The position numbers were made by a program, and so were the translations under genes. Below are positions 1 to 64,000 of a DNA stretch of 64,000 nt, piece after piece. Origin of the DNA: Desulfobacteraceae bacterium (GTDB taxonomy: Bacteria > Desulfobacterota > Desulfobacteria > Desulfobacterales > Desulfosalsimonadaceae); the NCBI GenBank assembly GCA_011390465.1, contig JAABSH010000002.1:62001-126000 (forward strand), given 5' to 3'. Numbering within the stretch: the stretch's first letter is position 1; each line of letters opens with the position of its first letter. The notes beneath the pieces are model-generated. The model ran no database searches. It was given only the letters and a program-made list of their open reading frames with translations, and was not told where the DNA came from.

Positions 1-780
1 GACCTTCAGCAGACCGTTAAATTGGCCCGCACGGCGTGCGATTTTATCGCGGACACCGTGGCCGGCGGCAAATCCGTGCTCTTTGTGGGCACCAAAAAGC
101 AGGCCCGGGAATCCATTTATGAAGAAGCCAACCGGTGTGAAATGTTTTACGTGCATAACCGCTGGCTGGGCGGCATGCTCACCAATTTCCCCACCATCAA
201 AAAAAGCATTGATCGCTTAAATCATCTGAATACCATTGAAAATGACGGCACCATCAATCTTTACCCCAAAAAAGAACGCCTGAAACTCCAGAAGGAAAAA
301 ATCAAGCTGGACAATACCCTGGGCGGCATCCGGAACATGAAATCCCTGCCCGGCGCCATTTTTGTCGTGGATACCAAAAAGGAATCCATCGCGGTTGCCG
401 AAGGCCGGCGGCTGGGCATTCCCATTGTGGCCATTGTGGATACCAATTGTGACCCGGATCCCATTGACTACATCATTCCGGGCAATGACGATGCCATTCG
501 TGCGGTAAAACTGTTTGCCTCCCGCATTGCCGATGCCTGTATTGAAGGGGCCCAGTTGTATGCGGAAAAGCAGCAGGCAGATGCGGACAAATCCGGAGAC
601 GAGGCAGTTCAGGACATGGACAGCCAGAAAAAAGCCGGTCCTGTGGAACGCCGGATTATTTCCAACGGGTCGGAAGGACCGATTGTTGAAGTGATCCGGA
701 AAGCGGGCACCGAGGAAATGACAAAAACAGCGGAATCTGAAAATACAGAAGCAGCGGCTTCGGAAAATATGGGAGAATAA
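1..780 (+). CDS. rpsB: 30S ribosomal protein S2, 5'-truncated by window edge
   Basis: The reading frame is open from base 1 and gives 259 residues of ribosomal protein S2, a small-subunit protein that joins late in 30S assembly. The diagnostic segments [20 protein letters not shown] and [15 protein letters not shown]-like residues are present. By comparison with E. coli S2, about 50 N-terminal residues lie before the window, so the first in-frame TTG at 22 is not the start. After the conserved core there is an acidic, glutamate- and alanine-rich tail of roughly 70 residues that is longer than the usual S2 end. tsf follows after two bases, as in most bacteria. Confidence 0.97.
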
Positions 781-782
781 TA

Positions 783-1379
783 ATGACGACAATTAGTGCA
801 CAAATGGTAAAGGAGCTTCGTGAACGATCCGGCGCCGGCATCATGGATTGCAAGGAAGCGTTGAAAGAATGCGCCGGCGATATGGATAAAGCAGCTGACT
901 TTTTGAGAAAAAAAGGTCTGGCAACCGCCAAGAAGCGGGCCGGCCGGGAAGCCTCGGAAGGGGTTGTGCAGTCCTATATTCATATGGGCGGCAAAATCGG
1001 CGTGCTGGTGGAAGTGAACTGCGAAACCGATTTTGTGGCAAAAACAGATGATTTCCAGGAATTTGCCAGGAATATCGCCATGCATATTGCCGCCTCCAGT
1101 CCGCTGGGCGTGGTGCCGGAAGACATTCCGGAAGCCGTGGTTGAAAAGGAAAAAGAAATTTACCGGGCCCAGGCCCTTGAAATGGGCAAACCGGAAAAAA
1201 TGCTGGACAAGATCATTGAAGGCAAGATGACGAAATTTTACAAAGACGCCTGCCTGATGAATCAGCTCTATGTCCGGGACACCAGTTTGACCATCAGCGA
1301 TGTGCTCAACGATATGATCGCCAAAACCGGGGAGAAAATAACCATTCACCGGTTTGCCAGATTCCAGATCGGCGGGTAA
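783..1379 (+). CDS. tsf: Elongation factor Ts
   Basis: This 198-residue protein is EF-Ts, the nucleotide exchange factor that recharges EF-Tu with GTP in the cytoplasm. The N-terminal UBA-like helix region reads KELRERSGAGIMDCKEAL, and the exchange motif TDFVAKTDDF sits near residues 82-91. It is of the short form, shorter than the E. coli protein (about 283 residues) and close to the compact EF-Ts of thermophiles and many Desulfobacterota. The ATG at 783 is preceded by GGGAGAA and lies two bases after rpsB, so the two genes are almost certainly co-transcribed. Confidence 0.97.
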   Translation: MTTISAQMVKELRERSGAGIMDCKEALKECAGDMDKAADFLRKKGLATAKKRAGREASEGVVQSYIHMGGKIGVLVEVNCETDFVAKTDDFQEFARNIAMHIAASSPLGVVPEDIPEAVVEKEKEIYRAQALEMGKPEKMLDKIIEGKMTKFYKDACLMNQLYVRDTSLTISDVLNDMIAKTGEKITIHRFARFQIGG

Positions 1380-1385
1380 TCAGCC

Positions 1386-2117
1386 TTGACAACATCACCC
1401 AAATACAAGCGCGTTCTTTTAAAATTAAGCGGTGAGGCCCTGATGGGGGATCAGCCCTATGGGATCAGCACCGAAATGCTGAGATATATGGCGGATGAAG
1501 TCAAATCCGCCTATGATCTCGGCGTGGAAATGGCCATTGTGGTGGGCGGCGGCAATATTTTTCGGGGAATGGCTGCCGCATCCCAGGGCATGGACCGGGC
1601 CACCGCGGATTATATGGGCATGCTGGCCACGGTGATGAACAGCATTGCCCTGCAGGATGCCCTGGAAAAAAATGGGATTCAGACCCGGGTGCTGTCCGCT
1701 ATTTCCATGCACCAGATGGCAGAGCCCTATATCCGCCGCCGGGCGGTACGGCATCTGGAAAAGCAGCGCATTGTGATTTTTGCGGCCGGCACGGGCAGTC
1801 CGTATTTTACCACGGATACCGCTTCCGTGCTGCGGGCCGAGGAGATGCACGCGGATGTGCTGCTCAAGGCCACCAAAGTCAATGGCGTCTACGACGTGGA
1901 CCCGGAAAAAAACAAAGACGCGCAGTTTATCAGCGATATCAGTTATATGGAAGTGCTGGAGCGCCGGCTGAACGTAATGGATCTCACGGCGATTTCCCTG
2001 GCCATGGACAACGGGCTGCTGCTGAATGTGTTCAACCTGAAGGAAAAAGGAAATATCCGGCGGGTGCTGTGCGGCGAAAAAATCGGCACCCGGATTTATG
2101 AACCCAAGAAACAGTAA
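1386..2117 (+). CDS. pyrH: UMP kinase
   Basis: This 243-residue protein belongs to the amino acid kinase fold and makes UDP from UMP and ATP in pyrimidine nucleotide synthesis. The start of the fold, [12 protein letters not shown], and the glycine loop [10 protein letters not shown] are clear, as is [12 protein letters not shown] around residues 139-150. The likely start is TTG at 1386, six bases after the tsf stop, because no in-frame ATG precedes the conserved [11 protein letters not shown]. Length fits the family. It sits in the standard rpsB-tsf-pyrH-frr order. Confidence 0.96.
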
Positions 2118-2167
2118 GCCGAATAAGCTGAACCGGATAAACAGTGAACAGATAAAGGTGCCTAACG

Positions 2168-2725
2168 ATGATTGACGACATTAATAATGAAGCAAAAGAC
2201 AGAATGGGAAAGACCGTCGGTTCCCTGAAAAGCGAGTTGTTAAAGGTCCGGACGGGCCGCGCGTCACTGAACATTTTTGATGATATCCGGGTGGACTACT
2301 ACGGCACCCAGACCCCCCTGAACCAGATGGCCACCCTTGCAGTGCCGGAAAGCCGCCTGATTACCATTCAGCCCTGGGACGTGTCGGTGATCAAAGATAT
2401 TGAAAAAGCAATCCTTAAATCAAATCTCGGGCTGACCCCGTCCAATGATGGAAAGATCATCCGCATCGCCATTCCGCCGCTGACCGAAGACCGGCGCAAG
2501 GAAATCGTTAAACAGGTCAGTAAAATATGTGAAGAGTACCGGGTGGCGGTCCGCAATATCCGTCGGGACGCCAATGAAATGCTCAAAGATCTGAAAAAAG
2601 ACGGCGAGGCGTCCGAGGACAGCGTATTCAAAGCCCAGGAAAAAATTCAGAAATTTACAGATGATCATATTCAGGCCATTGATGATCTTTTAAAGACAAA
2701 AGAAAAGGAAATTCTTGAAGTCTGA
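2168..2725 (+). CDS. frr: Ribosome recycling factor
   Basis: This 185-residue protein is the ribosome recycling factor, which with EF-G splits post-termination ribosomes. The typical helices and the motifs LLKVRTGRASL and VDYYGTQTPLNQMA are present near residues 22-50, followed by LTEDRRKEIVK near 105. The length is the family standard. AAAGGTG about eight bases before the ATG at 2168 is a good ribosome binding site. The stop codon lies inside the start of uppS, so the two genes are probably coupled in translation. Confidence 0.97.
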   Translation: MIDDINNEAKDRMGKTVGSLKSELLKVRTGRASLNIFDDIRVDYYGTQTPLNQMATLAVPESRLITIQPWDVSVIKDIEKAILKSNLGLTPSNDGKIIRIAIPPLTEDRRKEIVKQVSKICEEYRVAVRNIRRDANEMLKDLKKDGEASEDSVFKAQEKIQKFTDDHIQAIDDLLKTKEKEILEV

Positions 2726-3452
2726 TGCCATGCAGGCCACGGAGCTGGATATGACGGCGCTGCCGGCGCATGTTGCCGTGATTATGGACGGCAATGGCCG
2801 GTGGGCCCAGAAAAAACTGCTCAACCGGGTCAAGGGCCATGAAAAAGGCGCGGATACCGTTCGCATGGTGGTCCGCACCTGTCGGGAAATCGGAATTTCT
2901 TTTCTCACCCTGTATGCCTTTTCCACGGAAAACTGGCAGCGGCCCAGAGCGGAAGTGTCCGCCCTGATGGGGCTTTTGAAAAAATTTTTGATTTCCGAAC
3001 GTCAGGAAATGGTGGCAAACAACATTTGTTTCGGCGTCATCGGCCAGAGAGAACGACTGCCTGTGGAAGTGCAGGCGGAAATTCAACGGACCCGGGACGC
3101 CACCCGCACCAATACCGGCATGCACCTGAACCTGGCCTTGAGCTATGGCAGCCGCTCTGAAATCGTCCGGGCCGTGCAAAACATCGCGCAACAGGTCCAA
3201 AACGGGGAGCTTTCCGTGGATGCCATTGACGAAGACGTTCTGGCCCGTCATCTGTACACGGCAGGTGTTCCGGACCCGGAACTGCTCATTCGCACCAGCG
3301 GAGAAATGCGGATCAGCAATTTTCTGCTCTGGCAGATTGCCTACAGTGAAATTGCCGTCACGGACACTCTGTGGCCGGATTTTACCAAAGCCGAACTGAT
3401 TCAGATTTTAAAAGATTATCAGCACCGGGACCGCCGTTTCGGTCGCATTTGA
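2715..3452 (+). CDS. uppS: Isoprenyl (undecaprenyl) diphosphate synthase
   Basis: This 245-residue cis-prenyltransferase extends farnesyl diphosphate with isopentenyl diphosphate to make the C55 lipid carrier for cell wall precursors. The catalytic segment VIMDGNGRWAQ, then LTLYAFSTENWQRP and the C-terminal RTSGEMRISNFLLWQ, are diagnostic. Two starts are possible: TTG at 2715, with AAAGG seven bases upstream, or ATG at 2730. Both overlap or abut the frr stop. I chose TTG for its ribosome binding site. The enzyme precedes cdsA and dxr, which belong to membrane lipid and isoprenoid supply. Confidence 0.95.
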   Translation: MKSDAMQATELDMTALPAHVAVIMDGNGRWAQKKLLNRVKGHEKGADTVRMVVRTCREIGISFLTLYAFSTENWQRPRAEVSALMGLLKKFLISERQEMVANNICFGVIGQRERLPVEVQAEIQRTRDATRTNTGMHLNLALSYGSRSEIVRAVQNIAQQVQNGELSVDAIDEDVLARHLYTAGVPDPELLIRTSGEMRISNFLLWQIAYSEIAVTDTLWPDFTKAELIQILKDYQHRDRRFGRI

Positions 3453-3640
3453 TATTGCCCCAAGTTTTTGAGCTTGCCTGCCACTGCGGGATTGTTTAAC
3501 TGCCGCTCATTTATTCCTTTCCACCAGCGTTTTCAGGTGATAATGTAAAAACCGCGTTATAAATTTTTTTGAAACTGAAAAAGATCACACTGGGAAAAAC
3601 ACTTATTTAAAAAAATCAGAATGGCCGGACTTTTGCTCCC

Positions 3641-4459
3641 ATGCATGTGCAACGAATCATAACAAGTCTTATAGCATTTCCCCTGCTGTCGCTTTTGATC
3701 ATCAAAGGCTCGGCCCTGCTGTTTGCGGTTTTTGTCGCGCTGGTTTCACTGGTCACACTCCATGAATATTTTCAGATTGTGTTTGCGGATAAAAAAACTG
3801 CTGTTTTTTCGCCCCTTATCCTGTGGGGCTGGATTTGCGGGCTGCTGGTGATTGCCGCGGCAGGTGTGAATTCTTTTCAGTTTATCCTGGGGGCATTGAT
3901 CCTCAATTTTATGGGCGCGGCAGTACTTTCCCTGGGCCGGTACAAAACCGATCCCGGCATTCTGGAGGATGTGAAAAAACAAGTTCAGGGGGTGGTATAC
4001 ATTTCCCTGTCCCTTGCCATGATCGTGCTGATCCGGAATGCTCCCCATGGGGTGGCATGGGTTTTTCTGCTGCTGTTTGTGGTGTTTGCCGGTGACGTGG
4101 GTGCGTTTTACACGGGCAAATTTTTTGGCCGTCATAAATTGAACCCGTCTGTCAGTCCGGGCAAAACCATCGAAGGGTCCATTGGCGGAATGATGCTTTG
4201 CATTGCCGTGGGCTATGTTTTTGTGCGGTTGTTTCTGCCCCATCTGAATCACTGGAGCATCTTTGTGCTGTTTGTGCTGATGAATATTATTGCCCAGGTC
4301 GGGGATTTGTTTGAATCCGAGTTGAAGCGGGCCGCCGACATAAAAGATTCCGGCAATATTCTGCCCGGACACGGCGGAATTCTGGACCGGATTGACGCCC
4401 TGCTGTTTGCCGCGCCGCTGGCGTATTTTTTTAAATTATTGTTTTTTCCCGGGGCATGA
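3641..4459 (+). CDS. cdsA: Phosphatidate cytidylyltransferase
   Basis: This 272-residue integral membrane enzyme makes CDP-diacylglycerol from phosphatidate and CTP, the precursor of all bacterial phospholipids. It has about eight hydrophobic segments, and its C-terminal signature runs through SELKRAADIKDSGNILPGHGG into LDRIDAL at about residues 226-255, holding the metal-binding aspartates. A 188-base gap separates it from uppS, the largest gap in this operon, so it may have its own promoter, though I could not identify one. Its stop overlaps the dxr start as ATGA. Confidence 0.95.
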   Translation: MHVQRIITSLIAFPLLSLLIIKGSALLFAVFVALVSLVTLHEYFQIVFADKKTAVFSPLILWGWICGLLVIAAAGVNSFQFILGALILNFMGAAVLSLGRYKTDPGILEDVKKQVQGVVYISLSLAMIVLIRNAPHGVAWVFLLLFVVFAGDVGAFYTGKFFGRHKLNPSVSPGKTIEGSIGGMMLCIAVGYVFVRLFLPHLNHWSIFVLFVLMNIIAQVGDLFESELKRAADIKDSGNILPGHGGILDRIDALLFAAPLAYFFKLLFFPGA

Positions 4460-5637
4460 CCATGCGCAACCTGAGCATTCTGGGAGCCACCGGATCCATT
4501 GGCAAAAACACCCTTCAGGTGGTGGCCCGATTTCCTGACCGGTTTAACATCAAAGCCCTGGCCGCCGGCAATAATGTGCGCCTTCTGGCAGATCAGATTC
4601 AGCAGTTTGATCCGGATCTGGCGGTGGTGATTTCAAAAGACCGGGCCGATGCGCTGAAAAAACGCCTTGAACCCGGCTGCCGTACGGAAATACTGTTTGG
4701 TGATGCCGGATACCGGGCCGCCGCCGTACATCCGGATGTGGATATGGTGGTGTCCGCCATTGTGGGGGCGGCCGGGCTCCAGCCGACTCTTTCGGCCATT
4801 TCCGCGGGAAAACACATTGCCCTTGCCAACAAGGAAACCCTGGTCATGGCCGGGGACATTGTGATGCAGCAGGCCGCGGCCCGCAATGTTTCCATTCTGC
4901 CCGTGGACAGCGAACACAGCGCCATTTTTCAGTGCCTTTCCGGAAACCGGAAAAAGGATTTTCAAAAAATACTGCTCACCGCGTCCGGCGGCCCGTTTCG
5001 CAATTTGCCGCAGGATCAGTTTGCTGCTGTTACCCCGGAAAAAGCCCTTGCCCATCCCACATGGAATATGGGCCGCAAAATCAGCATTGATTCGGCTACC
5101 CTCATGAACAAGGGGCTGGAGGTGATTGAAGCCAAACATTTGTTTGGCGTTTCCTGCGGGCAGATAGAAGTGGTGATTCATCCGGAAAGTATTGTTCATT
5201 CCATGGTGGCGTATGTGGATGGTACGGTCATGGCCCAGATGGGCACGCCGGACATGAAAGGCGCCATTGCCTGCGCTCTGTCCTGGCCCGAGCGTCTGCC
5301 CCTTGACATGCCGGTGCCCGATTTTGCAGGCCTTGGCGCATTGACATTCGCGCGGCCGGACATGGAAAAATTTCCCTGTCTGGCCCATGCGTATGCGGCC
5401 TGCGAGACCGGCGGCACCCTGCCGTGTGTGCTGAACGCGGCCAATGAGGTGGCGGTGGCCGCATTTTTAAACCAGGCCATCGCGTTTGTTCAGATACCGG
5501 AAATCATTTTCCAGACCATGGAAGCCCATCAGGTGGTCCATACCCCGGAAATTAATGATATCCTGGATGCGGACCAGTGGGCCCGCAAAACCGCGGAAAA
5601 TCTGATTAACCTGTTTCAGGAGAAGATGGATCAATGA
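4456..5637 (+). CDS. dxr: 1-deoxy-D-xylulose 5-phosphate reductoisomerase
   Basis: This 393-residue enzyme converts DXP to MEP with NADPH, the committed step of the non-mevalonate isoprenoid pathway. The Rossmann motif GATGSIGKNTL is at residues 9-19, ALANKETLVMAG is near 121, and the substrate and metal region is recognisable as SEHSAIFQCL and DSATLMNKGLEVIEA. Length matches the family. It overlaps cdsA and rseP by four bases at each end (ATGA both times), so translation is tightly coupled. Confidence 0.96.
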   Translation: MTMRNLSILGATGSIGKNTLQVVARFPDRFNIKALAAGNNVRLLADQIQQFDPDLAVVISKDRADALKKRLEPGCRTEILFGDAGYRAAAVHPDVDMVVSAIVGAAGLQPTLSAISAGKHIALANKETLVMAGDIVMQQAAARNVSILPVDSEHSAIFQCLSGNRKKDFQKILLTASGGPFRNLPQDQFAAVTPEKALAHPTWNMGRKISIDSATLMNKGLEVIEAKHLFGVSCGQIEVVIHPESIVHSMVAYVDGTVMAQMGTPDMKGAIACALSWPERLPLDMPVPDFAGLGALTFARPDMEKFPCLAHAYAACETGGTLPCVLNAANEVAVAAFLNQAIAFVQIPEIIFQTMEAHQVVHTPEINDILDADQWARKTAENLINLFQEKMDQ

Positions 5638-6698
5638 GTTCTGTTATTGGTTTTGTCGTCGTTCTCGGTGTATTGATTTTTTTTCATGAACTGGGACATT
5701 TTATAGTGGCCAAAGCCTTTGGCGTGGGCGTGGAAAAGTTTTCCCTGGGATTTGGCCCGAAAATTTTAGGAAAAACCATTGGCCGGACCGAATACCGACT
5801 GTCTGCCATTCCCTTGGGCGGTTATGTGAAAATGGTGGGAGAACAGCCGGACGAGGAGCTGGATCCGGCAGATGTGCCGTTTTCCTTTACCCATAAAAAT
5901 GTATGGCAGCGGATTCTGATTGTGGCGGCGGGTCCGTTTTTTAATTTTTTTCTGGCAATCATTATTTTTTTCGGTATTTTCTGGTTTTCCGGAATGATGG
6001 TACTTCAGCCGATTATCGGCGAGGTCAGCCCGGGATTGCCGGCACATGCCGCGGGCCTGGTCAGCGGTGATAAAATTCTTGAAATTGACGGCGCCCCCAT
6101 TACGGACTGGTCTGAAATGGCGGAAAAAATAGTGGACAGCAACGGCCAGCCCCTGGAAATTCTGATTTTGCGCCAGGATCGGCAGATGTCTGTCACGGTG
6201 CAGCCAAAAGCCGATATCATGAAAAACATGTTTGGTGAAGAACAGCGCCGGTATATCATCGGCGTCACCTCCACCGGTGATGTCCTCACCCATCCCATGG
6301 GACCGGTAGCGGCGTTCGGCGAAAGCCTGAACCGGACATTTTTAATCTGCAAACTCACCGTGCTGAGCGTGGTGAAAGTATTTCAGGGCGCCATTCCCGC
6401 GGACACCATTGGCGGGCCCATATTGATCGCCCAGATGGCCGGCGAGCAGGTGGAGCAGGGGCTGGTGAATCTGTTTGCCTTTATCGCGCTGATTTCCGTG
6501 AATCTCGGCATTTTAAACCTTCTGCCCGTGCCGGTGCTGGACGGCGGCCACATTCTTTTTTTCAGCATAGAGGCCATTATCCGGCGGCCGGTTTCCATCA
6601 AAACCCGGGAAATCGCCCAGCAGATCGGCATCTTTCTGCTGCTCATGCTCATGGTATTTGTTTTTTACAATGACATCATGCGATTTTTTGAGAAATAG
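5634..6698 (+). CDS. rseP: RIP metalloprotease RseP (site-2 protease)
   Basis: This 354-residue inner membrane zinc protease cleaves transmembrane substrates such as anti-sigma factors and remnant signal peptides. The metal motif HELGH is at about residues 17-21 in the first membrane helix. A PDZ domain follows the second helix at roughly 125-200. The third metal ligand region LNLLPVPVLDGGH lies near 295. It has one PDZ domain, whereas E. coli RseP has two. It ends the housekeeping run that starts with rpsB and shares an ATGA overlap with dxr. Confidence 0.95.
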   Translation: MSSVIGFVVVLGVLIFFHELGHFIVAKAFGVGVEKFSLGFGPKILGKTIGRTEYRLSAIPLGGYVKMVGEQPDEELDPADVPFSFTHKNVWQRILIVAAGPFFNFFLAIIIFFGIFWFSGMMVLQPIIGEVSPGLPAHAAGLVSGDKILEIDGAPITDWSEMAEKIVDSNGQPLEILILRQDRQMSVTVQPKADIMKNMFGEEQRRYIIGVTSTGDVLTHPMGPVAAFGESLNRTFLICKLTVLSVVKVFQGAIPADTIGGPILIAQMAGEQVEQGLVNLFAFIALISVNLGILNLLPVPVLDGGHILFFSIEAIIRRPVSIKTREIAQQIGIFLLLMLMVFVFYNDIMRFFEK

Positions 6699-6714
6699 AA
6701 GATAGGTGAAACTT

Positions 6715-6942
6715 ATGGGAAAAACTCAGGATTTAATTGATGAGGCCATTTCGTTACCCATCGAAGAAAGGGCGTTGCTGGTGGATTCCCTCCTGCAGAG
6801 CATGAATCCGTCAAGCAACGAAAATGATCAAAAATGGACGTTGGAAGCGAAAAAACGCCTTGAAGAACTGCGTTCAGGAAAAGTTGCCGCAATCCCTGGC
6901 GAAGTTGTGTTTCGTAACATCTGGAAACGATTTGAACGATGA
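6715..6942 (+). CDS. Addiction module component, antitoxin
   Basis: This small acidic protein of 75 residues matches the addiction module component family: DEAISLPIEERALLVDSLLQSM near the start, then LEAKKRLEELRSGKV. Such proteins bind and block a ParE/RelE-type toxin and repress their own operon. ATG at 6715 is preferred because AGGTG lies six bases before it; a GTG at 6706 is also in frame. It follows rseP by only 16 bases, so it may be read from the housekeeping operon. Its last four bases overlap the toxin gene. Confidence 0.85.
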   Translation: MGKTQDLIDEAISLPIEERALLVDSLLQSMNPSSNENDQKWTLEAKKRLEELRSGKVAAIPGEVVFRNIWKRFER

Positions 6943-7232
6943 AATATGAGTTTCATCCGGAAGCGGAAAAGGAATTTATTGCTTCTATCGATTATTATGA
7001 AACAAGCCGTCCCGGCCTTGGATATGAATTTGCGGAAATAATTTTTACGGCGATCAAAGATATTTCAGATGCCCCGAAAACCTGGCCGGTCTTTTATATG
7101 GATATTCGGCGAAGGCTTATTCATCGCTTCCCCTTTGCCGTTCTCTACACTGATGAAGGAAGTCTGATTTATATTTTGGCGGTGATGCATTTGAGCCGTG
7201 ATCCATTTTATTGGCAAGCAAGAATAACATAG
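6939..7232 (+). CDS. RelE/ParE-family toxin
   Basis: This 97-residue basic protein is a RelE/ParE superfamily toxin. It opens with the typical MKYEFHPEAEKEFIASIDYYE, and the segment RRRLIHRFPFAVLYTDE resembles the core strands that end with an arginine-rich face. Members either inhibit gyrase or cut ribosome-bound mRNA; sequence alone does not decide which. The start overlaps the antitoxin stop as ATGA, the usual arrangement of such pairs. Confidence 0.87.
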   Translation: MKYEFHPEAEKEFIASIDYYETSRPGLGYEFAEIIFTAIKDISDAPKTWPVFYMDIRRRLIHRFPFAVLYTDEGSLIYILAVMHLSRDPFYWQARIT

Positions 7233-7359
7233 CGGGACGGCAGGCGTTTGAAATTGAAATACCGACTGCGGGAATCCCTTAATCCATGTACCAGACAAAT
7301 AATAACGGTTTCATAATGCAGGTTCGTGTTTTGAGTGTCAGAATGGCCTTTCCCTATCA

Positions 7360-7399
7360 CCTTAAACCTTAAACCTTAAACCTTAAACCTTAAACCTTA
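7360..7399 (+). repeat. Heptanucleotide tandem repeat in the purL leader
   Basis: The unit CCTTAAA is repeated about five and a half times without interruption and then decays into CCTTATA and CCTAAAA. It ends about ten bases before the purL start codon and occupies the place where a ribosome binding site would be expected. The array is too short and spacer-free to be CRISPR. Confidence 0.95.
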
Positions 7400-7409
7400 T
7401 ACCTAAAAA

Positions 7410-10406
7410 ATGCCACACAGACTTGAAATTACCCTAAAATCCGACCTTTTTGACGCCGAAGGGCAGGGCATCTGCAGCAAGGCAGCGGACTATTTTGATA
7501 TTTCCATTGACGCGGTCCGCACCGTGCATGTGATCACCCTTGACGCGACGCTTTCCCCTGGTCAGCTTGAAACCGTTCGCACGGAAATTTTCACCAATCC
7601 GGTGACGCAGCAGTCCAGCTATGATCCGCTGCCGCTGGCCTTTGACTGGTGCATCTGGGTGGGATATCGCCCGGGGGTCAAGGACAATCCCGGCAGCACG
7701 GCAGTGGAAGCCATGGAAGATGTGCTGAAAATCCGGCTGGCTGCAGGTGAAAATGTGTATACCTCCCGAAGGTACTGCCTCACCGGCAGCCGTTTGACCC
7801 GGGAGGAGATGGAGCTGGTGGCCCGGGAACTGCTGTCCAATGACATTATTCAACAGGTGCGGGTTTTTTCAAAAGACGACTGGGATCCGGGGCACGGTAT
7901 TGGATTTATTCTTCCCAAAGTAAAACTCGATCACACCCCCACAGTGGCCACTGTTCCCATGGACAGTGACGCGGCCCTGCAGGCCGTCAGCGACCAGCGA
8001 AATCTTGCCTTAAATCCCAATGACATTCCCGTGATCCGGTCCTATTTCAACCGGCCCGGGGTACAGGCCGCACGGCAGCAGGCGGGACTCTCCGATCCCA
8101 CGGACGTGGAACTGGAATATATTTCCCAGGCCAGAAGCGACCATTGCAATCACAACACGTTTCGGGGGATTTTCAGGTACACGGACGGGGAAACCGGCCG
8201 CACTGAAACCATTAAAAGCCTTTTTAAAACCTACATTGAAGCGCCTACACTGACGCTCAAGGACCAAAAAGACTGGGTGGTGTCCGTGCTGTGGGACAAC
8301 GCGGGCGTGGGCCGGTTTGACGCGGATCATTATTATACCATTACCGGGGAAACCCATAATTCTCCATCCAATATGGAAGCCTATGGCGGGGCCATCACCG
8401 GCATTGTGGGCGTTTACCGCGATCCCCTGGGCACCGGGCTGGGATCAAAACTGGTCATGGGCAGCTACGGGTTCTGTGTGGGGGACCGGAATTACCAGGG
8501 GGATTTAAAGCCCAAACTCCACCCCCGCCGGCTGCTGGACGGGGTGATTGAAGGGGTCCGCGACGGGGGCAACAAAAGCGGCATTCCCACCGGGTTTGGT
8601 CAGGTGACCTTTCATCCCGGGTACATGGGCAAATGCCTGGTGTTTGTCACGGCCCTGGGCATCATGCCGGCAACGGTGTGCGGCCGGCCGTCAGAGCTGA
8701 AAACCACATCTCCCGGAGAACTGATTGTGATGTGCGGCGGCCGGGTGGGCAAGGACGGCATTCACGGCGTGACCGCGTCTTCAGAAACTTTTTCCGCCCA
8801 TACCCCGGCCGGCCATGTGCAGATCGGCGATCCATACACCCAGAAAAAAATGCATGATTTTCTCCTGGAAGCCCGGGATCAGGGATTGATTTCATTTGTT
8901 ACGGATAACGGCGGCGGCGGACTGTCCTCTTCCGTGGGGGAATCCGCGCTTTTGTCCAACGGGTGCGAGGTCTGGCTGGATAAAGTGCCCCTGAAATATG
9001 ACGGCCTGGACCAGTGGGAAATCTGGGTGTCGGAATCCCAGGAACGCATGACGGTGGCGGTGACACCGGAATATATTGACCGGTTCATGGCCCTGTCCCT
9101 GCGACATGCCGTGGAGAGCACGGTGATCGGGAAATACACGGATTCCGGAAAACTCCATATCACTTATAACGGTGCCACCTGTGCCTTTGTGGACATGGAT
9201 CTGCTCAAATCCGGCTTTCCGGACTGGGAGTTTGACGCGTTGTGGCTGCCGCCGGAACAGCGGGGCCTTTATGAACCCGTCATCGGGGAGCCGGATGATT
9301 TCAACGCGCTGCTGCTTGATTTACTCGCCCGGCCCAACATCTGTTCCAAAGAATGGATTACCCGGCAGTATGATCATGAAGTCCAGGGCGGCAGCGTGAT
9401 CAAGCCCCTGGTGGGTCAGGACCGGGATGTTTACAGCGATGCTTCCGTGATCCGGCCGGTGCTGCGGTCCAAAAAAGGCCTGGTGTTTTCCCAGGCCCTG
9501 CTGCCCCAGTATTCCGCCATTGACGCCTATCACATGACTGCCTGCACCATAGACGAGGCCGTGCGCCGCATGGTGGCCGTAGGCGGTGATCCCGCCCATA
9601 TCGGGGGCGTGGATAATTTCTGCTGGCCCAGCATCCAGTATGATCCGGAAAAAAATCCCGACGGCCGGTTCAAGGCGGCCCAGCTGGTCCGGTCCTGCCG
9701 GGCCCTTGCCGACTTGTGCCTGGCATACGGAATTCCGCTGTTGTCCGGCAAGGACAGCATGTATGTGGACGGGCATCTGCCGGGCCGGTACGGAGCGTCT
9801 CACAAAGTTTCCGCGCTCGAGACCATGCAGTTTTCCGCTGTGGGGGTGTGTGAAGACAGTGAAAAATGCGTTACCATGGACGTGAAATGTGCCGGAGACC
9901 GGGTGTATATTCTGGGCGAGACCCGCAATGAACTGGGCGCCTCAGAATATTACGATCTGTTCGGATATACCGGCCGAAATGTGCCCCAGGTGTTTCCGGA
10001 TAAATTTGGGCCGGTTTATGATGCTGTGTTTTCCGCCATCGGGCAGGAGCTTGCCGCATCGGTTCACGGTATCTACCGGGGCGGGCTCGGCGTGCACCTG
10101 GCAATGGTTGCCATGGCCGGCAACCTGGGAATGGACATTGATCTTTCTCAAGTACCGGCAGATGGCGTTTTTCGCAATGACACCCTGCTTTTTTCCGAAT
10201 CCGCGGGCCGGTTGATTGTGACCGTGGCCCCGGAAAATAAAGATGCATTTGAAAAAATATGCGCGGCCATTTCCTGGGCCTGCATCGGCACGGTGACCGA
10301 CTCCGGCGTGCTTTCTGTTACCGGTCTTGGCCGTCAGCCATTGATTTCAACCCCTGTGGCGGAATTAAAAACCGCGTGGAAAGCGCCTTTTCAAAATTTA
10401 ATATAA
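7410..10406 (+). CDS. purL: Phosphoribosylformylglycinamidine synthase, PurL with PurS-like N-terminus
   Basis: This 998-residue protein is the synthase part of FGAM synthase, which uses ATP and ammonia from glutamine to turn FGAR into FGAM in purine synthesis. Residues 1-170 appear to hold two PurS-like alpha/beta repeats; the second begins near WVGYRPGVKDNPG. The AIR-synthase-like halves follow, with SQARSDHCNHNTF near 230 and TGETHNSPSNMEAYGG near 312. The usual ETHNHP motif reads ETHNSP here. The glutaminase domain is absent and is supplied by the separate purQ downstream. No Shine-Dalgarno sequence is visible; a heptamer repeat lies in its place. Confidence 0.93.
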   Translation: MPHRLEITLKSDLFDAEGQGICSKAADYFDISIDAVRTVHVITLDATLSPGQLETVRTEIFTNPVTQQSSYDPLPLAFDWCIWVGYRPGVKDNPGSTAVEAMEDVLKIRLAAGENVYTSRRYCLTGSRLTREEMELVARELLSNDIIQQVRVFSKDDWDPGHGIGFILPKVKLDHTPTVATVPMDSDAALQAVSDQRNLALNPNDIPVIRSYFNRPGVQAARQQAGLSDPTDVELEYISQARSDHCNHNTFRGIFRYTDGETGRTETIKSLFKTYIEAPTLTLKDQKDWVVSVLWDNAGVGRFDADHYYTITGETHNSPSNMEAYGGAITGIVGVYRDPLGTGLGSKLVMGSYGFCVGDRNYQGDLKPKLHPRRLLDGVIEGVRDGGNKSGIPTGFGQVTFHPGYMGKCLVFVTALGIMPATVCGRPSELKTTSPGELIVMCGGRVGKDGIHGVTASSETFSAHTPAGHVQIGDPYTQKKMHDFLLEARDQGLISFVTDNGGGGLSSSVGESALLSNGCEVWLDKVPLKYDGLDQWEIWVSESQERMTVAVTPEYIDRFMALSLRHAVESTVIGKYTDSGKLHITYNGATCAFVDMDLLKSGFPDWEFDALWLPPEQRGLYEPVIGEPDDFNALLLDLLARPNICSKEWITRQYDHEVQGGSVIKPLVGQDRDVYSDASVIRPVLRSKKGLVFSQALLPQYSAIDAYHMTACTIDEAVRRMVAVGGDPAHIGGVDNFCWPSIQYDPEKNPDGRFKAAQLVRSCRALADLCLAYGIPLLSGKDSMYVDGHLPGRYGASHKVSALETMQFSAVGVCEDSEKCVTMDVKCAGDRVYILGETRNELGASEYYDLFGYTGRNVPQVFPDKFGPVYDAVFSAIGQELAASVHGIYRGGLGVHLAMVAMAGNLGMDIDLSQVPADGVFRNDTLLFSESAGRLIVTVAPENKDAFEKICAAISWACIGTVTDSGVLSVTGLGRQPLISTPVAELKTAWKAPFQNLI

Positions 10407-10419
10407 TTATTTTTTAAAC

Positions 10420-10446
10420 TCCCGCAGAGCCGCAGAGGCGCAGAGA
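10420..10446 (+). repeat. Left inverted repeat of the GxxExxY cassette
   Basis: This 27-bp sequence starts TCCCGCAGAG and is built from 8-base units of the type CGCAGAGG. It matches the reverse complement of 10922-10948 at 26 of 27 positions. It ends directly at the ATG of the GxxExxY gene, so the repeat also forms that gene's translation start region. Confidence 0.95.
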
Positions 10447-10830
10447 ATGACGGAAAATGAAATTGGAACCCTGGTTATCGAGGCGGCCATTATGGTCCAC
10501 CGCGAGCTTGGGCCGGGTTTGATGGAAACGGTTTATGAGATTGTGCTTGCCAGGGAACTTCAGGAGAGGAATCTGCTGGTAAAACGTCAGGTGCCTGTTC
10601 CAATCCGGTATAAAGGGTTGCGATTTGATGAAGGGTTTCGGGCGGATCTGATTGTTAATGACAGCGTCATTTTGGAGCTGAAATCCGTTGAACGGGTAAC
10701 TGCCGCGCATAAAAAGCAGGTGCAGACTTATTTGCGGCTGACTGGCTGCAAGCTCGGTTACCTGCTGAATTTCGGTGAATCCTTGATGAAAAATGGCATT
10801 ACGCGGTGTGTTAATGGTCTTGAAGAATAA
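10447..10830 (+). CDS. GxxExxY family protein (PD-(D/E)XK-like fold)
   Basis: This 127-residue protein is a clear GxxExxY family member: GPGLMETVYE supplies the name-giving motif near residues 25-34. The later ADLIVNDSVILELKSVE, at about 67-83, gives the D-x(n)-E-x-K pattern of the PD-(D/E)XK nuclease-like fold. The function of the family is not established; a nuclease or DNA-related role is inferred from the fold only. The gene lies between purL and purQ, an operon interrupted here, and is bracketed by 27-bp inverted repeats. This suggests it arrived as a mobile cassette. Confidence 0.9.
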   Translation: MTENEIGTLVIEAAIMVHRELGPGLMETVYEIVLARELQERNLLVKRQVPVPIRYKGLRFDEGFRADLIVNDSVILELKSVERVTAAHKKQVQTYLRLTGCKLGYLLNFGESLMKNGITRCVNGLEE

Positions 10831-10921
10831 TATTGTTAAAATTAATTAACCTGAAAATGGGTGACAACAATGAGGTTGCGAAGGTAGCGAGCCGTTTTTA
10901 AGAATTATTAAAAAATGTTTT

Positions 10922-10948
10922 TCTCTGCGCCTCTGCGCCTCTGCGGGA
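10922..10948 (+). repeat. Right inverted repeat of the GxxExxY cassette
   Basis: This 27-bp sequence ending CTGCGGGA is the inverted partner of 10420-10446 with one mismatch. Together they delimit a 529-bp unit holding one gene. I see no clear target-site duplication just outside either repeat. Confidence 0.95.
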
Positions 10949-11002
10949 TCATCCTTTTTTGGTGAAAATGGGAATTATATCTTGTCCTCTGGGTAAAAAA
11001 AA

Positions 11003-11824
11003 ATGACAAAGCAAAAAAAAATAAAAGCCCTTGTATTGACCGGCTACGGCCTGAACTGTGACAATGAAACCGCCTACGCGCTTACTCTGGCCGGTGCAGA
11101 CGCCCGCCGGGTGCACATCAACGCCCTTATCGACGGATCCGTGAGCCTGGATGACTTCAAAATCCTGGTGTTCGGCGGCGGATTCTCCTGGGGAGACGAC
11201 CACGGGGCCGGCGTTGTCCAGGCAGTGCGCATGAAACACAATATTGGTGAGCCCATTATCCGGTTTGTGGAAACCGGCAATCTTGTCATGGGAATCTGCA
11301 ACGGGTTCCAGACCATTGTCAATCTCGGCCTGCTGCCTGGTTTTGACAATAATTACCAAACCCGCAGCTTGGCCCTCACCTATAATGACTGCGGTAATTT
11401 CCGGGACGACTGGGTGACCCTTGCGATAGATGAAACATCCCCGTGCGTGTTCACAAAAGACCTTACCCGTCTGGAACTTCCGATTCGCCATGGAGAAGGC
11501 AAATTTGTGGGGGATTCGGAAGTGATCGCCCGCCTGCACGACGACCACCAGATCGCCTGCCGGTATGCAATGCCGGACGGCGCGCCCGCAGACAACCAGT
11601 TTCCATCCAATCCCAATGGCTCCATTGCCGATATCGCCGGTATTTGCGATCCCACCGGCCGGGTATTCGGCCTCATGCCCCATCCTGAAGCGTTCAATCA
11701 TATCACCAACCATCCCGGCTGGCCGCGGTTCAAGGAATCCATCAAGCGCGGCCGCATGACAAACGCCGATCTCCCGGTCACCGGCATCCGCATGTTTGAA
11801 AACGCGGTGAATTATTTTGCCTGA
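11003..11824 (+). CDS. purQ: Phosphoribosylformylglycinamidine synthase, glutaminase subunit
   Basis: This 273-residue class I glutamine amidotransferase feeds ammonia to PurL. The nucleophile motif GICNGFQ is at about residues 95-101, and the His-Glu pair is in LMPHPEAFNH near 228-237. GGGFSWGDDHGAG near 55 forms the typical oxyanion region. It is longer than the 220-230 residue PurQ of Gram-positives and closer to the glutaminase domain of large PurL. It should be read with purL, although a 529-bp cassette now separates them. Confidence 0.95.
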   Translation: MTKQKKIKALVLTGYGLNCDNETAYALTLAGADARRVHINALIDGSVSLDDFKILVFGGGFSWGDDHGAGVVQAVRMKHNIGEPIIRFVETGNLVMGICNGFQTIVNLGLLPGFDNNYQTRSLALTYNDCGNFRDDWVTLAIDETSPCVFTKDLTRLELPIRHGEGKFVGDSEVIARLHDDHQIACRYAMPDGAPADNQFPSNPNGSIADIAGICDPTGRVFGLMPHPEAFNHITNHPGWPRFKESIKRGRMTNADLPVTGIRMFENAVNYFA

Positions 11825-11870
11825 TGTTTTTCAGCTGCAGATGCACGCAGACAACCGCAGATAAAAATAA

Positions 11871-11927
11871 CTGTGAAAAATTAAAATTGAACTTTAAATT
11901 TTCACAGTTTTCAAGTATAATCATTTC
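11871..11927 (+). promoter_or_regulatory. Inverted repeat and -10 element ahead of a leaderless-looking gene
   Basis: CTGTGAAAAATTAAA at 11871-11885 and its inverted partner at 11893-11907 match at 14 of 15 positions around a 7-base spacer. TATAAT follows at 11916-11921, six bases before the ATG at 11928. Transcription from this -10 would begin at or next to the start codon, and there is no ribosome binding site. The palindrome is placed where a repressor would cover the promoter. This is an inference from sequence only. Confidence 0.5.
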
Positions 11928-13100
11928 ATGATTCAACGCAAAATAACACAGGAATTGATAACCGCAGCTGCGGAATACCCCGTGGTAACGGTATTCGGCC
12001 CGCGACAATCCGGAAAAACCACACTGGTCCGGATGACCTTTCCGGATAAACCGTATTTTTCCCTGGAAGATCCGGACATCCGACTTGCCGCGCAAACCGA
12101 TCCGCGGGGTTTTCTCGACGGGGTTGCGGAAGGGGCCATTCTTGATGAAGTTCAGCGGTTTCCGGAATTATTGTCTTATGTTCAGGGCATTGTTGACCAG
12201 AAACAGCAATCCGGCATGTTTATCCTGACGGGCAGTCATCAGCCGGATGTTCATCATGCCGTCAGCCAGAGCCTTGCGGGCCGGACCGCTATCCTGGCAT
12301 TGCTTCCTTTCTCCCTTGGGGAACTACGCAACTATAATAAAAATTGGGATGCTTTTGATTTGATGGTGAAAGGGAGCTTTCCCCGGCTGCATGAACAGAA
12401 TCTTACCCCCGGCCGGTTTTATAACGGCTATATTCAAACCTATGTTGAACGGGATGTGCGGACATTGATCAATGTGAAGGATCTGGATGTATTTCAGAAG
12501 TTTTTGACTCTTCTTGCCGGTCGGGTGGGGCAATTGGTAAACTATACGTCCCTTGCCAATGACACTGGCGTTTCCAGCATGACCATCAAAAATTGGATCA
12601 GTGTGCTGAAAGCATCGTTTGTGGTATTTACCCTGCCGCCGTATTTTGAAAATATTGGAAAGCGAGTGATCAAATCCCCAAAAATTTATTTTTCCGATAC
12701 CGGAATGGTTTGTCATCTCCTTGGCATTGAAACAGCCGACCAGGCCAGGCGGGATCCATTGCGCGGCGGCCTCTATGAAAATTTGATGATTCTCGAAATT
12801 TCAAAATATTTGCAAAACCAGGGCCGTCGGCCGGATTTGTATTTTTACCAGGATACCCATGGCAATGAGGTGGATCTGATCATCCGTCAAAAGCGGCATC
12901 TGATTCCTGTTGAAATAAAGTCCGCTGCCACCTTTACAAAGGATTTTCTGAAAGGGATCGAACACTTTAGGGATCTTGCAGGAGACCGATGCCGGAAAGG
13001 ACATGTCCTGTATAACGGCAACAACAAAATGTCCATCAGTGCCGCAACCGTCCATAATATTTTCCGTCATGGAGACGTGGACGCGATTTTTGAAGTGTAA
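11928..13100 (+). CDS. AAA ATPase with DUF4143 domain
   Basis: This 390-residue protein joins an AAA_14 ATPase to a DUF4143 C-terminal region. Walker A is GPRQSGKTTL at about residues 25-34, and ILDEVQRFPELL near 72-83 is the Walker B area. The C-terminal part holds GNEVDLIIRQ followed by LIPVEIKSA at about 314-335, a PD-(D/E)XK-like pattern. These proteins are widespread, often in many copies, and their role is not settled. A paralogue lies at 42306-43520, and a 3' remnant of a close relative lies at 23374-23484. No Shine-Dalgarno site is visible; the mRNA may be leaderless. Confidence 0.88.
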   Translation: MIQRKITQELITAAAEYPVVTVFGPRQSGKTTLVRMTFPDKPYFSLEDPDIRLAAQTDPRGFLDGVAEGAILDEVQRFPELLSYVQGIVDQKQQSGMFILTGSHQPDVHHAVSQSLAGRTAILALLPFSLGELRNYNKNWDAFDLMVKGSFPRLHEQNLTPGRFYNGYIQTYVERDVRTLINVKDLDVFQKFLTLLAGRVGQLVNYTSLANDTGVSSMTIKNWISVLKASFVVFTLPPYFENIGKRVIKSPKIYFSDTGMVCHLLGIETADQARRDPLRGGLYENLMILEISKYLQNQGRRPDLYFYQDTHGNEVDLIIRQKRHLIPVEIKSAATFTKDFLKGIEHFRDLAGDRCRKGHVLYNGNNKMSISAATVHNIFRHGDVDAIFEV

Positions 13101-13193
13101 AATTTTCCCGCGTGCTCTGAGACAGTCACGATATAGCTATGTTTTTGCCGCGGATGCACGCAGACAACCGCAGATGAAATTCTCTCAGGTGGC

Positions 13194-13732
13194 CGGACCC
13201 GTCATTCCGGGCAAGGGAGCGCAGCGACCGCGACCCGGAATCCAGAAAAAAAAGAAACCCCGCCCACAGCAGATACAGGAAAACCCAAGGCGTACTGTCC
13301 CAAATGGCGGTCATGGCTGTTTTTTAGACGCGGATTACACGGATTAACACGGATTAACCCCCCAAATCTCCGCGTTCATCCGCGTGTATCTGCGGCTGAT
13401 TGATATCTTTACTGTTTTTTTCTCGTTTCCACGGTCCTCCGTGGGAACGCATACGGGATTGGCACAAGGGTATTCTTCTTTTTGTTTATTCGCCCTGAAG
13501 CACCGCAGGGCCGAAGAGAAAAAATATCCAGTGCCCCTTCGAAACTGTTGGAGAAATAATATTATCTGGATTTTCTTTTCCACAACCCGGGATACTCTGG
13601 CTTGTAGTGACGCCGTGAGGCGTTACATGGTATGCCATTCGGTCAACCCACAAACCTGATTTTGAGTAATAAATAAATCAGGTACTGCTGTTCTGGTTGA
13701 ATTGGGAAATAATGATGCTGTTCCCCGATTTC
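13194..13732 (+). repeat. 539-bp direct repeat, copy A
   Basis: This stretch is closely similar, about nine in ten bases by eye, to 22836-23374, which has exactly the same length and orientation. It is itself a mosaic: a hairpin from GTCATTCCGGG to CCCGGAATCCAG, the CGCGGATTACACGG type of simple repeat, the palindrome around CACGGTCCTCCGTG at 13424-13449, and a 3' end reading TTGGGAAATAATGATG. The surrounding gap 13101-13813 holds no credible gene besides. A 26-base CCGCGGATGCACGC-type repeat lies just upstream at 13147. Confidence 0.93.
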
Positions 13733-13813
13733 TGTCCTGAAAGATTTCCACTCAAATCGAAAGCGGGTAAAACCACATCGTCCACTGGAAGAAAGCAAGA
13801 AAGGAAGAAAATA

Positions 13814-13936
13814 ATGAAAGTATTTTATGATGAAAAAGTGGGCGCTTTATATTTCAGTCCGGATGATCAGCAACCGGATCAAAGATTAGCAGGTGACAAC
13901 ACAAATGGGGTTGATATTCAAGTTGTGATGATTTAA
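13814..13936 (+). CDS. Short DUF2283-like protein, probably degenerate
   Basis: This 40-residue frame starts MKVFYDEKVGALYF, which resembles the N-terminus of DUF2283 proteins, small partners often found beside DUF4258 proteins in toxin-antitoxin-like pairs. The usual later part is lost or altered, so it may be a decayed remnant. GGAAG lies about nine bases before the ATG. It ends 11 bases before the response regulator and may serve only as its leader. Confidence 0.5.
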   Translation: MKVFYDEKVGALYFSPDDQQPDQRLAGDNTNGVDIQVVMI

Positions 13937-13947
13937 TAGGAAATATC

Positions 13948-15297
13948 ATGTATACTCCAACAATTCTCCTGGTTGACGATGAAATGCATTGTCTCCTGGC
14001 CCTGAAAGAGTTGATAGAGGCGTGGGGTGATTTTTCAATTCTCACTGCTTTTGGCGGGGAAGAAGCACTCAGGATTATCGAATCCCGAGAAGTGGATATG
14101 ATCATGTCCGATCAGGCCATGCCCGGCATGGACGGTCTTGAACTGCTGGATTTCACGCGTGAACGATTCCCTGAAATTCCTTTTGTAATGATAACAGGGC
14201 AAGGGTCCATTGACAAAGCAGTGGTTGCAATGCGCCGGGGCGCAGTGGATTATCTGATGAAACCCTGCCGTGAAGATGAACTCCGGATCGTCATCGATCG
14301 CTCTATTAAGCACGCCCGGATAAACATTGAACGCCGCGAATTAAAAAAATATTTATCCAGTTTTTATGGTTTTGAAAATATTGTTACCCAGTCTCATCGC
14401 ATGCTTCAGGCCATTGAGCTTGCGGCTAAAGTTGCCTCGATACCAAATGCCCCGGTGGTTTTATATGGGGAAAGCGGAACCGGGAAAGAGTTGCTTGCAA
14501 AAGGAATCCATCGCGCGGCGCGCTGTCGGGAAAATCGTTTTTTGGCGGTTAACTGCTCCGGAATACCCCGCGGGCTGCTGGAAAGCGAGTTGTTCGGCCA
14601 TGTAAAAGGGGCTTTTACCAGTGCTGATTTTGATCGGCAGGGAAAATTTGAACTGGCCCAGAATGGCACGATACTGCTCGATGAGATTGGAGATATGCCG
14701 GTGGATATCCAGCCGAAATTATTGCGGGTGCTTGAGGAAAACAAATATGAAAAGGTTGGATCGAATAAATTAATCCTCTCCAGTGCGCGGGTCATCGCGG
14801 CGACCCACCACCATCTTGAAAAGCTCATTGTCTATGGAAAATTCAGACGGGATTTGTTTCACCGAATCAATCGATTTCCCATTTTTTTGCCGCCTTTACG
14901 GGAACGCACAGAAGATATTCCGCTTTTGATTCGTCATTTCCTTAAAAAATTTGGACAGGAATTCAATAAAACAATTCCTGACATATCAAAAGCCGCTTTG
15001 AAAGTTTTGAAAAATCACGATTGGCCAGGGAATGTCCGTGAGTTGAAAAATACGATTGAACGGGCAGCGATCGTCGCAGATACCGGCATAATCGGTGTCG
15101 AACATATTGGTATCCATCAAAGCTTTTCAAAGATTAACGGCGATGACCGCGTTCGTTTAAATATTGAGATTCCAGTAGAAGATTTTTCCCTTACTGCTGC
15201 AACCAAAAAAATAAAAGAGATGATTTTGGCTCAATGTGGTGGTAATAAATCCAGAGCCGCTGAAATTTTAAAAATAAACCGGAAACAGTTTTATTGA
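13948..15297 (+). CDS. Sigma-54-dependent response regulator (NtrC/PilR type)
   Basis: This 449-residue protein has a receiver domain (residues about 5-118, phosphoacceptor D55, conserved lysine in LMKPCR), an AAA+ domain with Walker A GESGTGKE near 173-180, and a Fis-type helix-turn-helix end. The sigma-54 contact loop, normally GAFTGA, reads GAFTSA at 221-226. The protein stops at KINRKQFY, in the middle of what is normally the recognition helix, so about eight to ten usual residues are missing. No histidine kinase is nearby. Its position just upstream of a sigma-54-type promoter and the minor-pilin operon suggests it controls that operon. Confidence 0.92.
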   Translation: MYTPTILLVDDEMHCLLALKELIEAWGDFSILTAFGGEEALRIIESREVDMIMSDQAMPGMDGLELLDFTRERFPEIPFVMITGQGSIDKAVVAMRRGAVDYLMKPCREDELRIVIDRSIKHARINIERRELKKYLSSFYGFENIVTQSHRMLQAIELAAKVASIPNAPVVLYGESGTGKELLAKGIHRAARCRENRFLAVNCSGIPRGLLESELFGHVKGAFTSADFDRQGKFELAQNGTILLDEIGDMPVDIQPKLLRVLEENKYEKVGSNKLILSSARVIAATHHHLEKLIVYGKFRRDLFHRINRFPIFLPPLRERTEDIPLLIRHFLKKFGQEFNKTIPDISKAALKVLKNHDWPGNVRELKNTIERAAIVADTGIIGVEHIGIHQSFSKINGDDRVRLNIEIPVEDFSLTAATKKIKEMILAQCGGNKSRAAEILKINRKQFY

Positions 15298-15355
15298 CAG
15301 CAACCATTAACAACCCTTTTTGATTCCCCTCCTTTTTTTCTTTTTATTCATTGCA

Positions 15356-15403
15356 TGTCCCAAAAAAGGACAGCTTGGTTTTGTTATGTCCCAAAAAAGG
15401 ACA
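15356..15403 (+). promoter_or_regulatory. Two phased palindromic activator sites
   Basis: The identical 17-mer TGTCCCAAAAAAGGACA occurs at 15356-15372 and again at 15387-15403. Each is a GTCC-N7-GGAC palindrome. They start 31 bases apart, close to three helical turns, so both would face the same side of the DNA. They lie 55-100 bases before a sigma-54-type promoter, the normal distance for an enhancer-binding protein. The upstream regulator at 13948 is the natural candidate to bind them. Confidence 0.72.
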
Positions 15404-15455
15404 CTTGTTTTTCTGTGCTTATTTTAACACTTTGATAATATTAAAAATAAATTTT

Positions 15456-15471
15456 AGGCATCGTTTTTGCA
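15456..15471 (+). promoter_or_regulatory. Sigma-54-type (-24/-12) promoter of pilin operon 1
   Basis: AGGCATCGTTTTTGCA places GG at 15457-15458 and GC at 15469-15470 with exactly ten bases between them, as in the sigma-54 consensus TGGCAC-N5-TTGCA. Transcription should start near 15481, about 120 bases before the first pilin gene. Confidence 0.68.
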
Positions 15472-15508
15472 TCTCTTATTTTCCCTGGTAGTGATTTTTT
15501 AGAAAACT

Positions 15509-15523
15509 GTCCTTTTGAGGGAC
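15509..15523 (+). promoter_or_regulatory. Third GTCC-N7-GGAC palindrome, downstream of the promoter
   Basis: GTCCTTTTGAGGGAC keeps the same GTCC-N7-GGAC half-sites as the two upstream palindromes but with a different centre. It lies after the predicted transcription start, so it could act as a repressing or tuning site. Confidence 0.5.
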
Positions 15524-15604
15524 GCTTTTTCAAGATTTTAAGAATGATCAACATTGATTTTTTTCAATCAATTTCCAAACCAATTATAATGATGAAGGAT
15601 CATT

Positions 15605-16351
15605 ATGCATTTCATTGTGTCGAAACTATTTGACCGGCTGCGCAGTCCTCAAATCCCTTCCGCCCGGGAGGCTGGTGTAACACTTGTGGAACTTTTAATT
15701 GCTTTAGCCATAGGTTCCATAGTTATTACAGCTATTTATGGGGTGTACATCACCCAGGTCAGGGGACAGATTGCCCAGGAAGTCGCTATGGAAATGCAGC
15801 AGGGATCGCGGGCAGCACTTGAACTCATGGGGATGGAAATTCGCACTGCCGGTTGCGACCCGTCTTCAAGCGCAGGTGCTGGTATTCTTATTGCAGAATC
15901 CGCCCGTATCCGGTTTACCACGGATATCGTCGATGCGGCAGGCAATGCACCTCATGACAATGCATTGACCGGACCCAATGAGGATATCACTTATGGGCTG
16001 ACCAATGACACAAATCTTGACGGCATTGCCGACGGAACTCCCTGTCATCTCGGCAGAGATACCGGAGACGGCAATTTTCAGCCCATATGCGAAAATGTGG
16101 ATGCTTTTGATCTGGTTTATCTGGATAATGACGGAAATATTTTGCCTGCGCCGGTGGCCGATCCGGATCAAATCCAAAGCATTGAAATCGCTTTTGTGGC
16201 CCGCTCCGGAGAAGTCATGCGCGGGTTGATGACGCGATATATGGATAATGAGGATTATGAAAATATTCAGGGTGACGTGATTTTGCCGGCGCCCAAAGAC
16301 AATTTTCGCCGGCTGCGGCAAACCACCACATTATACTTGCGAAACAATTAA
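15605..16351 (+). CDS. Type IV pilus minor pilin PilW-like (operon 1)
   Basis: This 248-residue protein has a prepilin peptidase site with cleavage after G24 and the mature end VTLVEL carrying glutamate at +5, followed by a hydrophobic helix. The downstream segment, with RAALELMGMEIRTAGCDP, is characteristic of PilW. Minor pilins of this type prime pilus assembly in the inner membrane and help display PilY1. AAGGA precedes the ATG at 15605. It is the first gene of a run pilW-pilV-pilX-unknown-DUF4124-pilY1. The paralogue is at 25876. Confidence 0.9.
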   Translation: MHFIVSKLFDRLRSPQIPSAREAGVTLVELLIALAIGSIVITAIYGVYITQVRGQIAQEVAMEMQQGSRAALELMGMEIRTAGCDPSSSAGAGILIAESARIRFTTDIVDAAGNAPHDNALTGPNEDITYGLTNDTNLDGIADGTPCHLGRDTGDGNFQPICENVDAFDLVYLDNDGNILPAPVADPDQIQSIEIAFVARSGEVMRGLMTRYMDNEDYENIQGDVILPAPKDNFRRLRQTTTLYLRNN

Positions 16352-16376
16352 ACGAAAATTCACAAGGATAAATATC

Positions 16377-16928
16377 GTGTACGTTAAAACAGTTTTTGGA
16401 GGTAATGATTTAGGTCAAAAGAACGGCTTCACCCTGATCGAGGTGTTGATTGCCATTGCCATTTTTTCCATCGGTCTGCTCGCTGTCGGAATGCTGCAGG
16501 TCAACGGGCTGATGAACACCGCCTCGGCCCGGCGCACGACGGATGCCATGAATGTGGCCCAGGCTCAGGCGGAGGCCCTTATGGCAATGCCTTTTTACCT
16601 GGAGAACGACAGTGATCATGACGGGAATGGATGTATTAACCGGTATGAACTGAATCCGGATCTTTTGGATGGGAACTATCAGTTAAACGAAGAGTGGACC
16701 GGTGAATACACTGTATTCTGGACGATTTCCGAAGGACCGATGCCATGTGAAGGGGAAGGAACCGACCCGGACGGAAATCCGTGCACCGGTACGTATGTCC
16801 GGTCCAGTTGTGATGTTGTTTTGTCAAAAACCATTCAGCTCAGGGTGGCGCGGACCAATGCTCCGGGAAACGCTTTGATTGCTTTGAATTTGGTTAAAAC
16901 CGGTGCTGAATCCGCGCGTCTCAATTAA
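16377..16928 (+). CDS. Type IV pilus minor pilin PilV-like (operon 1)
   Basis: This 183-residue prepilin is cleaved after G17, giving FTLIEVLIAIAIFSIGLLAVG, with glutamate at +5. The segment after the helix (MLQVNGLMNTASARR, then AQAQAEALMAMPF) is typical for PilV. The start is GTG at 16377 with AAGGATA upstream. It is thought to work with PilW, PilX and PilY1 in the pilus-initiating tip complex. The paralogue at 26614 shares the same order and the same residue positions for the cleavage site. Confidence 0.9.
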   Translation: MYVKTVFGGNDLGQKNGFTLIEVLIAIAIFSIGLLAVGMLQVNGLMNTASARRTTDAMNVAQAQAEALMAMPFYLENDSDHDGNGCINRYELNPDLLDGNYQLNEEWTGEYTVFWTISEGPMPCEGEGTDPDGNPCTGTYVRSSCDVVLSKTIQLRVARTNAPGNALIALNLVKTGAESARLN

Positions 16929-16979
16929 TGGATTTATCAAAAATTGATTTGGAATAATTCTAAAACAAGGAAAGTCACC

Positions 16980-17588
16980 ATGCGGTATGCAGTTTCCACT
17001 TTAAACAATGAAAATGGCGCCACGATTGTTATTGCGTTGATGGTGCTGGCCATTATGACCATCATCGGTGTCTCCGCCACCAATATGTCCACCACAGAGT
17101 CTCTCATTGTCCGGAACGTCGGGATATACAAGCAGAATCTGCACATGACGGATGCTGTCCTGGCCGAGGCCATGGAAACGGCCATTGCCTTTACTTTTAC
17201 GGACCCCACACAGTTGCAGCCGGCCATAACCGATGAAGACTGGATCCATGACAAAAACGACCCGGTGGCCCAGAATATTGACACGAACTGGTATAACCCG
17301 AATTCTGTCGGCAGGATATTGACAGCTAATCCTAAAAATTCCGAGGCGCCAGGATCTTTGACCAATGATGACGGTACCGGAATCGATAATTTGCTTGCCA
17401 TTCGCGGAGAATGGGACGGCGAACCGGATAATGCGTCCATAAGATACGCATTGATCGGATGGGAACCGGCCCCGGGCTATTCCCTTGCAGGCACGCGAAG
17501 AACCGGCCGGATTCTTTCGGAATATGTGTCTGAAGAATTTGGTTTGATGCGCCTTGAAGCCGGAATCGAGCTTGATATTGAATTGTAA
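16980..17588 (+). CDS. PilX-like pilus assembly protein (operon 1)
   Basis: This 202-residue protein has the PilX N-terminal helix: GATIVIALMVLAIMTIIGVSA, then NMSTTESLIVRNVG and a region of small alternating residues. Unlike true pilins it lacks glutamate at position +5 after the glycine. ATG at 16980 is chosen because AAGGAAAG lies just before it; a TTG 36 bases earlier has no binding site. The C-terminal RYALIGWEPAPG and EYVSEEFGLMRLEAGIE are matched closely in the paralogue at 27190. Confidence 0.87.
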   Translation: MRYAVSTLNNENGATIVIALMVLAIMTIIGVSATNMSTTESLIVRNVGIYKQNLHMTDAVLAEAMETAIAFTFTDPTQLQPAITDEDWIHDKNDPVAQNIDTNWYNPNSVGRILTANPKNSEAPGSLTNDDGTGIDNLLAIRGEWDGEPDNASIRYALIGWEPAPGYSLAGTRRTGRILSEYVSEEFGLMRLEAGIELDIEL

Positions 17589-17673
17589 AAATCCGGTATG
17601 GAAGTTTATTTTATTTTGAAAAGCCGGGTCCCACTGGCCTGGATACTTTATTCGGATGCATCACGGAGGAATT

Positions 17674-18060
17674 ATGAGTCAGCGTAAACAGCCAACATCC
17701 CTTGTTTTTTTTGTAAAAATAGTTTTACTGGCAGCACTGTTCACAGTTGGTGAAACTTCCGCTGCCAAATCGGAAGACGCTTCATCAGGTGCTTCAATTG
17801 TAAAGTCTTTTCAACCGCCGGTGGAATTTGATTCAAAACAGATGGATGTATCTGAAGTGGCCGTGCGGCATTTTGATTTCATCGGGGAAGTTTTCATGGT
17901 GTCCTCTGATGGGTCCAGAATCGTAGTATATGACACGTCTTTTAACATTGCCCCGGGCGCACAAGTCAGTGGTGTTCGCGAAGGCATGACCGTTGGATTG
18001 AAGTTGAACAACAGCCGGGAAGTCACTGCTGTGGAACGTTTGAGTCTTCGAAACAACTGA
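17674..18060 (+). CDS. Exported protein of unknown function in pilin operon 1
   Basis: This 128-residue protein is not recognised. Residues 1-38 look like a Sec signal (basic start, hydrophobic VKIVLLAALFTVGET). The mature part ends in a compact stretch rich in beta-strand residues: HFDFIGEVFMVSSDGSRIVV, then APGAQVSGVREGMTVGLKLN. GGAGGA precedes the ATG at 17674. It lies between pilX and a DUF4124 gene and has no counterpart in operon 2, so it is the main difference between the two operons. A periplasmic or secreted accessory of the pilus is an inference from position. Confidence 0.7.
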   Translation: MSQRKQPTSLVFFVKIVLLAALFTVGETSAAKSEDASSGASIVKSFQPPVEFDSKQMDVSEVAVRHFDFIGEVFMVSSDGSRIVVYDTSFNIAPGAQVSGVREGMTVGLKLNNSREVTAVERLSLRNN

Positions 18061-18079
18061 TCATTACAGGACCATAACA

Positions 18080-18601
18080 ATGCGGTTTCAGTTTACTTTT
18101 TTTCTGATATTTTTTGTAGGGACAGTGGTGGGCATTAGCATAGGACCGTCACAAGGTGAATACTATCAGTACAGGGATAAAAACGGATATGTGGTTTTTA
18201 CAGACAACCTGGCCAGTGTGCCGGAGGATAAATTGGATGAAGCTGAGGCCGCCGCTCACAGGGAAATTTCTTCACCTTCATCTTACGATCGGGGGCATCC
18301 AGCCGATCATTCGCCGCAGATGCTGTCCACCAGTGAAGGCGCGTGGGAACGGGACCTAAAGAATCAGGCAGCCGCGCTGGATACGGAGCGGACCACCCTG
18401 GAAAAGCGATTTAAAGAATTGCGCCTTGAACAGGCAGCCCTTGCGCAATCGCCCGGATCAAAGGCTTCAGCTGCTGAAAAAAACGCATACCAAAAACGCA
18501 TTGACGCGTTGAACCGCAACGTCGCGGCATATGAAACCGATCGGAAACAGTTTGAAAAAAAGGTTGCTGAATTAATGGGCAATGCCATGTCCGGCAGGTA
18601 A
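18080..18601 (+). CDS. DUF4124 exported protein (operon 1)
   Basis: This 173-residue protein has a signal peptide (residues 1-25), then the DUF4124 core GEYYQYRDKNGYVVFTDN near 27-44, and a long charged helix with coiled-coil character over about 90-165. DUF4124 proteins are small periplasmic domains of unclear role, often next to envelope or pilus genes. The copy at 31964 keeps the same order: signal, DUF4124, coiled coil. Here it precedes pilY1, whereas in operon 2 it follows pilY1. Confidence 0.85.
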   Translation: MRFQFTFFLIFFVGTVVGISIGPSQGEYYQYRDKNGYVVFTDNLASVPEDKLDEAEAAAHREISSPSSYDRGHPADHSPQMLSTSEGAWERDLKNQAAALDTERTTLEKRFKELRLEQAALAQSPGSKASAAEKNAYQKRIDALNRNVAAYETDRKQFEKKVAELMGNAMSGR

Positions 18602-18648
18602 TCAGCGTCATCGACAAGGTGGCAAGCTTTATGTAAAAGGGGAATTTA

Positions 18649-21600
18649 ATGAAACAGCTAAAGATTTTAAACACCCGTCCGTCCAGATTGACAATGCTTG
18701 TTTTTTTTATAGGGTGGCTATTGCTGGGATTGTCCGCAGCTCTGCCGGCGCAAACCGCGTTTGCCGCCGGCGAATGTTTGTCTCTGGCGGATATGCCCCT
18801 GGAAGTCCGGGGCCAGGCAGCCCCGGCCCTGGTCAGTTTGGCCTGGGATGCCTCCGGCAGCATGCTGTTTACAATTTTCACCGAAGATGACCATTATTAT
18901 ATCGGAAATTCACTGTATACTTTTGTTTTTCCGGAAAGTGAATATCATTATACCAGTACTTATAACCGACCCCTGCCGGCCAATATGCGCCATCACTGGC
19001 AAACTCAGTGTGCTGATTACAACCGGATGTATTATGACCCGGCAGTGGATTACACGCCCTGGCCCCGCTGGAACACGCTGGAAGATCATGAATCCGAATT
19101 CGGGGATTTTCATGCGGACATCAACACCCCGCGTCAGCACCCCACCAAGTCCGAATATGGCGTATTTGATTTAAACGCCATCTGGTATGATTTTGTCATT
19201 GATAACGCACCGGGAAATTCTGTTGAATATCTGGTGGATCAAAATGATGCGGGGTTCTCCGCCAGTCCCGCTCTCACTGATTCCTGGACTGAATGGGACA
19301 ACTCCGATTATGAGGGCGGCAGTTACCATAATATCACGTTAGACAGAAAAGAGACTACTGCAGAATGGGAAATAGATGTTGCTCAGGCTGGTGAATATGA
19401 AGTGATGGTGAGCGTTGCCTTTAACAGCAACCGGACAAGTCAGGCCGAATATACGGTTGATTATGACGGTGGGTCCTATACGAAAACCATCAGTCAGTAC
19501 CGCAGCAGTCTGCAGCAGGATTGGGAGTCGCTGGGAGTTTATAATTTTACAAAAACAGCAACAGTAACCCTGACTTGCGGCAGAGAAAATCAAAATTATG
19601 TTTCCGTGGATGCGGTCAAGCTTATTGAACCAAGAGATCAAATTATTTTTGCCCATTATTTTATAGAGGATGATAATGGTGATGTCTTTCTGGTGAATTT
19701 AAATGATGAACCTACCTATTACCAGGCGACCCTCAGCGCGGATCGGAAAACGGTGGACCGCCTGACATTAATTGACGCGGACGCTGCTGAATCCGCAGGA
19801 ATTAATACGGACCGCAGTTATAAAGCGGAAAGGCAGAATTTTGCGGACTGGTATCAGTTTTACCGCAGACGGTATTTCACCGGCATTGCGGCGGCCGGGC
19901 AGTTCATTGACGGCTGGTCCAACGTCTTTATGCGCATTGAATCTTTTCCGGACAAATATAACAATCATGAGAATTTTTCCCGACAGATTTCGCCGCTGGA
20001 CATGACCATCATTGATCAGGCAGGCGGTGAAGATTATTATGATGAAAAAGATGACGTGCTCTATGATCTCTACACCATGGTCCATCCCTGGGGCGGCACG
20101 CCGCTTCGTGAGGGCTTGTATCAAACCGGTCAATTTTTTGAATTCGGGCATGGCTGGGCGGCCTTGAATGGCCAGAGTCCGTTTCGCGTCTATTCAAATA
20201 CGCATTTGTTTCCTTTTTTTCTAAAGAAATACGGCGGCGAATGCCAGCAGTCCTTTGCCATTGTGATGACAGACGGCATGTGGAACGGTGATCTGCAAAA
20301 CAGCCAGGAAAATATTATCGGCAATGCAGACGGTGATGACAGCACCGATTTTGACGAGGGCGCATTTGGCGATAGTTACGATCATACAACGGCGGACATT
20401 GCCATGCATTTTTATGAGCGGGACCTTCACCCCCTGGTACCGGGTGCAGCGGAAAAACATCTGAACAATTTTGTTCCCACCGCGGAATTTGAAGATCCTG
20501 CCGCCAACCATCAGCGGATGATCACCTATGGCATTTCATTCGGTATCCCCGGTGAGTATACGGATGAACAGCGTGTTCGGTTTTCGCAAAGTCTTCGATA
20601 TGGCGATGATCCAAAAGATGCGGACTGGAAAGGCTGGCCCAAGCCGGAACCTGGAGAAACTTCCACCATTGATGATCTCTGGCATGCGACGATCAACGGC
20701 CGGGGCGATTTTTTCAGTGCCGCCAATCCTCAGAAACTGGTGGAAGCCATGGAACAGATCAAAAGCTCCATTGAAAAGCGGCTGGGGTCAGCCACTGCGG
20801 TTTCCACGAATACGGTGCAGCGTCAGGTGGGTACCCTTGTGTATCAGGCCCAGTTTCATTCCAGTCGATGGTCCGGTGATCTGGTTGCCCGGTCTGTGGA
20901 TGCAGATTCCGGAACAATGGCAGACGATCCCGCATGGAGCGCAAAGGATCAATTGGAATTGGTTGCCGCAGATGATCGGGTGGTTTTGAGTTTTGGTGGT
21001 TCTGACGGGATCCCCTTCCGATATGCCGACCTTTCAGCAGACCAAAAATCCCGGCTGCATGCAGATTCTGACACAGGGGCTCAGATTGTGGATTTCATAC
21101 GGGGCGATGGTTCCCTGGAGCAACAGAATGCAGGGACCTTCCGAAGCCGGAACGGAAAAATCGGCGATATTGTCCATTCCCAGCCCTTTTATCACAAAGG
21201 AGTCGTGTATGTGGGGGCCAATGACGGAATGCTCCATGCATTTGATGCGCAAAACGGAGAAGAATATTTCGCCTTTGTGCCGGACCGCTTGATGGATCGG
21301 CTGGCGGAGTTGGCGGACGAGGATTACAGTCATCAGTATTATGTGGATGCCCCGCCCTATGTTCGCACGATTTCCAAAGGGCAGTCCATCCTTGTGGGAG
21401 GGTTCGGAAAAGGCGGCAAAGGCTTTTTCGGGCTGGATGTTACCAATGTGAAAACCGCTGCTGAAACGGATGCCGAAGATGTGGTTTTGTGGGAGTTCCC
21501 AGCCGGCACAGATAACGACATGGGATACACCTATGCCCGGCCGGAGATTGTTCATACCGAAGCTGAAGGATGGGTGGTGGTGGCTGCCAACGGATATGCC

Positions 21601-22635
21601 AGTGTCAATGGTGATGCCGTGCTTTATGTGCTGAACCCGAAGACCGGCGACTTGATTCGCAAGCTGAAGACCGAATCTGCGGGCGCGGACGCCTGTAACG
21701 GACTTTCCACTCCAGTGGTCGTTGATGTGGATCTCAATGGCAATGTGGATTATGCCTATGCCGGAGACCTGAAAGGCAATCTCTGGAAATTTGATCTCAC
21801 CGGCGATGATGCGGACAACTGGAAGGTATTTTATAACGACGGGGCAGACCCCAAACCTTTGTTTACGGCCCGCAATGCAGATGATGCGGTTCAGCCCATT
21901 ACATCCCGGCCGGATGTGATGCTGCTCAGTTCCTGCGGACCCTATCTTGGTTATCTTGTGGCGTTCGGCACGGGCAAGTATTTTGGGGAGGATGATATTT
22001 TTAATTATGAAACCCAATCTTTTTACGGAATCTACGATTGGGCTCCGGCTTATGCCAGCATGAAAGAACCGGTTAACGACAAATATCTTGGCGTTTTTCA
22101 GCAGGACCGCAGTCTTTCCAATGCATCTGATCTGACCCTGCTGGAACAGACGGTTGCGGAAGATACAGCGGATTGGCGGATTCTGACGGACAATACCATC
22201 AATTATTATAATCCGCTGACGGAAGAAGGGGATCACGCGGGCTGGTATTATGATTTTTATGATGATGGAGAGCGAATGGTGGCGGCACCGCAAATACGCA
22301 ACAACACCGTCATCTATGTTACCAATACGCCCAAGGCGGATCCTTGCGTGTGCGGCGGGTCTTCAATTCTCTATCAGGTGGATGCCTGCAGCGGGGGAAG
22401 AACCATTTCACCGCAGTTTGATATCAATGAAGATAAAAAATTCAATGATTCGGATCGCATCTCCACTGATGACGGCCCGTTGCCGCCTACCGGCATGAAG
22501 CTGGAAGGCACTGTCTATGATCCCACGGCAATGCCGCCCGATATTCTGCTGTTGACGGACAGTCTGGGGAAAATTACGGAAGTACTGGTGCCGCCCAATC
22601 CCCCGGGCCGATGTTACTGGCGGTTTATCGAATAA
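18649..22635 (+). CDS. pilY1: PilY1-type pilus tip adhesin with golvesin-like insert (operon 1)
   Basis: This 1328-residue exported protein is a PilY1/PilC tip adhesin. A signal peptide covers residues 1-44. A von Willebrand A-type start carries the metal-site motif DASGS at about 65-69. Residues about 190-325 look like a golvesin C-terminal-type beta-sandwich: DQNDAGFS, AEWEIDVAQAGEYEVMV and the closing VSVDAVKLIE. The C-terminal beta-propeller (about 835-1310) includes VYVGANDGMLHAFDAQNG and DLKGNLWKFDLT, and DVDLNGNVD near 1025 resembles the PilY1 calcium loop. It presumably sits on a minor-pilin tip made by the preceding genes. The paralogue at 27918 has the same architecture. Confidence 0.93.
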   Translation: MKQLKILNTRPSRLTMLVFFIGWLLLGLSAALPAQTAFAAGECLSLADMPLEVRGQAAPALVSLAWDASGSMLFTIFTEDDHYYIGNSLYTFVFPESEYHYTSTYNRPLPANMRHHWQTQCADYNRMYYDPAVDYTPWPRWNTLEDHESEFGDFHADINTPRQHPTKSEYGVFDLNAIWYDFVIDNAPGNSVEYLVDQNDAGFSASPALTDSWTEWDNSDYEGGSYHNITLDRKETTAEWEIDVAQAGEYEVMVSVAFNSNRTSQAEYTVDYDGGSYTKTISQYRSSLQQDWESLGVYNFTKTATVTLTCGRENQNYVSVDAVKLIEPRDQIIFAHYFIEDDNGDVFLVNLNDEPTYYQATLSADRKTVDRLTLIDADAAESAGINTDRSYKAERQNFADWYQFYRRRYFTGIAAAGQFIDGWSNVFMRIESFPDKYNNHENFSRQISPLDMTIIDQAGGEDYYDEKDDVLYDLYTMVHPWGGTPLREGLYQTGQFFEFGHGWAALNGQSPFRVYSNTHLFPFFLKKYGGECQQSFAIVMTDGMWNGDLQNSQENIIGNADGDDSTDFDEGAFGDSYDHTTADIAMHFYERDLHPLVPGAAEKHLNNFVPTAEFEDPAANHQRMITYGISFGIPGEYTDEQRVRFSQSLRYGDDPKDADWKGWPKPEPGETSTIDDLWHATINGRGDFFSAANPQKLVEAMEQIKSSIEKRLGSATAVSTNTVQRQVGTLVYQAQFHSSRWSGDLVARSVDADSGTMADDPAWSAKDQLELVAADDRVVLSFGGSDGIPFRYADLSADQKSRLHADSDTGAQIVDFIRGDGSLEQQNAGTFRSRNGKIGDIVHSQPFYHKGVVYVGANDGMLHAFDAQNGEEYFAFVPDRLMDRLAELADEDYSHQYYVDAPPYVRTISKGQSILVGGFGKGGKGFFGLDVTNVKTAAETDAEDVVLWEFPAGTDNDMGYTYARPEIVHTEAEGWVVVAANGYASVNGDAVLYVLNPKTGDLIRKLKTESAGADACNGLSTPVVVDVDLNGNVDYAYAGDLKGNLWKFDLTGDDADNWKVFYNDGADPKPLFTARNADDAVQPITSRPDVMLLSSCGPYLGYLVAFGTGKYFGEDDIFNYETQSFYGIYDWAPAYASMKEPVNDKYLGVFQQDRSLSNASDLTLLEQTVAEDTADWRILTDNTINYYNPLTEEGDHAGWYYDFYDDGERMVAAPQIRNNTVIYVTNTPKADPCVCGGSSILYQVDACSGGRTISPQFDINEDKKFNDSDRISTDDGPLPPTGMKLEGTVYDPTAMPPDILLLTDSLGKITEVLVPPNPPGRCYWRFIE

Positions 22636-22669
22636 TTTAACATCAGTATTATTTTAAGCTTTTTTAAAA

Positions 22670-22707
22670 TGGCGCATGGGGAAAAAATTTCCCATTGCGC
22701 CATTTTT
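22670..22707 (+). terminator. Rho-independent terminator of pilin operon 1
   Basis: TGGCGCA pairs with TGCGCCA, and the stem continues through GGG and CCC, followed by ATTTTTG. It lies 35 bases after the pilY1 stop. Confidence 0.85.
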
Positions 22708-22835
22708 GTATTTGAAAACGTGGTGAATGATTTTCCCTGATGTTAGTGAGCCGCGGATGCACGCAGACAGCCGCAGACAACGTCCTTTTCAGTTGACCGG
22801 CGAAATGCCACCAGTTTCAAGTTATTCGTATAAAT

Positions 22836-23374
22836 CGGACCCGTCATTCCGGGCAAGGGAGCGTAGCGACCGTGACCCGGAATCCAGAAAAAAGGAAATC
22901 CCGCGCCCAGCAGAGATCCGAAAACCCATGGCGTTCCTTCCCAAATGGTGGCCATGGCTGTTTTTTAGACGCGGATTACACGGATTAACACGGATTAACC
23001 CCCAAATATCCGCGTTCATCCGCGTGTATCTGCGGCTGATTGATATCTTCACCGTTTTTTTTCTCGTTCCCACGGTCCTCCGTGGGAACGCATACGGGAT
23101 TGGCACAAGGGTATTCTTTTTTTTTGCTTATTCGCCCTGAAGCACCGCAGGGCCGAAAAGAAAAAATATCCAGTGCCCCATCGAAACTGTTGGAGAAATA
23201 ATATTATCTGGATTTTCTTTTCCACAACCCGGGATACTCTGGCTTGTAGTGACGCCGTGAGGCGTTACATGGTATGCCATTCGGTCAACCCACAAACCTG
23301 ATTTTGAGTAATAAATAAATCAGATACCGTTGTTTTGGTTGAATTGGGAAATGATGACGCTGTCCCCCGATTTC
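22836..23374 (+). repeat. 539-bp direct repeat, copy B
   Basis: This is the second copy of 13194-13732, same orientation and length. It contains the GTCATTCCGGG hairpin, the CGCGGATTACACGG repeats, the CACGGTCCTCCGTG palindrome at 23065-23090 and the same 3' segment. The two copies bracket about 9.1 kb with the response regulator and pilin operon 1. Copy B runs directly into a remnant of an AAA/DUF4143 gene, while copy A follows the end of the intact gene. No other gene is seen in 22708-23595. Confidence 0.93.
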
Positions 23375-23484
23375 GCCGGAAAGGACATATCCTGTATAAC
23401 GGCACCAAAAAATTGCCCCTCAGTGCCGCAACCGTCCATAATATTTTTCGTCATGACGGCGTGGACGCGATTTTTGCTTTGTAA
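23374..23484 (+). pseudogene. 3' remnant of an AAA/DUF4143 ATPase gene
   Basis: Read in the frame starting CGG AAA GGA at 23377, this codes for the last 35 or so residues of a DUF4143 ATPase (RKGHILYNGTKK, then SAATVHNIFRHDGVDAIF) and a stop at 23482. It is closely similar to 12990-13100, the end of the intact gene. The rest of the gene is missing and is replaced by repeat copy B. Confidence 0.87.
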
Positions 23485-23595
23485 AGTTTTTTTGTATGCT
23501 TGCAGGCAGTAACGGCCCATCTATATAATTATTGTTTTATTTGCGTATCTTAAAACATCTTGATATATTGAAGAAAAAATAACAGGAGTGGATCA

Positions 23596-23793
23596 ATGAA
23601 CATATCCAAGCGCTATATTGTCGATGAAAACGGAAGCCCGCGAGAAGTGGTCATTTCAATAGCAGATTTTAAAAAAATTGAGGAAATTTTGGGCCTTGAT
23701 CTTGGAGATGAGGCCGAAAAACAGCTTCGAGAAGCGAGACATGACAGGGAAAGCGGCAATGAAGATGCATATATCGATCTGGATGCCATCTGA
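23596..23793 (+). CDS. Antitoxin of a RelE-type pair
   Basis: This 65-residue protein starts MNISKRYIVDENGSPREVVI and continues ISIADFKKIEEILGL, the pattern of small Phd/RelB-like antitoxins that pair with RelE toxins, followed by an acidic toxin-wrapping tail. CAGGAG precedes the ATG. Its stop overlaps the toxin start as TGATG. The antitoxin at 34140-34328 has a similar N-terminus (SYITDESGN, then VYKKIEELL) and so belongs to the same family. Confidence 0.8.
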   Translation: MNISKRYIVDENGSPREVVISIADFKKIEEILGLDLGDEAEKQLREARHDRESGNEDAYIDLDAI

Positions 23794-24053
23794 TGCCCAA
23801 GGTCATTGTCCACCGGCATGCAGCCCGGTACCTTCAACGACTTCCACATCATCGCCGGGATCAGATTAAAGATATTTTAAACCAAATGAAAAATAGATCG
23901 ATCGATCATTTGGATATTATCCCTATGTCCGGAGAGTGGGCGGGATATCGTCGCCTTCGGGCTGGCAATTTAAGAGTCATTTTCTGGTATGACGAAAAAG
24001 AGGACGTTGTTTTTATCGATCATATCGGGCCTCGGGGAGATGTTTACAAATAG
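23793..24053 (+). CDS. RelE/ParE-family toxin
   Basis: This 86-residue protein has the RelE layout: a short N-terminal helix pair (HRHAARYLQRLPHHRRDQIKD), then WAGYRRLRAGNLRVIFWYDE and VVFIDHIGPRGDVYK. The GYRRLRAGNLRVIF and final IGPRGDVY segments are the mRNA interferase hallmarks, so cleavage of ribosome-bound mRNA is likely. It overlaps its antitoxin by one base. The pair sits between repeat copies B and C. Confidence 0.88.
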   Translation: MPKVIVHRHAARYLQRLPHHRRDQIKDILNQMKNRSIDHLDIIPMSGEWAGYRRLRAGNLRVIFWYDEKEDVVFIDHIGPRGDVYK

Positions 24054-24200
24054 CGCTATTTTGGTTGAATGGGGAAATAATAATGTTCCCGGATTTCGCC
24101 CCGAGTTTACGGTTATTCACTGCGCCAGTGCAGGGGAGGGCTTTACCCCCTTCCGTCATTCTGACAGTCTTCCCCGATAAAACATTCGAGGACAAGCTTA

Positions 24201-24415
24201 GCCGGGCCCGTCATTCCGGGCAAGGGAGCGCAGCGACCGCGACCCGGAATCCAGAAAAAAAAAGAAACCCCGCGCCCAGCAGAGATCCGAAAACCCATGG
24301 TGTACTGTCCCAAATGGCGGTATGGCTGTTTTTTAGACGCGGATTACACGGATTAAAACGGATTAACCCCCAAAACATCCGCGTCCATCTGCGTGTATCT
24401 GCGGCTAATTGTAAT
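24201..24415 (+). repeat. Partial copy of the 539-bp repeat
   Basis: This matches roughly the first 200 bases of copies A and B: the GTCATTCCGGG hairpin, CCCAAATGGCGGT, CGCGGATTACACGG and the CATCTGCGTGTATCTGCGG end. Just before it, at 24061-24098, lies a separate copy of the 3' end of the repeat (TTGAATGGGGAAATAATAAT), and at 24130-24155 a GGGGAGGGCTTTACC palindrome. The gap 24054-24565 has no other feature. Confidence 0.85.
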
Positions 24416-24565
24416 TACGGTCATTCCGCACCAAAAACTCACTTGCTGCTGAGAATACACTGTTTGTATTTGCCTATTTTTAAAAAAATGTTATATTTTA
24501 ATATCTTGCTCTAGTAAATTTTTTTTAATCCATGAACATCACCCATCGTAACATTAGGAAAGGCA

Positions 24566-24826
24566 ATGGCTTTAATTGAGCAAATTCAAAAAGATATGGT
24601 CGCGCTTCCGCTGGATAAGCAGAAAGAAGTTCTTGATTTTATATTATTTTTGCGTCAGCGGCAACAATCAGCGAATGCCCCTCTTGCCTCAGATGAGCGA
24701 GGTGCTCAAGGCATCAAAAAATCGCTGCAAAAGCTCGCAAAAATGCGCCTTTTTGCGGATATCGACCATCCGGTAGATTGGCAGCGGAACCTTCGTCAGG
24801 ACAGATGTTTACCAGGGCGTGAATGA
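24566..24826 (+). CDS. DUF2281-type small antitoxin-like protein
   Basis: This 86-residue protein has the DUF2281-like start (LIEQIQKDMVALPLDKQKEVLDFILFLRQ, an amphipathic helix) and a C-terminus, FADIDHPVDWQRNLRQDR, commonly seen in such antitoxin-like proteins. AGGAAAGG precedes the ATG. No toxin gene follows, so it is an orphan, perhaps after loss of a PIN-type partner; that is inference. Confidence 0.7.
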   Translation: MALIEQIQKDMVALPLDKQKEVLDFILFLRQRQQSANAPLASDERGAQGIKKSLQKLAKMRLFADIDHPVDWQRNLRQDRCLPGRE

Positions 24827-25338
24827 TGATTTTTCCTGGGTTGACGGATTGTCCATCATTGATCCTTTGAAGTAAGACGCTCTTTAATTTTCTGGCTTGA
24901 TCATCGTTTCGGCCAATGTAGGGGAGGGGTTTACCTCCCCTCGTTTCAGGATAAGCCTGGAACCCTGGGGGCGTATTGGCTCAAATGGTGTTCCTTGCTG
25001 TTTTTCTTTGCCGCAGATGCACGCAGACAAACGCAGATAAATTCCGCTTAGGGGGCCGGACCCGTCATTGCCGGCAAGGGAGCACAGGGCCCGCGACCCG
25101 GAATCCAGAAAATAAGACAATTTGCACCAAACGGATAACCCTAAAATTTTTTAAGCCCAGCTATTAAATTATTTTATAGTTTGAGCCTGATTTGCTGCAA
25201 ACGATTTCATATTTTTCCTGCCAACGTTTTATTCAAACTTGCCACAAACCGGGTTCTCTGTTAAAATCACTATTAAATCAAAATGCTTACCTGGCTTTTC
25301 AAGCCGATATGGATATATTTCAGTTGTTCGTTTTTTTT
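24827..25338. other. Gene-free repeat span before pilin operon 2
   Basis: No convincing gene is present. It holds a GTAGGGGAGGGGTTTACC palindrome at 24918-24943, a CCGCAGATGCACGCAG repeat at 25011-25040, and a fourth, short copy of the GTCATT...CCGGAATCCAG hairpin at 25056-25112. The last 200 bases are AT-rich and lead into the operon promoter. Confidence 0.7.
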
Positions 25339-25339
25339 G

Positions 25340-25355
25340 TGGCATGAAAATTGTA
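25340..25355 (+). promoter_or_regulatory. Sigma-54-type promoter of pilin operon 2
   Basis: TGGCATGAAAATTGTA gives GG at 25341-25342 and GT at 25353-25354 with ten bases between. It fits the -24/-12 pattern except for GT in place of GC. It lies 38 bases before the first gene. No GTCC-N7-GGAC site like those of operon 1 is seen upstream. Confidence 0.55.
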
Positions 25356-25392
25356 AGGTTATGTATCAGACATCAAACAGGAGGTCCTCTGA

Positions 25393-25854
25393 ATGAAAAA
25401 TAATTCTGGTTTTACTTTGATGGAGTTGATGATCGTAATTGCCATTATTGGCATTATTTCGGCCGTCGCTGTCCCAAACATGATTGCCTGGCGCAGCAAT
25501 CACCAGCTAAACGGATCGGCGCGCGAGGTTTTGTCCGTCATTAATCAGGCCAGGCTTGCCGCCATCAAAAATAATTCAGCGGTTACGTTAACATTCAATA
25601 AAGATAATGTTTCAACCGATTCCACCAATCGGGTAACTGGCGTGAATAAAGTCATTTCTACCCCGATACGGCCAAATGTCAAAATTGATTCCACTAATTT
25701 TGAATCGGATTCCTTTCGTTTTAACAGTCGTGGATTGCCTGTTAAGAGTGATAACAGTTTTGCTGCGGGTCGTGTGAAACTCACCAACAGGAAAGGAGAT
25801 TCATTAGAAGTCATTCTCGCCAGCACGGGTGTTACCCGTATTGATAAGCCGTAA
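25393..25854 (+). CDS. GspH/FimT-family minor pilin (operon 2)
   Basis: This 153-residue prepilin is cleaved after G6, giving FTLMELMIVIAIIGIISAVAVP with glutamate at +5. The following NMIAWRSNHQLNGSAREVLSVINQARLAAI is typical for FimT/GspH minor pseudopilins. It should take part in the pilus-initiating tip complex. AGGAGG lies seven bases before the ATG. Operon 1 has no fimT counterpart, so this gene would complete the usual fimT-pilW-pilV-pilX-pilY1 set only here. Confidence 0.92.
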   Translation: MKNNSGFTLMELMIVIAIIGIISAVAVPNMIAWRSNHQLNGSAREVLSVINQARLAAIKNNSAVTLTFNKDNVSTDSTNRVTGVNKVISTPIRPNVKIDSTNFESDSFRFNSRGLPVKSDNSFAAGRVKLTNRKGDSLEVILASTGVTRIDKP

Positions 25855-25875
25855 ATAGATGCATGGAGAAAGACG

Positions 25876-26562
25876 ATGAACTCAAAATTTAGCAATCGAT
25901 CTGCCGGTGTGACGCTAATTGAACTCATGATTGCCATGGCCATCACTGCCGTGATTAGTGTTGCCCTGTATTCAGTGTTTCAATCCCAGGTCCGGGGCCA
26001 GGTCTCCCAGGATGTATCCTTGCAAATGACCCAGAGTCTACGCGCCGCCATGGAAATCATTTCAGCGGATATTCGTATGGCGGGTTGTGATCCGACTCAG
26101 GATGCAGACGCGGAGATAATGTCAGCGGATGCGGGTGATTTGACACTTTCCATGGACATTCGAGGGGATAATGTTGGCGACCCGCCGGATGGTGACACAA
26201 CCGACGCAGGAGAGGTTGTACGCTACGCCATTAATACCAGCGGTAATCTGGGCCGATCGGTGAGTGGGGGAAATCTTGAGCCCCTTCATTCCATCGATAT
26301 GGAATGCGATGTTCTGGATTTTGTCTATTTTGACACTGAAGGCGCTGTGATTGCCACGCCTGTGGCAGATACGGACGATATTTCCGCCATCCAGGTGAGT
26401 ATCGTTGTTCGGTCCGCAGATGCTGACAATCCGGGGTTTTTGAGATCCTATACCGACACTACGTCTTATGTAAACCTACAGGGGGATGAAATTCTGGCTC
26501 CGCCGAATGATACATTCCGAAGATTCCAGCTCAGCGCTACCATTGACTGCAGAAATTTATAA
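25876..26562 (+). CDS. Minor pilin PilW-like (operon 2)
   Basis: This 228-residue prepilin is cleaved after G11, leaving VTLIELMIAMAIT with glutamate at +5. It shares with the operon 1 protein the stretch VFQSQVRGQVSQDVSLQMTQ (compare ITQVRGQIAQEVAMEMQQ), ADIRMAGCDP and the C-terminal AP-N-D-FRR motif. It is thus a clear paralogue, about 20 residues shorter. GGAGAAAG precedes the ATG at 25876. Confidence 0.91.
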   Translation: MNSKFSNRSAGVTLIELMIAMAITAVISVALYSVFQSQVRGQVSQDVSLQMTQSLRAAMEIISADIRMAGCDPTQDADAEIMSADAGDLTLSMDIRGDNVGDPPDGDTTDAGEVVRYAINTSGNLGRSVSGGNLEPLHSIDMECDVLDFVYFDTEGAVIATPVADTDDISAIQVSIVVRSADADNPGFLRSYTDTTSYVNLQGDEILAPPNDTFRRFQLSATIDCRNL

Positions 26563-26613
26563 AAATTGCAAAACCGCAATGGCCGGTTTGTTTTTTTAAG
26601 AGGAGGATATGCG

Positions 26614-27132
26614 GTGAACACAAAGAAAATGCCCTTTACTGTTATAAGAAATAATAATAGCGGCTTTACGCTGGTTGAAATTATGATTGCCATCGGCATT
26701 TTCGCCATCGGCTTTCTGGCGGTGGGAATGATGCAGGTGAATGCCTTAAATACCACCAATTCTGCCCGCCACACCACCGAAGCGATGGCAATGGCGGAGG
26801 ATTGGGTTGAACAGCTCAGGGTTTTGCCTTTTTATGATGATGAAGCGGATTTAGATCTTAACGGAGCAGTCGAAGATTTTGACATGCATCCGGATTTGAG
26901 CATTGGGGATCATCCCCCCACGGGTGCCACAGCGGACGCCACACCCTATACGGTAAGGTGGACGGTGTCAAATGGTTCCTTAGAACAGTTTGATCAAGGC
27001 ACTTTAGATAATACCCAGCCAACGCCACGATGTGTTAATATTCGGGTCTGGGTGACCCCGGACAACAATGCCAATGATATTCAGGCGGAAATTTTTTTCA
27101 GCAAATATTGGTCCATGGACAGGCGATTGTAA
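26614..27132 (+). CDS. Minor pilin PilV-like (operon 2)
   Basis: This 172-residue prepilin starts at GTG 26614, preceded by AGGAGGA; an in-frame TTG at 26566 has no binding site. Cleavage after G17 gives FTLVEIMIAIGIFAIGFLAVG with glutamate at +5, at the same residue numbers as the operon 1 paralogue. AMAEDWVEQLRVLPFYDDE follows the helix. The C-terminus is unlike operon 1 and may reflect a different partner or surface. Confidence 0.89.
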   Translation: MNTKKMPFTVIRNNNSGFTLVEIMIAIGIFAIGFLAVGMMQVNALNTTNSARHTTEAMAMAEDWVEQLRVLPFYDDEADLDLNGAVEDFDMHPDLSIGDHPPTGATADATPYTVRWTVSNGSLEQFDQGTLDNTQPTPRCVNIRVWVTPDNNANDIQAEIFFSKYWSMDRRL

Positions 27133-27189
27133 CCTTTTTTCCAGGATAAAATATTTTATACCAAAAAAGGCTTTAAGGAGAAGCTGAAA

Positions 27190-27855
27190 ATGCAATATAA
27201 GTTATCAAAACAGCATTTTGAACAGATGCAGAAAAGATCATTCCATCACCATGGCCAAAACGGTTCGATCATGGTGATCGTGCTGATGCTTTTGGTGATT
27301 ATGTCCCTTATCGGCATTGCATCCATAAACACTTCAGTTACTGAAAATTTTATTGTTCGGAATGCGGCCATTCGCAAGCAAAATGTGTTGATGGCAGACT
27401 CAGTGGCGGGAGAGGTGCTTCAGCAGATTCTGGATGCGGGTATCGTGGATGCTGATGTCGATGATCCGCCACTTCTGACGGAAGCCCAGATCAATCCCCA
27501 GGGAGCGCCATTACCCTGGGTACATGGCCATGATACCCTGCTGACGGATGCCGGTTTTACCTATGCGGACTGGTACAGCCAGACTTTAGGCCCGTTGCTG
27601 GATGCTGGTAATTCTGATACGCCGTGGGCCATTACCAAAGATGACGGCACCGGCATATCAGAGATTCTGAAGCAACGGGGGGAACTTGCCACCTCTCCGC
27701 CACGTTATGCATTGATCGGATGGGTTCCGGTAACCGGCGGATCATTAAAAATGACCACCGCCATCCGGGGGGCCGGACGGGTGCTGGTGGAATATATGTC
27801 TGATGATTTCGGTGTCGTTCGTTTGACCGTGGGGGTCGAAAGATGGTTTTTATAA
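27190..27855 (+). CDS. PilX-like pilus assembly protein (operon 2)
   Basis: This 221-residue protein has a 25-residue leader rich in histidine and lysine, then GSIMVIVLMLLVIMSLIGIAS, and the PilX-type NTSVTENFIVRNAAIRKQNV. The end, RYALIGWVPVTGG and EYMSDDFGVVRLTVGVE, matches the operon 1 PilX nearly residue for residue. AAGGAG lies nine bases before the ATG at 27190. Confidence 0.87.
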   Translation: MQYKLSKQHFEQMQKRSFHHHGQNGSIMVIVLMLLVIMSLIGIASINTSVTENFIVRNAAIRKQNVLMADSVAGEVLQQILDAGIVDADVDDPPLLTEAQINPQGAPLPWVHGHDTLLTDAGFTYADWYSQTLGPLLDAGNSDTPWAITKDDGTGISEILKQRGELATSPPRYALIGWVPVTGGSLKMTTAIRGAGRVLVEYMSDDFGVVRLTVGVERWFL

Positions 27856-27917
27856 TATGATCGTAATGGTTTTTGATTTTAACCCGGTAATTAACCAGCA
27901 ACTAAGGATGGTGAACC

Positions 27918-30900
27918 ATGAAAATAAAAATAACAATGCGCCGGCGGGCACCGTTTCGCTGGCTGGTATGGATTCTGTGTGTGCTGATGGCCACTGCGGG
28001 CATCGTGCCGGGGGCATTTTCAGGAGAAATTTGCGGACCGGTAGATCTGGCGGACGTGCCCCTGGAACTGATTGGCGGCATTAATGTGCCTGGGCTGTTA
28101 ATGATTTCCCTGGACAACTCGTACTCCATGGGAAGCGAAATTATGACCGAAGAACCAGGGGACGACCCGGATACGGCGAGATTATTTAATTATGGTGGGA
28201 AAAGATATGGTTATATGTTTTCTGGAAGTCCATTACCCCAGAGTCCGGGGATGGAAGTTCTCGAGGCCGATCCAGTTCACAAAAACGCCTGGAAATCCCA
28301 ATGGCACAAATACAACAAGATGTATTACAATCCGTTTGTGGGGCAGGACAACGGCTATGCTCCCTGGCCTACCAAGCTGGATGTCAATGTCGACAACCCC
28401 CGCTGGGATCCTCAAGATAGTTATGATTCTACTTCTACTTATTCTCTGACCGGAGACTGGCTTACCGGGTATGTTGCCATAGATTCGGATCCGCCAGCCG
28501 GGGGGGCAGCAACCATTTTCATGGATGATCAGGATGCCGGTTTCATCAAAGGAGGTTCCGCTGCGTGGACGGAGTCCTCGACGGGCCATGACGGCCACAG
28601 CTGGTATTCAACCGGCGGCAATGGTCACACGTTCACGGCCGAGTGGGAAAAAAAAATAGAGGATACCACTCAGGCGTATAATATTTTTGTGTATCGCTAT
28701 TACGCTCAAGATCCCGCCACTTATACTGTATATGATGATGCCTCAAGTATGGGGAGTTTTACTGCGCCGAAAGATACTGGAGATCAATGGGTTGAAATTG
28801 CGACAGATAAGAAATTTTCAAGCGGTAATGCGATAATAAAACTCTCGGGAACCGGCAAAAACAAGGCTTGGAACAGCGCTGATGCAATAAAATTGGTGCC
28901 TGCTGGCAGTGGTGCCGCTGGTACTTTGTACTGGGATACGTCATCATCCAAAACCATCAAAAACCGGCATTTCTATGTCCGGAGCGATAATGGTGAAACA
29001 TATCTGGTTAATTTGATCAGTAAGGACAATGCGGAATTTTATCTTTTGGATGAGATAGATTGGTTGAATGGTGTAGCAGTAAATGATCGACTGGATTGGT
29101 ATGAGCAAGATTCAAAAGGTGGTTATCCTGAATTGGTCTCAAGAACGTATGCACAACTTCCTTCAGATCTAAAAACCGCCAATGGCGGCCCATTGCCCCT
29201 GCCAGGGGCCGGAGCCTATGAAACCCATCTTCAGAATTTCGCCAATTGGTTCACTTACTACCGATATCGGCGGGCGTCGGCCCAGAATGCAGTGGGCGTC
29301 ATGGTGACGGAAATGAAGAACATGCTGGTGGGCCTGACCCTCAGTCCGCCTACGGAAAAATATGGTGTAAGATGGATCAATCCCAGTTCTAATTGGGAAG
29401 CAGCTGAAGATCAAACAGCCGAGTTTTTGTCAATTTTATACGATCTTCACAAATATGGCTCCTCAACAGGTTTTTCATCGGATATTGCGATCCTGGGAAA
29501 TTATTTTGAAAATCAAGGAGGCACGATAAGCTCGGACAGTGGTATTATAACAGGAACCGGATACGCTGACGATAACACCTATCCCTATTTCACCCAGGTT
29601 AATGGCGGCAATTGTCAGCAGGCATTTGCCCTGCTAATTACGGACGGTGCATCTCCCAGTACAGATAATATAGTTAATGCTGATGGAGATAATAATTCTG
29701 ATTATGACGGCGGTGTTTTCGGAGATGATTTTGTCAAAACTGCGGCGGATGCGGCCATGCTCTATTATGAAAGGGACATCAAAGGGGAGGGCAATAAAGG
29801 GACTCTCACTGATGATGTGCCTACCAATTACATTGATTTTGCTCCACATCAGCATATGGTGACCTATGGGCTCAGTTTCGGAGCGGACGGCCCCCTGCGG
29901 GAAGCTTATCCGGATTTTGACGCTCTGTGCGCGGATAGCGACGATGGAAATAAATGTATTTGTGATGACGGATGCCCCACATGGACAGATCCGGTACCTC
30001 CGAAGGGCACTGGGGATCCGCTGGACGACCTGTGGCATGCCACGGTGAACGGCCGGGGACTTTTCCTGTACGCGGATAATCCCCAGGAACTGGTTTCCAA
30101 ATTGCGTGAAATCAGTGCGGATATTGAAAGGCGCAAGGGCTCTGCCGCTGCTGTTACCACCAACTCTGTCCAACGTCAGATCGGGACGTCTCTTTATCAG
30201 GGGCTTTATCATTCTGAAACCTGGTGGGGTGACCTGTTGGCCTGGGAAGTGGATTCGATTTCAGGGGCATTGATCAGGAGCACCTGGAGCGCCCAAGAAG
30301 AGCTTGCGGAAATTTCCTACAAAGACCGAAAGATTTTTACGTACAATGGCATTTCTGCGGTGAATTTTCTCGATGCTGATCCCGATGATTTTGGATTAAC
30401 AGCATCAGAAGCAGCTTATATTGCAGGCGATCAAACCAATGAAGGGCCGAAAGCCCCGGATTTTCGAGAACGGTTATATGTCTTGGGCGACATTGTGCAC
30501 TCTGAGCCTTTTTATTTTGATCATGTGATTTATGTGGGAGCCAATGACGGCATGATGCATGCTTTTGATGCGGACAATGGAAAGGAGCTTTTCGCCTATA
30601 TTCCATCCATGGTTCACGGGAACCTGAAACAACTCACTGAACATGCATTCATTGACGATCATCGTTATTATGTGAATGCATCGCCCTATGCTGAGGAAGT
30701 AAAAGGGGTGCGTTACCTTGCCGGAGGGCTGGGAAAAGGCGGTAAGGGTGTATATTGTCTGACCGTTGATAAGGCCAAAAATGATGGGATAACAGCCAAT
30801 GACATTTTAAACTGGGAACTGGATGCATCTTTGGATGACAATATGGGGTATGTTTACGGACGGGCTTACGTGGCCAACACCAATGCGGATAAAGCCGTCG

Positions 30901-31916
30901 TGATTTTCGGCAACGGATATGCCAGTGTCAATAAGAAATCAGGCCTTTACGTTGTTGAAGCCTCCACCGGCAATGCCTTGAAAGTTTTTGACACCGGCGT
31001 CACCGGCATCGGCGGCTGCAATGGCATGTCATCTCCTGCCCTTATTGACGTTAATTTTGATTCCAAGGTGGATTATGTCTATGCCGGTGACCTGGATGGC
31101 AATTTATGGAAGTTTGATCTTACCGACAAAGACCCGAACAACTGGGCCATGGCCTATGGCGGCAGCCCCATGTTTACCGCCAGGGATTCAGATGGCAACC
31201 CCCAGGCCATTACTTCGGAACCGGATGTGATGGAGCATTGCATCAAAGGCCGTGACGGCTATGTGGTGGTTGTTGGCACCGGTCGGTACCTGAATGCCGA
31301 TGATCTTGTCAGCAGAATGTCGCGCAATGCCATGTATGGGCTCTATGACTGGGAACCGGATTGGCCCGAGGACCAGGTCGCGCCGCCTTTAGGGACGTTT
31401 GACGGTGCCGGCAATCTTACGGTGGACCAGACCCTGCTTAAGCAGTCCTATGTCTCAACCAGCGGTGATTTTGATTTGACCACGGATTTTGCCATTGATT
31501 ACTATAATCCGGAAACCGATACGGGCGAGCACGCGGGATGGTATTTCCCCTTTCCGGACATCACTGAAATCATGGTGCGGGATCCGCTCTTGCGTAACAA
31601 TGTGGTGTATTTTGTGACCAATACCCAGGCCGGCGGTATTTGTTCCTCCGAAGGCGCATCCTATGTAAATGCCCTGAATGCCTGCTCCGGCGGTCAGCCT
31701 GATAAACAGGAGTTTGATACGGATGGTGATGGCGATATCGATAAAGATGATGTGATCAAGGATCAGAATCCCAGCCGGCAGTATTTTGATACCACACTGT
31801 TCGATCCAGTGCTGCTGGAAGATATTTTATACATCAATGATACGGAAGGTAATGTGGAGGAGCAGGAAATTTCAGGCTATCCCCCCGGCACCAGTTTCTG
31901 GATGATGAATGAATAA
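27918..31916 (+). CDS. pilY1: PilY1-type pilus tip adhesin with golvesin-like insert (operon 2)
   Basis: This 1332-residue protein is a paralogue of the one at 18649. It has a signal peptide (residues 1-35), the VWA-type metal motif DNSYS near 65-69, a golvesin-like insert at about 197-324 (MDDQDAGFI, then AEWEKKIEDTTQAYNIFVY and closing NSADAIKLVP), and the PilC-type propeller in the last 500 residues, including VYVGANDGMMHAFDADNG and DLDGNLWKFDLT. Near 1266 it has DTDGDGDIDKDD, a good EF-hand-like calcium loop, which is degenerate in the operon 1 protein. The insert sequences differ much more than the propellers, which suggests different ligands. Confidence 0.93.
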   Translation: MKIKITMRRRAPFRWLVWILCVLMATAGIVPGAFSGEICGPVDLADVPLELIGGINVPGLLMISLDNSYSMGSEIMTEEPGDDPDTARLFNYGGKRYGYMFSGSPLPQSPGMEVLEADPVHKNAWKSQWHKYNKMYYNPFVGQDNGYAPWPTKLDVNVDNPRWDPQDSYDSTSTYSLTGDWLTGYVAIDSDPPAGGAATIFMDDQDAGFIKGGSAAWTESSTGHDGHSWYSTGGNGHTFTAEWEKKIEDTTQAYNIFVYRYYAQDPATYTVYDDASSMGSFTAPKDTGDQWVEIATDKKFSSGNAIIKLSGTGKNKAWNSADAIKLVPAGSGAAGTLYWDTSSSKTIKNRHFYVRSDNGETYLVNLISKDNAEFYLLDEIDWLNGVAVNDRLDWYEQDSKGGYPELVSRTYAQLPSDLKTANGGPLPLPGAGAYETHLQNFANWFTYYRYRRASAQNAVGVMVTEMKNMLVGLTLSPPTEKYGVRWINPSSNWEAAEDQTAEFLSILYDLHKYGSSTGFSSDIAILGNYFENQGGTISSDSGIITGTGYADDNTYPYFTQVNGGNCQQAFALLITDGASPSTDNIVNADGDNNSDYDGGVFGDDFVKTAADAAMLYYERDIKGEGNKGTLTDDVPTNYIDFAPHQHMVTYGLSFGADGPLREAYPDFDALCADSDDGNKCICDDGCPTWTDPVPPKGTGDPLDDLWHATVNGRGLFLYADNPQELVSKLREISADIERRKGSAAAVTTNSVQRQIGTSLYQGLYHSETWWGDLLAWEVDSISGALIRSTWSAQEELAEISYKDRKIFTYNGISAVNFLDADPDDFGLTASEAAYIAGDQTNEGPKAPDFRERLYVLGDIVHSEPFYFDHVIYVGANDGMMHAFDADNGKELFAYIPSMVHGNLKQLTEHAFIDDHRYYVNASPYAEEVKGVRYLAGGLGKGGKGVYCLTVDKAKNDGITANDILNWELDASLDDNMGYVYGRAYVANTNADKAVVIFGNGYASVNKKSGLYVVEASTGNALKVFDTGVTGIGGCNGMSSPALIDVNFDSKVDYVYAGDLDGNLWKFDLTDKDPNNWAMAYGGSPMFTARDSDGNPQAITSEPDVMEHCIKGRDGYVVVVGTGRYLNADDLVSRMSRNAMYGLYDWEPDWPEDQVAPPLGTFDGAGNLTVDQTLLKQSYVSTSGDFDLTTDFAIDYYNPETDTGEHAGWYFPFPDITEIMVRDPLLRNNVVYFVTNTQAGGICSSEGASYVNALNACSGGQPDKQEFDTDGDGDIDKDDVIKDQNPSRQYFDTTLFDPVLLEDILYINDTEGNVEEQEISGYPPGTSFWMMNE

Positions 31917-31963
31917 TACCTGAAAGCACAAACCAAGGTTGTAACGAAAAGGAGAATAACATT

Positions 31964-32482
31964 ATGGGTGGTAAATGGAAAAAGATTGTGAAGATTATTG
32001 GTTTGGGGCTGCTTATCGGCATCATTCCTTCGGTGGGGCTTGGAGAATACTATCAGTATAAGGATTCGGAGGGTGTCGTGCGTTTTACGGACGATACCTC
32101 TATTATCCCGCCGGATCAGCGCGACGCGGTTCAGATGCACAAATCTATTTCCACTCCGCCCGGAGCTGATTTTGAAGCTGAAACCGAAAACAGCACTGAA
32201 GCTGTGGAGGGCGCTCCACAATCTGCGATGACTTCTGACGATCGGGCGGAATCCGAAGCTTTAAATGCCCGTCGTAAGGAGTTGCTTGAAATGTACAGGG
32301 AGATCCAGGCTGAAAAAAAAGCATTGGGCGGTGCACCGCCCAAAAGCGCCAAATCCGCGGTGAAAGCGGATTATGAACAAATGGCCCGGGCATTGAATCA
32401 GAAAGTTGAGGACTATAATAAAGCCAGCATGGAATTTGAGCAAAAGGTAAAAGCGTTTAACAGCCGTATCAGTGCAAAATAA
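31964..32482 (+). CDS. DUF4124 exported protein (operon 2)
   Basis: This 172-residue protein has a signal peptide (residues 1-26), the DUF4124 core GEYYQYKDSEGVVRFTDD and, after an acidic linker, a long charged helix at about 90-165 with coiled-coil periodicity. It is the paralogue of 18080-18601, with the same PP-x-SAKSA-KADYEQ-type break in the helix. It is the last gene of operon 2 and is followed by a strong terminator. Confidence 0.86.
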   Translation: MGGKWKKIVKIIGLGLLIGIIPSVGLGEYYQYKDSEGVVRFTDDTSIIPPDQRDAVQMHKSISTPPGADFEAETENSTEAVEGAPQSAMTSDDRAESEALNARRKELLEMYREIQAEKKALGGAPPKSAKSAVKADYEQMARALNQKVEDYNKASMEFEQKVKAFNSRISAK

Positions 32483-32530
32483 AATCAGTTTTTAATCAAT
32501 TTTTATCCATTTATAATTGGTATCAAAACG

Positions 32531-32567
32531 GGCACCTGAGGAAAATCTTCGGGTGCCTGTTTTTTTT
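32531..32567 (+). terminator. Rho-independent terminator of pilin operon 2
   Basis: GGCACCTGAGGA pairs with TCTTCGGGTGCC around a three-base loop, with two G-U pairs, followed by a run of eight T. It lies about 50 bases after the DUF4124 stop. Confidence 0.93.
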
Positions 32568-32640
32568 GACCCAGATTCAAGCGGATAGACACTATATAAA
32601 AACCCAAAATATCCGCGTCCATCCGCGTCCATCCGCGGCT

Positions 32641-32850
32641 AATATCGAAATCGGGATCGAAATCGGGATCGGGATCGAAACCGAAAACACCCATTCCATC
32701 CTCCCGCCAGACAGGAAACTCTGGATAGCTGCATCGGGCCTGCCCCGGAATGCTTTTATCCGGGGTCCGGCATGACGGAAGCTTTTTTTGACGCGGATTT
32801 CACGGATTACGCGGATTGAAAATCAAAAAATCTGTATTTATTCGCGGCCG
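32641..32850 (+). repeat. About 200-bp direct repeat, left copy
   Basis: It starts AATATCGAAATCGGGATC with hexamer-like GAAATC/GGGATC units, then CACCCATTCCATCC, CCCCGGAATGCTTTTATCCGGGG (a hairpin), and ends with CGCGGATTACGCGGATTG and TATTCGCGGCCG. The matching copy at 33650-33846 is in the same orientation. The two bracket the YafQ/DinJ pair. The gap 32568-32894 otherwise holds only CGCGTCCATCCGCG-type repeats. Confidence 0.9.
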
Positions 32851-32894
32851 CTGAAACTTCCTATGCCATATAAAGTGGATCACCGGAAACGATT

Positions 32895-33164
32895 TTATTC
32901 AAACAATTCCGCATGGGTTCCCAGTCTTGCAGGTCTGAGTTCAAAATCCGTGATGGTATAAATCAACCGCCAGTCCGGGTCGATATGACATTCCCGGAAC
33001 TCCCGCCATTCGCCTTTAAGTTTATGATCTCGATGCCGGGGCGGCAAAGGTTCGGGGATGGCCAGTTTTTCAAGAACCGTTTGCAGTTTTTGGATGTTCC
33101 GGCCTTGTCGCAAGGCTTTCAGTAAATCCTTTTTAAACCTGGCGGTTGGCCTGATCGTCAGCAT
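32895..33164 (-). CDS. YafQ-type mRNA interferase toxin
   Basis: This 89-residue protein belongs to the YafQ branch of RelE toxins: RPTARFKKDLLKALRQGR, DHKLKGEWREFRECHIDPDW and LIYTITD with the late LGTHAELF. The DHKL-x-G-x(2)-RECHI-x-PDW run is the YafQ hallmark, including the catalytic-type histidines. It cuts ribosome-bound mRNA in related systems. Its start lies inside the antitoxin gene, an overlap of 32 bases that couples the two. Confidence 0.92.
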   Translation of the reverse strand: MLTIRPTARFKKDLLKALRQGRNIQKLQTVLEKLAIPEPLPPRHRDHKLKGEWREFRECHIDPDWRLIYTITDFELRPARLGTHAELFE

Positions 33165-33420
33165 TTAACCCAAAGTCCTGAAACATTTCATTGACGCTGT
33201 TGTATTTTTCCCCTTTGCCGTTTCTGGCGTCATTCATGGCGCTGATGGTCTCTTTTTTCATGACGCGCAATTCAAAGGGGATGCCTTGATGTGAAATGAT
33301 CTGACGATAAAACAATTCATGGGCCGCTGAAACCGAGATCCCCAGTTCCTTTAAGATATTTTCCGCCTGTTCTTTTATTTCCGGCGTCAGCCGGACATGG
33401 GTGGTTGCTGTTTTTGCCAT
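33133..33420 (-). CDS. RelB/DinJ-family antitoxin
   Basis: This 95-residue protein starts MAKTATTHVRLTPEIKEQAE with the ribbon-helix-helix DNA-binding N-terminus, then ILKELGISVSAAHELFYRQI and an acidic tail, like DinJ. The start at 33420 is chosen because AAGGAG lies just before it; an in-frame ATG 51 bases upstream has none. It should neutralise the YafQ toxin encoded downstream and repress the operon. Confidence 0.9.
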   Translation of the reverse strand: MAKTATTHVRLTPEIKEQAENILKELGISVSAAHELFYRQIISHQGIPFELRVMKKETISAMNDARNGKGEKYNSVNEMFQDFGLNADDQANRQV

Positions 33421-33649
33421 ATTCCGATCTCCTTTGTGTGTCATGATGCAACACATTTTGAAGTTTGTCAAAAAAATTGTGAGATGAGAACAAAGCAGAT
33501 TTTTTGCCGCGGATGCACGCAGAAAGACGCGGATAACTGCATTGGATTTTGGTCAAATCGGAAAATGCGGGGGTTTTTTGACACGGATTTCGCGGATTCC
33601 ACGGATTAAAATTTCAAAAATCTGCGTGCATCCGCGTGCATCTGCGGCT

Positions 33650-33846
33650 AATATCGAAATCGGGATCGGGATCGAAATCGAAAACACCCATTCCATCCTC
33701 CGCCGGGCAGAAAACACTGGATAGCTGGATCGGGCCTGCCCCGGAATGCTTTTATCCGGGGTCCGGCTGGCGGAAGGTTTTTTTAGACGCGGATTTCGCG
33801 GATTACGCGGATTGAAAATCAAAAAATCCGTATTTATCCGCGGCCG
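33650..33846 (+). repeat. About 200-bp direct repeat, right copy
   Basis: It is the partner of 32641-32850 with the same order of motifs and small indels. Upstream, 33505-33645 holds CCGCGGATGCACGC and CGCGGATTCCACGG repeats. No gene is seen in 33421-33873. Confidence 0.9.
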
Positions 33847-33873
33847 TCTGTGTTCATCCGCGGCTGATTTGAT

Positions 33874-34143
33874 TTAAGGAAAATATCGATAGATTTCTTT
33901 TCTGTGGAGAATACGATATATAATGATTTCGTTTTCTTTTATTTCATATCCCAACCTGTATTCTCCAAATCGGATTCTGAAAAAATTACCCTTTCCTCCC
34001 TTTAACTTTTTTATATGATAATAATTTTCAATAATTGAAGATTCGTTGGAAAGTTTTTCCAGAAAAATTTTTACCTGATCTTTTTGTGGGTTCTTAACTT
34101 TTTGGATATCCTTTAAAAAGATTTTTTTCAGTGTGATTTTCAT
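33874..34143 (-). CDS. RelE/ParE-family toxin
   Basis: This 89-residue, lysine-rich protein matches RelE-type toxins: a helical N-terminal half (LKDIQKVKNPQKDQVKIFLE), IKKLKGGKGNFFRIRFGEYR and a final strand IIYRILHRKEIYRYFP. The FFRIRFGEYRLGYEI segment corresponds to the RelE core where basic residues bind mRNA. It is unusually AT-rich compared with its neighbours, which suggests recent transfer. It overlaps its antitoxin by four bases. Confidence 0.87.
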   Translation of the reverse strand: MKITLKKIFLKDIQKVKNPQKDQVKIFLEKLSNESSIIENYYHIKKLKGGKGNFFRIRFGEYRLGYEIKENEIIIYRILHRKEIYRYFP

Positions 34144-34328
34144 AGACGTTTAATCAAATCTCTCACATGATCATATTCTATTTCTTCATCGTTCTGAACA
34201 TCTTTCATGGCTTTCAATAATCCTTCATCAAGAAGCAGTTCCTCAATTTTTTTATATACTTGATAATCGATTATAACACTTTTGATATTTCCTGACTCAT
34301 CGGTAATATATGATTTCATGATATTCAT
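34140..34328 (-). CDS. Antitoxin of the RelE-type pair
   Basis: This 62-residue protein has the same N-terminal plan as the antitoxin at 23596 (SYITDESGNIKSVIIDYQVYKKIEELL) and an acidic tail. GGAG lies eight bases before the ATG at 34328. Base composition is AT-rich, like its partner. The ATGA overlap with the toxin gene points to one operon. Confidence 0.8.
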   Translation of the reverse strand: MNIMKSYITDESGNIKSVIIDYQVYKKIEELLLDEGLLKAMKDVQNDEEIEYDHVRDLIKRL

Positions 34329-34418
34329 TGTTTCATCTCCTTTTGGATACCAGAATGCAATACATTGTGAGCTTTGTCAAAAAAAAATAAGAGCAGAACA
34401 AAGGGAAATTTTTTATAG

Positions 34419-34480
34419 ACGCGGATTTCGCGGATTACGCGGATTGAAAATTAAAAAACCGCATTTATCCGCGGCTGATT
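34419..34480 (+). repeat. CGCGGATT-type simple repeat
   Basis: GACGCGGATTTCGCGGATTA and following bases repeat the end of the 200-bp elements at 32641 and 33650. Similar stretches occur at 13327, 22969, 24338, 32790, 33580, 33785 and, inverted, at 36676. Confidence 0.85.
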
Positions 34481-34536
34481 TTCGGTGTATTTAATCCAAT
34501 GCTCTGAAAAAATTTATAGAGAAAAGCGGTAGACGT

Positions 34537-34558
34537 ATATTAACAAAAACGTTAATAT
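34537..34558 (+). promoter_or_regulatory. Palindromic candidate operator
   Basis: ATATTAAC and GTTAATAT form a perfect 8-bp inverted repeat around a six-base spacer. It lies just before the toxin remnant and the helix-turn-helix gene at 34630, which could be its binding partner. Inference from position and symmetry only. Confidence 0.5.
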
Positions 34559-34562
34559 TTAA

Positions 34563-34652
34563 ACATGGATTGGGAAAACTCCATCAAAAGAGATTGCCGT
34601 CGCCAGAAAGCGGCTTCTGGAGGTAATGCATGAAAACAAAAAAAAGTCATGA
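34563..34652 (+). pseudogene. 3' remnant of a HigB/Gp49-like toxin
   Basis: The frame ending at 34652 reads GKTPSKEIAVARKR followed by a basic tail and a stop that overlaps the start of the antitoxin gene by 23 bases. KTP-x-x-EI-x-x-A is the typical C-terminus of HigB/Gp49-like toxins, and such an overlap is normal in higBA operons. Stops directly upstream remove the rest of the gene. Confidence 0.5.
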
Positions 34653-34914
34653 GCAAATGATCACGGAATGGCATAACGACCCGGCTTTTAAAGCTGAATA
34701 CGATGCCCTTGAAAACGATTTTGCCTTATTTGACGAGCTGATCAAAGCAAGGCAGTCGGCAGGACTTACACAGGAAGCTGTTGCAAAACGCATGGGAACA
34801 AAGGTTCCTGCCATATCGCGCATCGAAACCGGCAGGCATTCCCCGACTGTTGCGACACTTCGTCGTTATGCAACAGCTTGCGGCAAGAGATTGGAGATAA
34901 AGATAGTCTCTTAA
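34630..34914 (+). CDS. XRE-family HTH protein, HigA-like antitoxin
   Basis: This 94-residue protein has an N-terminal helix (residues 1-35, with WHNDPAFKAEYDALENDF, typical of antitoxins that follow HigB/Gp49 toxins) and an XRE helix-turn-helix at about 37-92: ARQSAGLTQEAVAKRMGTKV and ISRIETGRHSPTVATLRRYA. GGAGG lies six bases before the ATG. The toxin it should pair with remains only as a tail, so it is an orphan antitoxin and possibly a free repressor. Confidence 0.88.
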   Translation: MKTKKSHEQMITEWHNDPAFKAEYDALENDFALFDELIKARQSAGLTQEAVAKRMGTKVPAISRIETGRHSPTVATLRRYATACGKRLEIKIVS

Positions 34915-34940
34915 AAACAGGAATGAGACAGCAATGGGCT

Positions 34941-34965
34941 CGTTCCCACGGTCCCCCGTGGGAAT
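34941..34965. repeat. REP-like palindrome
   Basis: CGTTCCCACGGTCCCCCGTG and the following GGAATG form a hairpin found also at 13424-13449 and 23065-23090. A second palindromic unit with CCTCCCGTTTCGGGCGGGG follows at about 35017-35045. The gap 34915-35119 has nothing else. Confidence 0.85.
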
Positions 34966-35119
34966 GCATGCGGCGCATCGGTTGTCCTTTAAACCAAAGC
35001 AGGGACGGTTTTTCGTCCTCCCGTTTCGGGCGGGGATAAATCCCGGCCCCTAAGGGACGGCTACCTTCCTATGAGAAGTCATGCGGGTGATCTGGGAAAA
35101 TGAATAAACCCCGTAGAAT

Positions 35120-35148
35120 TTGACTTTTAAGGCAAAACAGCCTATTAT
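35120..35148 (+). promoter_or_regulatory. Sigma-70-type promoter of the AbrB/toxin pair
   Basis: TTGACT at 35120-35125 and TATTAT at 35143-35148 are separated by 17 bases. They lie about 35 bases before the antitoxin start, which has AAAGGAG upstream. Confidence 0.65.
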
Positions 35149-35181
35149 TTGTTTAAAAGTTTAATTGTAAAGGAGTAACAA

Positions 35182-35460
35182 ATGCCGACCATAATGAAAA
35201 TAAGTCCCCAGGGGCAAATTCGAATACCGAAAAAAATAATGAAAATCCTTAAAATTATGCCCGGTGATTATGTGGAGGTTGATGTTGAAAATGGGAATGC
35301 GCTTTTAAAGCCGCGAAAACTGATTGATCCCGGTCAAGGTTGGTACTGGACCGGACAATGGCAGAAAGATGAAGCAGAAGTGGATGCGGAGCTTGACAAA
35401 AATGAGGTTTCGCCGACATTTCAAACAGTTGAAGACGGATTGAAATGGTTAAACAAATAA
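35182..35460 (+). CDS. AbrB/MazE-family antitoxin
   Basis: This 92-residue protein has the swapped-hairpin AbrB domain at residues 5-48: ISPQGQIRIPKKIMKILKIM and PGDYVEVDVENGNALLKP. The C-terminal half is acidic and should wrap the toxin (WQKDEAEVDAELDKNE). It is followed by, and overlaps by 16 bases, a toxin gene. Pairing of an AbrB-type antitoxin with a RelE-like toxin is less usual than with MazF or PIN toxins. Confidence 0.88.
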   Translation: MPTIMKISPQGQIRIPKKIMKILKIMPGDYVEVDVENGNALLKPRKLIDPGQGWYWTGQWQKDEAEVDAELDKNEVSPTFQTVEDGLKWLNK

Positions 35461-35720
35461 CCACTTATCGCTTCAGCAAAAAATTTAAAAATCAATATCA
35501 GGCCATGCCGATAGAGATTAAACAGGCATTTAATGAGAAGCTGGCACTTTTTTTTGTTGATATGCTGCATCCGTCATTGCGTGTCAAAAAAATTAAAGGG
35601 ACCGTCGATCGATGGGAAGGCTCGGTGACGATGAAGTACCGTTTCACCTTTCATTTTGAAGGGGAAGCCATTGTTTTTCGGGCCATTGGTACGCATGACA
35701 TCCTTTTACGGGAAGCCTGA
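35445..35720 (+). CDS. RelE-like toxin (cytotoxic translational repressor type)
   Basis: This 91-residue protein has a RelE-like plan: TTYRFSKKFKNQYQAMPIEIKQAFNEKLALF, then LRVKKIKGTVDRWEGSVTMKYRFTF and IVFRAIGTHDILL. The KIKG-x(4)-WEGSV-x-MKYRF and GTHDI segments match a known RelE-superfamily subgroup partnered by AbrB-like antitoxins. The start ATG at 35445 lies within the antitoxin gene, so translation is coupled. Confidence 0.82.
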   Translation: MVKQITTYRFSKKFKNQYQAMPIEIKQAFNEKLALFFVDMLHPSLRVKKIKGTVDRWEGSVTMKYRFTFHFEGEAIVFRAIGTHDILLREA

Positions 35721-35778
35721 TGCGATGGGGTTGTAAAAATCCGCGTCCGTCTGCGTTCATCTGCGGCTGATTTTACGT

Positions 35779-36573
35779 TCAGGGAAAGAATTTTTTCTGC
35801 TGCCGGATCACGCCCTGTTCCAGGCCAAGCCGCTGGCTGATTTTAATGTCCTGTTCCATGAGCACGGACAGGTGATCGCCGCTGATCCACTGACGTTCCT
35901 GCTGCCAGTATCCGGTGTCGGGCCTGTTTGCCAGGATGCGGTTGGCCATCAGGGTCAGCAGGACTGCCTGATATCCCTGATAGGAAATACACTCCACCGG
36001 CAGGGCGGCCCAGTCCAGAATTGTATCCAGGGGCGCGTGATCCACATCCATTCTGTAGGCCCGGAAAAACGCAGGATCATCCGGACTGAGGGTTTCCCGT
36101 GCCAGAAAATTGAATTTGTTGAACACGGAAATACCGTCTCGGCAGCCCCGGGGGCGACGCACTGCCGCAATCAGGATCACCCCGTCCGGAATTGCTGTTT
36201 CCACGGTGGTTATCAGGTAATTGTGAAAATCTTCAACCCCCTGATCTTTTAAGATGGCCCGGAGGTAGTGGGAGGCCGTTTTCATGGTGGTAAATCCCTG
36301 GCCGGTATTACCGTCCGGGGGCAGTGTTTCAAAGACTGCCTCAAACGCTGCCTGATAGGCGGCTTCCAGGGTGACCCGGGCTCCCGCGTCTTTAAGCATC
36401 TGATTGATTTTTGTCAGCGGGGTTTTGGCATAGACAAAGCAGGGCAGGGCCGGCGCGCCGGCGTCTGCAATCCTGACAAGCTGATCCGGCGACAACGCCA
36501 CGGGCCGGGTGTGGGCGCAGCCCATACAGAGAAAGAAGGCTGCTGCTGTGCAGAACTGGAAAAACAGCTTCAA
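35779..36573 (-). CDS. Lipoprotein of unknown function
   Basis: This 264-residue protein is not recognised. It has a lipoprotein signal with lipobox LCMGC, cysteine at residue 19, so the mature protein should be membrane-anchored. The rest is globular with no repeats; GCRDGISVFNKFNFLARE and the aromatic YWQQERQWISGDH stand out but match no motif I know. Two cysteine positions beyond the lipobox (near residues 45 and 143) could pair. It lies downstream of proA on the same strand, 165 bases away with repeat DNA between. Confidence 0.75.
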   Translation of the reverse strand: MKLFFQFCTAAAFFLCMGCAHTRPVALSPDQLVRIADAGAPALPCFVYAKTPLTKINQMLKDAGARVTLEAAYQAAFEAVFETLPPDGNTGQGFTTMKTASHYLRAILKDQGVEDFHNYLITTVETAIPDGVILIAAVRRPRGCRDGISVFNKFNFLARETLSPDDPAFFRAYRMDVDHAPLDTILDWAALPVECISYQGYQAVLLTLMANRILANRPDTGYWQQERQWISGDHLSVLMEQDIKISQRLGLEQGVIRQQKKFFP

Positions 36574-36631
36574 AAAAATGCCTGTTGTAAAATTTGTTTT
36601 GGTTTTGATTGCGATGATTTCAACAAAAGAA

Positions 36632-36705
36632 AATCAGCCGCAGATAAACGCAGACGAACGCAGCTGTTTTGGTTTTTAATCCGTGTAATCCGTGAAATCC
36701 GCGTC
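36632..36705 (-). repeat. CCGCAGAT/CGCGGATT repeats between proA and the lipoprotein gene
   Basis: AATCAGCCGCAGATAAACGC at 36632 and the inverted TTAATCCGTGTAATCCGTG up to 36705 belong to the dispersed simple repeats of this region, here in the opposite order to most copies. Confidence 0.82.
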
Positions 36706-36738
36706 AAAAAAAATTTTGCGGTAACTTCGGTTTTGTCG

Positions 36739-38037
36739 CTACCCGTTAAATTTTTTATCCAGTTTCCGGTGGGTAAAGGGCCGGGCAGCGGCGCCGGTGT
36801 AATCCGCCACCACCTGTCCGGTGCCCATCAGCCGCCATTTGTAAATCATCAGACCTTCAAGCCCTACCGGGCCCCGGGCATGGATTTTGTTGGTGCTGAT
36901 GCCCACTTCCGCGCCCAGGCCGAACCGGAACCCGTCCGCAAACCGGCTGCTGCAGTTCATAAACACATCCGCGGAATCCACGTAATCCATGAACCAAACC
37001 CCGCGCTGCCGGTCAGCAGTGACAATCACGTCCGTATGGCCGGAACCATAGGTATTGATGTGGGAGACCGCGTCATCCATGCTGTCAACGATTTTAATGG
37101 AAATGATCAGATCCAGGTATTCCGTGCCCCAGTCGGCTTCCGTGGCCGGCACAACATCAATAATCGCCCGGGTTTTTTCACATCCCCGGATTTCCACGCC
37201 CTGGCCCTCAAGAGCGGTTTTCAGTGCCGGCAGGACATCTGAAGCGATTTTTTGATGCACCAGAAGGGTTTCCGCGGCATTGCACACCGCCACATACTGG
37301 CATTTGCTGTCCACGCAGATGTTGACCGCCATGTCAATGTCTGCGGCCTTGTCCACATACACATGACAGATACCGTCCGCATGCCCCAGCACCGGAATAT
37401 TGGTGTTGTTCATGATATACCGCACAAACTCATTGCTGCCCCGGGGAATGATCAGATCAATAAACCGGTCCATTTTCAGCATGTCAGTGACATCAGACCG
37501 GGCTTCCAGCAACGCCAGCCAGCCCTCCGGGATTCCACTGGCAATGCCTGCCCCTGCGATAATATCCGCCAGAATACGGTTGGTATGGGCGGCCTCGCTG
37601 CCGCCTTTCATCATAACAGCATTGCCGCTTTTCAGGCACAGAGATGAAATCTGCACCAGGGCATCGGGCCGGGACTCAAACACAATGCCGATCACCCCGA
37701 TGGGGCTGCTCACCCGGTACAGCTCCAGCCCCTGATCCAGCTCAAGGGCGCTGGTAGTGACGCCCACGGGATCCTCTAGGCTGATGACGCTGTGCAGTCC
37801 CTCTATGGCTTCTGCAATTTTATCTTCCTGGAATTTAAGGCGTTTAAGCAGGGGAGCGGCCAGATGCGCTTTTTCCGCATCGGCAAGGTCTGCCTGGTTG
37901 GCGGCAATGATTTCGGTTTTTTTATTTTCCAGGGCCTCGGCAATGGCTTTTAACGCATGGTTTTTTACATCGGTGGGCATGGCAGCCAGCCGGATGGACG
38001 CTTTTTTTGCATCAGTTGCTTTGTCTGTCGTGGTCAT
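36739..38037 (-). CDS. proA: Gamma-glutamyl phosphate reductase
   Basis: This 432-residue NADPH-dependent enzyme of the aldehyde dehydrogenase superfamily reduces gamma-glutamyl phosphate to the semialdehyde in proline synthesis. LYRVSSPIGVIGIVFESRPD near residues 110-130, the nucleotide region LCLKSGNAVMMKGGSEA and the catalytic segment YVAVCNAAETLLV (cysteine near 260) are all standard. The usual partner proB is not in the window. The ATG at 38037 fits the family length of 415-430. Confidence 0.96.
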   Translation of the reverse strand: MTTTDKATDAKKASIRLAAMPTDVKNHALKAIAEALENKKTEIIAANQADLADAEKAHLAAPLLKRLKFQEDKIAEAIEGLHSVISLEDPVGVTTSALELDQGLELYRVSSPIGVIGIVFESRPDALVQISSLCLKSGNAVMMKGGSEAAHTNRILADIIAGAGIASGIPEGWLALLEARSDVTDMLKMDRFIDLIIPRGSNEFVRYIMNNTNIPVLGHADGICHVYVDKAADIDMAVNICVDSKCQYVAVCNAAETLLVHQKIASDVLPALKTALEGQGVEIRGCEKTRAIIDVVPATEADWGTEYLDLIISIKIVDSMDDAVSHINTYGSGHTDVIVTADRQRGVWFMDYVDSADVFMNCSSRFADGFRFGLGAEVGISTNKIHARGPVGLEGLMIYKWRLMGTGQVVADYTGAAARPFTHRKLDKKFNG

Positions 38038-38069
38038 GAAACATCTCCGTTGTTTATGGTAAAGAATAG

Positions 38070-39662
38070 TTAACCCTCATTTGCCGCCATTTTATATTGA
38101 ATTTCGGGTTTGAACCGGACGGGCTTGATATTGGGGAGCCGGGTGATCCCGCGCATGATGCGGATGCCTTCTTCTTCATAGTCGTCAATCATATGAGCGC
38201 TCACTTCAATCGGTTCGCCCATGGAAATGCCCAGCCTGGCGGAACGTAAATGCCATCCCCGGGCAATGTCTGACCCGCCCACCAGATTTACCGGTGCAAT
38301 CACGTCCCCGGGCCGCATATAGGCCTGTAAATATTTTGGATTGATGTATTTCAGCACCACCCCGCCGTCCGGATCAACATAAGACCGTGAGCCTTCCGGA
38401 AAAAGAAGAAAACATTCTTTCATGATATGTTTAAAAAGATCGTAATCCTCCGGGGAAAAATCTCCCATGATGTCCGCAAAGTTTTCAGATGCCAGAAATG
38501 CCGTCAGCTCCGCTTTGGTGGCGGCATCCATAAACGCCATGTGCCGGTCAAGTTCGGCTGAATCGCCATGGACGACAACGTTCATAAAATCCGCGTAATT
38601 GAGTTTTTTGATCAAATAAAGGCCTGCTTCCGGCAGTTTGATCAGAAACTGGGTGCGCCGGGCGGTTTTTCGCAGGGCCTCGGCAAGCCCGGATGTCCTG
38701 ATGGCAGTGGTTTTTTGGGAGGGCACGGTAATGAACAGATTGCCCACGTTGGCGGCACCGTTTCTCAGAACCAGGTTGGAAAACATCCGGGGCCCGACAA
38801 GGGTATTGCAGTTTCGGGTCAGATTGTGGAACCCGAGTTTTCGGATAACGCTCCGGACGAAATAAGGGCCCAGGTATCCTTCATGGTGCCCCACAAAGAA
38901 AATGCGGCGGCCGGTGTTTTTGATGCTGGAGAGTTTGCGCAGGATCTGGACGGTATCAGATGCGGCAATGGATGCAGGGGGGGCTTTTTTAAAGGAAATC
39001 TGTTCACCGTTGGCGTTCACCAGGATGATGTCAATGATTTTTCGTTTTTCCGCAAATTCAAAAAATTTATGCCAGAACGCAGCGTCCGGGAGCACGGGAA
39101 AAATACACCGGTCAAAGGAAAAGGGTATGGCCAGGAGCTGCTCCAGGCGGGTTTTGGAAAATTCCTGAAAAAATTTGTGCTGAAGCAGCTGGTTTTTTTT
39201 CTCCACCAGCTTTTGCCGGGCATCCGGAAGATGGGCATTCAGATCCAGCCCGTGGTTTGCGGCAAAATCCATGATTTCTTCCATCATGTTAATGGCTTTT
39301 TCATTGTGCGGAGGGTTCCGGAGGGAATATAACTTGGTCCGGATAAAATCAATCAGTCCCTTGAAATTGAGTTGGTTTTTCCAGCCCCGGGCGTTTTCAA
39401 TAAATCCCTTGAACCCGGAAAACCGCGTTAAACGGCGCTGGAGTCCCTCGGATAGCCTGTCCGCCGTTTCGGCAAGTTTTGAAAAAAAAGAAAAAATCCG
39501 GTCAGCAGTGGTATAGAGCCGTTTTTTCCCGTCCAGCCGGGAAATCGCGTCTTCGAGTTTATCTTTATTGTTTACTAGAAACCGGATGATGTCATCCGGA
39601 CTGTAATTTTCTTTGGCTTCGGTCCACCATTTTGGCAACGGCGTTTTATCAATCAGTTTCAC
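38070..39662 (-). CDS. PlsC-like glycerolipid acyltransferase, motif I altered
   Basis: This 530-residue protein has a 180-residue helical N-terminus and then a PlsC/GPAT-type acyltransferase domain. Block III is intact as LLFPEGSRSYVD at about residues 415-426, and a late APVNLVGGSDIARG corresponds to block IV. Block I, normally H-x4-D, reads FVGHHEGYLGPYF near 255-267, with glycine where the catalytic aspartate is expected. It probably transfers acyl groups to a glycerol phosphate or related alcohol, but activity is uncertain. Start is GTG at 39662. proA lies 32 bases downstream and the phosphate transporter 20 bases upstream, all on one strand. Confidence 0.8.
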   Translation of the reverse strand: MKLIDKTPLPKWWTEAKENYSPDDIIRFLVNNKDKLEDAISRLDGKKRLYTTADRIFSFFSKLAETADRLSEGLQRRLTRFSGFKGFIENARGWKNQLNFKGLIDFIRTKLYSLRNPPHNEKAINMMEEIMDFAANHGLDLNAHLPDARQKLVEKKNQLLQHKFFQEFSKTRLEQLLAIPFSFDRCIFPVLPDAAFWHKFFEFAEKRKIIDIILVNANGEQISFKKAPPASIAASDTVQILRKLSSIKNTGRRIFFVGHHEGYLGPYFVRSVIRKLGFHNLTRNCNTLVGPRMFSNLVLRNGAANVGNLFITVPSQKTTAIRTSGLAEALRKTARRTQFLIKLPEAGLYLIKKLNYADFMNVVVHGDSAELDRHMAFMDAATKAELTAFLASENFADIMGDFSPEDYDLFKHIMKECFLLFPEGSRSYVDPDGGVVLKYINPKYLQAYMRPGDVIAPVNLVGGSDIARGWHLRSARLGISMGEPIEVSAHMIDDYEEEGIRIMRGITRLPNIKPVRFKPEIQYKMAANEG

Positions 39663-39682
39663 GGCCCACCCGTGTATTTAAG

Positions 39683-41962
39683 TTATTGAGAATCGATTTT
39701 GACATAGCTGTTGGACAGGTTCTTGTCCAGTTTAAACGATTCATTAAAAATTTCCAAAAGTTTTATGTTTTGCTTGGCCATCATCAGGCAGTTGCCCACA
39801 ATGGCATAATACAGGATGCTCAGGCGTGTTTTGGATTCATCGCTGCGGATTCTTTCAATCTGAGTTGTGTTGAATCCGTCCGCCAGGGTGCGCATGTATA
39901 GATACTGATCCACAATATTCTGATAATTGCTGATCTGCCGGTTTGTAAAGGAGGTTTCCACTTTCAGCAGAATGTCCAGGATGCAGATTTTGATTTTTTT
40001 CAGCTCGTCGATCTGGGCGTCCAGAAGGCCTTTGTGTTTGTTGCTGGTATGAATGTAGGCCCGGGCCACGGTGTCCCGGTGGCCGTCGGAAAGTTTCTGC
40101 AGCCGGCGGATGGTCTGGGCGTATTTAAATGAAATCGTGACGTCTTTTTTCTGCTGCAACCGCAGCACTTTGAAAATATTTGCCATAATTATATTGGCCC
40201 CCAGCTGGATGCGTTTTACCTTTTTCCGCTCTTTTGCCAGGGCCTCCACATCCCCTTCAAACAGGGCGTCAAAGGCCACGTCAAAGGACTGCCGGATTTC
40301 CTTGAGCAGGTGGGCCATGTGCTCAAACGTGGTCATTATGGCCACGGAAGATTCCGTGATTTTTTTCATGTTAAATATTTTGATGTCTTCTTTGTGCTTT
40401 TCCCGGACCTGGTGGGCTTTCTGGTTTTTCCAGATCACAAACCCCACCAGCGCAAAAACAAAAACTGCTCCCCCGGCCTGGAACCGGGAAATGATCCAGG
40501 CAAACCCAAACGCCGTGACAAAGGCGATAAATGCCGTCATGAACCAGCCCCCGACAACGGTCAGCACGCCGGTAATCCGGTAAACCGCGCTTTCCCGACC
40601 CCAGGCCTGGTCTGAAAACGAACTGCCCATGGCCACCATAAAGGTGACATAGGTGGTGGACAGGGGCAGCTTCATGGAAGTTGCATAGGACACCACCGCA
40701 CTGGCCACCATCAGATTGACGGAGGCCCGGACCAGGTCAAACGAGGGCCGGTCTTCCTGCCGCATCACCGTGTCCGGATTTCGCGGCTTCAGGCGCTTTG
40801 TCACAAAGGCCCTGATGCTTTCCGGCACAATGACTCTCACGGCGCTGAAAACAGAATCCGCCATGCTGACAATGGAACGGGACAGCCAGATGGATTCAAA
40901 CCGTTCAATGCCTTCATCCTGCTGGCCCAGGCTGATTTCCGTTTCCGTAACCGTTCGGGCTTTTCTGGACAGCCACAGGGTGAGCACCATGATCATTCCG
41001 GCGCCCAGCAAAAGCAATGTCTGGGAGTGAACTTTCTGGCTCAGGGCCCCCATGGTGATGTTCAATGGATCCGCCGAGGCCATGGCGCTTTGATAAGCAT
41101 GCAGGCCCGCCATGGGAACGCCGATAAAATTGACCAGGTCATTGGCGGCAAAGGCCATGGCCAGGGCAAAGGTGCCCACCAGGACCACGGGTTTTAAAAT
41201 ATTGACGTTGAAAAAATTCAAAAGTACCTGAAAAATTGCCGCGGACACGGAAAAAATGGCAAACAGAATCAAAACCTTATGGGTCAGGACCCAGGCCGTG
41301 GCATCTGCGGTCATAAATGACGCGCCTTTGGCCCCTTTGACCAGAATGAAAAAGGTGATCACCGCCATGGCGGCTCCGCCCCAGAGGCCGCCGTAACGTT
41401 TGAGCCGTTTTTGGTAGTCAAAGGTAAAAATCAGGCGGGTGAAAAACTGCACAATGGCCCCGCTGAAAAACGCCACGATGATGGACAGAAGAATGCCAAA
41501 GACAATCATCAGGGCTTTGGCGGTATTGATATACTGGCCCAGGGCCATGGCGTCGCCGTTGGCAAGGGAGATTTTCACCAGGGAGATGGCCACTGCCGCG
41601 CCCAGGAGCTCAAAAACAATGGATACCGTGGTGGAAGTGGGCAGGCCGTGGGTGTTGAACAGGTCCAGGAGCAGGATGTCTGTGGTCATCACCGCTACAA
41701 AAATCATCATGAGCTCGGGCATGGTGAAAAACTGGGGGTGGAAAATGCCTTTTCTGGCCACTTCCATCATGCCGCTGGAAAAGGTCACGCCGGCCATGAT
41801 ACCGAGGCTGGCGATAATCATGATTACTTTAAACGGCGCGACTTTGGAGCCGATAGAGGAATTCAGAAAATTGACCGCGTCATTGCTGACCCCTACGATG
41901 AGATCGATAACAGCGAAAAAAAGAAGAATACAGACCCCGTAAAAAAAAAATTCCGTTCCCAT
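39683..41962 (-). CDS. PiT-family phosphate transporter with cytoplasmic regulator-like tail
   Basis: This 759-residue protein has the two inverted halves of a PiT (PHO4) permease, with the signatures GVSNDAVNFLNSSIG near residue 25 and FAANDLVNFIGVPMAG near 275, plus a total of about 11-12 hydrophobic segments up to residue 515. These proteins import inorganic phosphate with protons or sodium. After the last helix comes a 235-residue soluble part rich in helices (KEDIKIFNMKKITESSVAIM onward), similar in pattern to PhoU/DUF47 proteins that in other bacteria are encoded by a separate gene. The fusion suggests built-in regulation. Confidence 0.9.
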   Translation of the reverse strand: MGTEFFFYGVCILLFFAVIDLIVGVSNDAVNFLNSSIGSKVAPFKVIMIIASLGIMAGVTFSSGMMEVARKGIFHPQFFTMPELMMIFVAVMTTDILLLDLFNTHGLPTSTTVSIVFELLGAAVAISLVKISLANGDAMALGQYINTAKALMIVFGILLSIIVAFFSGAIVQFFTRLIFTFDYQKRLKRYGGLWGGAAMAVITFFILVKGAKGASFMTADATAWVLTHKVLILFAIFSVSAAIFQVLLNFFNVNILKPVVLVGTFALAMAFAANDLVNFIGVPMAGLHAYQSAMASADPLNITMGALSQKVHSQTLLLLGAGMIMVLTLWLSRKARTVTETEISLGQQDEGIERFESIWLSRSIVSMADSVFSAVRVIVPESIRAFVTKRLKPRNPDTVMRQEDRPSFDLVRASVNLMVASAVVSYATSMKLPLSTTYVTFMVAMGSSFSDQAWGRESAVYRITGVLTVVGGWFMTAFIAFVTAFGFAWIISRFQAGGAVFVFALVGFVIWKNQKAHQVREKHKEDIKIFNMKKITESSVAIMTTFEHMAHLLKEIRQSFDVAFDALFEGDVEALAKERKKVKRIQLGANIIMANIFKVLRLQQKKDVTISFKYAQTIRRLQKLSDGHRDTVARAYIHTSNKHKGLLDAQIDELKKIKICILDILLKVETSFTNRQISNYQNIVDQYLYMRTLADGFNTTQIERIRSDESKTRLSILYYAIVGNCLMMAKQNIKLLEIFNESFKLDKNLSNSYVKIDSQ

Positions 41963-42033
41963 GCTGCCACACCATTTATGGTTAATTCAGATGTTGGGTT
42001 TGGTTCACGACAAGCCCGCGTCACGCAACCCAA

Positions 42034-42122
42034 GTAGGGGAGGGCTTTACGCCCTCCCGTTTCTCAACCCAAGGGGAGGGCTTTACGCCCTCCCGTTTCG
42101 GGCGGGGATAAACCCTGCACCC
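42034..42122. repeat. Tandem REP-like palindromes
   Basis: Two copies of GGGGAGGGCTTTACGCCCTC at 42037 and 42071 are followed by CCGTTTCGGGCGGGGATAAA. Similar units are at 24130, 24918, 35017 and 43672. The rest of the gap 41963-42268 shows no gene. Confidence 0.87.
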
Positions 42123-42268
42123 CACGGGCGAAGTGGCCGAAACGATGATCAAGGCCGAATATTTTAAACATACGGCGCCACTATACCGGCATGGCATTTA
42201 CTTTTCAAGCCTGTTTAATGTTTCAGTTCTGTTTAGTGGGGGTTGTTGATTCAAAATCGTATTTTGGA

Positions 42269-42297
42269 TTGACAAGATTCAACAGCGGCAGTACTCT
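42269..42297 (+). promoter_or_regulatory. Promoter of the second DUF4143 gene, start near the ATG
   Basis: TTGACA at 42269-42274 and TACTCT at 42292-42297 are 17 bases apart. The ATG at 42306 follows eight bases later with no ribosome binding site, so the transcript would be almost leaderless, as for the paralogue at 11928. Confidence 0.5.
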
Positions 42298-42305
42298 CAT
42301 CCATT

Positions 42306-43520
42306 ATGTATTTAAGAGAAACGGAAAATTACATTTCAAAGATTCAGTCCAAATACCGATGCATCACCATTATGGGGCCACGGCAGTCGGGAAAAACTAC
42401 CCTGAGCAGAAAACTGTTTCCTGAATTCGACTATTTTACATTTGAATCTCCTGAGTTGCGTACACGGGTGCTTTCCGACCCCAAATCTTTTCTTGCCTCC
42501 CTGTCATCCGCCATTCTGGATGAGATCCAAAAAGCACCGGAGCTGTTATCCTATCTCCAGGAAATACTGGACGATCCCGCAGATTCCCGACAACTGATCC
42601 TTACCGGTTCCAACAATTTATTGCTGCACGAAAAAGTATCCCAGTCACTTGCGGGCAGAACGCGCATTATTGAATTGTATCCATTGCAGCGATCGGAGCT
42701 GCCGGTGTCTGACCGGCCGGATGACCTTTATTCGGCCCTGTACCATGGCGGGTACCCACGGATTTTTGACCAAAAACTGAATCCAACCGAATGGATGGAG
42801 GATTATTATCGCACCTATGTGGAACGGGATGTCCGAAACCTTTTAAATGTCGGCGATCTGAACCGGTTTGACCGGTTTGTCAGATTGTGCGCCGGCCGGT
42901 CCGGCCAGTTAATTAACTATGACAGCCTGGCAGCCGATGCGGGCCTGTCCCAGCCAACCGCAAAAGCATGGCTGAGTGTATTGCAGGCATCCTATGTCTG
43001 TTTTCTGCTTGAACCGCATTACCGTAATTTCAATAAAAGACTCATTAAGTCGCCCAAACTCTACTTTACGGATACGGGATTATTATGCTACCTGCTGCGG
43101 ATCAAATCGCCGGATCAGCTTGCCACCTATCCGCTTGTCGGTGCCATATTCGAGAACTGGGTTATCGGGGAAATTAAAAAAGCCTTTCATCATCATGGAA
43201 TGGAAGCCCCGCTTTATTTCTGGAGAGATCAGCACGGTCATGAGGTGGACCTGGTTATTGATCAGGGCAATTCTCTGTTTTGTATTGAAATCAAAAGCGG
43301 TCAGACATTTCATCCCCACTTTTTAAAAAACATTCACTGGTTGAACAAATTGCAAAACCAACAAGATGGTGCCTGTGTATACGGCGGAGATGAAAAATTT
43401 TTTATCAACAATATCATGGTTTGTTCCTGGAATCACCTTTTTGTCAGCCCGGGAAACGGGAGTCGCTTCACCATAGCGGAACCCGGCGTCGAAAAACCGC
43501 CTGGTTTTTTACCAGGTTAA
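42306..43520 (+). CDS. AAA ATPase with DUF4143 domain
   Basis: This 404-residue paralogue of 11928-13100 has Walker A GPRQSGKTTL at residues about 24-33 and ILDEIQKAPELL at about 75-86. The conserved ILTGSNN sensor segment and a C-terminal HEVDLVIDQGN with FCIEIKSGQT give the PD-(D/E)XK-like pattern. Both proteins carry TYVERDVRNLLNVGDL-like sequence in the middle, the DUF4143 core. The last 25 residues are proline- and glycine-rich and lie outside the usual domain. Function of the family is unsettled. Confidence 0.88.
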   Translation: MYLRETENYISKIQSKYRCITIMGPRQSGKTTLSRKLFPEFDYFTFESPELRTRVLSDPKSFLASLSSAILDEIQKAPELLSYLQEILDDPADSRQLILTGSNNLLLHEKVSQSLAGRTRIIELYPLQRSELPVSDRPDDLYSALYHGGYPRIFDQKLNPTEWMEDYYRTYVERDVRNLLNVGDLNRFDRFVRLCAGRSGQLINYDSLAADAGLSQPTAKAWLSVLQASYVCFLLEPHYRNFNKRLIKSPKLYFTDTGLLCYLLRIKSPDQLATYPLVGAIFENWVIGEIKKAFHHHGMEAPLYFWRDQHGHEVDLVIDQGNSLFCIEIKSGQTFHPHFLKNIHWLNKLQNQQDGACVYGGDEKFFINNIMVCSWNHLFVSPGNGSRFTIAEPGVEKPPGFLPG

Positions 43521-43671
43521 ATTACGCTGGTACGGGGCACCCGTGTTGGAAAAGAGGAACCAAACGGATCTGCGCTTCCGCCCACCAGATCCGCTCAAAG
43601 CCCAAAGATACCACCGCGTATTTTCGAAGTCGCAGATCAATGTCATTAACTTAGGCCATATGCGTAGGGGA

Positions 43672-43736
43672 GGGGTTTATCCCCTCCCGGCATGGGTCTC
43701 CTTTTTCGCGGGAGGGGGTAAACCCCTCCCCTACAT
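43672..43736. repeat. Inverted pair of REP-like palindromes
   Basis: GTAGGGGAGGGGTTTATCCC starts at 43674, and GGGGGTAAACCCCTCCCCTA ends near 43735 in the opposite orientation. Together they could form a long hairpin. The gap 43521-43951 has no other feature that I can support. Confidence 0.87.
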
Positions 43737-43951
43737 TGCATCGGCCATGGCCTTTTGCATGGGCCCCAGGGTTTCCAATTCTTTTTGTGCCAAATATTAC
43801 AACAAACGATTGCGGGATATTTTAGTGGCAACCTGGCGAGAGCCGTTATTTCATAGACAATGTATTTTTGTTTTTGTTACCATGCCAGAATAAAATATTT
43901 TTTCACAGCGCATATCCGCCATACTGCAACCCGAATCAGGAGAGCGGCTTT

Positions 43952-46900
43952 TTGAATCAGCGTCCCCATACTTTTGCCTCCAGACTGTTTTTTGACAGGC
44001 GGGACCATCGTCTTTTAACCATGGTAAATGAGATGATTTCCGCTGATGCCGATGAACTCAATGATCAGCGCCGGTTTTTTCATTATTTTCATCCCCGGGG
44101 CATCAAAGAGATGGCGGAATCCAAGGGGCTGCGCATTGCCTATGCCGTGATTCATCTGCTGGCGTCCCTGGAACGGGGCCAGATTGAAAACCGGCTCAAT
44201 GCCCTGCGGGCCCTTCGGGATGAAGTGCTGTGCAGCGCGGATCAGGGGCTAAAGAAAAATACCGCCCGGGTGCTGCTGGAAATCATGAAAGAGCTGATCC
44301 GGGCCCATGGGGATTATGGCCGCCAGCTCAGACTGGCCCGGGATTTTTCCCTTGTGGCGTCCGGAAAGCCGCGCATTGTCAGGGATTATCTGGGACGGTA
44401 CCATCTGCTGGAAATGCCGGAGGAGTGGAATCAGCTCGCCTTTGATGATCATGTGCATGATGCCAATACAAAAGGCCGGAAGTCGGCCACCCACCTGATT
44501 ATGGATGCCTGGATCAAGGGAATCCGGCGCCTGCGGGTGATCTATTATAATTTTATCCGGCCGGAAACCGCGGCGGAACTTATGGAATCGGCGGAAACCA
44601 TGGGAATTATGGTGCGCATCGGCATTGAGTTTTCCGCCTCCTTTTACAACGGATTTGCCCAGATCATCTGGGTCCCCCGCGGGTTTACGGATTCCCGGGA
44701 TTTTTTGCGGTTTTTGCAGGAATCGCCGGTTCAGGCCTTTATGAACAACGGCCGGGCCGTTTCCGAGCATCAGCAACGTTACGTCATGGAAATATTTGCG
44801 GCATTTAACACGCATCACCGGCTGACCCTTAATGAAGCGCTGGGTATTCATCTTCCCGCGCTGGACCCGGAGCGTTTTTATGCGTTTGTGGGCATGGGGC
44901 AGGCGTCAATGCTGCACATGGCCAAATTCATCCATTCACAACTCATGCCGTTGTTTGAAGAAAAGCTGGCCCGCCTGAGATCAGAGTTTGCCCACGCGGA
45001 TAAGGACGAACAGGAGCGCATTCAGTATCAGGTGGTAAAAATGAACCTCATGACCGCGGATGCCCTGCATGAACGGTTTTTAAAACCAGAGCAGAATCCC
45101 CTGATTCCGGATATTACCAAATCCTGCACTCTTCAGCCGGTGCCGCTGCTCATGCAGCTTTCCCCGTGCCAGATCGTGGACCGCCTGACCGAGCTGCATT
45201 CCGGATACCGGATCACCCTGAACCTGACCCACCTGAAGGTGGAAGATGTGCTGGAAATTCTCTATGACTGCGGGGGCCGGATTACCCGCCTGGAAATTTT
45301 TAATCTCAAAGATTATTCAGACTGCAAAGTTGAGCATATCCCGTCCATTCACCGGCTTCAGCAGGCCTTAAATGAAGGAAATGTGATTCAGCTGAAACAG
45401 ATTGTTCTTGAAATCATCGCAAAGCTGAAGGAGGCGGACGATCCCCTGACCCGGTCCCGGCTGCCCCGGTTTAAAAAAATCCTGGCAGATATTGAAACCC
45501 TTAAAAACATGTACCGGATGAAACCCCTCAAGCCGCGGGTGGGCAGTGATTCCACCGGTCATATTGACCGGCTGTTCGGCATGGGGCTGGTGGTGATGGA
45601 TTCTCTGCCCGCCCATGTACGGAAAAAAATCAGCAATGAAGCCGGGGCGTCCCGGCTGGTGATTCCGTTTCATATTGAAACGTCCCTGCGTCTGATTTAC
45701 CGGTTCAGCCATGAGACCCGGGGCCGTTTTGCCAAATGGCTGGCCCGGCTCCGGCAGGTGCCGGGGTTCCGGTTTGCCGGAGTCCGGTGCCGGGAGGAAT
45801 GGGTGGCCCATGAAAATTCCACCCGCATGGTGGAGCAGGGCAATATTGTGACCATGGGCGGGCATCACGGGGATAACACCAACCGCCTGCGGCTTGTTCC
45901 GCCGGAACCGCCGCGGGTAAGGTACTCCTGGAAGTATGTGCACCCGGTGCTGCAGAATATTATCAAAGTGACAGCCGGGTTTGTTCCGGCATTTCTCACT
46001 TTTTTTCTGACCCATGACTGGTGGGTGCTCACGTATTTCGGGGCCGTGATCTGGTTTATGATCACCGGGCTACGCAATATTGTTCAGTCGGTTCTGGGCG
46101 GCGGGGGCATCCGGCGGTCTTCACTCCTGAAATGGAACGATTTTGTGAGCTGGGACCGGTTGTCGGATTCGTTGTTTTACACGGGATTTTCCGTGCCCCT
46201 GCTGGATTATCTGGTTAAAACCCTTGCCCTGAACCATGCACTGGGCATCACCACCGCCACCCATCCGGTATTGCTGTATACCATTATGGCCATGGTCAAC
46301 GGGGTGTATCTGACCAGCCACAACCTGTTTCGGGGCCTGCCCAAACAGGCGGCATACGGCAATTTTTTCCGGAGCGTGCTTTCCATTCCCGTGGCATTTG
46401 GCTTCAATGTGGCCGTCGGCGGCCTGCTGGGGCTGTTTGGCGCGGCCAATGCGGCGGGGGTTCTTCAGAGCTGGGCCGCGGTGATTTCCAAGGCAGCTTC
46501 TGATTTTGTTGCCGGATTTATTGAGGGATTTGTGGACCGTACCGGCAACGTGAAAAACCGGTTAAAGGATTTCCGCCAGAAACTGAACCAGTTTCTGGAC
46601 TGTTATGCCCGTCTGGAGATTTTGTTTCCGGAAGCCGATGTTTATGATCTCCTGGACCAGCCCGGCCAGTGGCTGAAATCAGCCGGCCCGGAAGCCCGGG
46701 ACCAGATGATGGTGCTGATTATCAATGCCCTGGATCTGCTGTATTTCTGGATGTATCAGCCCCGGGCCCGGACCGCGTTTGCCGCATTGCTCTGCCGGAT
46801 GGAGCCGGATGAGCGCCGTATTTTGATAAAGGCCCAGTCTGTGCTGAAACTGGAGCGGGAGATCAGTCAGCTCTTTATTGACGGCATTGCAGGGCGGAAT

Positions 46901-46984
46901 TTTTCCAGCCCCCTTGCGTTTTACCTGAACCGGTCGGAAGAATATTTGCGCGCTGTTAAAAAAATGAACACCTGTGCCGGATGA
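43952..46984 (+). CDS. Large membrane protein of unknown function with PHP-like segment
   Basis: I do not recognise this 1010-residue protein. TTG at 43952 is chosen because AGGAGAG lies eight bases before it. Near residue 166 it has DDHVHDANTKGRKSA, then GIRRLRVIYYNFIRPETAAE and, near 225, VRIGIEFS. This order (HxH, barrel strand, acidic residue after a GI strand) resembles the start of PHP-type metal phosphoesterases, though the TDH motif is not there. GGHHGDNTN near 640 could hold a second metal site. Residues about 663-865 contain four to six hydrophobic segments, and a helical tail follows. It precedes a GspE-like ATPase by 30 bases. A membrane-bound metal hydrolase is a hypothesis. Confidence 0.75.
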   Translation: MNQRPHTFASRLFFDRRDHRLLTMVNEMISADADELNDQRRFFHYFHPRGIKEMAESKGLRIAYAVIHLLASLERGQIENRLNALRALRDEVLCSADQGLKKNTARVLLEIMKELIRAHGDYGRQLRLARDFSLVASGKPRIVRDYLGRYHLLEMPEEWNQLAFDDHVHDANTKGRKSATHLIMDAWIKGIRRLRVIYYNFIRPETAAELMESAETMGIMVRIGIEFSASFYNGFAQIIWVPRGFTDSRDFLRFLQESPVQAFMNNGRAVSEHQQRYVMEIFAAFNTHHRLTLNEALGIHLPALDPERFYAFVGMGQASMLHMAKFIHSQLMPLFEEKLARLRSEFAHADKDEQERIQYQVVKMNLMTADALHERFLKPEQNPLIPDITKSCTLQPVPLLMQLSPCQIVDRLTELHSGYRITLNLTHLKVEDVLEILYDCGGRITRLEIFNLKDYSDCKVEHIPSIHRLQQALNEGNVIQLKQIVLEIIAKLKEADDPLTRSRLPRFKKILADIETLKNMYRMKPLKPRVGSDSTGHIDRLFGMGLVVMDSLPAHVRKKISNEAGASRLVIPFHIETSLRLIYRFSHETRGRFAKWLARLRQVPGFRFAGVRCREEWVAHENSTRMVEQGNIVTMGGHHGDNTNRLRLVPPEPPRVRYSWKYVHPVLQNIIKVTAGFVPAFLTFFLTHDWWVLTYFGAVIWFMITGLRNIVQSVLGGGGIRRSSLLKWNDFVSWDRLSDSLFYTGFSVPLLDYLVKTLALNHALGITTATHPVLLYTIMAMVNGVYLTSHNLFRGLPKQAAYGNFFRSVLSIPVAFGFNVAVGGLLGLFGAANAAGVLQSWAAVISKAASDFVAGFIEGFVDRTGNVKNRLKDFRQKLNQFLDCYARLEILFPEADVYDLLDQPGQWLKSAGPEARDQMMVLIINALDLLYFWMYQPRARTAFAALLCRMEPDERRILIKAQSVLKLEREISQLFIDGIAGRNFSSPLAFYLNRSEEYLRAVKKMNTCAG

Positions 46985-47014
46985 TTTTTGGAAAATCGAA
47001 AAGGATAATGCGTT

Positions 47015-48841
47015 ATGAGTATTACTGCCGAACATCCGTTGTCAGATAAATCCGTGTGCGTTGCATTGGTGAAAAGCGGCCTGCTGAGCAAAGAACAGGT
47101 TGTGGAAGTTTTCCGCAAAAAAGATAAAACCCTTGAAAATATTGAAAAAAATAAAAAACGGCGGGCGGATGAGTTGCCGGCTGGCGTGCGGATTACCAAT
47201 CCCACCACCATCGTGGATGTGATTTTATCGTTTAAGTTTCATCGGGCGGATAAAAAAGAAGCTGAACTGGACGAAGATGCGGTTTTTGAAGTCCTTGCCA
47301 GTGCATGGGAAGTGCCGTACAAAAAAATCGATCCATTGAAGCTGGATCTCAATCTGGTGACCACCACGCTTCCCCGCAGTTTTGCCATGAAACATCTGGT
47401 GCTGCCGGTTGGCGTGGAAGACGGCCATCTGGTGATTGCTACTTCCAATCCGTTTAACTCCGAAGCTTTTGAAGATATCGGGCGGGTCAGCCCCATGCCG
47501 GTTAAAAAAGTGGTCACCGCCAAATCCGATATTATCCGGCTGATTGACGAGTTTTTCGGGTTCAAACGCTCGATTGTGGCGGCGGAAAGCCAGTTTCAAT
47601 CCACCACAACCGTTGATCTTGGCAATCTGGAGCAGTATGTGCGTCTGAAGTCCGCGGATGAACTGCCGGCCAATGATCAGCATATCGTGAACGCGGTCAA
47701 TCATTTGTTTTCCTATGCCTTTGATCAGCGGGCCAGTGATATTCACATTGAGCCCAAGCGCGATTTTTCCATGGTCCGGATGCGCATTGACGGGGTGTTG
47801 CACACCGTCTACCGGCTGCCCAAAAAAATTCATTCTCCCGTGGTCAGCCGGATCAAAAACCTGTCCCGCCTGGATATGGCGGAAAAGCGACGTCCCCAGG
47901 ACGGCCGGATTAAAACCGCCAAAGGGGATGTGGAAGTGGAAATCCGGGTGTCGACCGTGCCGGTGGCGTTTGGGGAGAAAATGGTCATGCGGATTATGGA
48001 CCCGGATGTGTTGTTTCAGGATCTGGATCAGCTGGGATTTACGCCCCATGACCTGGAACGGTACAGTTCAATGATCAACCGGCCCAATGGCCTGGTGCTG
48101 GTGTGCGGCCCCACCGGCAGCGGTAAGTCCACCACCCTTTATTCCACCCTGCGCCGGCTCTCCACTCCGGAGATCAATACCACCACGGTTGAAGATCCCA
48201 TTGAAATGGTGCACGAGGAATTCAACCAGATCGCGGTGCAGCCGGCCGTCAACATCACGTTTTCATCCATTATAAAAAATATTTTGCGCCAGGATCCGGA
48301 TATTATCATGATCGGCGAGCTCCGGGATCTGGACACGGCCCAGAATGCGGTGCAGGCGGCCCTTACCGGTCATTTGGTGCTTTCCACCCTGCACACCAAT
48401 GACGCGCCGTCTTCTATTATCCGGCTGCTGGATATCGGGGTGCCGTATTTTCTGGTGCAGGCCACCCTCACCGGGGTAATTTCCCAGCGCCTGGTGCGTA
48501 AAATCTGCCCCAAATGCATTGAACCTTATACCATTGACGCGGCTAACCTTAAAGAGGCAGGGCTGGATATCAATCAGCAGGGGCCAATCACCCTTTACCG
48601 GGGGGCGGGGTGTCCCCATTGCCGGGGCACGGGATATTTCGGCAGGGCGGCGGTGTTTGAAGCATTGCCGTATTCCAAGGCCCTTCGCAATTTGACCACC
48701 CGGAACACGGATCTGGAATCGCTGCGGGCGGCGGCTTTTCGGGATAATCTGGTGACCCTGCGGGAAAATGCCGTGAAGAAACTGATGGAAGGGGTCACCA
48801 CCTATGAGGAGGTTATCCGGGTGACCTGGGAGGCGGATTAA
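47015..48841 (+). CDS. GspE/PilB-type secretion or pilus assembly ATPase
   Basis: This 608-residue protein belongs to the GspE/PilB family of hexameric ATPases that drive type II secretion or pilus extension. An N-terminal MshEN-like region (about 60-170) precedes the ATPase core with Walker A GPTGSGKST at about 364-372, an Asp box after TTVEDPIEM, Walker B in DIIMIGELRD and the His box LVLSTLHTND. The zinc knuckle is C-x2-C near 497-500 and again near 532-535 (CPHC). AAGGATA precedes the ATG. No PilC, PilM or secretin gene adjoins it. The paired gene upstream is an unrecognised membrane protein, so a non-standard machine is possible. Confidence 0.92.
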   Translation: MSITAEHPLSDKSVCVALVKSGLLSKEQVVEVFRKKDKTLENIEKNKKRRADELPAGVRITNPTTIVDVILSFKFHRADKKEAELDEDAVFEVLASAWEVPYKKIDPLKLDLNLVTTTLPRSFAMKHLVLPVGVEDGHLVIATSNPFNSEAFEDIGRVSPMPVKKVVTAKSDIIRLIDEFFGFKRSIVAAESQFQSTTTVDLGNLEQYVRLKSADELPANDQHIVNAVNHLFSYAFDQRASDIHIEPKRDFSMVRMRIDGVLHTVYRLPKKIHSPVVSRIKNLSRLDMAEKRRPQDGRIKTAKGDVEVEIRVSTVPVAFGEKMVMRIMDPDVLFQDLDQLGFTPHDLERYSSMINRPNGLVLVCGPTGSGKSTTLYSTLRRLSTPEINTTTVEDPIEMVHEEFNQIAVQPAVNITFSSIIKNILRQDPDIIMIGELRDLDTAQNAVQAALTGHLVLSTLHTNDAPSSIIRLLDIGVPYFLVQATLTGVISQRLVRKICPKCIEPYTIDAANLKEAGLDINQQGPITLYRGAGCPHCRGTGYFGRAAVFEALPYSKALRNLTTRNTDLESLRAAAFRDNLVTLRENAVKKLMEGVTTYEEVIRVTWEAD

Positions 48842-48852
48842 ATTTGACGGCT

Positions 48853-48990
48853 TCGTAAAAAGTCCAAATTCTTTGTTGCGCTGCATCCCCAGCTGCTTCA
48901 ACGTACGCCAAGTACGCCTCATTGCTGGGGATTTGCGCGCCTTGAATTAGGAGCTTTTGTACTTTGCCGCCTGAATTCGACTTTTTACGA
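48853..48990. repeat. 138-bp palindromic element
   Basis: TCGTAAAAAGTC at 48853-48864 and its perfect inverted partner at 48979-48990 enclose a second perfect pair, ATCCCCAGC at 48885-48893 and GCTGGGGAT at 48924-48932. Between them GTAC occurs twice. The element lies between two convergent genes and may end transcription from both sides or be a miniature mobile element. Partial matches to its edge (GACGGC-TCGTA) occur at 56622 and GACGGCTTTGCAAAAAG at 61021. Confidence 0.85.
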
Positions 48991-49051
48991 GAACATTAAA
49001 TTTTTTTCGGCTGTCCGCGTGCATCTGCGGCTAATTTACCTCAAAAGAGGA

Positions 49052-50089
49052 TTAATTCTCCCCGACCGCAAGCGTGCGCACCAGATTGCCGGGGACAAAC
49101 TGCTCTCTTGACCGGGTAACCAGGGCGGTGGATGTATTTTTTTCCGTATGCAGAATAAAGATTTCGCCGATTAAAACAGGGGTTAACGGCACTTCGGTGA
49201 AATGTTCTTCAGTGGGCCGGGCACTTTCCTGAAGATAGACCGAATAAAACTGGCCGGGCTGGACCCCATGGGCAGTGCCTTTATCAATAAATACCGTGGT
49301 GAACTGACCCACCAGGACTTCATCTTTTTCCGTTGTAATGATCTTGCCTTCAAATTCTGCAAGGCTTTCCCGGATGGGAATGTCCGGCTCCCGCTCCACA
49401 TAGGGCATTAAGCGGTCATTAATCAAAATATCGCGGTAGGTATTGACAATGCGGGCCGTGGCAAATTCCGGGGTTACGCCGGTAATTTCAACAACACCGG
49501 TCAGAAAATGCTGAACCCCGTAGTTGATGCCGTCTTCATCTTTTACCGGGCTGACAGGGCGGTATAAGGTGTATTTCCCGCCAACGGCCAATCCCGGTCC
49601 GTCCGGATCCGGATAGATGTAGACCCGGTTGCCGGTGTGAAGCAGTGTCATGTCTCCCTGGACTTTAAAAATAGTGCCGGCGGCGTCCACCTCTGTTTCG
49701 CGGATGAAACCGACCCGTTCAATATCCGTATATGTGTGGAAGGTCTGAGTCTTTGCCAATGGCCGGGCAGCCGCTGGGGGGTCCTGTGCTGCATCCCCTT
49801 GCCATTCTTTTTTGTAAATCAGAATTTTTTGTCCCGGATAAATCAGGTGGGGATTTTTGATGTCTGTGTTGTAATGCCAGATTTCCGGCCATACCCAGGG
49901 AGAATTGGCAAATTCCTGGGAAAGGTCCCACAGGGTATCGCCTTTCTGGACGGTGTAGTAAAAACCGGTTTCCGTGCGGGTGATGTGATCCTCGACGGCA
50001 GCGTGAGCCGCGGCGGAAAAAAAGAAAATACCGAAAAGACATGCACAGCATAGAAGAAAAAAACGATCTGAAATTTTTTTGACTACCAT
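49052..50089 (-). CDS. LysM-domain exported protein
   Basis: This 345-residue protein has a signal peptide (residues 1-30, cleavage near AHA-AV) and one LysM domain at about 45-92: YTVQKGDTLWDLSQEFANSP and NPHLIYPGQKI. LysM binds N-acetylglucosamine in peptidoglycan. The remainder is mostly beta-strand, with GNRVYIYPDPDGPGLAVGGKY- and KGTAHGVQPGQFYSVY-like repeats that suggest two or three barrel-like units. ATG at 50089 is chosen because the signal peptide begins there. Such proteins are common in Desulfobacterota envelopes; the exact role is unknown. Confidence 0.88.
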   Translation of the reverse strand: MVVKKISDRFFLLCCACLFGIFFFSAAAHAAVEDHITRTETGFYYTVQKGDTLWDLSQEFANSPWVWPEIWHYNTDIKNPHLIYPGQKILIYKKEWQGDAAQDPPAAARPLAKTQTFHTYTDIERVGFIRETEVDAAGTIFKVQGDMTLLHTGNRVYIYPDPDGPGLAVGGKYTLYRPVSPVKDEDGINYGVQHFLTGVVEITGVTPEFATARIVNTYRDILINDRLMPYVEREPDIPIRESLAEFEGKIITTEKDEVLVGQFTTVFIDKGTAHGVQPGQFYSVYLQESARPTEEHFTEVPLTPVLIGEIFILHTEKNTSTALVTRSREQFVPGNLVRTLAVGEN

Positions 50090-50365
50090 GTTCTGTCCCT
50101 GTTGATTGTGTGGGTTAGTCAAAAAGAACCGGTTTGACGGGGGTGTCGACCGGTTTGCGGGTTTCCGGTGAAAGAAAATACCAGATACCTTGCCTTGAGG
50201 CGCCCGGCCTGCCGATTCCACGGATGTTCTTTAGGTAGTTATCGATTTTAGCGGGTGTTGTCAAGTTTTTCATCGTTTTCAGGGGATTTGAAGGGTTGAT
50301 TTTTCATCTTCCGAAAGGTAAACACAATTCGTCCGCTGATGAATTATATCTTCGAAAGGAATTGA

Positions 50366-51610
50366 ATGAACATTATCGGGATTTTTATCTTGGCCGCGGT
50401 GATTGTGGATTACATGGTGCATTTTATCGCTGACGGCCTGAACCTGAAAAAGCTGAACACCGCATTGCCGCAGGCTTTTGCCGGATGGTATGATGAAGAC
50501 CGGTACGCGGCGTCCCAGGCTTATCTCCGGGTCAATACGCGGTTTGAGCGGGTGGCGGCGGCTGTCAATCTGCTGGTGTTTCTGCTGATGTGGTTTGGCA
50601 GAGGGTTTCCGCTCCTGGACGGGTGGGTCCGAACCGTGAGCGACGGCCCGGTGATTCGGGGACTGCTTTATATCGGGGTGTTGTTGATTTTGAAGTCTGC
50701 CATAGGGCTTCCGTTTTCCATTTATTCCACTTTTCATATTGAAGAACAGTTTGGTTTTAACCGGACCACATGGAAAGTGTTTCTGGTTGACCGGTTCAAG
50801 CAGTTTGTGCTGGCCCTGATCCTCGGCGGGCCGGTGCTTGCCGGAGTCCTGGCATTTTTTCAATATGCCGGATCATTTGCGTGGGGTTACTGCTGGATGG
50901 CACTTTCCGGGTTTATTTTTTTTATGCAGGTTGCTGTTCCGGCCTGGATTCTGCCGTTGTTTAACAAATTTTACCCTTTATCTCCCGGAAAATTAAAAAC
51001 CGCAATCCTGAATTATGCGGATTCCATTGACTTTCCGGTAAAAAAAATTTTTATCATGGACGGTTCCCGGCGGTCCCGGAAAAGCAATGCCTTTTTTACC
51101 GGATTTGGCCGGCACAGGCGGATCGTGCTCTATGATACCCTCGTGAAAAATCATGACACAGATGAGCTGGTGGCGGTGCTGGCCCATGAAATGGGGCATT
51201 ATAAAAAAAAGCACGTTTTGTGGATGCTGGTGGCAGGCATTGCCCAGACCGGTCTTATGCTTTATCTGCTGTCCCTGTTTATTTCTTCGCCGGTGCTGCA
51301 CAGCGCATTTTATATGGAGACGCCTTCCGTCTATGCCGGGCTGGTGTTTTTCGGAATTTTGTTTGCGCCCATTGAATTTTTTATCGGGATTGCCATGCAG
51401 TATGTTTCCCGAAAACATGAATATGCCGCGGACCGGTTTGCCGTTCTTACCACCGGCCGGCCGGCAGCGTTCAGCCGGGCTTTGAAAAAACTGGCGGTGC
51501 ACAATCTTTCCAATCTTACCCCTCACCCGGTGTATGTGATGCTGAACTATTCCCATCCGCCGGTGATGGAACGGCTGGAGGAGATAGGGAAGATAGAAGC
51601 TGAAAGGTGA
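50366..51610 (+). CDS. M48-family metallopeptidase (Ste24/CAAX protease type)
   Basis: This 414-residue membrane zinc protease belongs to the Ste24 branch of M48. The metal motif HEMGH is at residues 274-278 and the third ligand, in EYAADRF, is near E352. Several hydrophobic segments flank the catalytic core, and the YSTFHIEEQFGFNRTT segment near 120 is typical of Ste24 homologues. Bacterial members are thought to clear damaged or misfolded membrane proteins. AAAGGAA precedes the ATG. It ends in heptamer repeats that run past the stop codon. Confidence 0.93.
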   Translation: MNIIGIFILAAVIVDYMVHFIADGLNLKKLNTALPQAFAGWYDEDRYAASQAYLRVNTRFERVAAAVNLLVFLLMWFGRGFPLLDGWVRTVSDGPVIRGLLYIGVLLILKSAIGLPFSIYSTFHIEEQFGFNRTTWKVFLVDRFKQFVLALILGGPVLAGVLAFFQYAGSFAWGYCWMALSGFIFFMQVAVPAWILPLFNKFYPLSPGKLKTAILNYADSIDFPVKKIFIMDGSRRSRKSNAFFTGFGRHRRIVLYDTLVKNHDTDELVAVLAHEMGHYKKKHVLWMLVAGIAQTGLMLYLLSLFISSPVLHSAFYMETPSVYAGLVFFGILFAPIEFFIGIAMQYVSRKHEYAADRFAVLTTGRPAAFSRALKKLAVHNLSNLTPHPVYVMLNYSHPPVMERLEEIGKIEAER

Positions 51611-51667
51611 AAGCTCAAAGCTCAAAGCTGAAAGGGGGAAGGCTATAGGCTATAGGCTATAGGCTGA
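51611..51667 (+). repeat. Two adjacent heptanucleotide tandem arrays
   Basis: AAGCTCA-type units (51611-51633) are followed by GGCTATA three times (51641-51661) and a partial unit. Both have 7-base periods like the array before purL, but different sequence. They fill the space between the M48 gene and the convergent patatin gene. Confidence 0.9.
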
Positions 51668-51688
51668 AGGCGGAGGGTTGGGGGGGGA

Positions 51689-52609
51689 TCAGGGGATTTT
51701 CAGTTCATTTTTAAGTTGCATTCGGGCGCAGTTGTAGCCTTCTTCAATTAATTTCACGGCCTGTTGCCGGGAGAAATTCAGAAAAGACCGCAGACCCAGC
51801 ATCCGGGTCGGCGCCACCGGCAGGATGCGACGGCCGCCGGCCGCCAGCTGAAGCTGTGGCGAACGGGCAAGGGGTGTCCGGCGGCATCCGCTGTCTGCCG
51901 CTGTCTGCCAGGAGTGGTCCGGCAGGGCGTTGATATACGATCCCGTAAGCAGATGTTCCACTAAAAGGGCGGTGACGTCTCCATGGCACCGGGGTTCGGG
52001 AACGGAGAACGCCCCGACCGGAGAATGCAGCACCACGATAATTTCTTCTGCATTGGATTGCAGGGCCGGGGCAATGGGGGTATTTACCATCACCCCCGCA
52101 TCCCAGTAAGGGATATTGTCGATATACTGCCATCCGAAAAGTCCGGGTATGGCACTGGCCGCCATGAGATGGGGGATGCGGATGGCATGATTGGTAAAGT
52201 AGCAGATCTGGCCGGTCTGCATGTTCAGGGCACTGATGCAGATTTTCCGGGGAGAGGCAGCAATCGCATCAAAATTGATATGGGTTTTCAGCATGCGGGC
52301 CAGGGGCCGGGTATCGGATAACGGCACAAACCGGCGTCGGCTTTTCATGGAGCGAAGCAGCGTGGGCAGGGTGAGACGGAATATTTTTGAGCCGCTGTTG
52401 TGCTCCCACAGCTGTCGCATCTGGTCGGCGGATAATCCCGAACCACAGGCCGCCGCATTGATAGCGCCCACGGATGTGCCGCAGATCATATCCGGATCCC
52501 ATCCAATTTCTTCCAGATATTTCAGTACGCCCACCTGGAAAGCGCCCCGGCCGCCACCGCCGGATAAAATAAGGGCCCGCTTTTGGTTTTTATCTGTTAT
52601 CGTCATCAT
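51689..52609 (-). CDS. Patatin-like phospholipase
   Basis: This 306-residue protein is a patatin-fold acyl hydrolase. The oxyanion motif LSGGGGRGAF is at about residues 15-24, the nucleophile serine is in GTSVG near 44-48, and the catalytic aspartate is in YWDAGVMVNTP near 168-178 (DAG rather than the more common DGG). It should release fatty acids from phospholipids or from neutral lipid. No signal peptide is seen, so it is cytoplasmic or peripheral. It lies next to the storage-granule genes on the opposite strand, which is compatible with a role in lipid turnover there. Confidence 0.9.
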   Translation of the reverse strand: MMTITDKNQKRALILSGGGGRGAFQVGVLKYLEEIGWDPDMICGTSVGAINAAACGSGLSADQMRQLWEHNSGSKIFRLTLPTLLRSMKSRRRFVPLSDTRPLARMLKTHINFDAIAASPRKICISALNMQTGQICYFTNHAIRIPHLMAASAIPGLFGWQYIDNIPYWDAGVMVNTPIAPALQSNAEEIIVVLHSPVGAFSVPEPRCHGDVTALLVEHLLTGSYINALPDHSWQTAADSGCRRTPLARSPQLQLAAGGRRILPVAPTRMLGLRSFLNFSRQQAVKLIEEGYNCARMQLKNELKIP

Positions 52610-52704
52610 TCTCTTATATTAGATCAAAGTCGTTCTCCCGTCAATTGTGTTTTTGGTCTGTTTCTGGCCTGTTTCCGGAAAAAAATATTTTTTAAGAAAA
52701 ATAC

Positions 52705-52754
52705 TTGACATCCATAACGCGTTGCGTCATAAAGTCTATAACGCAACGCGTTAT
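52705..52754 (+). promoter_or_regulatory. Phasin promoter with perfect 14-bp inverted repeat
   Basis: TTGACA at 52705-52710 and CATAAA at 52728-52733 form a sigma-70-type promoter with a 17-base spacer. ATAACGCGTTGCGT at 52714-52727 fills most of the spacer, and its exact inverse ACGCAACGCGTTAT lies at 52741-52754 over the start region. A repressor bound here would block RNA polymerase. PhaR-type proteins, encoded at 53610 and 58687, are the likely binders. Confidence 0.75.
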
Positions 52755-52809
52755 GTCTTTTGGAAGCGATTGAAAAAAAATATAAACACAAACATCAGGA
52801 GGAAACCCA

Positions 52810-53379
52810 ATGACCAAAAAAGCAGCAGAAAAAAAAGAACAAAAAGAAACCAAAATGGCAGTGACGGAAAAAATCCAGAAAGCATCTGAAACCGTTACCG
52901 GAAAAATCAAGACGTTAAATGACAAATATCTGGCCGACACCGTTGAGAAGGGGAAAAAGACCGTCCAGGAATACAACGAAAAATATGTTTCCGCCAATTT
53001 TGAAAAAGGGAAAAAAACGCTGAAGGAATACAACGAGAAATACATTTCCCCAAATGTTGAAAAGGGCAAAGAATATTTGGAAAAACCCTATAAACGAATT
53101 TCCAAAACCGTTGACGGCGTTCTTGAGCGCGGCCGTGACATGGAAAAAGACGCCCTTAAGAAACTGGAAGGCACCATGACCCGTGGCAGAGAATTGATGT
53201 ACAAGCTGCCCCTGGTGGAAACCGTTGAAAAAGGCGTCACCAAAAGACTGAATGCCCTGCCGGCCTTGGTGAACATGCCCAGCAAAGGTGAAATTGAACA
53301 GCTGACCCTGGCCATGCAGACCCTCAGCAGCAATATTGAAACCCTGAAGCATCAGAAAGTCGCCCAGAAAAGCGCGTAG
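52810..53379 (+). CDS. Phasin-like granule protein with amphipathic repeats
   Basis: This 189-residue, lysine- and glutamate-rich protein looks wholly helical and has no signal peptide. Three repeats of about 21-22 residues follow each other at about 40-105, each with VEKGKKT or FEKGKKT and then EYNEKY, as in amphipathic lipid-binding proteins. The C-terminal part (KLPLVETVEKGVTKRLNALP, then a leucine-rich helix) resembles phasins. It would coat the surface of storage inclusions in the cytoplasm. GGAGGA precedes the ATG. A strong, apparently repressed promoter drives it. Confidence 0.72.
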   Translation: MTKKAAEKKEQKETKMAVTEKIQKASETVTGKIKTLNDKYLADTVEKGKKTVQEYNEKYVSANFEKGKKTLKEYNEKYISPNVEKGKEYLEKPYKRISKTVDGVLERGRDMEKDALKKLEGTMTRGRELMYKLPLVETVEKGVTKRLNALPALVNMPSKGEIEQLTLAMQTLSSNIETLKHQKVAQKSA

Positions 53380-53438
53380 CCACGGTTTTAAAAAAATTCT
53401 GAGTCAACAGCGGATGTAACCCGACAGAGCAGATTCAC

Positions 53439-53463
53439 GGGGCAGGCCACCGGGGCCTGCCCT
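53439..53463 (+). terminator. GC-rich hairpin after the phasin-like gene
   Basis: GGGCAGGCC at 53440-53448 pairs with GGCCTGCCC at 53454-53462 around a 5-base loop. There is no T run, so it may stabilise the mRNA end or act as a weak terminator rather than a full one. Confidence 0.6.
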
Positions 53464-53609
53464 GTCAGAATACAGAGCAGATGCAATATGGCCCGCGACG
53501 TTTAAATGATTGCAATTTCATTATTTTTTGGTTAGATTAAATTTTATATTTTTCTTTTTGTCGGATATTTTTAATTTTTTAACCCGCAATACTGTCTAAG
53601 GAGGTTCCG

Positions 53610-54263
53610 ATGTATACAATTAAGAAGTATGCCAATGGTCGTTTTTACGATACAGAGACAAAGAATTACATCACCCGTGATCAGATTGCCGATCTTCTCA
53701 ACACCCAGAAAAAGATCACCATTGTTGAGACCAAAACAGGAAAAAACATTACCAGCGACGTGACCTCCAAAATTTCAGCAAAAGCTTCAAAAGCAGGCAC
53801 GGCTAAAAAATCGTCCGGCAAAAAATCAACCGCGAAAAAAGCCGCTGCTAAAAAAACCTCCCGAAAAACCGCGCAGGATGCGGCCGGGTTTTTTACCGGG
53901 CTGTTTCGGAAAAGCGGAGATACCCTCTCAGACTATGGTAAAAAGTATGCGGCCATGTGGCAGGATCTGCTGACCCTGTCCAGAGAAGAAATTGATAAAG
54001 TGATCAATATGCTGGTCAAGGACAAAAAAATTACCGAGTTTGAAGGCAAAAAACTCAAAGACGAAATTATCAAACACCGGGACAATATCCAATCCTGGAT
54101 TACCAAAAATATTGATACCCGGATCAATGAAATCCTGGACCGGATGAACCTGGCCAACCGGGATCAGGTCCTGGATCTTACCACCAAAATTGATTCTCTG
54201 AACAAAAAAATTGCCCAGATGGAAGGATCCAAAAAATCTGCCGGTGCAAAAAAATCCTCATGA
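53610..54263 (+). CDS. phaR: PhaR-type PHA regulator with phasin-like C-terminus
   Basis: This 217-residue protein starts with the PHB/PHA accumulation regulator DNA-binding domain: IKKYANGRFYDTETKNYIT and DQIADLLNTQKKITIVETKT at residues 3-48. A lysine- and alanine-rich stretch at about 53-88 (KKSSGKKSTAKKAAAKK) resembles histone H1 tails. The rest, with FFTGLFRKSGDTLSDYGKKY and LLTLSREEIDKVINMLVKD, is helical and phasin-like. In other bacteria PhaR binds both the granule and the phasin promoter, repressing it until granules form. AAGGAGG precedes the ATG. The paralogue at 58687 lacks the basic linker. Confidence 0.87.
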   Translation: MYTIKKYANGRFYDTETKNYITRDQIADLLNTQKKITIVETKTGKNITSDVTSKISAKASKAGTAKKSSGKKSTAKKAAAKKTSRKTAQDAAGFFTGLFRKSGDTLSDYGKKYAAMWQDLLTLSREEIDKVINMLVKDKKITEFEGKKLKDEIIKHRDNIQSWITKNIDTRINEILDRMNLANRDQVLDLTTKIDSLNKKIAQMEGSKKSAGAKKSS

Positions 54264-54304
54264 TCCGCTGTTTTTTATCCTGACCGCAGCCAGAGAATTT
54301 TTTT

Positions 54305-55492
54305 ATGGCGGGTGACGCAAAAAAACCGTTCCAGGTCTTTCAGAAATTCCCGGATTCCCGGGTTCCGGGACATGGGAAATACGGTTCAGCAATAAAACCG
54401 CCGGCCAAAGCGTCATCCAACCCGTCAGCTGCTATCAAATTTCAGGAAACCCTGGCGGATGCCAGGTCAAATGCCGGGCCAAATATGGGGCTGGATGCGG
54501 GTGGTGAACCCGCCCGTCCGCCCGCATGGCTTTCAAGTTTGCTGTCCCGGCGGCTGATTTTTGTCATGGGTAAAGGCGGCGTGGGCAAAACCACGCTCAG
54601 TATCGCCCTTGCCGGCGCGGCCCGCCGGCAGGGCAGAAATCCGTTGCTGGTGGAGCTGGGAGATGCGGAAAGCATTGGCCGGCTGTACCGCAAACTTCCC
54701 CTGCCGCCGGAGCCTGTTCCCCTTGCCCATGGTATTTGCGGCGTCCGGGTGGATGCCCGGGCCGAGCTGGAAGCCTACATACGAACCCATATCCCGTCAA
54801 AATTCATCGCCGGTAAAATATCCAACAGCCGTTTGTTTGATTATCTTTTTGAAGCCGCTCCCGGTTTAAAGGAAATCATGAGCCTGGGCCGTCTGTGGCG
54901 ATGGGAACAGGAAATCCAGTATCTGTCTGACCCGCCTTTTGATCTCATCATCGTGGATGCCCCGGCCACCGGCCATGCGCTCAGCCTGTTGCGCCTTCCC
55001 GAGGCCCTGATCCGGATGATTCGCGTGGGTCCGGTGGCGCGGCAGCTGCAGGGCCTGAAAAGGCTGTTAAGGGATCCCGAGCGCACGGCCCTGGCCATTG
55101 TTACCCTTGCGGAAGAATTGCCGGTCCGGGAGACCCTTGCCGCTTGCCAGGAGGCCCAGGCAGATCTTGAAATGCCGGTGGGAGCGGTGTTTATCAATGC
55201 CGTGCATATGGAAATGTTCAGCCCCCGGGAGAAAGATCACATCCAGGCCCTGGCGGCCATGTATGCCGGTCATCCAGATGCCCCGGAAAATGACATTATC
55301 CGCTGCGTCAGACGTTTTGCCCGTCGTCAGGCCGTCCAGCAGGCGCATATCCGGGAAATTTGCAACACCGCCAAAACCCCGGTTTTGCTGATGCCCTTTT
55401 ATTATACCAATGATATGACCCTGGAGCATCTCGAAGCCCTTTCTTCTGAAATGGGCCATTTTTTTTCTGTGATCCGGGAAAAAGAGACATGA
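54305..55492 (+). CDS. ArsA/Get3-like ATPase, first of a pair
   Basis: This 395-residue protein has an 80-residue disordered-looking leader (proline- and alanine-rich) and then an ArsA/Get3-type SIMIBI ATPase domain. The deviant Walker A MGKGGVGKTTLS is at about 87-98, and the switch II sequence IVDAPATGHALSLL near 217-230 fits the family. Switch I is altered: VELGDAES replaces the usual DPAHS-like motif, so nucleotide cycling may depend on the partner. Cysteines for arsenite binding are not evident. Its end overlaps the start of the second ATPase (ATGA), and the two probably form a heterodimer. Confidence 0.88.
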   Translation: MAGDAKKPFQVFQKFPDSRVPGHGKYGSAIKPPAKASSNPSAAIKFQETLADARSNAGPNMGLDAGGEPARPPAWLSSLLSRRLIFVMGKGGVGKTTLSIALAGAARRQGRNPLLVELGDAESIGRLYRKLPLPPEPVPLAHGICGVRVDARAELEAYIRTHIPSKFIAGKISNSRLFDYLFEAAPGLKEIMSLGRLWRWEQEIQYLSDPPFDLIIVDAPATGHALSLLRLPEALIRMIRVGPVARQLQGLKRLLRDPERTALAIVTLAEELPVRETLAACQEAQADLEMPVGAVFINAVHMEMFSPREKDHIQALAAMYAGHPDAPENDIIRCVRRFARRQAVQQAHIREICNTAKTPVLLMPFYYTNDMTLEHLEALSSEMGHFFSVIREKET

Positions 55493-56625
55493 ACCGCCTT
55501 TGCCAATCCCTGAAAGATCCAAATGGGCCGTCGGTTGTCATCTGCTGCGGCAGCGGCGGTGTGGGGAAGACAACCCTGTCCGCGGCCCTGGGCCTGCTGG
55601 CAGCCGGGGCCGGGAGAAAGACCCTTGTACTGACCATTGATCCGGCCAGACGCCTGGCCGACGCCCTGGGCCTGGGAGCGTTTACCCGTGACGCGCAGCC
55701 GGTATCCCTGGATGCGCTGTCGTTAACCCATCCCGCCACCCTGCATGCCATGATGCTGGATCCCAAGACCACATTTGACCAGCTTGTAAGCCGGTTTACA
55801 TCACCGGAACTCCGGGACCGGATTTTAAATAACCGGTATTATCAGCATTTGTCCGCGAACATGGCCGGTTCCCACGAATACATGGCCATGGAAAAGCTCT
55901 GTGACATCTATCAGCAGCAGCACTATGATCTGATTGTACTGGATACCCCGCCCAGTCGCCGGGCCCTGGATTTTCTGGATGCGCCTGAAAAAATGCTCAA
56001 TGTCCTGGGACATAATTTTTTTTTAAAAATGTTTCGTCCTTACCTGAAAGCCGGTAAATGGGGATTTCGGTTTCTTAATGTCCTGGCATCTCCCGTGATC
56101 AAGGCTGTCAGTAAAGTGATCGGCAAACAGGCCATGGACGATTTTGCCGGGTTCATGCAGTTGTGGGATGATATGATGTTTGAGGGGTTCAGCCGGCGGG
56201 CGACCGCGGTAAAAAATCTGCTTGCCGGAGACAGCACATTGTTTCTGGCCATTGCCACGCCCCAGCGCCTGCCCATGGAAGAAGCGGTTTTTTTAGGCAA
56301 TACCCTTAAACGCAGCAAAATGCCCTTTGGCGGGTTTATTGTCAACCGGGTGCATGGGCGGCCGGCGGATGCCGGGGATGGCAGTGATTTTCGGGCGGAG
56401 GCGTTGTTTGCGGCAGTGGATTTATCACAATCCCTGAAAAATAAAATGATAACTGTTTTCCGGAACATGCAGCAGCTGGCGGCCAGTGACAGAGAAGCGG
56501 TACGGCAGTTAAAAAAGACCGCCGGCCCAGACACCCCTCTTGTGACGATCCCGTTTTCAGACAGCGAAATTACGGGGCTTGAAGAGTTGTATGCCCTGGC
56601 CGGCCGGATTGAAAATGGCGTTTGA
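55489..56625 (+). CDS. ArsA/Get3-like ATPase, second of a pair
   Basis: This 378-residue protein has Walker A CGSGGVGKTTLS at about residues 19-30, an intact switch I TIDPARRLADALGLG near 49-63, and switch II VLDTPPSRRALDFLDAP near 146-162, which is the form seen in non-arsenical ArsA-family ATPases. The central helical region (KMFRPYLKAGKWGFRFLNVL) is hydrophobic and could hold a membrane or tail-anchor helix. No arsenite cysteines or arsB/arsR neighbours exist. Placement between PhaR and wax ester synthase genes suggests a role in handling hydrophobic granule proteins; that is inference. Confidence 0.88.
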   Translation: MNRLCQSLKDPNGPSVVICCGSGGVGKTTLSAALGLLAAGAGRKTLVLTIDPARRLADALGLGAFTRDAQPVSLDALSLTHPATLHAMMLDPKTTFDQLVSRFTSPELRDRILNNRYYQHLSANMAGSHEYMAMEKLCDIYQQQHYDLIVLDTPPSRRALDFLDAPEKMLNVLGHNFFLKMFRPYLKAGKWGFRFLNVLASPVIKAVSKVIGKQAMDDFAGFMQLWDDMMFEGFSRRATAVKNLLAGDSTLFLAIATPQRLPMEEAVFLGNTLKRSKMPFGGFIVNRVHGRPADAGDGSDFRAEALFAAVDLSQSLKNKMITVFRNMQQLAASDREAVRQLKKTAGPDTPLVTIPFSDSEITGLEELYALAGRIENGV

Positions 56626-56650
56626 CGGCGTCGTAGAACCTGTTAAAAAA

Positions 56651-58384
56651 TTATCCGGCAGACGCCTGTTTGCCTTGTTTGTCTTTTTTTCCGTTTTCGG
56701 GTTTCCCGTTTTCGGGTTTTTCGTCATCCTTGTTTTTTGGCTTGTTTTCTGGTTTCAGCTCGGCAAAGCTTTCATATTTATTCTGGTGAATGGTGCAGTA
56801 AAGGGAATCCGTGGCGGCCCGGTTGTGGCACTGGGTGCCGTTCCGGGTAATGGCTTTGCAGCGGATGGCCTGAATTGATCCGCCCCGGGTTTCTTCTTTG
56901 GTGATTTCCGCGGTATCCGCAAACCGGTCGTTGATGATCAGGGGATCTTTTTCAATCTGGCCGGCCCGGTACATACCGAGCAGCATTTTGTATTCATTTA
57001 CAAAATTATCCAGAATGGAAGTGGGGTCGTGGACCAGGCCCGCATCCGTTGCAATACCCAGTGAAACCTTACCGTTGTAGCTGATAATGCTGATGCCCAG
57101 CCCGAGCCCGCCGATGCGCGGGACCCAGAACATGATGTTTTTGATTTCTTTTCCGGAAAAATAAAGGGGAATCTGGGGGCCGGGAACATTGCTCATAACA
57201 CCGGTGGTTTTGTTGGCAAACATGTTGGCCGCGGTTTTTGCCAGTTTGGCTGAAGATACCCCTAACGCGTTTAACAGGGCATAGGCAACAGCGGCGTCCG
57301 GGGCTTCTTTGAGATCCGAGATGCGGCGCTGCACTTCCCGGATGCGGAGAACCGGATCATCAATATGCACCGGCAGGGAGACCAGGATAAGGCTGAACTG
57401 ATTACCCAGTTCAATTTTTCCGTCCAGGGGCCGGATATTGACGGGCATGGCCACCCGGATATCCAGATCCCCTACCAGGTTGTTGCATTTCTGGAGATAG
57501 CGTCGCAGGGCGCCGGTCACCATGGCCACAAGAATGTCGTTAATGGTGGCGTTAAAATACTTGCCAATGGATTTTATATCCGGCACCGGCACGGGATCGC
57601 TGAACGCCACATTTTTCCGGATGCCGAGCTCCCCTTTGAAAACGGTTTTCTTGTCCGACGGCAGGAGCATGATTTTGCTGATCACGGCTGTGGCTTCAAT
57701 GGTGTATTTGCTGATGAGCTTTGCCCGATCCACCAGATGATAGGGATTGGCCAGGCTGGCCTCAATTTCTTTGGTCAGGAAATCCCCCATTTTGAGCATC
57801 CCGATCTTGGCCCGGTTAATTTTTTTCAGGGTTTTTTCAAAGGGCGGGAAAAAGAAGGCGGCTTCTTTTTTTCCTTTTGGCTCGCCAAGGGAATTGGTCC
57901 AGACCGCGTTCGGTTCCAGATCCCCCATGGAAAGCAGCACCCGGATCAGGGAAATGCCGTCACCAATGCAGTGATGCACCCGGATAAACAAAACAGAGCC
58001 GTTGCCTTCAAAGTTTTCAATATAATGGGCCTGCCAGAGCGGTTTTGTGGGGTCAAGTGGCGTGGCGGTAAGATCGCTGATAAGTTCCTGAAGCGCGACC
58101 CTGTCTCCGGGAGCGGGCAGGGCGATGCGATGAAGATGGGATCGCAGGTCAAATTTGGGATCAAGTTCCCATATGGCATTGCCCACGCCGCTGAGGGGCC
58201 GGACCACGCGTTTTTTGAACCGGTCATAGCACAACAGCCGGTTTTTCATTGTTTCCACCAGCTGTTTGAAATCCAGTGGTTCATCAAACTGAAGAAATCC
58301 GGTAATGACCATCAGATTGGTGGGATGGTCCATGTGAAGCCAGAAGTTATCAATGCTTGACATGATTTCGACGTGTTTTTTCAT
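56651..58384 (-). CDS. Wax ester synthase/diacylglycerol acyltransferase with C-terminal zinc-like domain
   Basis: This 577-residue WS/DGAT condenses acyl-CoA with fatty alcohols or diacylglycerol to make wax esters or triacylglycerol. The active-site motif HHCIGDG is at about residues 135-141. The later VMSNVPGPQIPLYFSG near 400 and the NDILVAMVTGALRRYL segment near 280 are family hallmarks. After the usual end near 480 there is an extension: RCKAITRNGTQCHNRA with a following CTIH at about 504-532, a CxxxTxxGxxC...CxxH zinc-finger-like unit, then a charged lysine/glutamate/asparagine tail. AAGGAGG precedes the ATG at 58384. Confidence 0.92.
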   Translation of the reverse strand: MKKHVEIMSSIDNFWLHMDHPTNLMVITGFLQFDEPLDFKQLVETMKNRLLCYDRFKKRVVRPLSGVGNAIWELDPKFDLRSHLHRIALPAPGDRVALQELISDLTATPLDPTKPLWQAHYIENFEGNGSVLFIRVHHCIGDGISLIRVLLSMGDLEPNAVWTNSLGEPKGKKEAAFFFPPFEKTLKKINRAKIGMLKMGDFLTKEIEASLANPYHLVDRAKLISKYTIEATAVISKIMLLPSDKKTVFKGELGIRKNVAFSDPVPVPDIKSIGKYFNATINDILVAMVTGALRRYLQKCNNLVGDLDIRVAMPVNIRPLDGKIELGNQFSLILVSLPVHIDDPVLRIREVQRRISDLKEAPDAAVAYALLNALGVSSAKLAKTAANMFANKTTGVMSNVPGPQIPLYFSGKEIKNIMFWVPRIGGLGLGISIISYNGKVSLGIATDAGLVHDPTSILDNFVNEYKMLLGMYRAGQIEKDPLIINDRFADTAEITKEETRGGSIQAIRCKAITRNGTQCHNRAATDSLYCTIHQNKYESFAELKPENKPKNKDDEKPENGKPENGKKDKQGKQASAG

Positions 58385-58517
58385 TGCGGCCTCCTTGGGA
58401 ATTCAAAAAAAACATATTTATTTGACATTTTTAACAGAGCAGGGCGCTGAATGCAAACTGAAATTTAGGGGGAATTTTTCGCCCACGGCAGGAGAAACTA
58501 AAAAAAGCTAAAAAAGC

Positions 58518-58546
58518 TTGACACTTATAACGCACCCCGTCATATT
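58518..58546 (+). promoter_or_regulatory. Promoter of the second phaR gene with ATAACGC operator
   Basis: TTGACA at 58518-58523 and CATATT at 58541-58546 are 17 bases apart. ATAACGCACCCCGTCAT at 58527-58543 sits at the same position relative to the promoter as ATAACGCGTTGCGTCAT at 52714-52730, with most bases identical. This suggests control by the same repressor. Confidence 0.68.
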
Positions 58547-58608
58547 TGGGTCTCTGGTTATCTCCGCTTCAATTCAATTGTTTATGGTATGATATCAATT
58601 TATTGAGA

Positions 58609-58628
58609 TAATCGAAATCGAAATCGAA
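58609..58628 (+). repeat. GAAATC hexamer repeat
   Basis: Three to four copies of the unit AAATCG/GAAATC lie about 60 bases before the second phaR gene. The same hexamer type opens the repeats at 32641 and 33650. Confidence 0.85.
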
Positions 58629-58686
58629 ATAATAAAATTCCATGGCAAATCACGGTAAAAATCGGGAAAATATTTCAGGAGGCCCT

Positions 58687-59262
58687 ATGCATTTAATCAA
58701 AAAATACGCCAACCGCAAGCTCTATGATACCACTGACAAGCGGTATCTGACCATGGATCGTCTGGCGGAACTGATAAAATCCGGTGAGGAAGTTTCCATT
58801 ACGGACAATGAAACCGGTGATGATATTACCGCTGCCGTTGTTTCCCAGCTTCTGGCCCGGGAAAGCGCCGGAGATAACAGGGCAGTACCGTCCGGCGTGC
58901 TGATGCAGCTTTTGCGCAAAGGCCGGGGCACCCTTTTCGGGTATGGCAGAAAATATGTATCCCTGTGGCAGAGCGCCCTTACCCTGTCCAAAGATGAGAT
59001 TGAAAAACTGGTCAACAGCCTGGTCACTGCAAAGGAAATATCAGAATCCGAAGGCAAAAATCTGAAAAAGGAAATTATGGGATTTGCCACCAACCTGAAA
59101 TCCTGGATTCTGGAAAATATTGACCTGCGCGTATCAGAGGGGTTGAAAAAAATGACCCTTCCTTCCCGGGATCAGGTGAAGGCGCTCGACAAACGGGTGG
59201 ATGAGCTGGACCGGAAAGTCCGGCTTCTGGAACAGGCGTACCGCAACGAAACCCAAAAATAA
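58687..59262 (+). CDS. phaR: PhaR-type PHA regulator, second copy
   Basis: This 191-residue protein starts MHLIKKYANRKLYDTTDKRY with the PHB accumulation regulator domain (residues 1-50, ending VSITDNETGDDIT), then the phasin-like helix region with GTLFGYGRKYVSLWQSALTL and LSKDEIEKLVNSLVTAKEI, similar to the same part of the 53610 protein. ATG at 58687 is chosen for AGGAGG at 58677; an in-frame ATG at 58642 lacks a site. It has no basic linker and ends in a heptad-like helix. Both copies sit within 5 kb and may regulate the same genes. Confidence 0.88.
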   Translation: MHLIKKYANRKLYDTTDKRYLTMDRLAELIKSGEEVSITDNETGDDITAAVVSQLLARESAGDNRAVPSGVLMQLLRKGRGTLFGYGRKYVSLWQSALTLSKDEIEKLVNSLVTAKEISESEGKNLKKEIMGFATNLKSWILENIDLRVSEGLKKMTLPSRDQVKALDKRVDELDRKVRLLEQAYRNETQK

Positions 59263-59270
59263 AACCGGTG

Positions 59271-59558
59271 TCAGGACCACTGCCCGTCGGTATTGATCAG
59301 ATTGATGACCCCGGCGCTGGCTGAAATCGGTTCCGGCGACGGAAAAAAGAATGAAATAACCGCCCAGACGCCGAAAATAGAGACCAGAGAGCCTGCCAGC
59401 ATGACCAGCAATCCGCCGGCGCACCCGGTAATGGCGCCAATGCCGATCAGTACCGCCAGTCCGCCGATAATAAATGCGATAATGCTTCCGGTGAACAAAA
59501 AGAATTTAAACATGGAAATCTTTTTCATCCTTTCGTTATTGTCTGAAATATCATACAA
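59271..59558 (-). CDS. Small two-helix membrane protein
   Basis: This 95-residue protein has two hydrophobic stretches, about residues 17-44 and 45-70 (FLFTGSIIAFIIGGLAVLIG and GLLVMLAGSLVSIFGVWAVI), and a short polar end. I know no family for it. Starts at 59558, 59528 and 59513 are in frame, and none has a convincing ribosome binding site, so the start is open. It converges on the phaR gene with only eight bases between the stop codons. Confidence 0.5.
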   Translation of the reverse strand: MYDISDNNERMKKISMFKFFLFTGSIIAFIIGGLAVLIGIGAITGCAGGLLVMLAGSLVSIFGVWAVISFFFPSPEPISASAGVINLINTDGQWS

Positions 59559-59609
59559 ACAAATTTATCATACCATCACCACCGACTCAAGCCAAATAAA
59601 TTAAATAAA

Positions 59610-61022
<1,413 letters not shown>

Positions 61023-61073
61023 CGGCTTTGCAAAAAGGCCAAAATTTTTAAATAAATCGCACAGGAGTCGCAT

Positions 61074-62378
61074 ATGGGATTTTTCAGTTTCCTGGCCGGG
61101 AAAACACCAGAGGATCTGGAGTATGCCGGGGACAAGCTGTATAAGGCGGAAGAATTCGGCGCAGCCAAGCTGGAATATGAAAAAGCCGCCAGAAAAGCAG
61201 CAGCCCGAAGTCCGGAAAAGGCATCACTGGTTTCCCGCCTTGATCAGAAAATCACCGATGCCAGGGAGTCCCTGGCAAAACGTCATTTTAAAAACAGCCG
61301 GGAACTTCTGGATGCCGGCAATGATGACGAGGCCATGGATCTGCTCGATCTTGCCCTGGAGCTCACCAAAGATGACCGGTTGCGCCGGGAAATTGAAACT
61401 TTTGTTCACGCCCAGGCAGAACCGGGCCGCACCGGAGATTTCCGGGCATCATCCGGGCCGGGGGTGGGCGGAACACCTCCCCTGCCCCATGACCGGGAAA
61501 ATGATGAACCGGGTGGTAATTCTGGCAAGGGCATAGACGACGGCCCGGATAATCTTGCCGCTGACAGCGGAGATGGCAACGGCGATGATGATGAAGACTA
61601 TTTTTTCATCCTGATCAATGCCCTGCCCGAAGACCTCAGAGATGCCTATGAAACCTACAGTCCGGCATTTCGGCAGGGCTACATCGCCCTGAACAACGGC
61701 GCATTTGAAAACGCCGTGGCCCACTTTACCCGGGCCATGCATCTGCCAGGGCTTCATCAGCCCCTGATACCGGTGGAACTGGCCACGGCCCTGATTCATC
61801 TCAGCCAGTATGATCCGGCCCGGGAGCTTCTGGAGGATTTTATAGCGGATCATCCCGACGATATCCGGGCGTACCAGACCCTGTGCGACCTTTATTGGGT
61901 AACCGAAGATTATTCATCCGCCGTCCGTTTGATTGATCAGGCCCCGTCACCCTTTAATGAAACCCTGCCCGTCAAAATGCTTCTGGGTGAAACCTGCCTG
62001 CAGATGAAACAATATGAAACCGCAAAGGATCTGTTTGTTTCCATTGAAAACCAGTTCGGCGAAAATGAGATGGTGAGCCGGTCTCTTGCCAGAATATATG
62101 AGGCCACCGGAGATGTGGAAACCGCCCGGGATATTTACGCGAAAATTTTAAATGGGTGCGCCCGGTGCGGCGTGCGCCAGGACCCTTTTATTAAACAGCG
62201 GTATGCAGAGCTTTGCTTTGCCTGCGGCGAACGATCGGAACGGCTGCTGAATCTTTATCTGTCTCTGGTTCTGGAAATTCCGGACAACAAAGAAAATTAT
62301 TATGAGTGGATTTACCAGTTGTACGAGGCACTGGGAAACCCTGCGGAAGCCCGGAGATACAGAGCCCTGATGCAATGA
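61074..62378 (+). CDS. TPR-repeat protein
   Basis: This 434-residue cytoplasmic protein has two helical repeat regions joined by an acidic, glycine- and aspartate-rich linker at about 120-175. The N-terminal part (DLEYAGDKLYKAEEFGAAKLEYEKAARK) is one or two TPR units. The C-terminal part from about 185 has five or more (for example YIALNNGAFENAVAHFTRAM and ARELLEDFIADHPDDIRAYQ). Near 360 it has CARCGVRQDPF and, 15 residues later, CFACGERSE, a C-x2-C pair that could bind zinc as in LapB-like proteins. CACAGGAGT precedes the ATG. It overlaps the next gene by four bases. Confidence 0.87.
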   Translation: MGFFSFLAGKTPEDLEYAGDKLYKAEEFGAAKLEYEKAARKAAARSPEKASLVSRLDQKITDARESLAKRHFKNSRELLDAGNDDEAMDLLDLALELTKDDRLRREIETFVHAQAEPGRTGDFRASSGPGVGGTPPLPHDRENDEPGGNSGKGIDDGPDNLAADSGDGNGDDDEDYFFILINALPEDLRDAYETYSPAFRQGYIALNNGAFENAVAHFTRAMHLPGLHQPLIPVELATALIHLSQYDPARELLEDFIADHPDDIRAYQTLCDLYWVTEDYSSAVRLIDQAPSPFNETLPVKMLLGETCLQMKQYETAKDLFVSIENQFGENEMVSRSLARIYEATGDVETARDIYAKILNGCARCGVRQDPFIKQRYAELCFACGERSERLLNLYLSLVLEIPDNKENYYEWIYQLYEALGNPAEARRYRALMQ

Positions 62379-63070
62379 GCCCGAAAGCGCGGCAACCCGC
62401 TTCTTTTCCAGATGACCTGATTCGGATAAACCGGCTGGACATGTGCGGTTTTTCCCGGTTTGTCTTTTTTCCCGGCATGATGTTCGGGTCAACGGAAAAA
62501 TGGTGGGGAAAAAAAGGAACGCGGCAGTCCTCCCACGAAGGCCTGGATTTTTGTTTTTTTGAAGATCATACCGGCCGGAAATTCCGGCTGGATGCATCAG
62601 CGCAGGTGCCGGCGCTCTATGACGGCGAGGTGGTTCATATTACTGATGATTTTCTGGGCAAAACCGTTATTTTTCATCATGCGCCAGTGGGGTTGCCCGC
62701 AGCAGAAGCAACAGAAGCCGGTCTGCCAGAAACCGGCCTGCTTGCCCTTTACGGGCATCTTCGACCGGATAAAAATCTCGCCATCGGGGACCGGCTGCGC
62801 CAGAGAGATGTCTTTGCCCGGATCAGCCCTGTCAAAGAGAGGTGGAAAAAATTGCTGCCCCATGTTCATATTTCGCTGGCAAAACCGGAACGTCTGCCCC
62901 GGCCGGACCGGATCGAATGGACCTTTCTTAATACCGTGGACCGGTCTGTGTTTTTTGATCCCCTTGATTATATGGCCCCGGAATATCGGGTGATGGCCTA
63001 TGATGCCTCTCTGGCCCCGGCGAAGATTTTTACCCCGTGGACGGGCGTAAATGGACCCAATGACGAATAA
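62375..63070 (+). CDS. LytM/M23-fold putative peptidase
   Basis: This 231-residue protein has the LytM (M23) zinc peptidase layout: SSHEGLDFCF near residues 52-61 (first His and Asp), VPALYDGEVVHI, GKTVIFHH, LLALYGHLRP and the final HVHISLA near 163-169 that gives the HxH ligand. M23 enzymes cut peptidoglycan cross-links. No signal peptide is seen with the chosen ATG, so an unusual cytoplasmic or non-enzymatic role is possible. The start overlaps the TPR gene as ATGA, so the two are coupled. Upstream in-frame starts would lie deep within the TPR gene. Confidence 0.82.
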   Translation: MSPKARQPASFPDDLIRINRLDMCGFSRFVFFPGMMFGSTEKWWGKKGTRQSSHEGLDFCFFEDHTGRKFRLDASAQVPALYDGEVVHITDDFLGKTVIFHHAPVGLPAAEATEAGLPETGLLALYGHLRPDKNLAIGDRLRQRDVFARISPVKERWKKLLPHVHISLAKPERLPRPDRIEWTFLNTVDRSVFFDPLDYMAPEYRVMAYDASLAPAKIFTPWTGVNGPNDE

Positions 63071-63083
63071 AGAGAGATACCCT

Positions 63084-63890
63084 ATGATTTCCCGTATTAT
63101 CACAACACCCGCCCGGCAGATCGACATTCTTGCCGGCAGCTGGCCCCTGGTGCCGGAACGGCCCACCCTGATTTTTCTTCATGGCGCGGCACTGACCAAA
63201 GCCTTCTGGACAGCGCAGGTGGAAGGCCTTGCGGATGCGGCAAACACCATTGCCATTGACCTGCCCGGCCGCAATGGATCAACCCTGGCCGGTGATGAAA
63301 ACACCACCTGTGATATGGAAAATGACATCATTGGCGGATATGCATCTGCTGTTACGGCGCTCATGGATCATCTGCAACTTAAAAATCCAGTGCTCTGCGG
63401 CCTGAGCATGGGCGGCGCAGTGGCCCTGTCCCTGCTGCTGCGGCATCCTGAGCGGTTTCAAAAAGCCATTTTGATGAACACCGGGGCCCGGCTCAAAGTG
63501 ATGCCCATGATATTTGAAACCCTAAAAAATAATTATGCCGGGTATCAGGACATGGTGGTGGCGTTTTCCACTTCCGGCAAGAGTGACCGGGAAAAAATTA
63601 AAGAACAGATGCAGGCCATTGCAGTTTCGAATCCCGCGGCAGCGCTCAGGGATTTTACCGCCTGCGACCAGTTTGATGTGATGGCGGAGCTGGGGCGGAT
63701 TCGGGCTGCGGTTCAGATCGTGACTGGCGCGGATGACGGGGTAACGCCACCCAAGTACGGGGAATTCCTGCATCAGGGAATTGCGGGGTCCGGGCTGACG
63801 TCTATTGACGATGTGGGGCATCTTTCCCCGCTGGAAAACCCGGACGCTGTCAACCAGGTTATCCGAAAGTTTATGGCGCAGCCTGAATAA
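63084..63890 (+). CDS. Alpha/beta hydrolase
   Basis: This 268-residue protein is an alpha/beta-hydrolase fold enzyme. The oxyanion motif FLHGAAL is near residues 30-36, the nucleophile elbow GLSMGG is near 107-112, and ITGADDGVTPP near 213 and VGHLSP near 245 carry the Asp and His of the triad. Substrate cannot be told; the closest look is to small-molecule esterases and lactonases. ATG at 63084 is chosen for GAGAG seven bases upstream; ATG codons at 63051 and 63060 would overlap the LytM gene. It likely shares that operon. Confidence 0.88.
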   Translation: MISRIITTPARQIDILAGSWPLVPERPTLIFLHGAALTKAFWTAQVEGLADAANTIAIDLPGRNGSTLAGDENTTCDMENDIIGGYASAVTALMDHLQLKNPVLCGLSMGGAVALSLLLRHPERFQKAILMNTGARLKVMPMIFETLKNNYAGYQDMVVAFSTSGKSDREKIKEQMQAIAVSNPAAALRDFTACDQFDVMAELGRIRAAVQIVTGADDGVTPPKYGEFLHQGIAGSGLTSIDDVGHLSPLENPDAVNQVIRKFMAQPE

Positions 63891-64000
63891 AATTCCGATG
63901 CCGCTGCCGGGAAAAACCCGATGAATCTGCTTGAAAATCCGGCGGGTGTCTGATAAGTGAATTCGGATATTTTACCGAATGAACCAAAAGGCCATACATC

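Follow-up and report, generated by a model that had tools for sequence, protein, structure and literature searches.

A putative neutral-lipid storage cluster with PhaR-type operators and BagA/BagB-like ATPases in Desulfobacterales

Two PhaR-type regulators and a phasin-like protein, found in a Desulfobacteraceae genome next to two Get3-family ATPases and a WS/DGAT acyltransferase, raise the question of which storage body these genes serve, how they are controlled and what the ATPases do there. In the window (i.e., the whole 64,000-nucleotide stretch that was analysed), all six genes lie where the initial annotation had placed them, in the order phasin–PhaR1–BagA–BagB–WS/DGAT–PhaR2 (Table 1), and its reading of a storage-body cluster is borne out, WS/DGAT being the sole polymer- or lipid-forming enzyme of the cluster. 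According to our overall model, to which we give an even chance, this is a self-regulated neutral-lipid body cluster that would be switched by PhaR2, with BagA/BagB acting as a holdase or targeting factor.

Gene content and conservation

Table 1. Features of the cluster, in window coordinates.
Feature	Position	Strand	Basis
Patatin-like lipid hydrolase	51689..52609	-	PF01734 94.6 bits; divergent from the phasin gene
Phasin promoter, TTGACA-17 bases-CATAAA	52705..52733	+	Sequence reading; operator 1 in spacer, reaching the -10
Putative operator 1, TAACGCGTTGCGTCA	52715..52729	.	Pattern search of patatin–phasin regions
Putative operator 2, TAACGCAACGCGTTA, perfect arms	52739..52753	.	Pattern search
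Phasin-like coat protein, 19-residue amphipathic repeats	52810..53379	+	Weak family matches, repeats, context
Strong stem-loop after phasin	53431..53466	+	-25.7 kcal/mol over 36 bases, without a T run
PhaR1	53610..54263	+	PF07879 54.6 bits (cut-off 25); phasin-like C-terminus, PF05597 21.4 bits, below cut-off
BagA-like Get3-family ATPase	54305..55492	+	PF02374 88.2; NF053622 (BagA) 128.6 bits, cut-off 400
BagB-like Get3-family ATPase	55489..56625	+	PF02374 96.7; NF053621 (BagB) 312.7 bits, cut-off 521
WS/DGAT acyltransferase	56651..58384	-	TIGR02946 363.1 bits, above cut-off 309.95
PhaR2 promoter, TTGACA-17 bases-CATATT	58518..58546	+	Sequence reading, promoter scan; divergent from WS/DGAT
Putative operator 3, TAACGCACCCCGTCA, degenerate in the window genome	58528..58542	.	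Pattern search
PhaR2, likely DNA-binding repressor	58687..59262	+	PF07879 77.6 bits; alignment; open frame from 58642
80-residue hydrophobic membrane or lipid-surface protein	59271..59513	-	Adjoins PhaR2; nearly cluster-specific; alignment

Fourteen genomes, all from a single Desulfobacterales family (the window genome and 13 others), have the block from phasin to PhaR2 intact on one contig; it is cut or interrupted in six genomes and rearranged in three, and clade g4 (nine genomes) has neither PhaR nor WS/DGAT. Many conserved clusters likewise have a patatin-like gene adjoining the phasin gene. The full six-gene block is a trait of this single family and, because most genomes come from it, the co-occurrence rests on few independent gains or losses.

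WS/DGAT carries the active-site motif HHxxxDG (HHCIGDG in the translation) and a Cys/His-rich C-terminal tail that is conserved in 14 of the 15 relatives listed (the exception being L064). As to polyester synthesis, PF07167 (PhaC_N) has no match in the window genome, which is listed as 100% complete, and the best class III PhaC scores there (TIGR01836) reach 26 and 21.9 bits, where the cut-off is 365.3. The proposal that WS/DGAT stands in place of a PHA synthase therefore holds for the window genome but not strictly for its relatives: of the 22 family genomes with WS/DGAT, 11 also encode a class III synthase away from the cluster, so that the WS/DGAT cluster reads as a second, parallel storage system. 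Where the initial annotation had weighed a complete PHA operon elsewhere and an unconserved neighbourhood against its own model, we thus find no PHA synthase over cut-off and a block kept in 13 other genomes. A reductase-like protein, present in three copies in the window genome, co-occurs with WS/DGAT (24 of 25 WS/DGAT genomes versus 2 of 35 others) and could be a source of aldehydes.

The coat protein scores below the phasin family cut-offs (TIGR01837: 20.1 bits for 94.7; PF05597: 14.9 for 28.8), and with family matches this weak it is identified by its repeats and its context. Over residues 30–100, the helical moment has its maximum at 95 degrees, a height that none of 500 shuffles reached, and the number of repeats differs among relatives; the protein may work like a phasin, though we do not file it as a family member.

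At the other end of the cluster, the small, conserved protein at 59271–59513, which went unmentioned in the initial annotation, was found in 17 of 36 family genomes, each time beside PhaR2 by coordinates, and its AlphaFold model is one 55-residue helix with no hairpin.

The two PhaR proteins and a shared operator

PhaR1 and PhaR2 are the only PhaR-domain genes of the window genome. Both hold the PHB_acc_N domain (PF07879) above its cut-off of 25 and miss that of the PhaR equivalog (TIGR01848: 42.4 and 69.3 bits, respectively, for 109.45); the C-terminus of PhaR2 is phasin-like as well (PF05597 26.4 bits, below cut-off). In the alignment, they form two conserved sub-types that are not equivalent: the domain of PhaR1 has a conserved NGRFYDT where others have NRxLYDT, and an otherwise conserved arginine of the DNA-binding domain is lost in all 28 PhaR1 copies aligned, which makes PhaR2 the likely repressor, probably by binding the cluster operators. 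For PhaR2, the start at 58642 was given up for the ATG at 58687, most likely the true one, as relatives begin with M-x-x-I-K-K-Y and AGGAGG lies just upstream.

Our strongest new result is the putative operator TAACGC-N3-GCGT(T/C)A, which is present twice in the phasin promoter (not itself among the promoter-scan listings) and again in the PhaR2 promoter, and whose core matches the published PhaR consensus. All 22 phasin sites of exact form fit the S. meliloti PhaR core YGCRNYGCR, but only 3 of 9 such sites at PhaR2 do. Sites occur in 11 of 11 patatin–phasin regions (24 sites at one mismatch or fewer, versus 0.01 expected) and, within three mismatches, in 13 of 15 WS/DGAT–PhaR2 regions (14 sites versus 1.06 expected; two regions without a site); the 16 phasin–PhaR1 regions hold none. 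Across the 23 cluster genomes, 62 of the 72 exact copies fall inside the cluster, the reversed pattern used as a control giving 15 in all, and no exact site was found in the five g4 genomes tested. With one mismatch allowed, the window genome has 6 operator places versus 10 for the reversed control; there is thus no general enrichment in this genome, where only exact copies inside the cluster are conspicuous. The same operator accompanies PhaR2-type genes without PhaR1 at four other loci: it precedes such a gene, followed by BagAB, in L066, L069 and L071 (two other Desulfobacterales families), and sits between WS/DGAT and phasin-like–PhaR2 in L178.

PhaR control, as claimed in the initial annotation, is well supported at the sequence level for the coat gene and extends to PhaR2, in view of the conserved PhaR-type operator; the case is weaker for the ATPase pair, which lies behind a stem-loop and a 230-base gap between phasin and PhaR1. 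All 16 phasin–PhaR1 regions contain a stem (-21.2 to -35.1 kcal/mol), with an attenuator, a processing site or a weak terminator as candidate roles. PhaR control of BagAB behind it is likely in the window family; given the stem-loop and the gap, this control by the phasin operator may be partial or even lacking, and PhaR1 might have a promoter of its own.

The ATPase pair and competing readings

The adjacent ATPases, overlapping by 4 bases, comprise one BagA-type and one BagB-type subunit and, with scores below the NCBIfam equivalog cut-offs, are relatives rather than equivalogs. For both, the closest PDB match is the Mycobacterium Rv3679/Rv3680 heterodimer (BagA: 6bs3_A, E 1.1e-30; BagB: 6bs3_B, E 1.3e-65). 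The predicted model of BagA (mean pLDDT 81.2) aligns to 6bs3_A over 307 residues (Z 29.7, rmsd 3.5), and also to Get3 with bound tail anchors (Z 26.3–26.6) and to archaeal TRC40, which points to a Get3-type fold. Its first 65 residues have a pLDDT below 50 and the full-length relatives among those listed are mostly shorter (312–397 aa), so the start may lie further in. The neighbourhood gives no sign of an ArsA arsenite pump: arsB, arsR and arsD are missing among the ten proteins of 50.4–62.4 kb scanned against Pfam.

In our model, WS/DGAT would make a neutral lipid (wax ester and/or TAG), which the patatin may mobilise and which would be stored in bodies coated by the phasin-like repeat protein and, through their phasin-like C-termini, by PhaR1 and PhaR2. 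PhaR2 would occupy the operators in the -35/-10 spacers of two promoters, its own and that of the phasin gene; once lipid bodies appear, it would be drawn onto their surface and phasin would be made in excess, with PhaR1 and BagA/BagB at a lower level through read-through past the stem-loop. BagA/BagB would most likely be an ATP-driven holdase or targeting factor by which hydrophobic surface proteins stay soluble until the membrane or the growing body is reached, and we infer that coat proteins could be delivered to wax-ester/TAG bodies in this way. To our knowledge, the cargo of bacterial Get3 homologues is not settled. No obvious tail-anchored protein is encoded in the cluster, and phasins, being amphipathic and soluble, lack the tail anchor of Get3 clients; the best candidate for a hydrophobic client within the cluster is the 80-residue protein, other candidates being WS/DGAT or the coat proteins. 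More tentatively, BagA/BagB of Desulfobacterota and Myxococcota might form a dedicated, PhaR-controlled system for targeting storage-body surface proteins; in the window family, PhaR and phasin would then have been re-wired from polyester to wax-ester/TAG bodies through a PhaR subfamily that reads CGC-N3-GCG in place of TGC-N3-GCA, the client being a cluster-specific hydrophobic protein.

It is possible, if rather unlikely, that our reading of the lipid body and of PhaR is correct while BagAB serves something other than protein delivery, for instance as a stress-induced, redox-type holdase or in carbon or glycerol metabolism (reported for the mycobacterial pair), being co-made since storage and stress coincide. 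Mycobacterial bagAB is reported to protect against toxic effects of glycerol and nitric oxide (cited in PMC10597346), and in the window family the stem-loop stands between the phasin promoter and BagAB. Most sampled loci also lack PhaR or WS/DGAT neighbours: PhaR is absent from 72 of the best 80 BagB loci in the genome collection and from the fetched stretch (short in some cases) for 13 of the order's 24 genomes that have BagB, and the 65 sampled loci with actinobacterial titles, which do not include the Mycobacterium locus, show no PhaR or phasin-like neighbour of BagAB. G041 and G043 have WS/DGAT and no BagB match, which counts against our model: WS/DGAT lipid bodies do not as a rule require BagAB. 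Against a role apart from storage, the PhaR/phasin-like neighbourhood of BagAB recurs in other families and in two phyla, including Myxococcaceae, where PhaR and a phasin-like gene adjoin BagAB in different arrangements, and the PhaR-type operator lies directly upstream of PhaR–BagAB in two other Desulfobacterales families; BagAB therefore seems closer to granules than a general stress role predicts.

We consider it improbable that a TetR-type (e.g., fatty-acid responsive) repressor encoded elsewhere in the genome, rather than PhaR2, recognises the operator. N3-spaced palindromes are common among TetR operators, and the sole other exact TAACGC-N3-GCGTTA site of the window genome lies, on our reading of the sequence, upstream of a TetR-like gene (G000 C89). 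However, among the 10 exact copies that lie outside clusters in the 23 genomes, this is the only one with a TetR-like gene beside it on our reading of the neighbouring frames, the operator goes together with PhaR2-type genes in other families as well, and its core equals the PhaR consensus, canonical PhaR genes themselves having TGC-N3-GCA sites upstream in 3 of 6 loci. Plain synteny, i.e., a family-inherited neighbourhood in which BagAB and the lipid genes have no joint function, is very improbable: the single-family block and the flanking TPR, M23 and DegP-like genes, likewise in place in many members, would fit it, but two promoters are linked by one operator pattern, the order is unchanged while identity to the window PhaR1, BagA and BagB drops to about 45–68%, and PhaR/phasin-like genes and BagAB come together again outside the family, in other arrangements. 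Finally, the notion of PhaR and phasin as relics of a lost PHA operon, which would suit a genome with no PHA synthase over cut-off, is barely credible given the relatives that keep a class III synthase elsewhere, the different sites of canonical PhaR near that synthase (3 of 6 loci) and the conservation of both PhaR sub-types.

Comparison with known systems

The favoured model of a PhaR2-switched lipid-body cluster would place oil-body synthesis, coat genes and a Get3-like pair together behind PhaR-type switches in sulfate-reducer-like bacteria. It predicts wax-ester/TAG bodies in a group (Deltaproteobacteria) in which their accumulation is stated as unreported by a 2023 paper (PMC10351704), and the conserved neighbourhood names candidate clients and a destination for bacterial Get3-like proteins, hence a concrete place to test their function.

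Like Mycobacterium BagA/BagB (Rv3679/Rv3680; PDB 6bs3–6bs5), the window pair consists of two adjacent, unequal Get3/ArsA-family ATPases, and both BagB proteins share the P-loop G-(S/A)-G-G-V-G-K-T and TIDPA; it differs in falling under the NCBIfam equivalog cut-offs. The eukaryotic and archaeal GET (TRC40) system is similar in fold (BagA model Z 28.0 to archaeal TRC40), but GET/TRC40 is a homodimer of one subunit type, whereas the window has two unequal subunits, both devoid of the CxxC zinc-binding dimer motif. WS/DGAT is known from wax-ester/TAG storage, e.g., in Acinetobacter; the window enzyme passes the curated cut-off and has HHxxxDG, yet stands apart by its Cys/His-rich tail, its PhaR and phasin-like partners and a candidate reductase that is acyl-ACP-reductase-like, the survey in PMC11948995 covering FarA, AcrB and FcrA.

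PHB phasin/PhaR systems have in common with the window a PHB_acc_N regulator, a phasin target and promoter-located GC-N3-GC palindromes, present as a pair upstream of phasin genes in S. meliloti (PMC3206438, PMC12542648, PMC3079617). They differ in that the lipid-forming enzyme of the window is WS/DGAT, BagAB lies downstream in the same direction, the half-site is CGC instead of TGC, with TAA/TTA arms, and the regulators bear a phasin-like tail. The MLDS/MLDSR system of Rhodococcus has a regulator that we take to be unrelated to PhaR. There, two palindromic sites let a droplet-held regulator control the operon that encodes the major droplet protein (PMC5504291), just as two palindromic sites and a proposed droplet-held regulator would govern the coat-gene operon here; the site is another one, and the operon as described in PMC5504291 features no Get3-like ATPase. 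The comparison suggests that a droplet-sequestered regulator may also be found with a regulator type unlike that of Rhodococcus.

Layout and conservation of the cluster

The cluster lies in a 3.93-Mb assembly that is split over 119 contigs and has listed values of 100% for completeness and 1.19% for contamination. Gene calls and Pfam/NCBIfam searches bore out the genes and the order described in the initial annotation. In the stretch from 51.7 to 59.5 kb, the phasin-like, PhaR1, BagA-like, BagB-like and PhaR2 genes are on the plus strand. The minus strand holds a patatin-like gene ahead of them, the WS/DGAT gene between BagB and PhaR2, and the gene of an 80-residue hydrophobic protein past PhaR2. 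With a 4-base overlap of bagA and bagB and a gap of 41 bases between PhaR1 and bagA, PhaR1–bagA–bagB looks like a single operon. In contrast, 230 bases separate the phasin gene from PhaR1 and contain a strong stem-loop, so that the phasin may or may not share the PhaR1–bagA–bagB transcript. Elsewhere in the window, an M48 peptidase gene precedes the cluster, and two proteins of about 1330 residues have the look of PilY1-type adhesins (by appearance).

Features of the window
Feature	Position	Strand
PilY1-type adhesin-like protein	18649-22635	
PilY1-type adhesin-like protein	27918-31916	
M48 peptidase	50366-51610	
Operator, first copy	52715-52729	
Operator, second copy	52739-52753	
Phasin-like protein	52810-53379	+
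Stem-loop	53431-53466	
PhaR1	53610-54263	+
BagA	54305-55492	+
BagB	55489-56625	+
WS/DGAT	56651-58384	-
Operator, PhaR2 promoter	58528-58542	
PhaR2	58687-59262	+
80-residue protein	59271-59513	-

Neighbourhood analysis recovered the order phasin–PhaR1–BagA–BagB–WS/DGAT (reverse)–PhaR2 on a single contig in the window and in 13 further genomes (L058–L062, L065, L087, L090, L091, L093–L096), so that the conservation left to be checked is indeed found; in L058, an extra 484-codon frame separates BagB from WS/DGAT. Six genomes have the block truncated at a contig end or interrupted (G001, G009, G011, G014, G015, G019), and in three others it is distributed over two loci by rearrangement (G017, G022, G028). 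Clade g8 has its cluster in two separate parts (L064/L097, L187/L188, L189/L190), with phasin–PhaR1–WS/DGAT(–PhaR2) devoid of BagAB in the first part, and patatin–PhaR1-like–BagAB plus a second WS/DGAT in the second.

Among the 36 genomes examined in this Desulfobacterales family (“the family”), 22 have both WS/DGAT and the PhaR domain PHB_acc_N (PF07879), none has WS/DGAT alone, three have PhaR alone and 11 have neither. Nine of the 11 genomes without a PHB_acc_N match belong to clade g4, all nine genomes of which also lack WS/DGAT; the co-occurrence reflects joint loss in a small number of lineages and does not amount to 36 independent trials. The initial annotation had WS/DGAT replacing PHA synthase, and a search of the window's own genome with PF07167 and TIGR01836 gave just two matches, both weak (26 and 21.9 bits). 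A class III PHA synthase is found in 11 of the 22 WS/DGAT-bearing family genomes and was not found in the other 11, the window's own included, several of these assemblies being incomplete. Because just half of these genomes have this synthase, the cluster seems independent of PHA synthesis. The WS/DGAT of the window ends in a conserved Cys/His-rich tail (RCKA-TR-G-QCHNRA-T-S-YCTIH), which resembles small HGGxSTG/DUF5763 motifs with a score under the cut-off.

An operator at the phasin and PhaR2 promoters

A palindrome, TAACGC-N3-GCGT(T/C)A (hereafter “operator”), lies within the spacer of the phasin promoter, between TTGACA and the -10, and is followed by a second copy just downstream, while a degenerate form is found in the PhaR2 promoter. 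Because a simple promoter/terminator scan barely exceeded shuffles (10 vs. 7.3; 18 vs. 11.3), and even scored the second copy as a terminator-like stem, we relied on the operator instead. It is present in 11/11 patatin–phasin regions (24 sites at no more than one mismatch vs. 0.01 expected from first-order shuffles) and, within three mismatches, in 13/15 WS/DGAT–PhaR2 regions (14 sites vs. 1.06 expected). These regions are mutually related, so that shuffles overstate their independence. None of the 16 phasin–PhaR1 regions has it, and PhaR1–BagAB is therefore without a separate site of that type.

This kinship has less bearing on a genome-wide test. In the 23 family genomes that bear the cluster, 62 of the 72 exact TRACGC-N3-GCGTYA sites fall within it (counted from site rows, with per-genome totals confirming a complete listing for those 23; the site on G001 C115, once checked, is the phasin promoter). 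The remaining 10 exact sites do not rise above background, as the reversed pattern yields 15 sites in the same genomes. No exact site occurs in the five g4 genomes tested. With looser matching, enrichment disappears, both in the window's own genome at one mismatch (6 places, against 10 with the pattern reversed) and in the window itself with three mismatches or fewer (17 sites in total vs. 16.6 in shuffles). The strong evidence is thus confined to near-exact cluster sites.

How far the phasin operator reaches may depend on the stem-loop 3' of the phasin gene. The most stable local structure of 24–36 bases ranges from -21.2 to -35.1 kcal/mol in 16/16 phasin–PhaR1 regions, its sequence differing among them and, in some, preceding a short T run. 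This stem-loop could act as an attenuator or a processing site giving excess phasin, or as a terminator, and the case for BagAB levels being set by the phasin operator in the family is weaker for it. A more direct case for an operator ahead of BagAB is that of three loci from two other families (L066:4934, L069:6666, L071:3496), where one operator precedes a PhaR2-type gene and BagAB follows on that strand, farther downstream. Moreover, an operator lies between WS/DGAT and a phasin-like–PhaR2 pair in G043 and before two phasin-like loci in G059.

PhaR2 is the likely DNA binder, PhaR1 being probably a granule protein or a modulator. For Sinorhizobium meliloti PhaR, the consensus is described as a palindrome with core YGCRNYGCR and AT-rich arms, two copies of which flank the -35 of phasin promoters (PMC12542648), and the site given for Herbaspirillum PhbF is TG[N]TGC[N]3GCAA (PMC3206438). 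The S. meliloti core fits 22/22 exact-form phasin sites but only 3/9 sites at PhaR2. In an alignment of 67 rows, all 28 PhaR1 proteins, that of the window included, have NGR(F/Y)YDT, versus NRK(L/M)YD(T/I) in PhaR2, with the exception of one PhaR2-type protein of G059 (L195), which has NGK. As for the canonical PhaR genes found near class III phaC in the same family, TGC-N3-GCA lies just upstream in three of six loci (L084, L085, L092; not found in L086, L088, L089), so that these genomes may house two PhaR subfamilies differing in half-site. The main rival is a TetR-like protein binding the operator instead of PhaR2, as the sole other exact site of the window's own genome (G000 C89:13290, i.e., about 4291 in L208) flanks a TetR-like gene; yet no exact site adjoining such a gene was found in the relatives. 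On its other side, this palindrome is flanked by a frame that looks like a lytic transglycosylase, both genes being named by appearance.

The BagA/BagB pair and the putative surface proteins

Both ATPases match the ArsA family in Pfam (BagA-like: 88.2 bits; BagB-like: 96.7 bits). Their top NCBIfam models are mycobacterial BagA and BagB, with scores well under the model cut-offs, and in the PDB, each best matches one chain of 6bs3, the Get3-like complex of Mycobacterium (E-values of 1.1e-30 for BagA and 1.3e-65 for BagB). The AlphaFold model of BagA (mean pLDDT 81.2; below 50 at residues 1–65 and 387–395) aligns with 6bs3_A (Z 29.7), archaeal TRC40 (Z 28.0) and yeast Get3 with bound tail anchors (Z 26.3–26.6). 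In the copies examined that include the P-loop, BagA has GKGGxGK(T/S) without the DPA motif, and BagB has G(S/A)GGVGKT plus T(I/V)DP(A/S). In Get3, the signature lysine works across the dimer; combined with the missing DPA of BagA, this points to a single complete composite ATP site, located on BagB. CxxC is absent from the sequences of both window subunits.

Among the matches listed, the closest named BagB is that of a Desulfobacteraceae bacterium MAG (61% identity). Across the 242 genomes of the order, BagB-like proteins are found in 24 (E 1e-20) and PHB_acc_N in 113, 22 genomes having both (Fisher p 1.7e-6, uncorrected for kinship). PhaR adjoins BagAB in 11 of the 24 (eight in the family plus G075, G078 and G129), and the other 13 show no PhaR or phasin-like model match in the fetched stretch, some stretches being short. 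In L066, a phasin lies between PhaR and BagA (PF05597: 75.5 bits vs. a cut-off of 28.8). Since a strict regular expression for the phasin C-terminus missed both the phasin and PhaR1 of the window, these two were left out of the 14 seeds of our phasin motif model. Eight of the best 80 BagB loci among the matches listed have PhaR in the fetched stretch, four from Desulfobacterota and four from Myxococcaceae (L104, L105, L106, L154), while the 65 loci that are actinobacterial by title have neither PhaR nor a phasin-motif match above 12 bits. The link between BagAB and granule proteins is therefore recurrent, not universal. L104 reads PhaR, ParA-like, phasin-like (PF05597: 22.5 bits vs. 28.8), BagA, BagB and an M48 peptidase, the last at a distance of about 1.4 kb; an M48-like gene lies 1–2 kb past BagB in all four Myxococcaceae loci (PF16491 in L104, by Pfam scan). 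The ParA-like ATPase of this Myxococcus locus (L104:6745-7548) might segregate storage granules. These four loci have no operator within two mismatches, and the generic PhaR-like palindromes found there are GC-rich and unconvincing.

Two further proteins of the cluster may lie at a lipid surface or membrane. The phasin-like protein has 19-residue repeats (EKGKKTxxEYNEKYxxxNx), the number of which differs among relatives. Its hydrophobic moment over residues 30–100 peaks at 95 degrees/residue, i.e., about 5 turns per 19 residues, a value reached by 0/500 shuffles, while that of residues 100–160 is not unusual (41/500 as high). The repeat part would thus fit a long amphipathic helix on a lipid surface. 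The 80-residue protein, newly added to the cluster here and without NCBIfam match at E 0.01, is found in 18 of 60 relatives, 17 of them family copies that each adjoin PhaR2 by coordinates and one a weak copy (34%) elsewhere. In the alignment, some 55 residues form a conserved hydrophobic stretch that is rich in glycine at its centre, with PxP and a conserved tail after it. Because of this centre, we read it as a membrane or lipid-surface hairpin, but AlphaFold predicts a single straight helix (residues 2–56; pTM 0.39), which does not support a hairpin.

Stored lipid and proposed mechanism

The WS/DGAT–phasin-like–PhaR–patatin locus of G043 encodes two proteins of about 690 residues, and one of its frames is related to iron-type alcohol dehydrogenases. 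In the one of these two proteins that was searched (L178:4348-6411), the C-terminal half is related to PigE (143.8 bits) and to long-chain acyl-ACP reductase (49 bits), both under cut-offs, with 4ppm and 6jzu as PDB matches. Relatives of this reductase-like protein occur in 24 of 25 WS/DGAT genomes versus 2 of 35 others (exceptions G011; G014 and G030), the window's genome having three copies. This co-occurrence favours wax esters as the stored lipid, triacylglycerol (TAG) being possible. The ~690-residue family (G000 C53, C97 and C86; L178:2081-6411), which tracks WS/DGAT genomes, combines an acyl-ACP-reductase-like C-terminal half with an uncharacterised N-terminal half, and its match on G000 C97 has one internal TGA.

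We class the cluster, which includes a BagA/BagB-type pair, as that of a WS/DGAT storage body under PhaR-type regulators. Among the open-access papers listed, none joined Get3/ArsA, phasin and WS/DGAT or PhaR by title or abstract start. The initial annotation had Get3-like ATPases delivering granule-coat proteins under PhaR control; our analysis supports this in part and makes it more specific. PhaR2 would sense the neutral-lipid surface, its release would allow the phasin to be made, and read-through would yield PhaR1 and BagA/BagB. Of this scheme, the PhaR-type control of the phasin gene is well backed by sequence. As to the pair itself, we infer that it would hold and deliver hydrophobic surface proteins; phasins being soluble, taking them as its clients is the weakest form of this idea. 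For the sensing step, the analogues are the PhaR of PHB granules, described as quitting the phasin promoter once granules form (PMC3079617), and Rhodococcus MLDSR, described as being sequestered by lipid droplets (PMC5504291).
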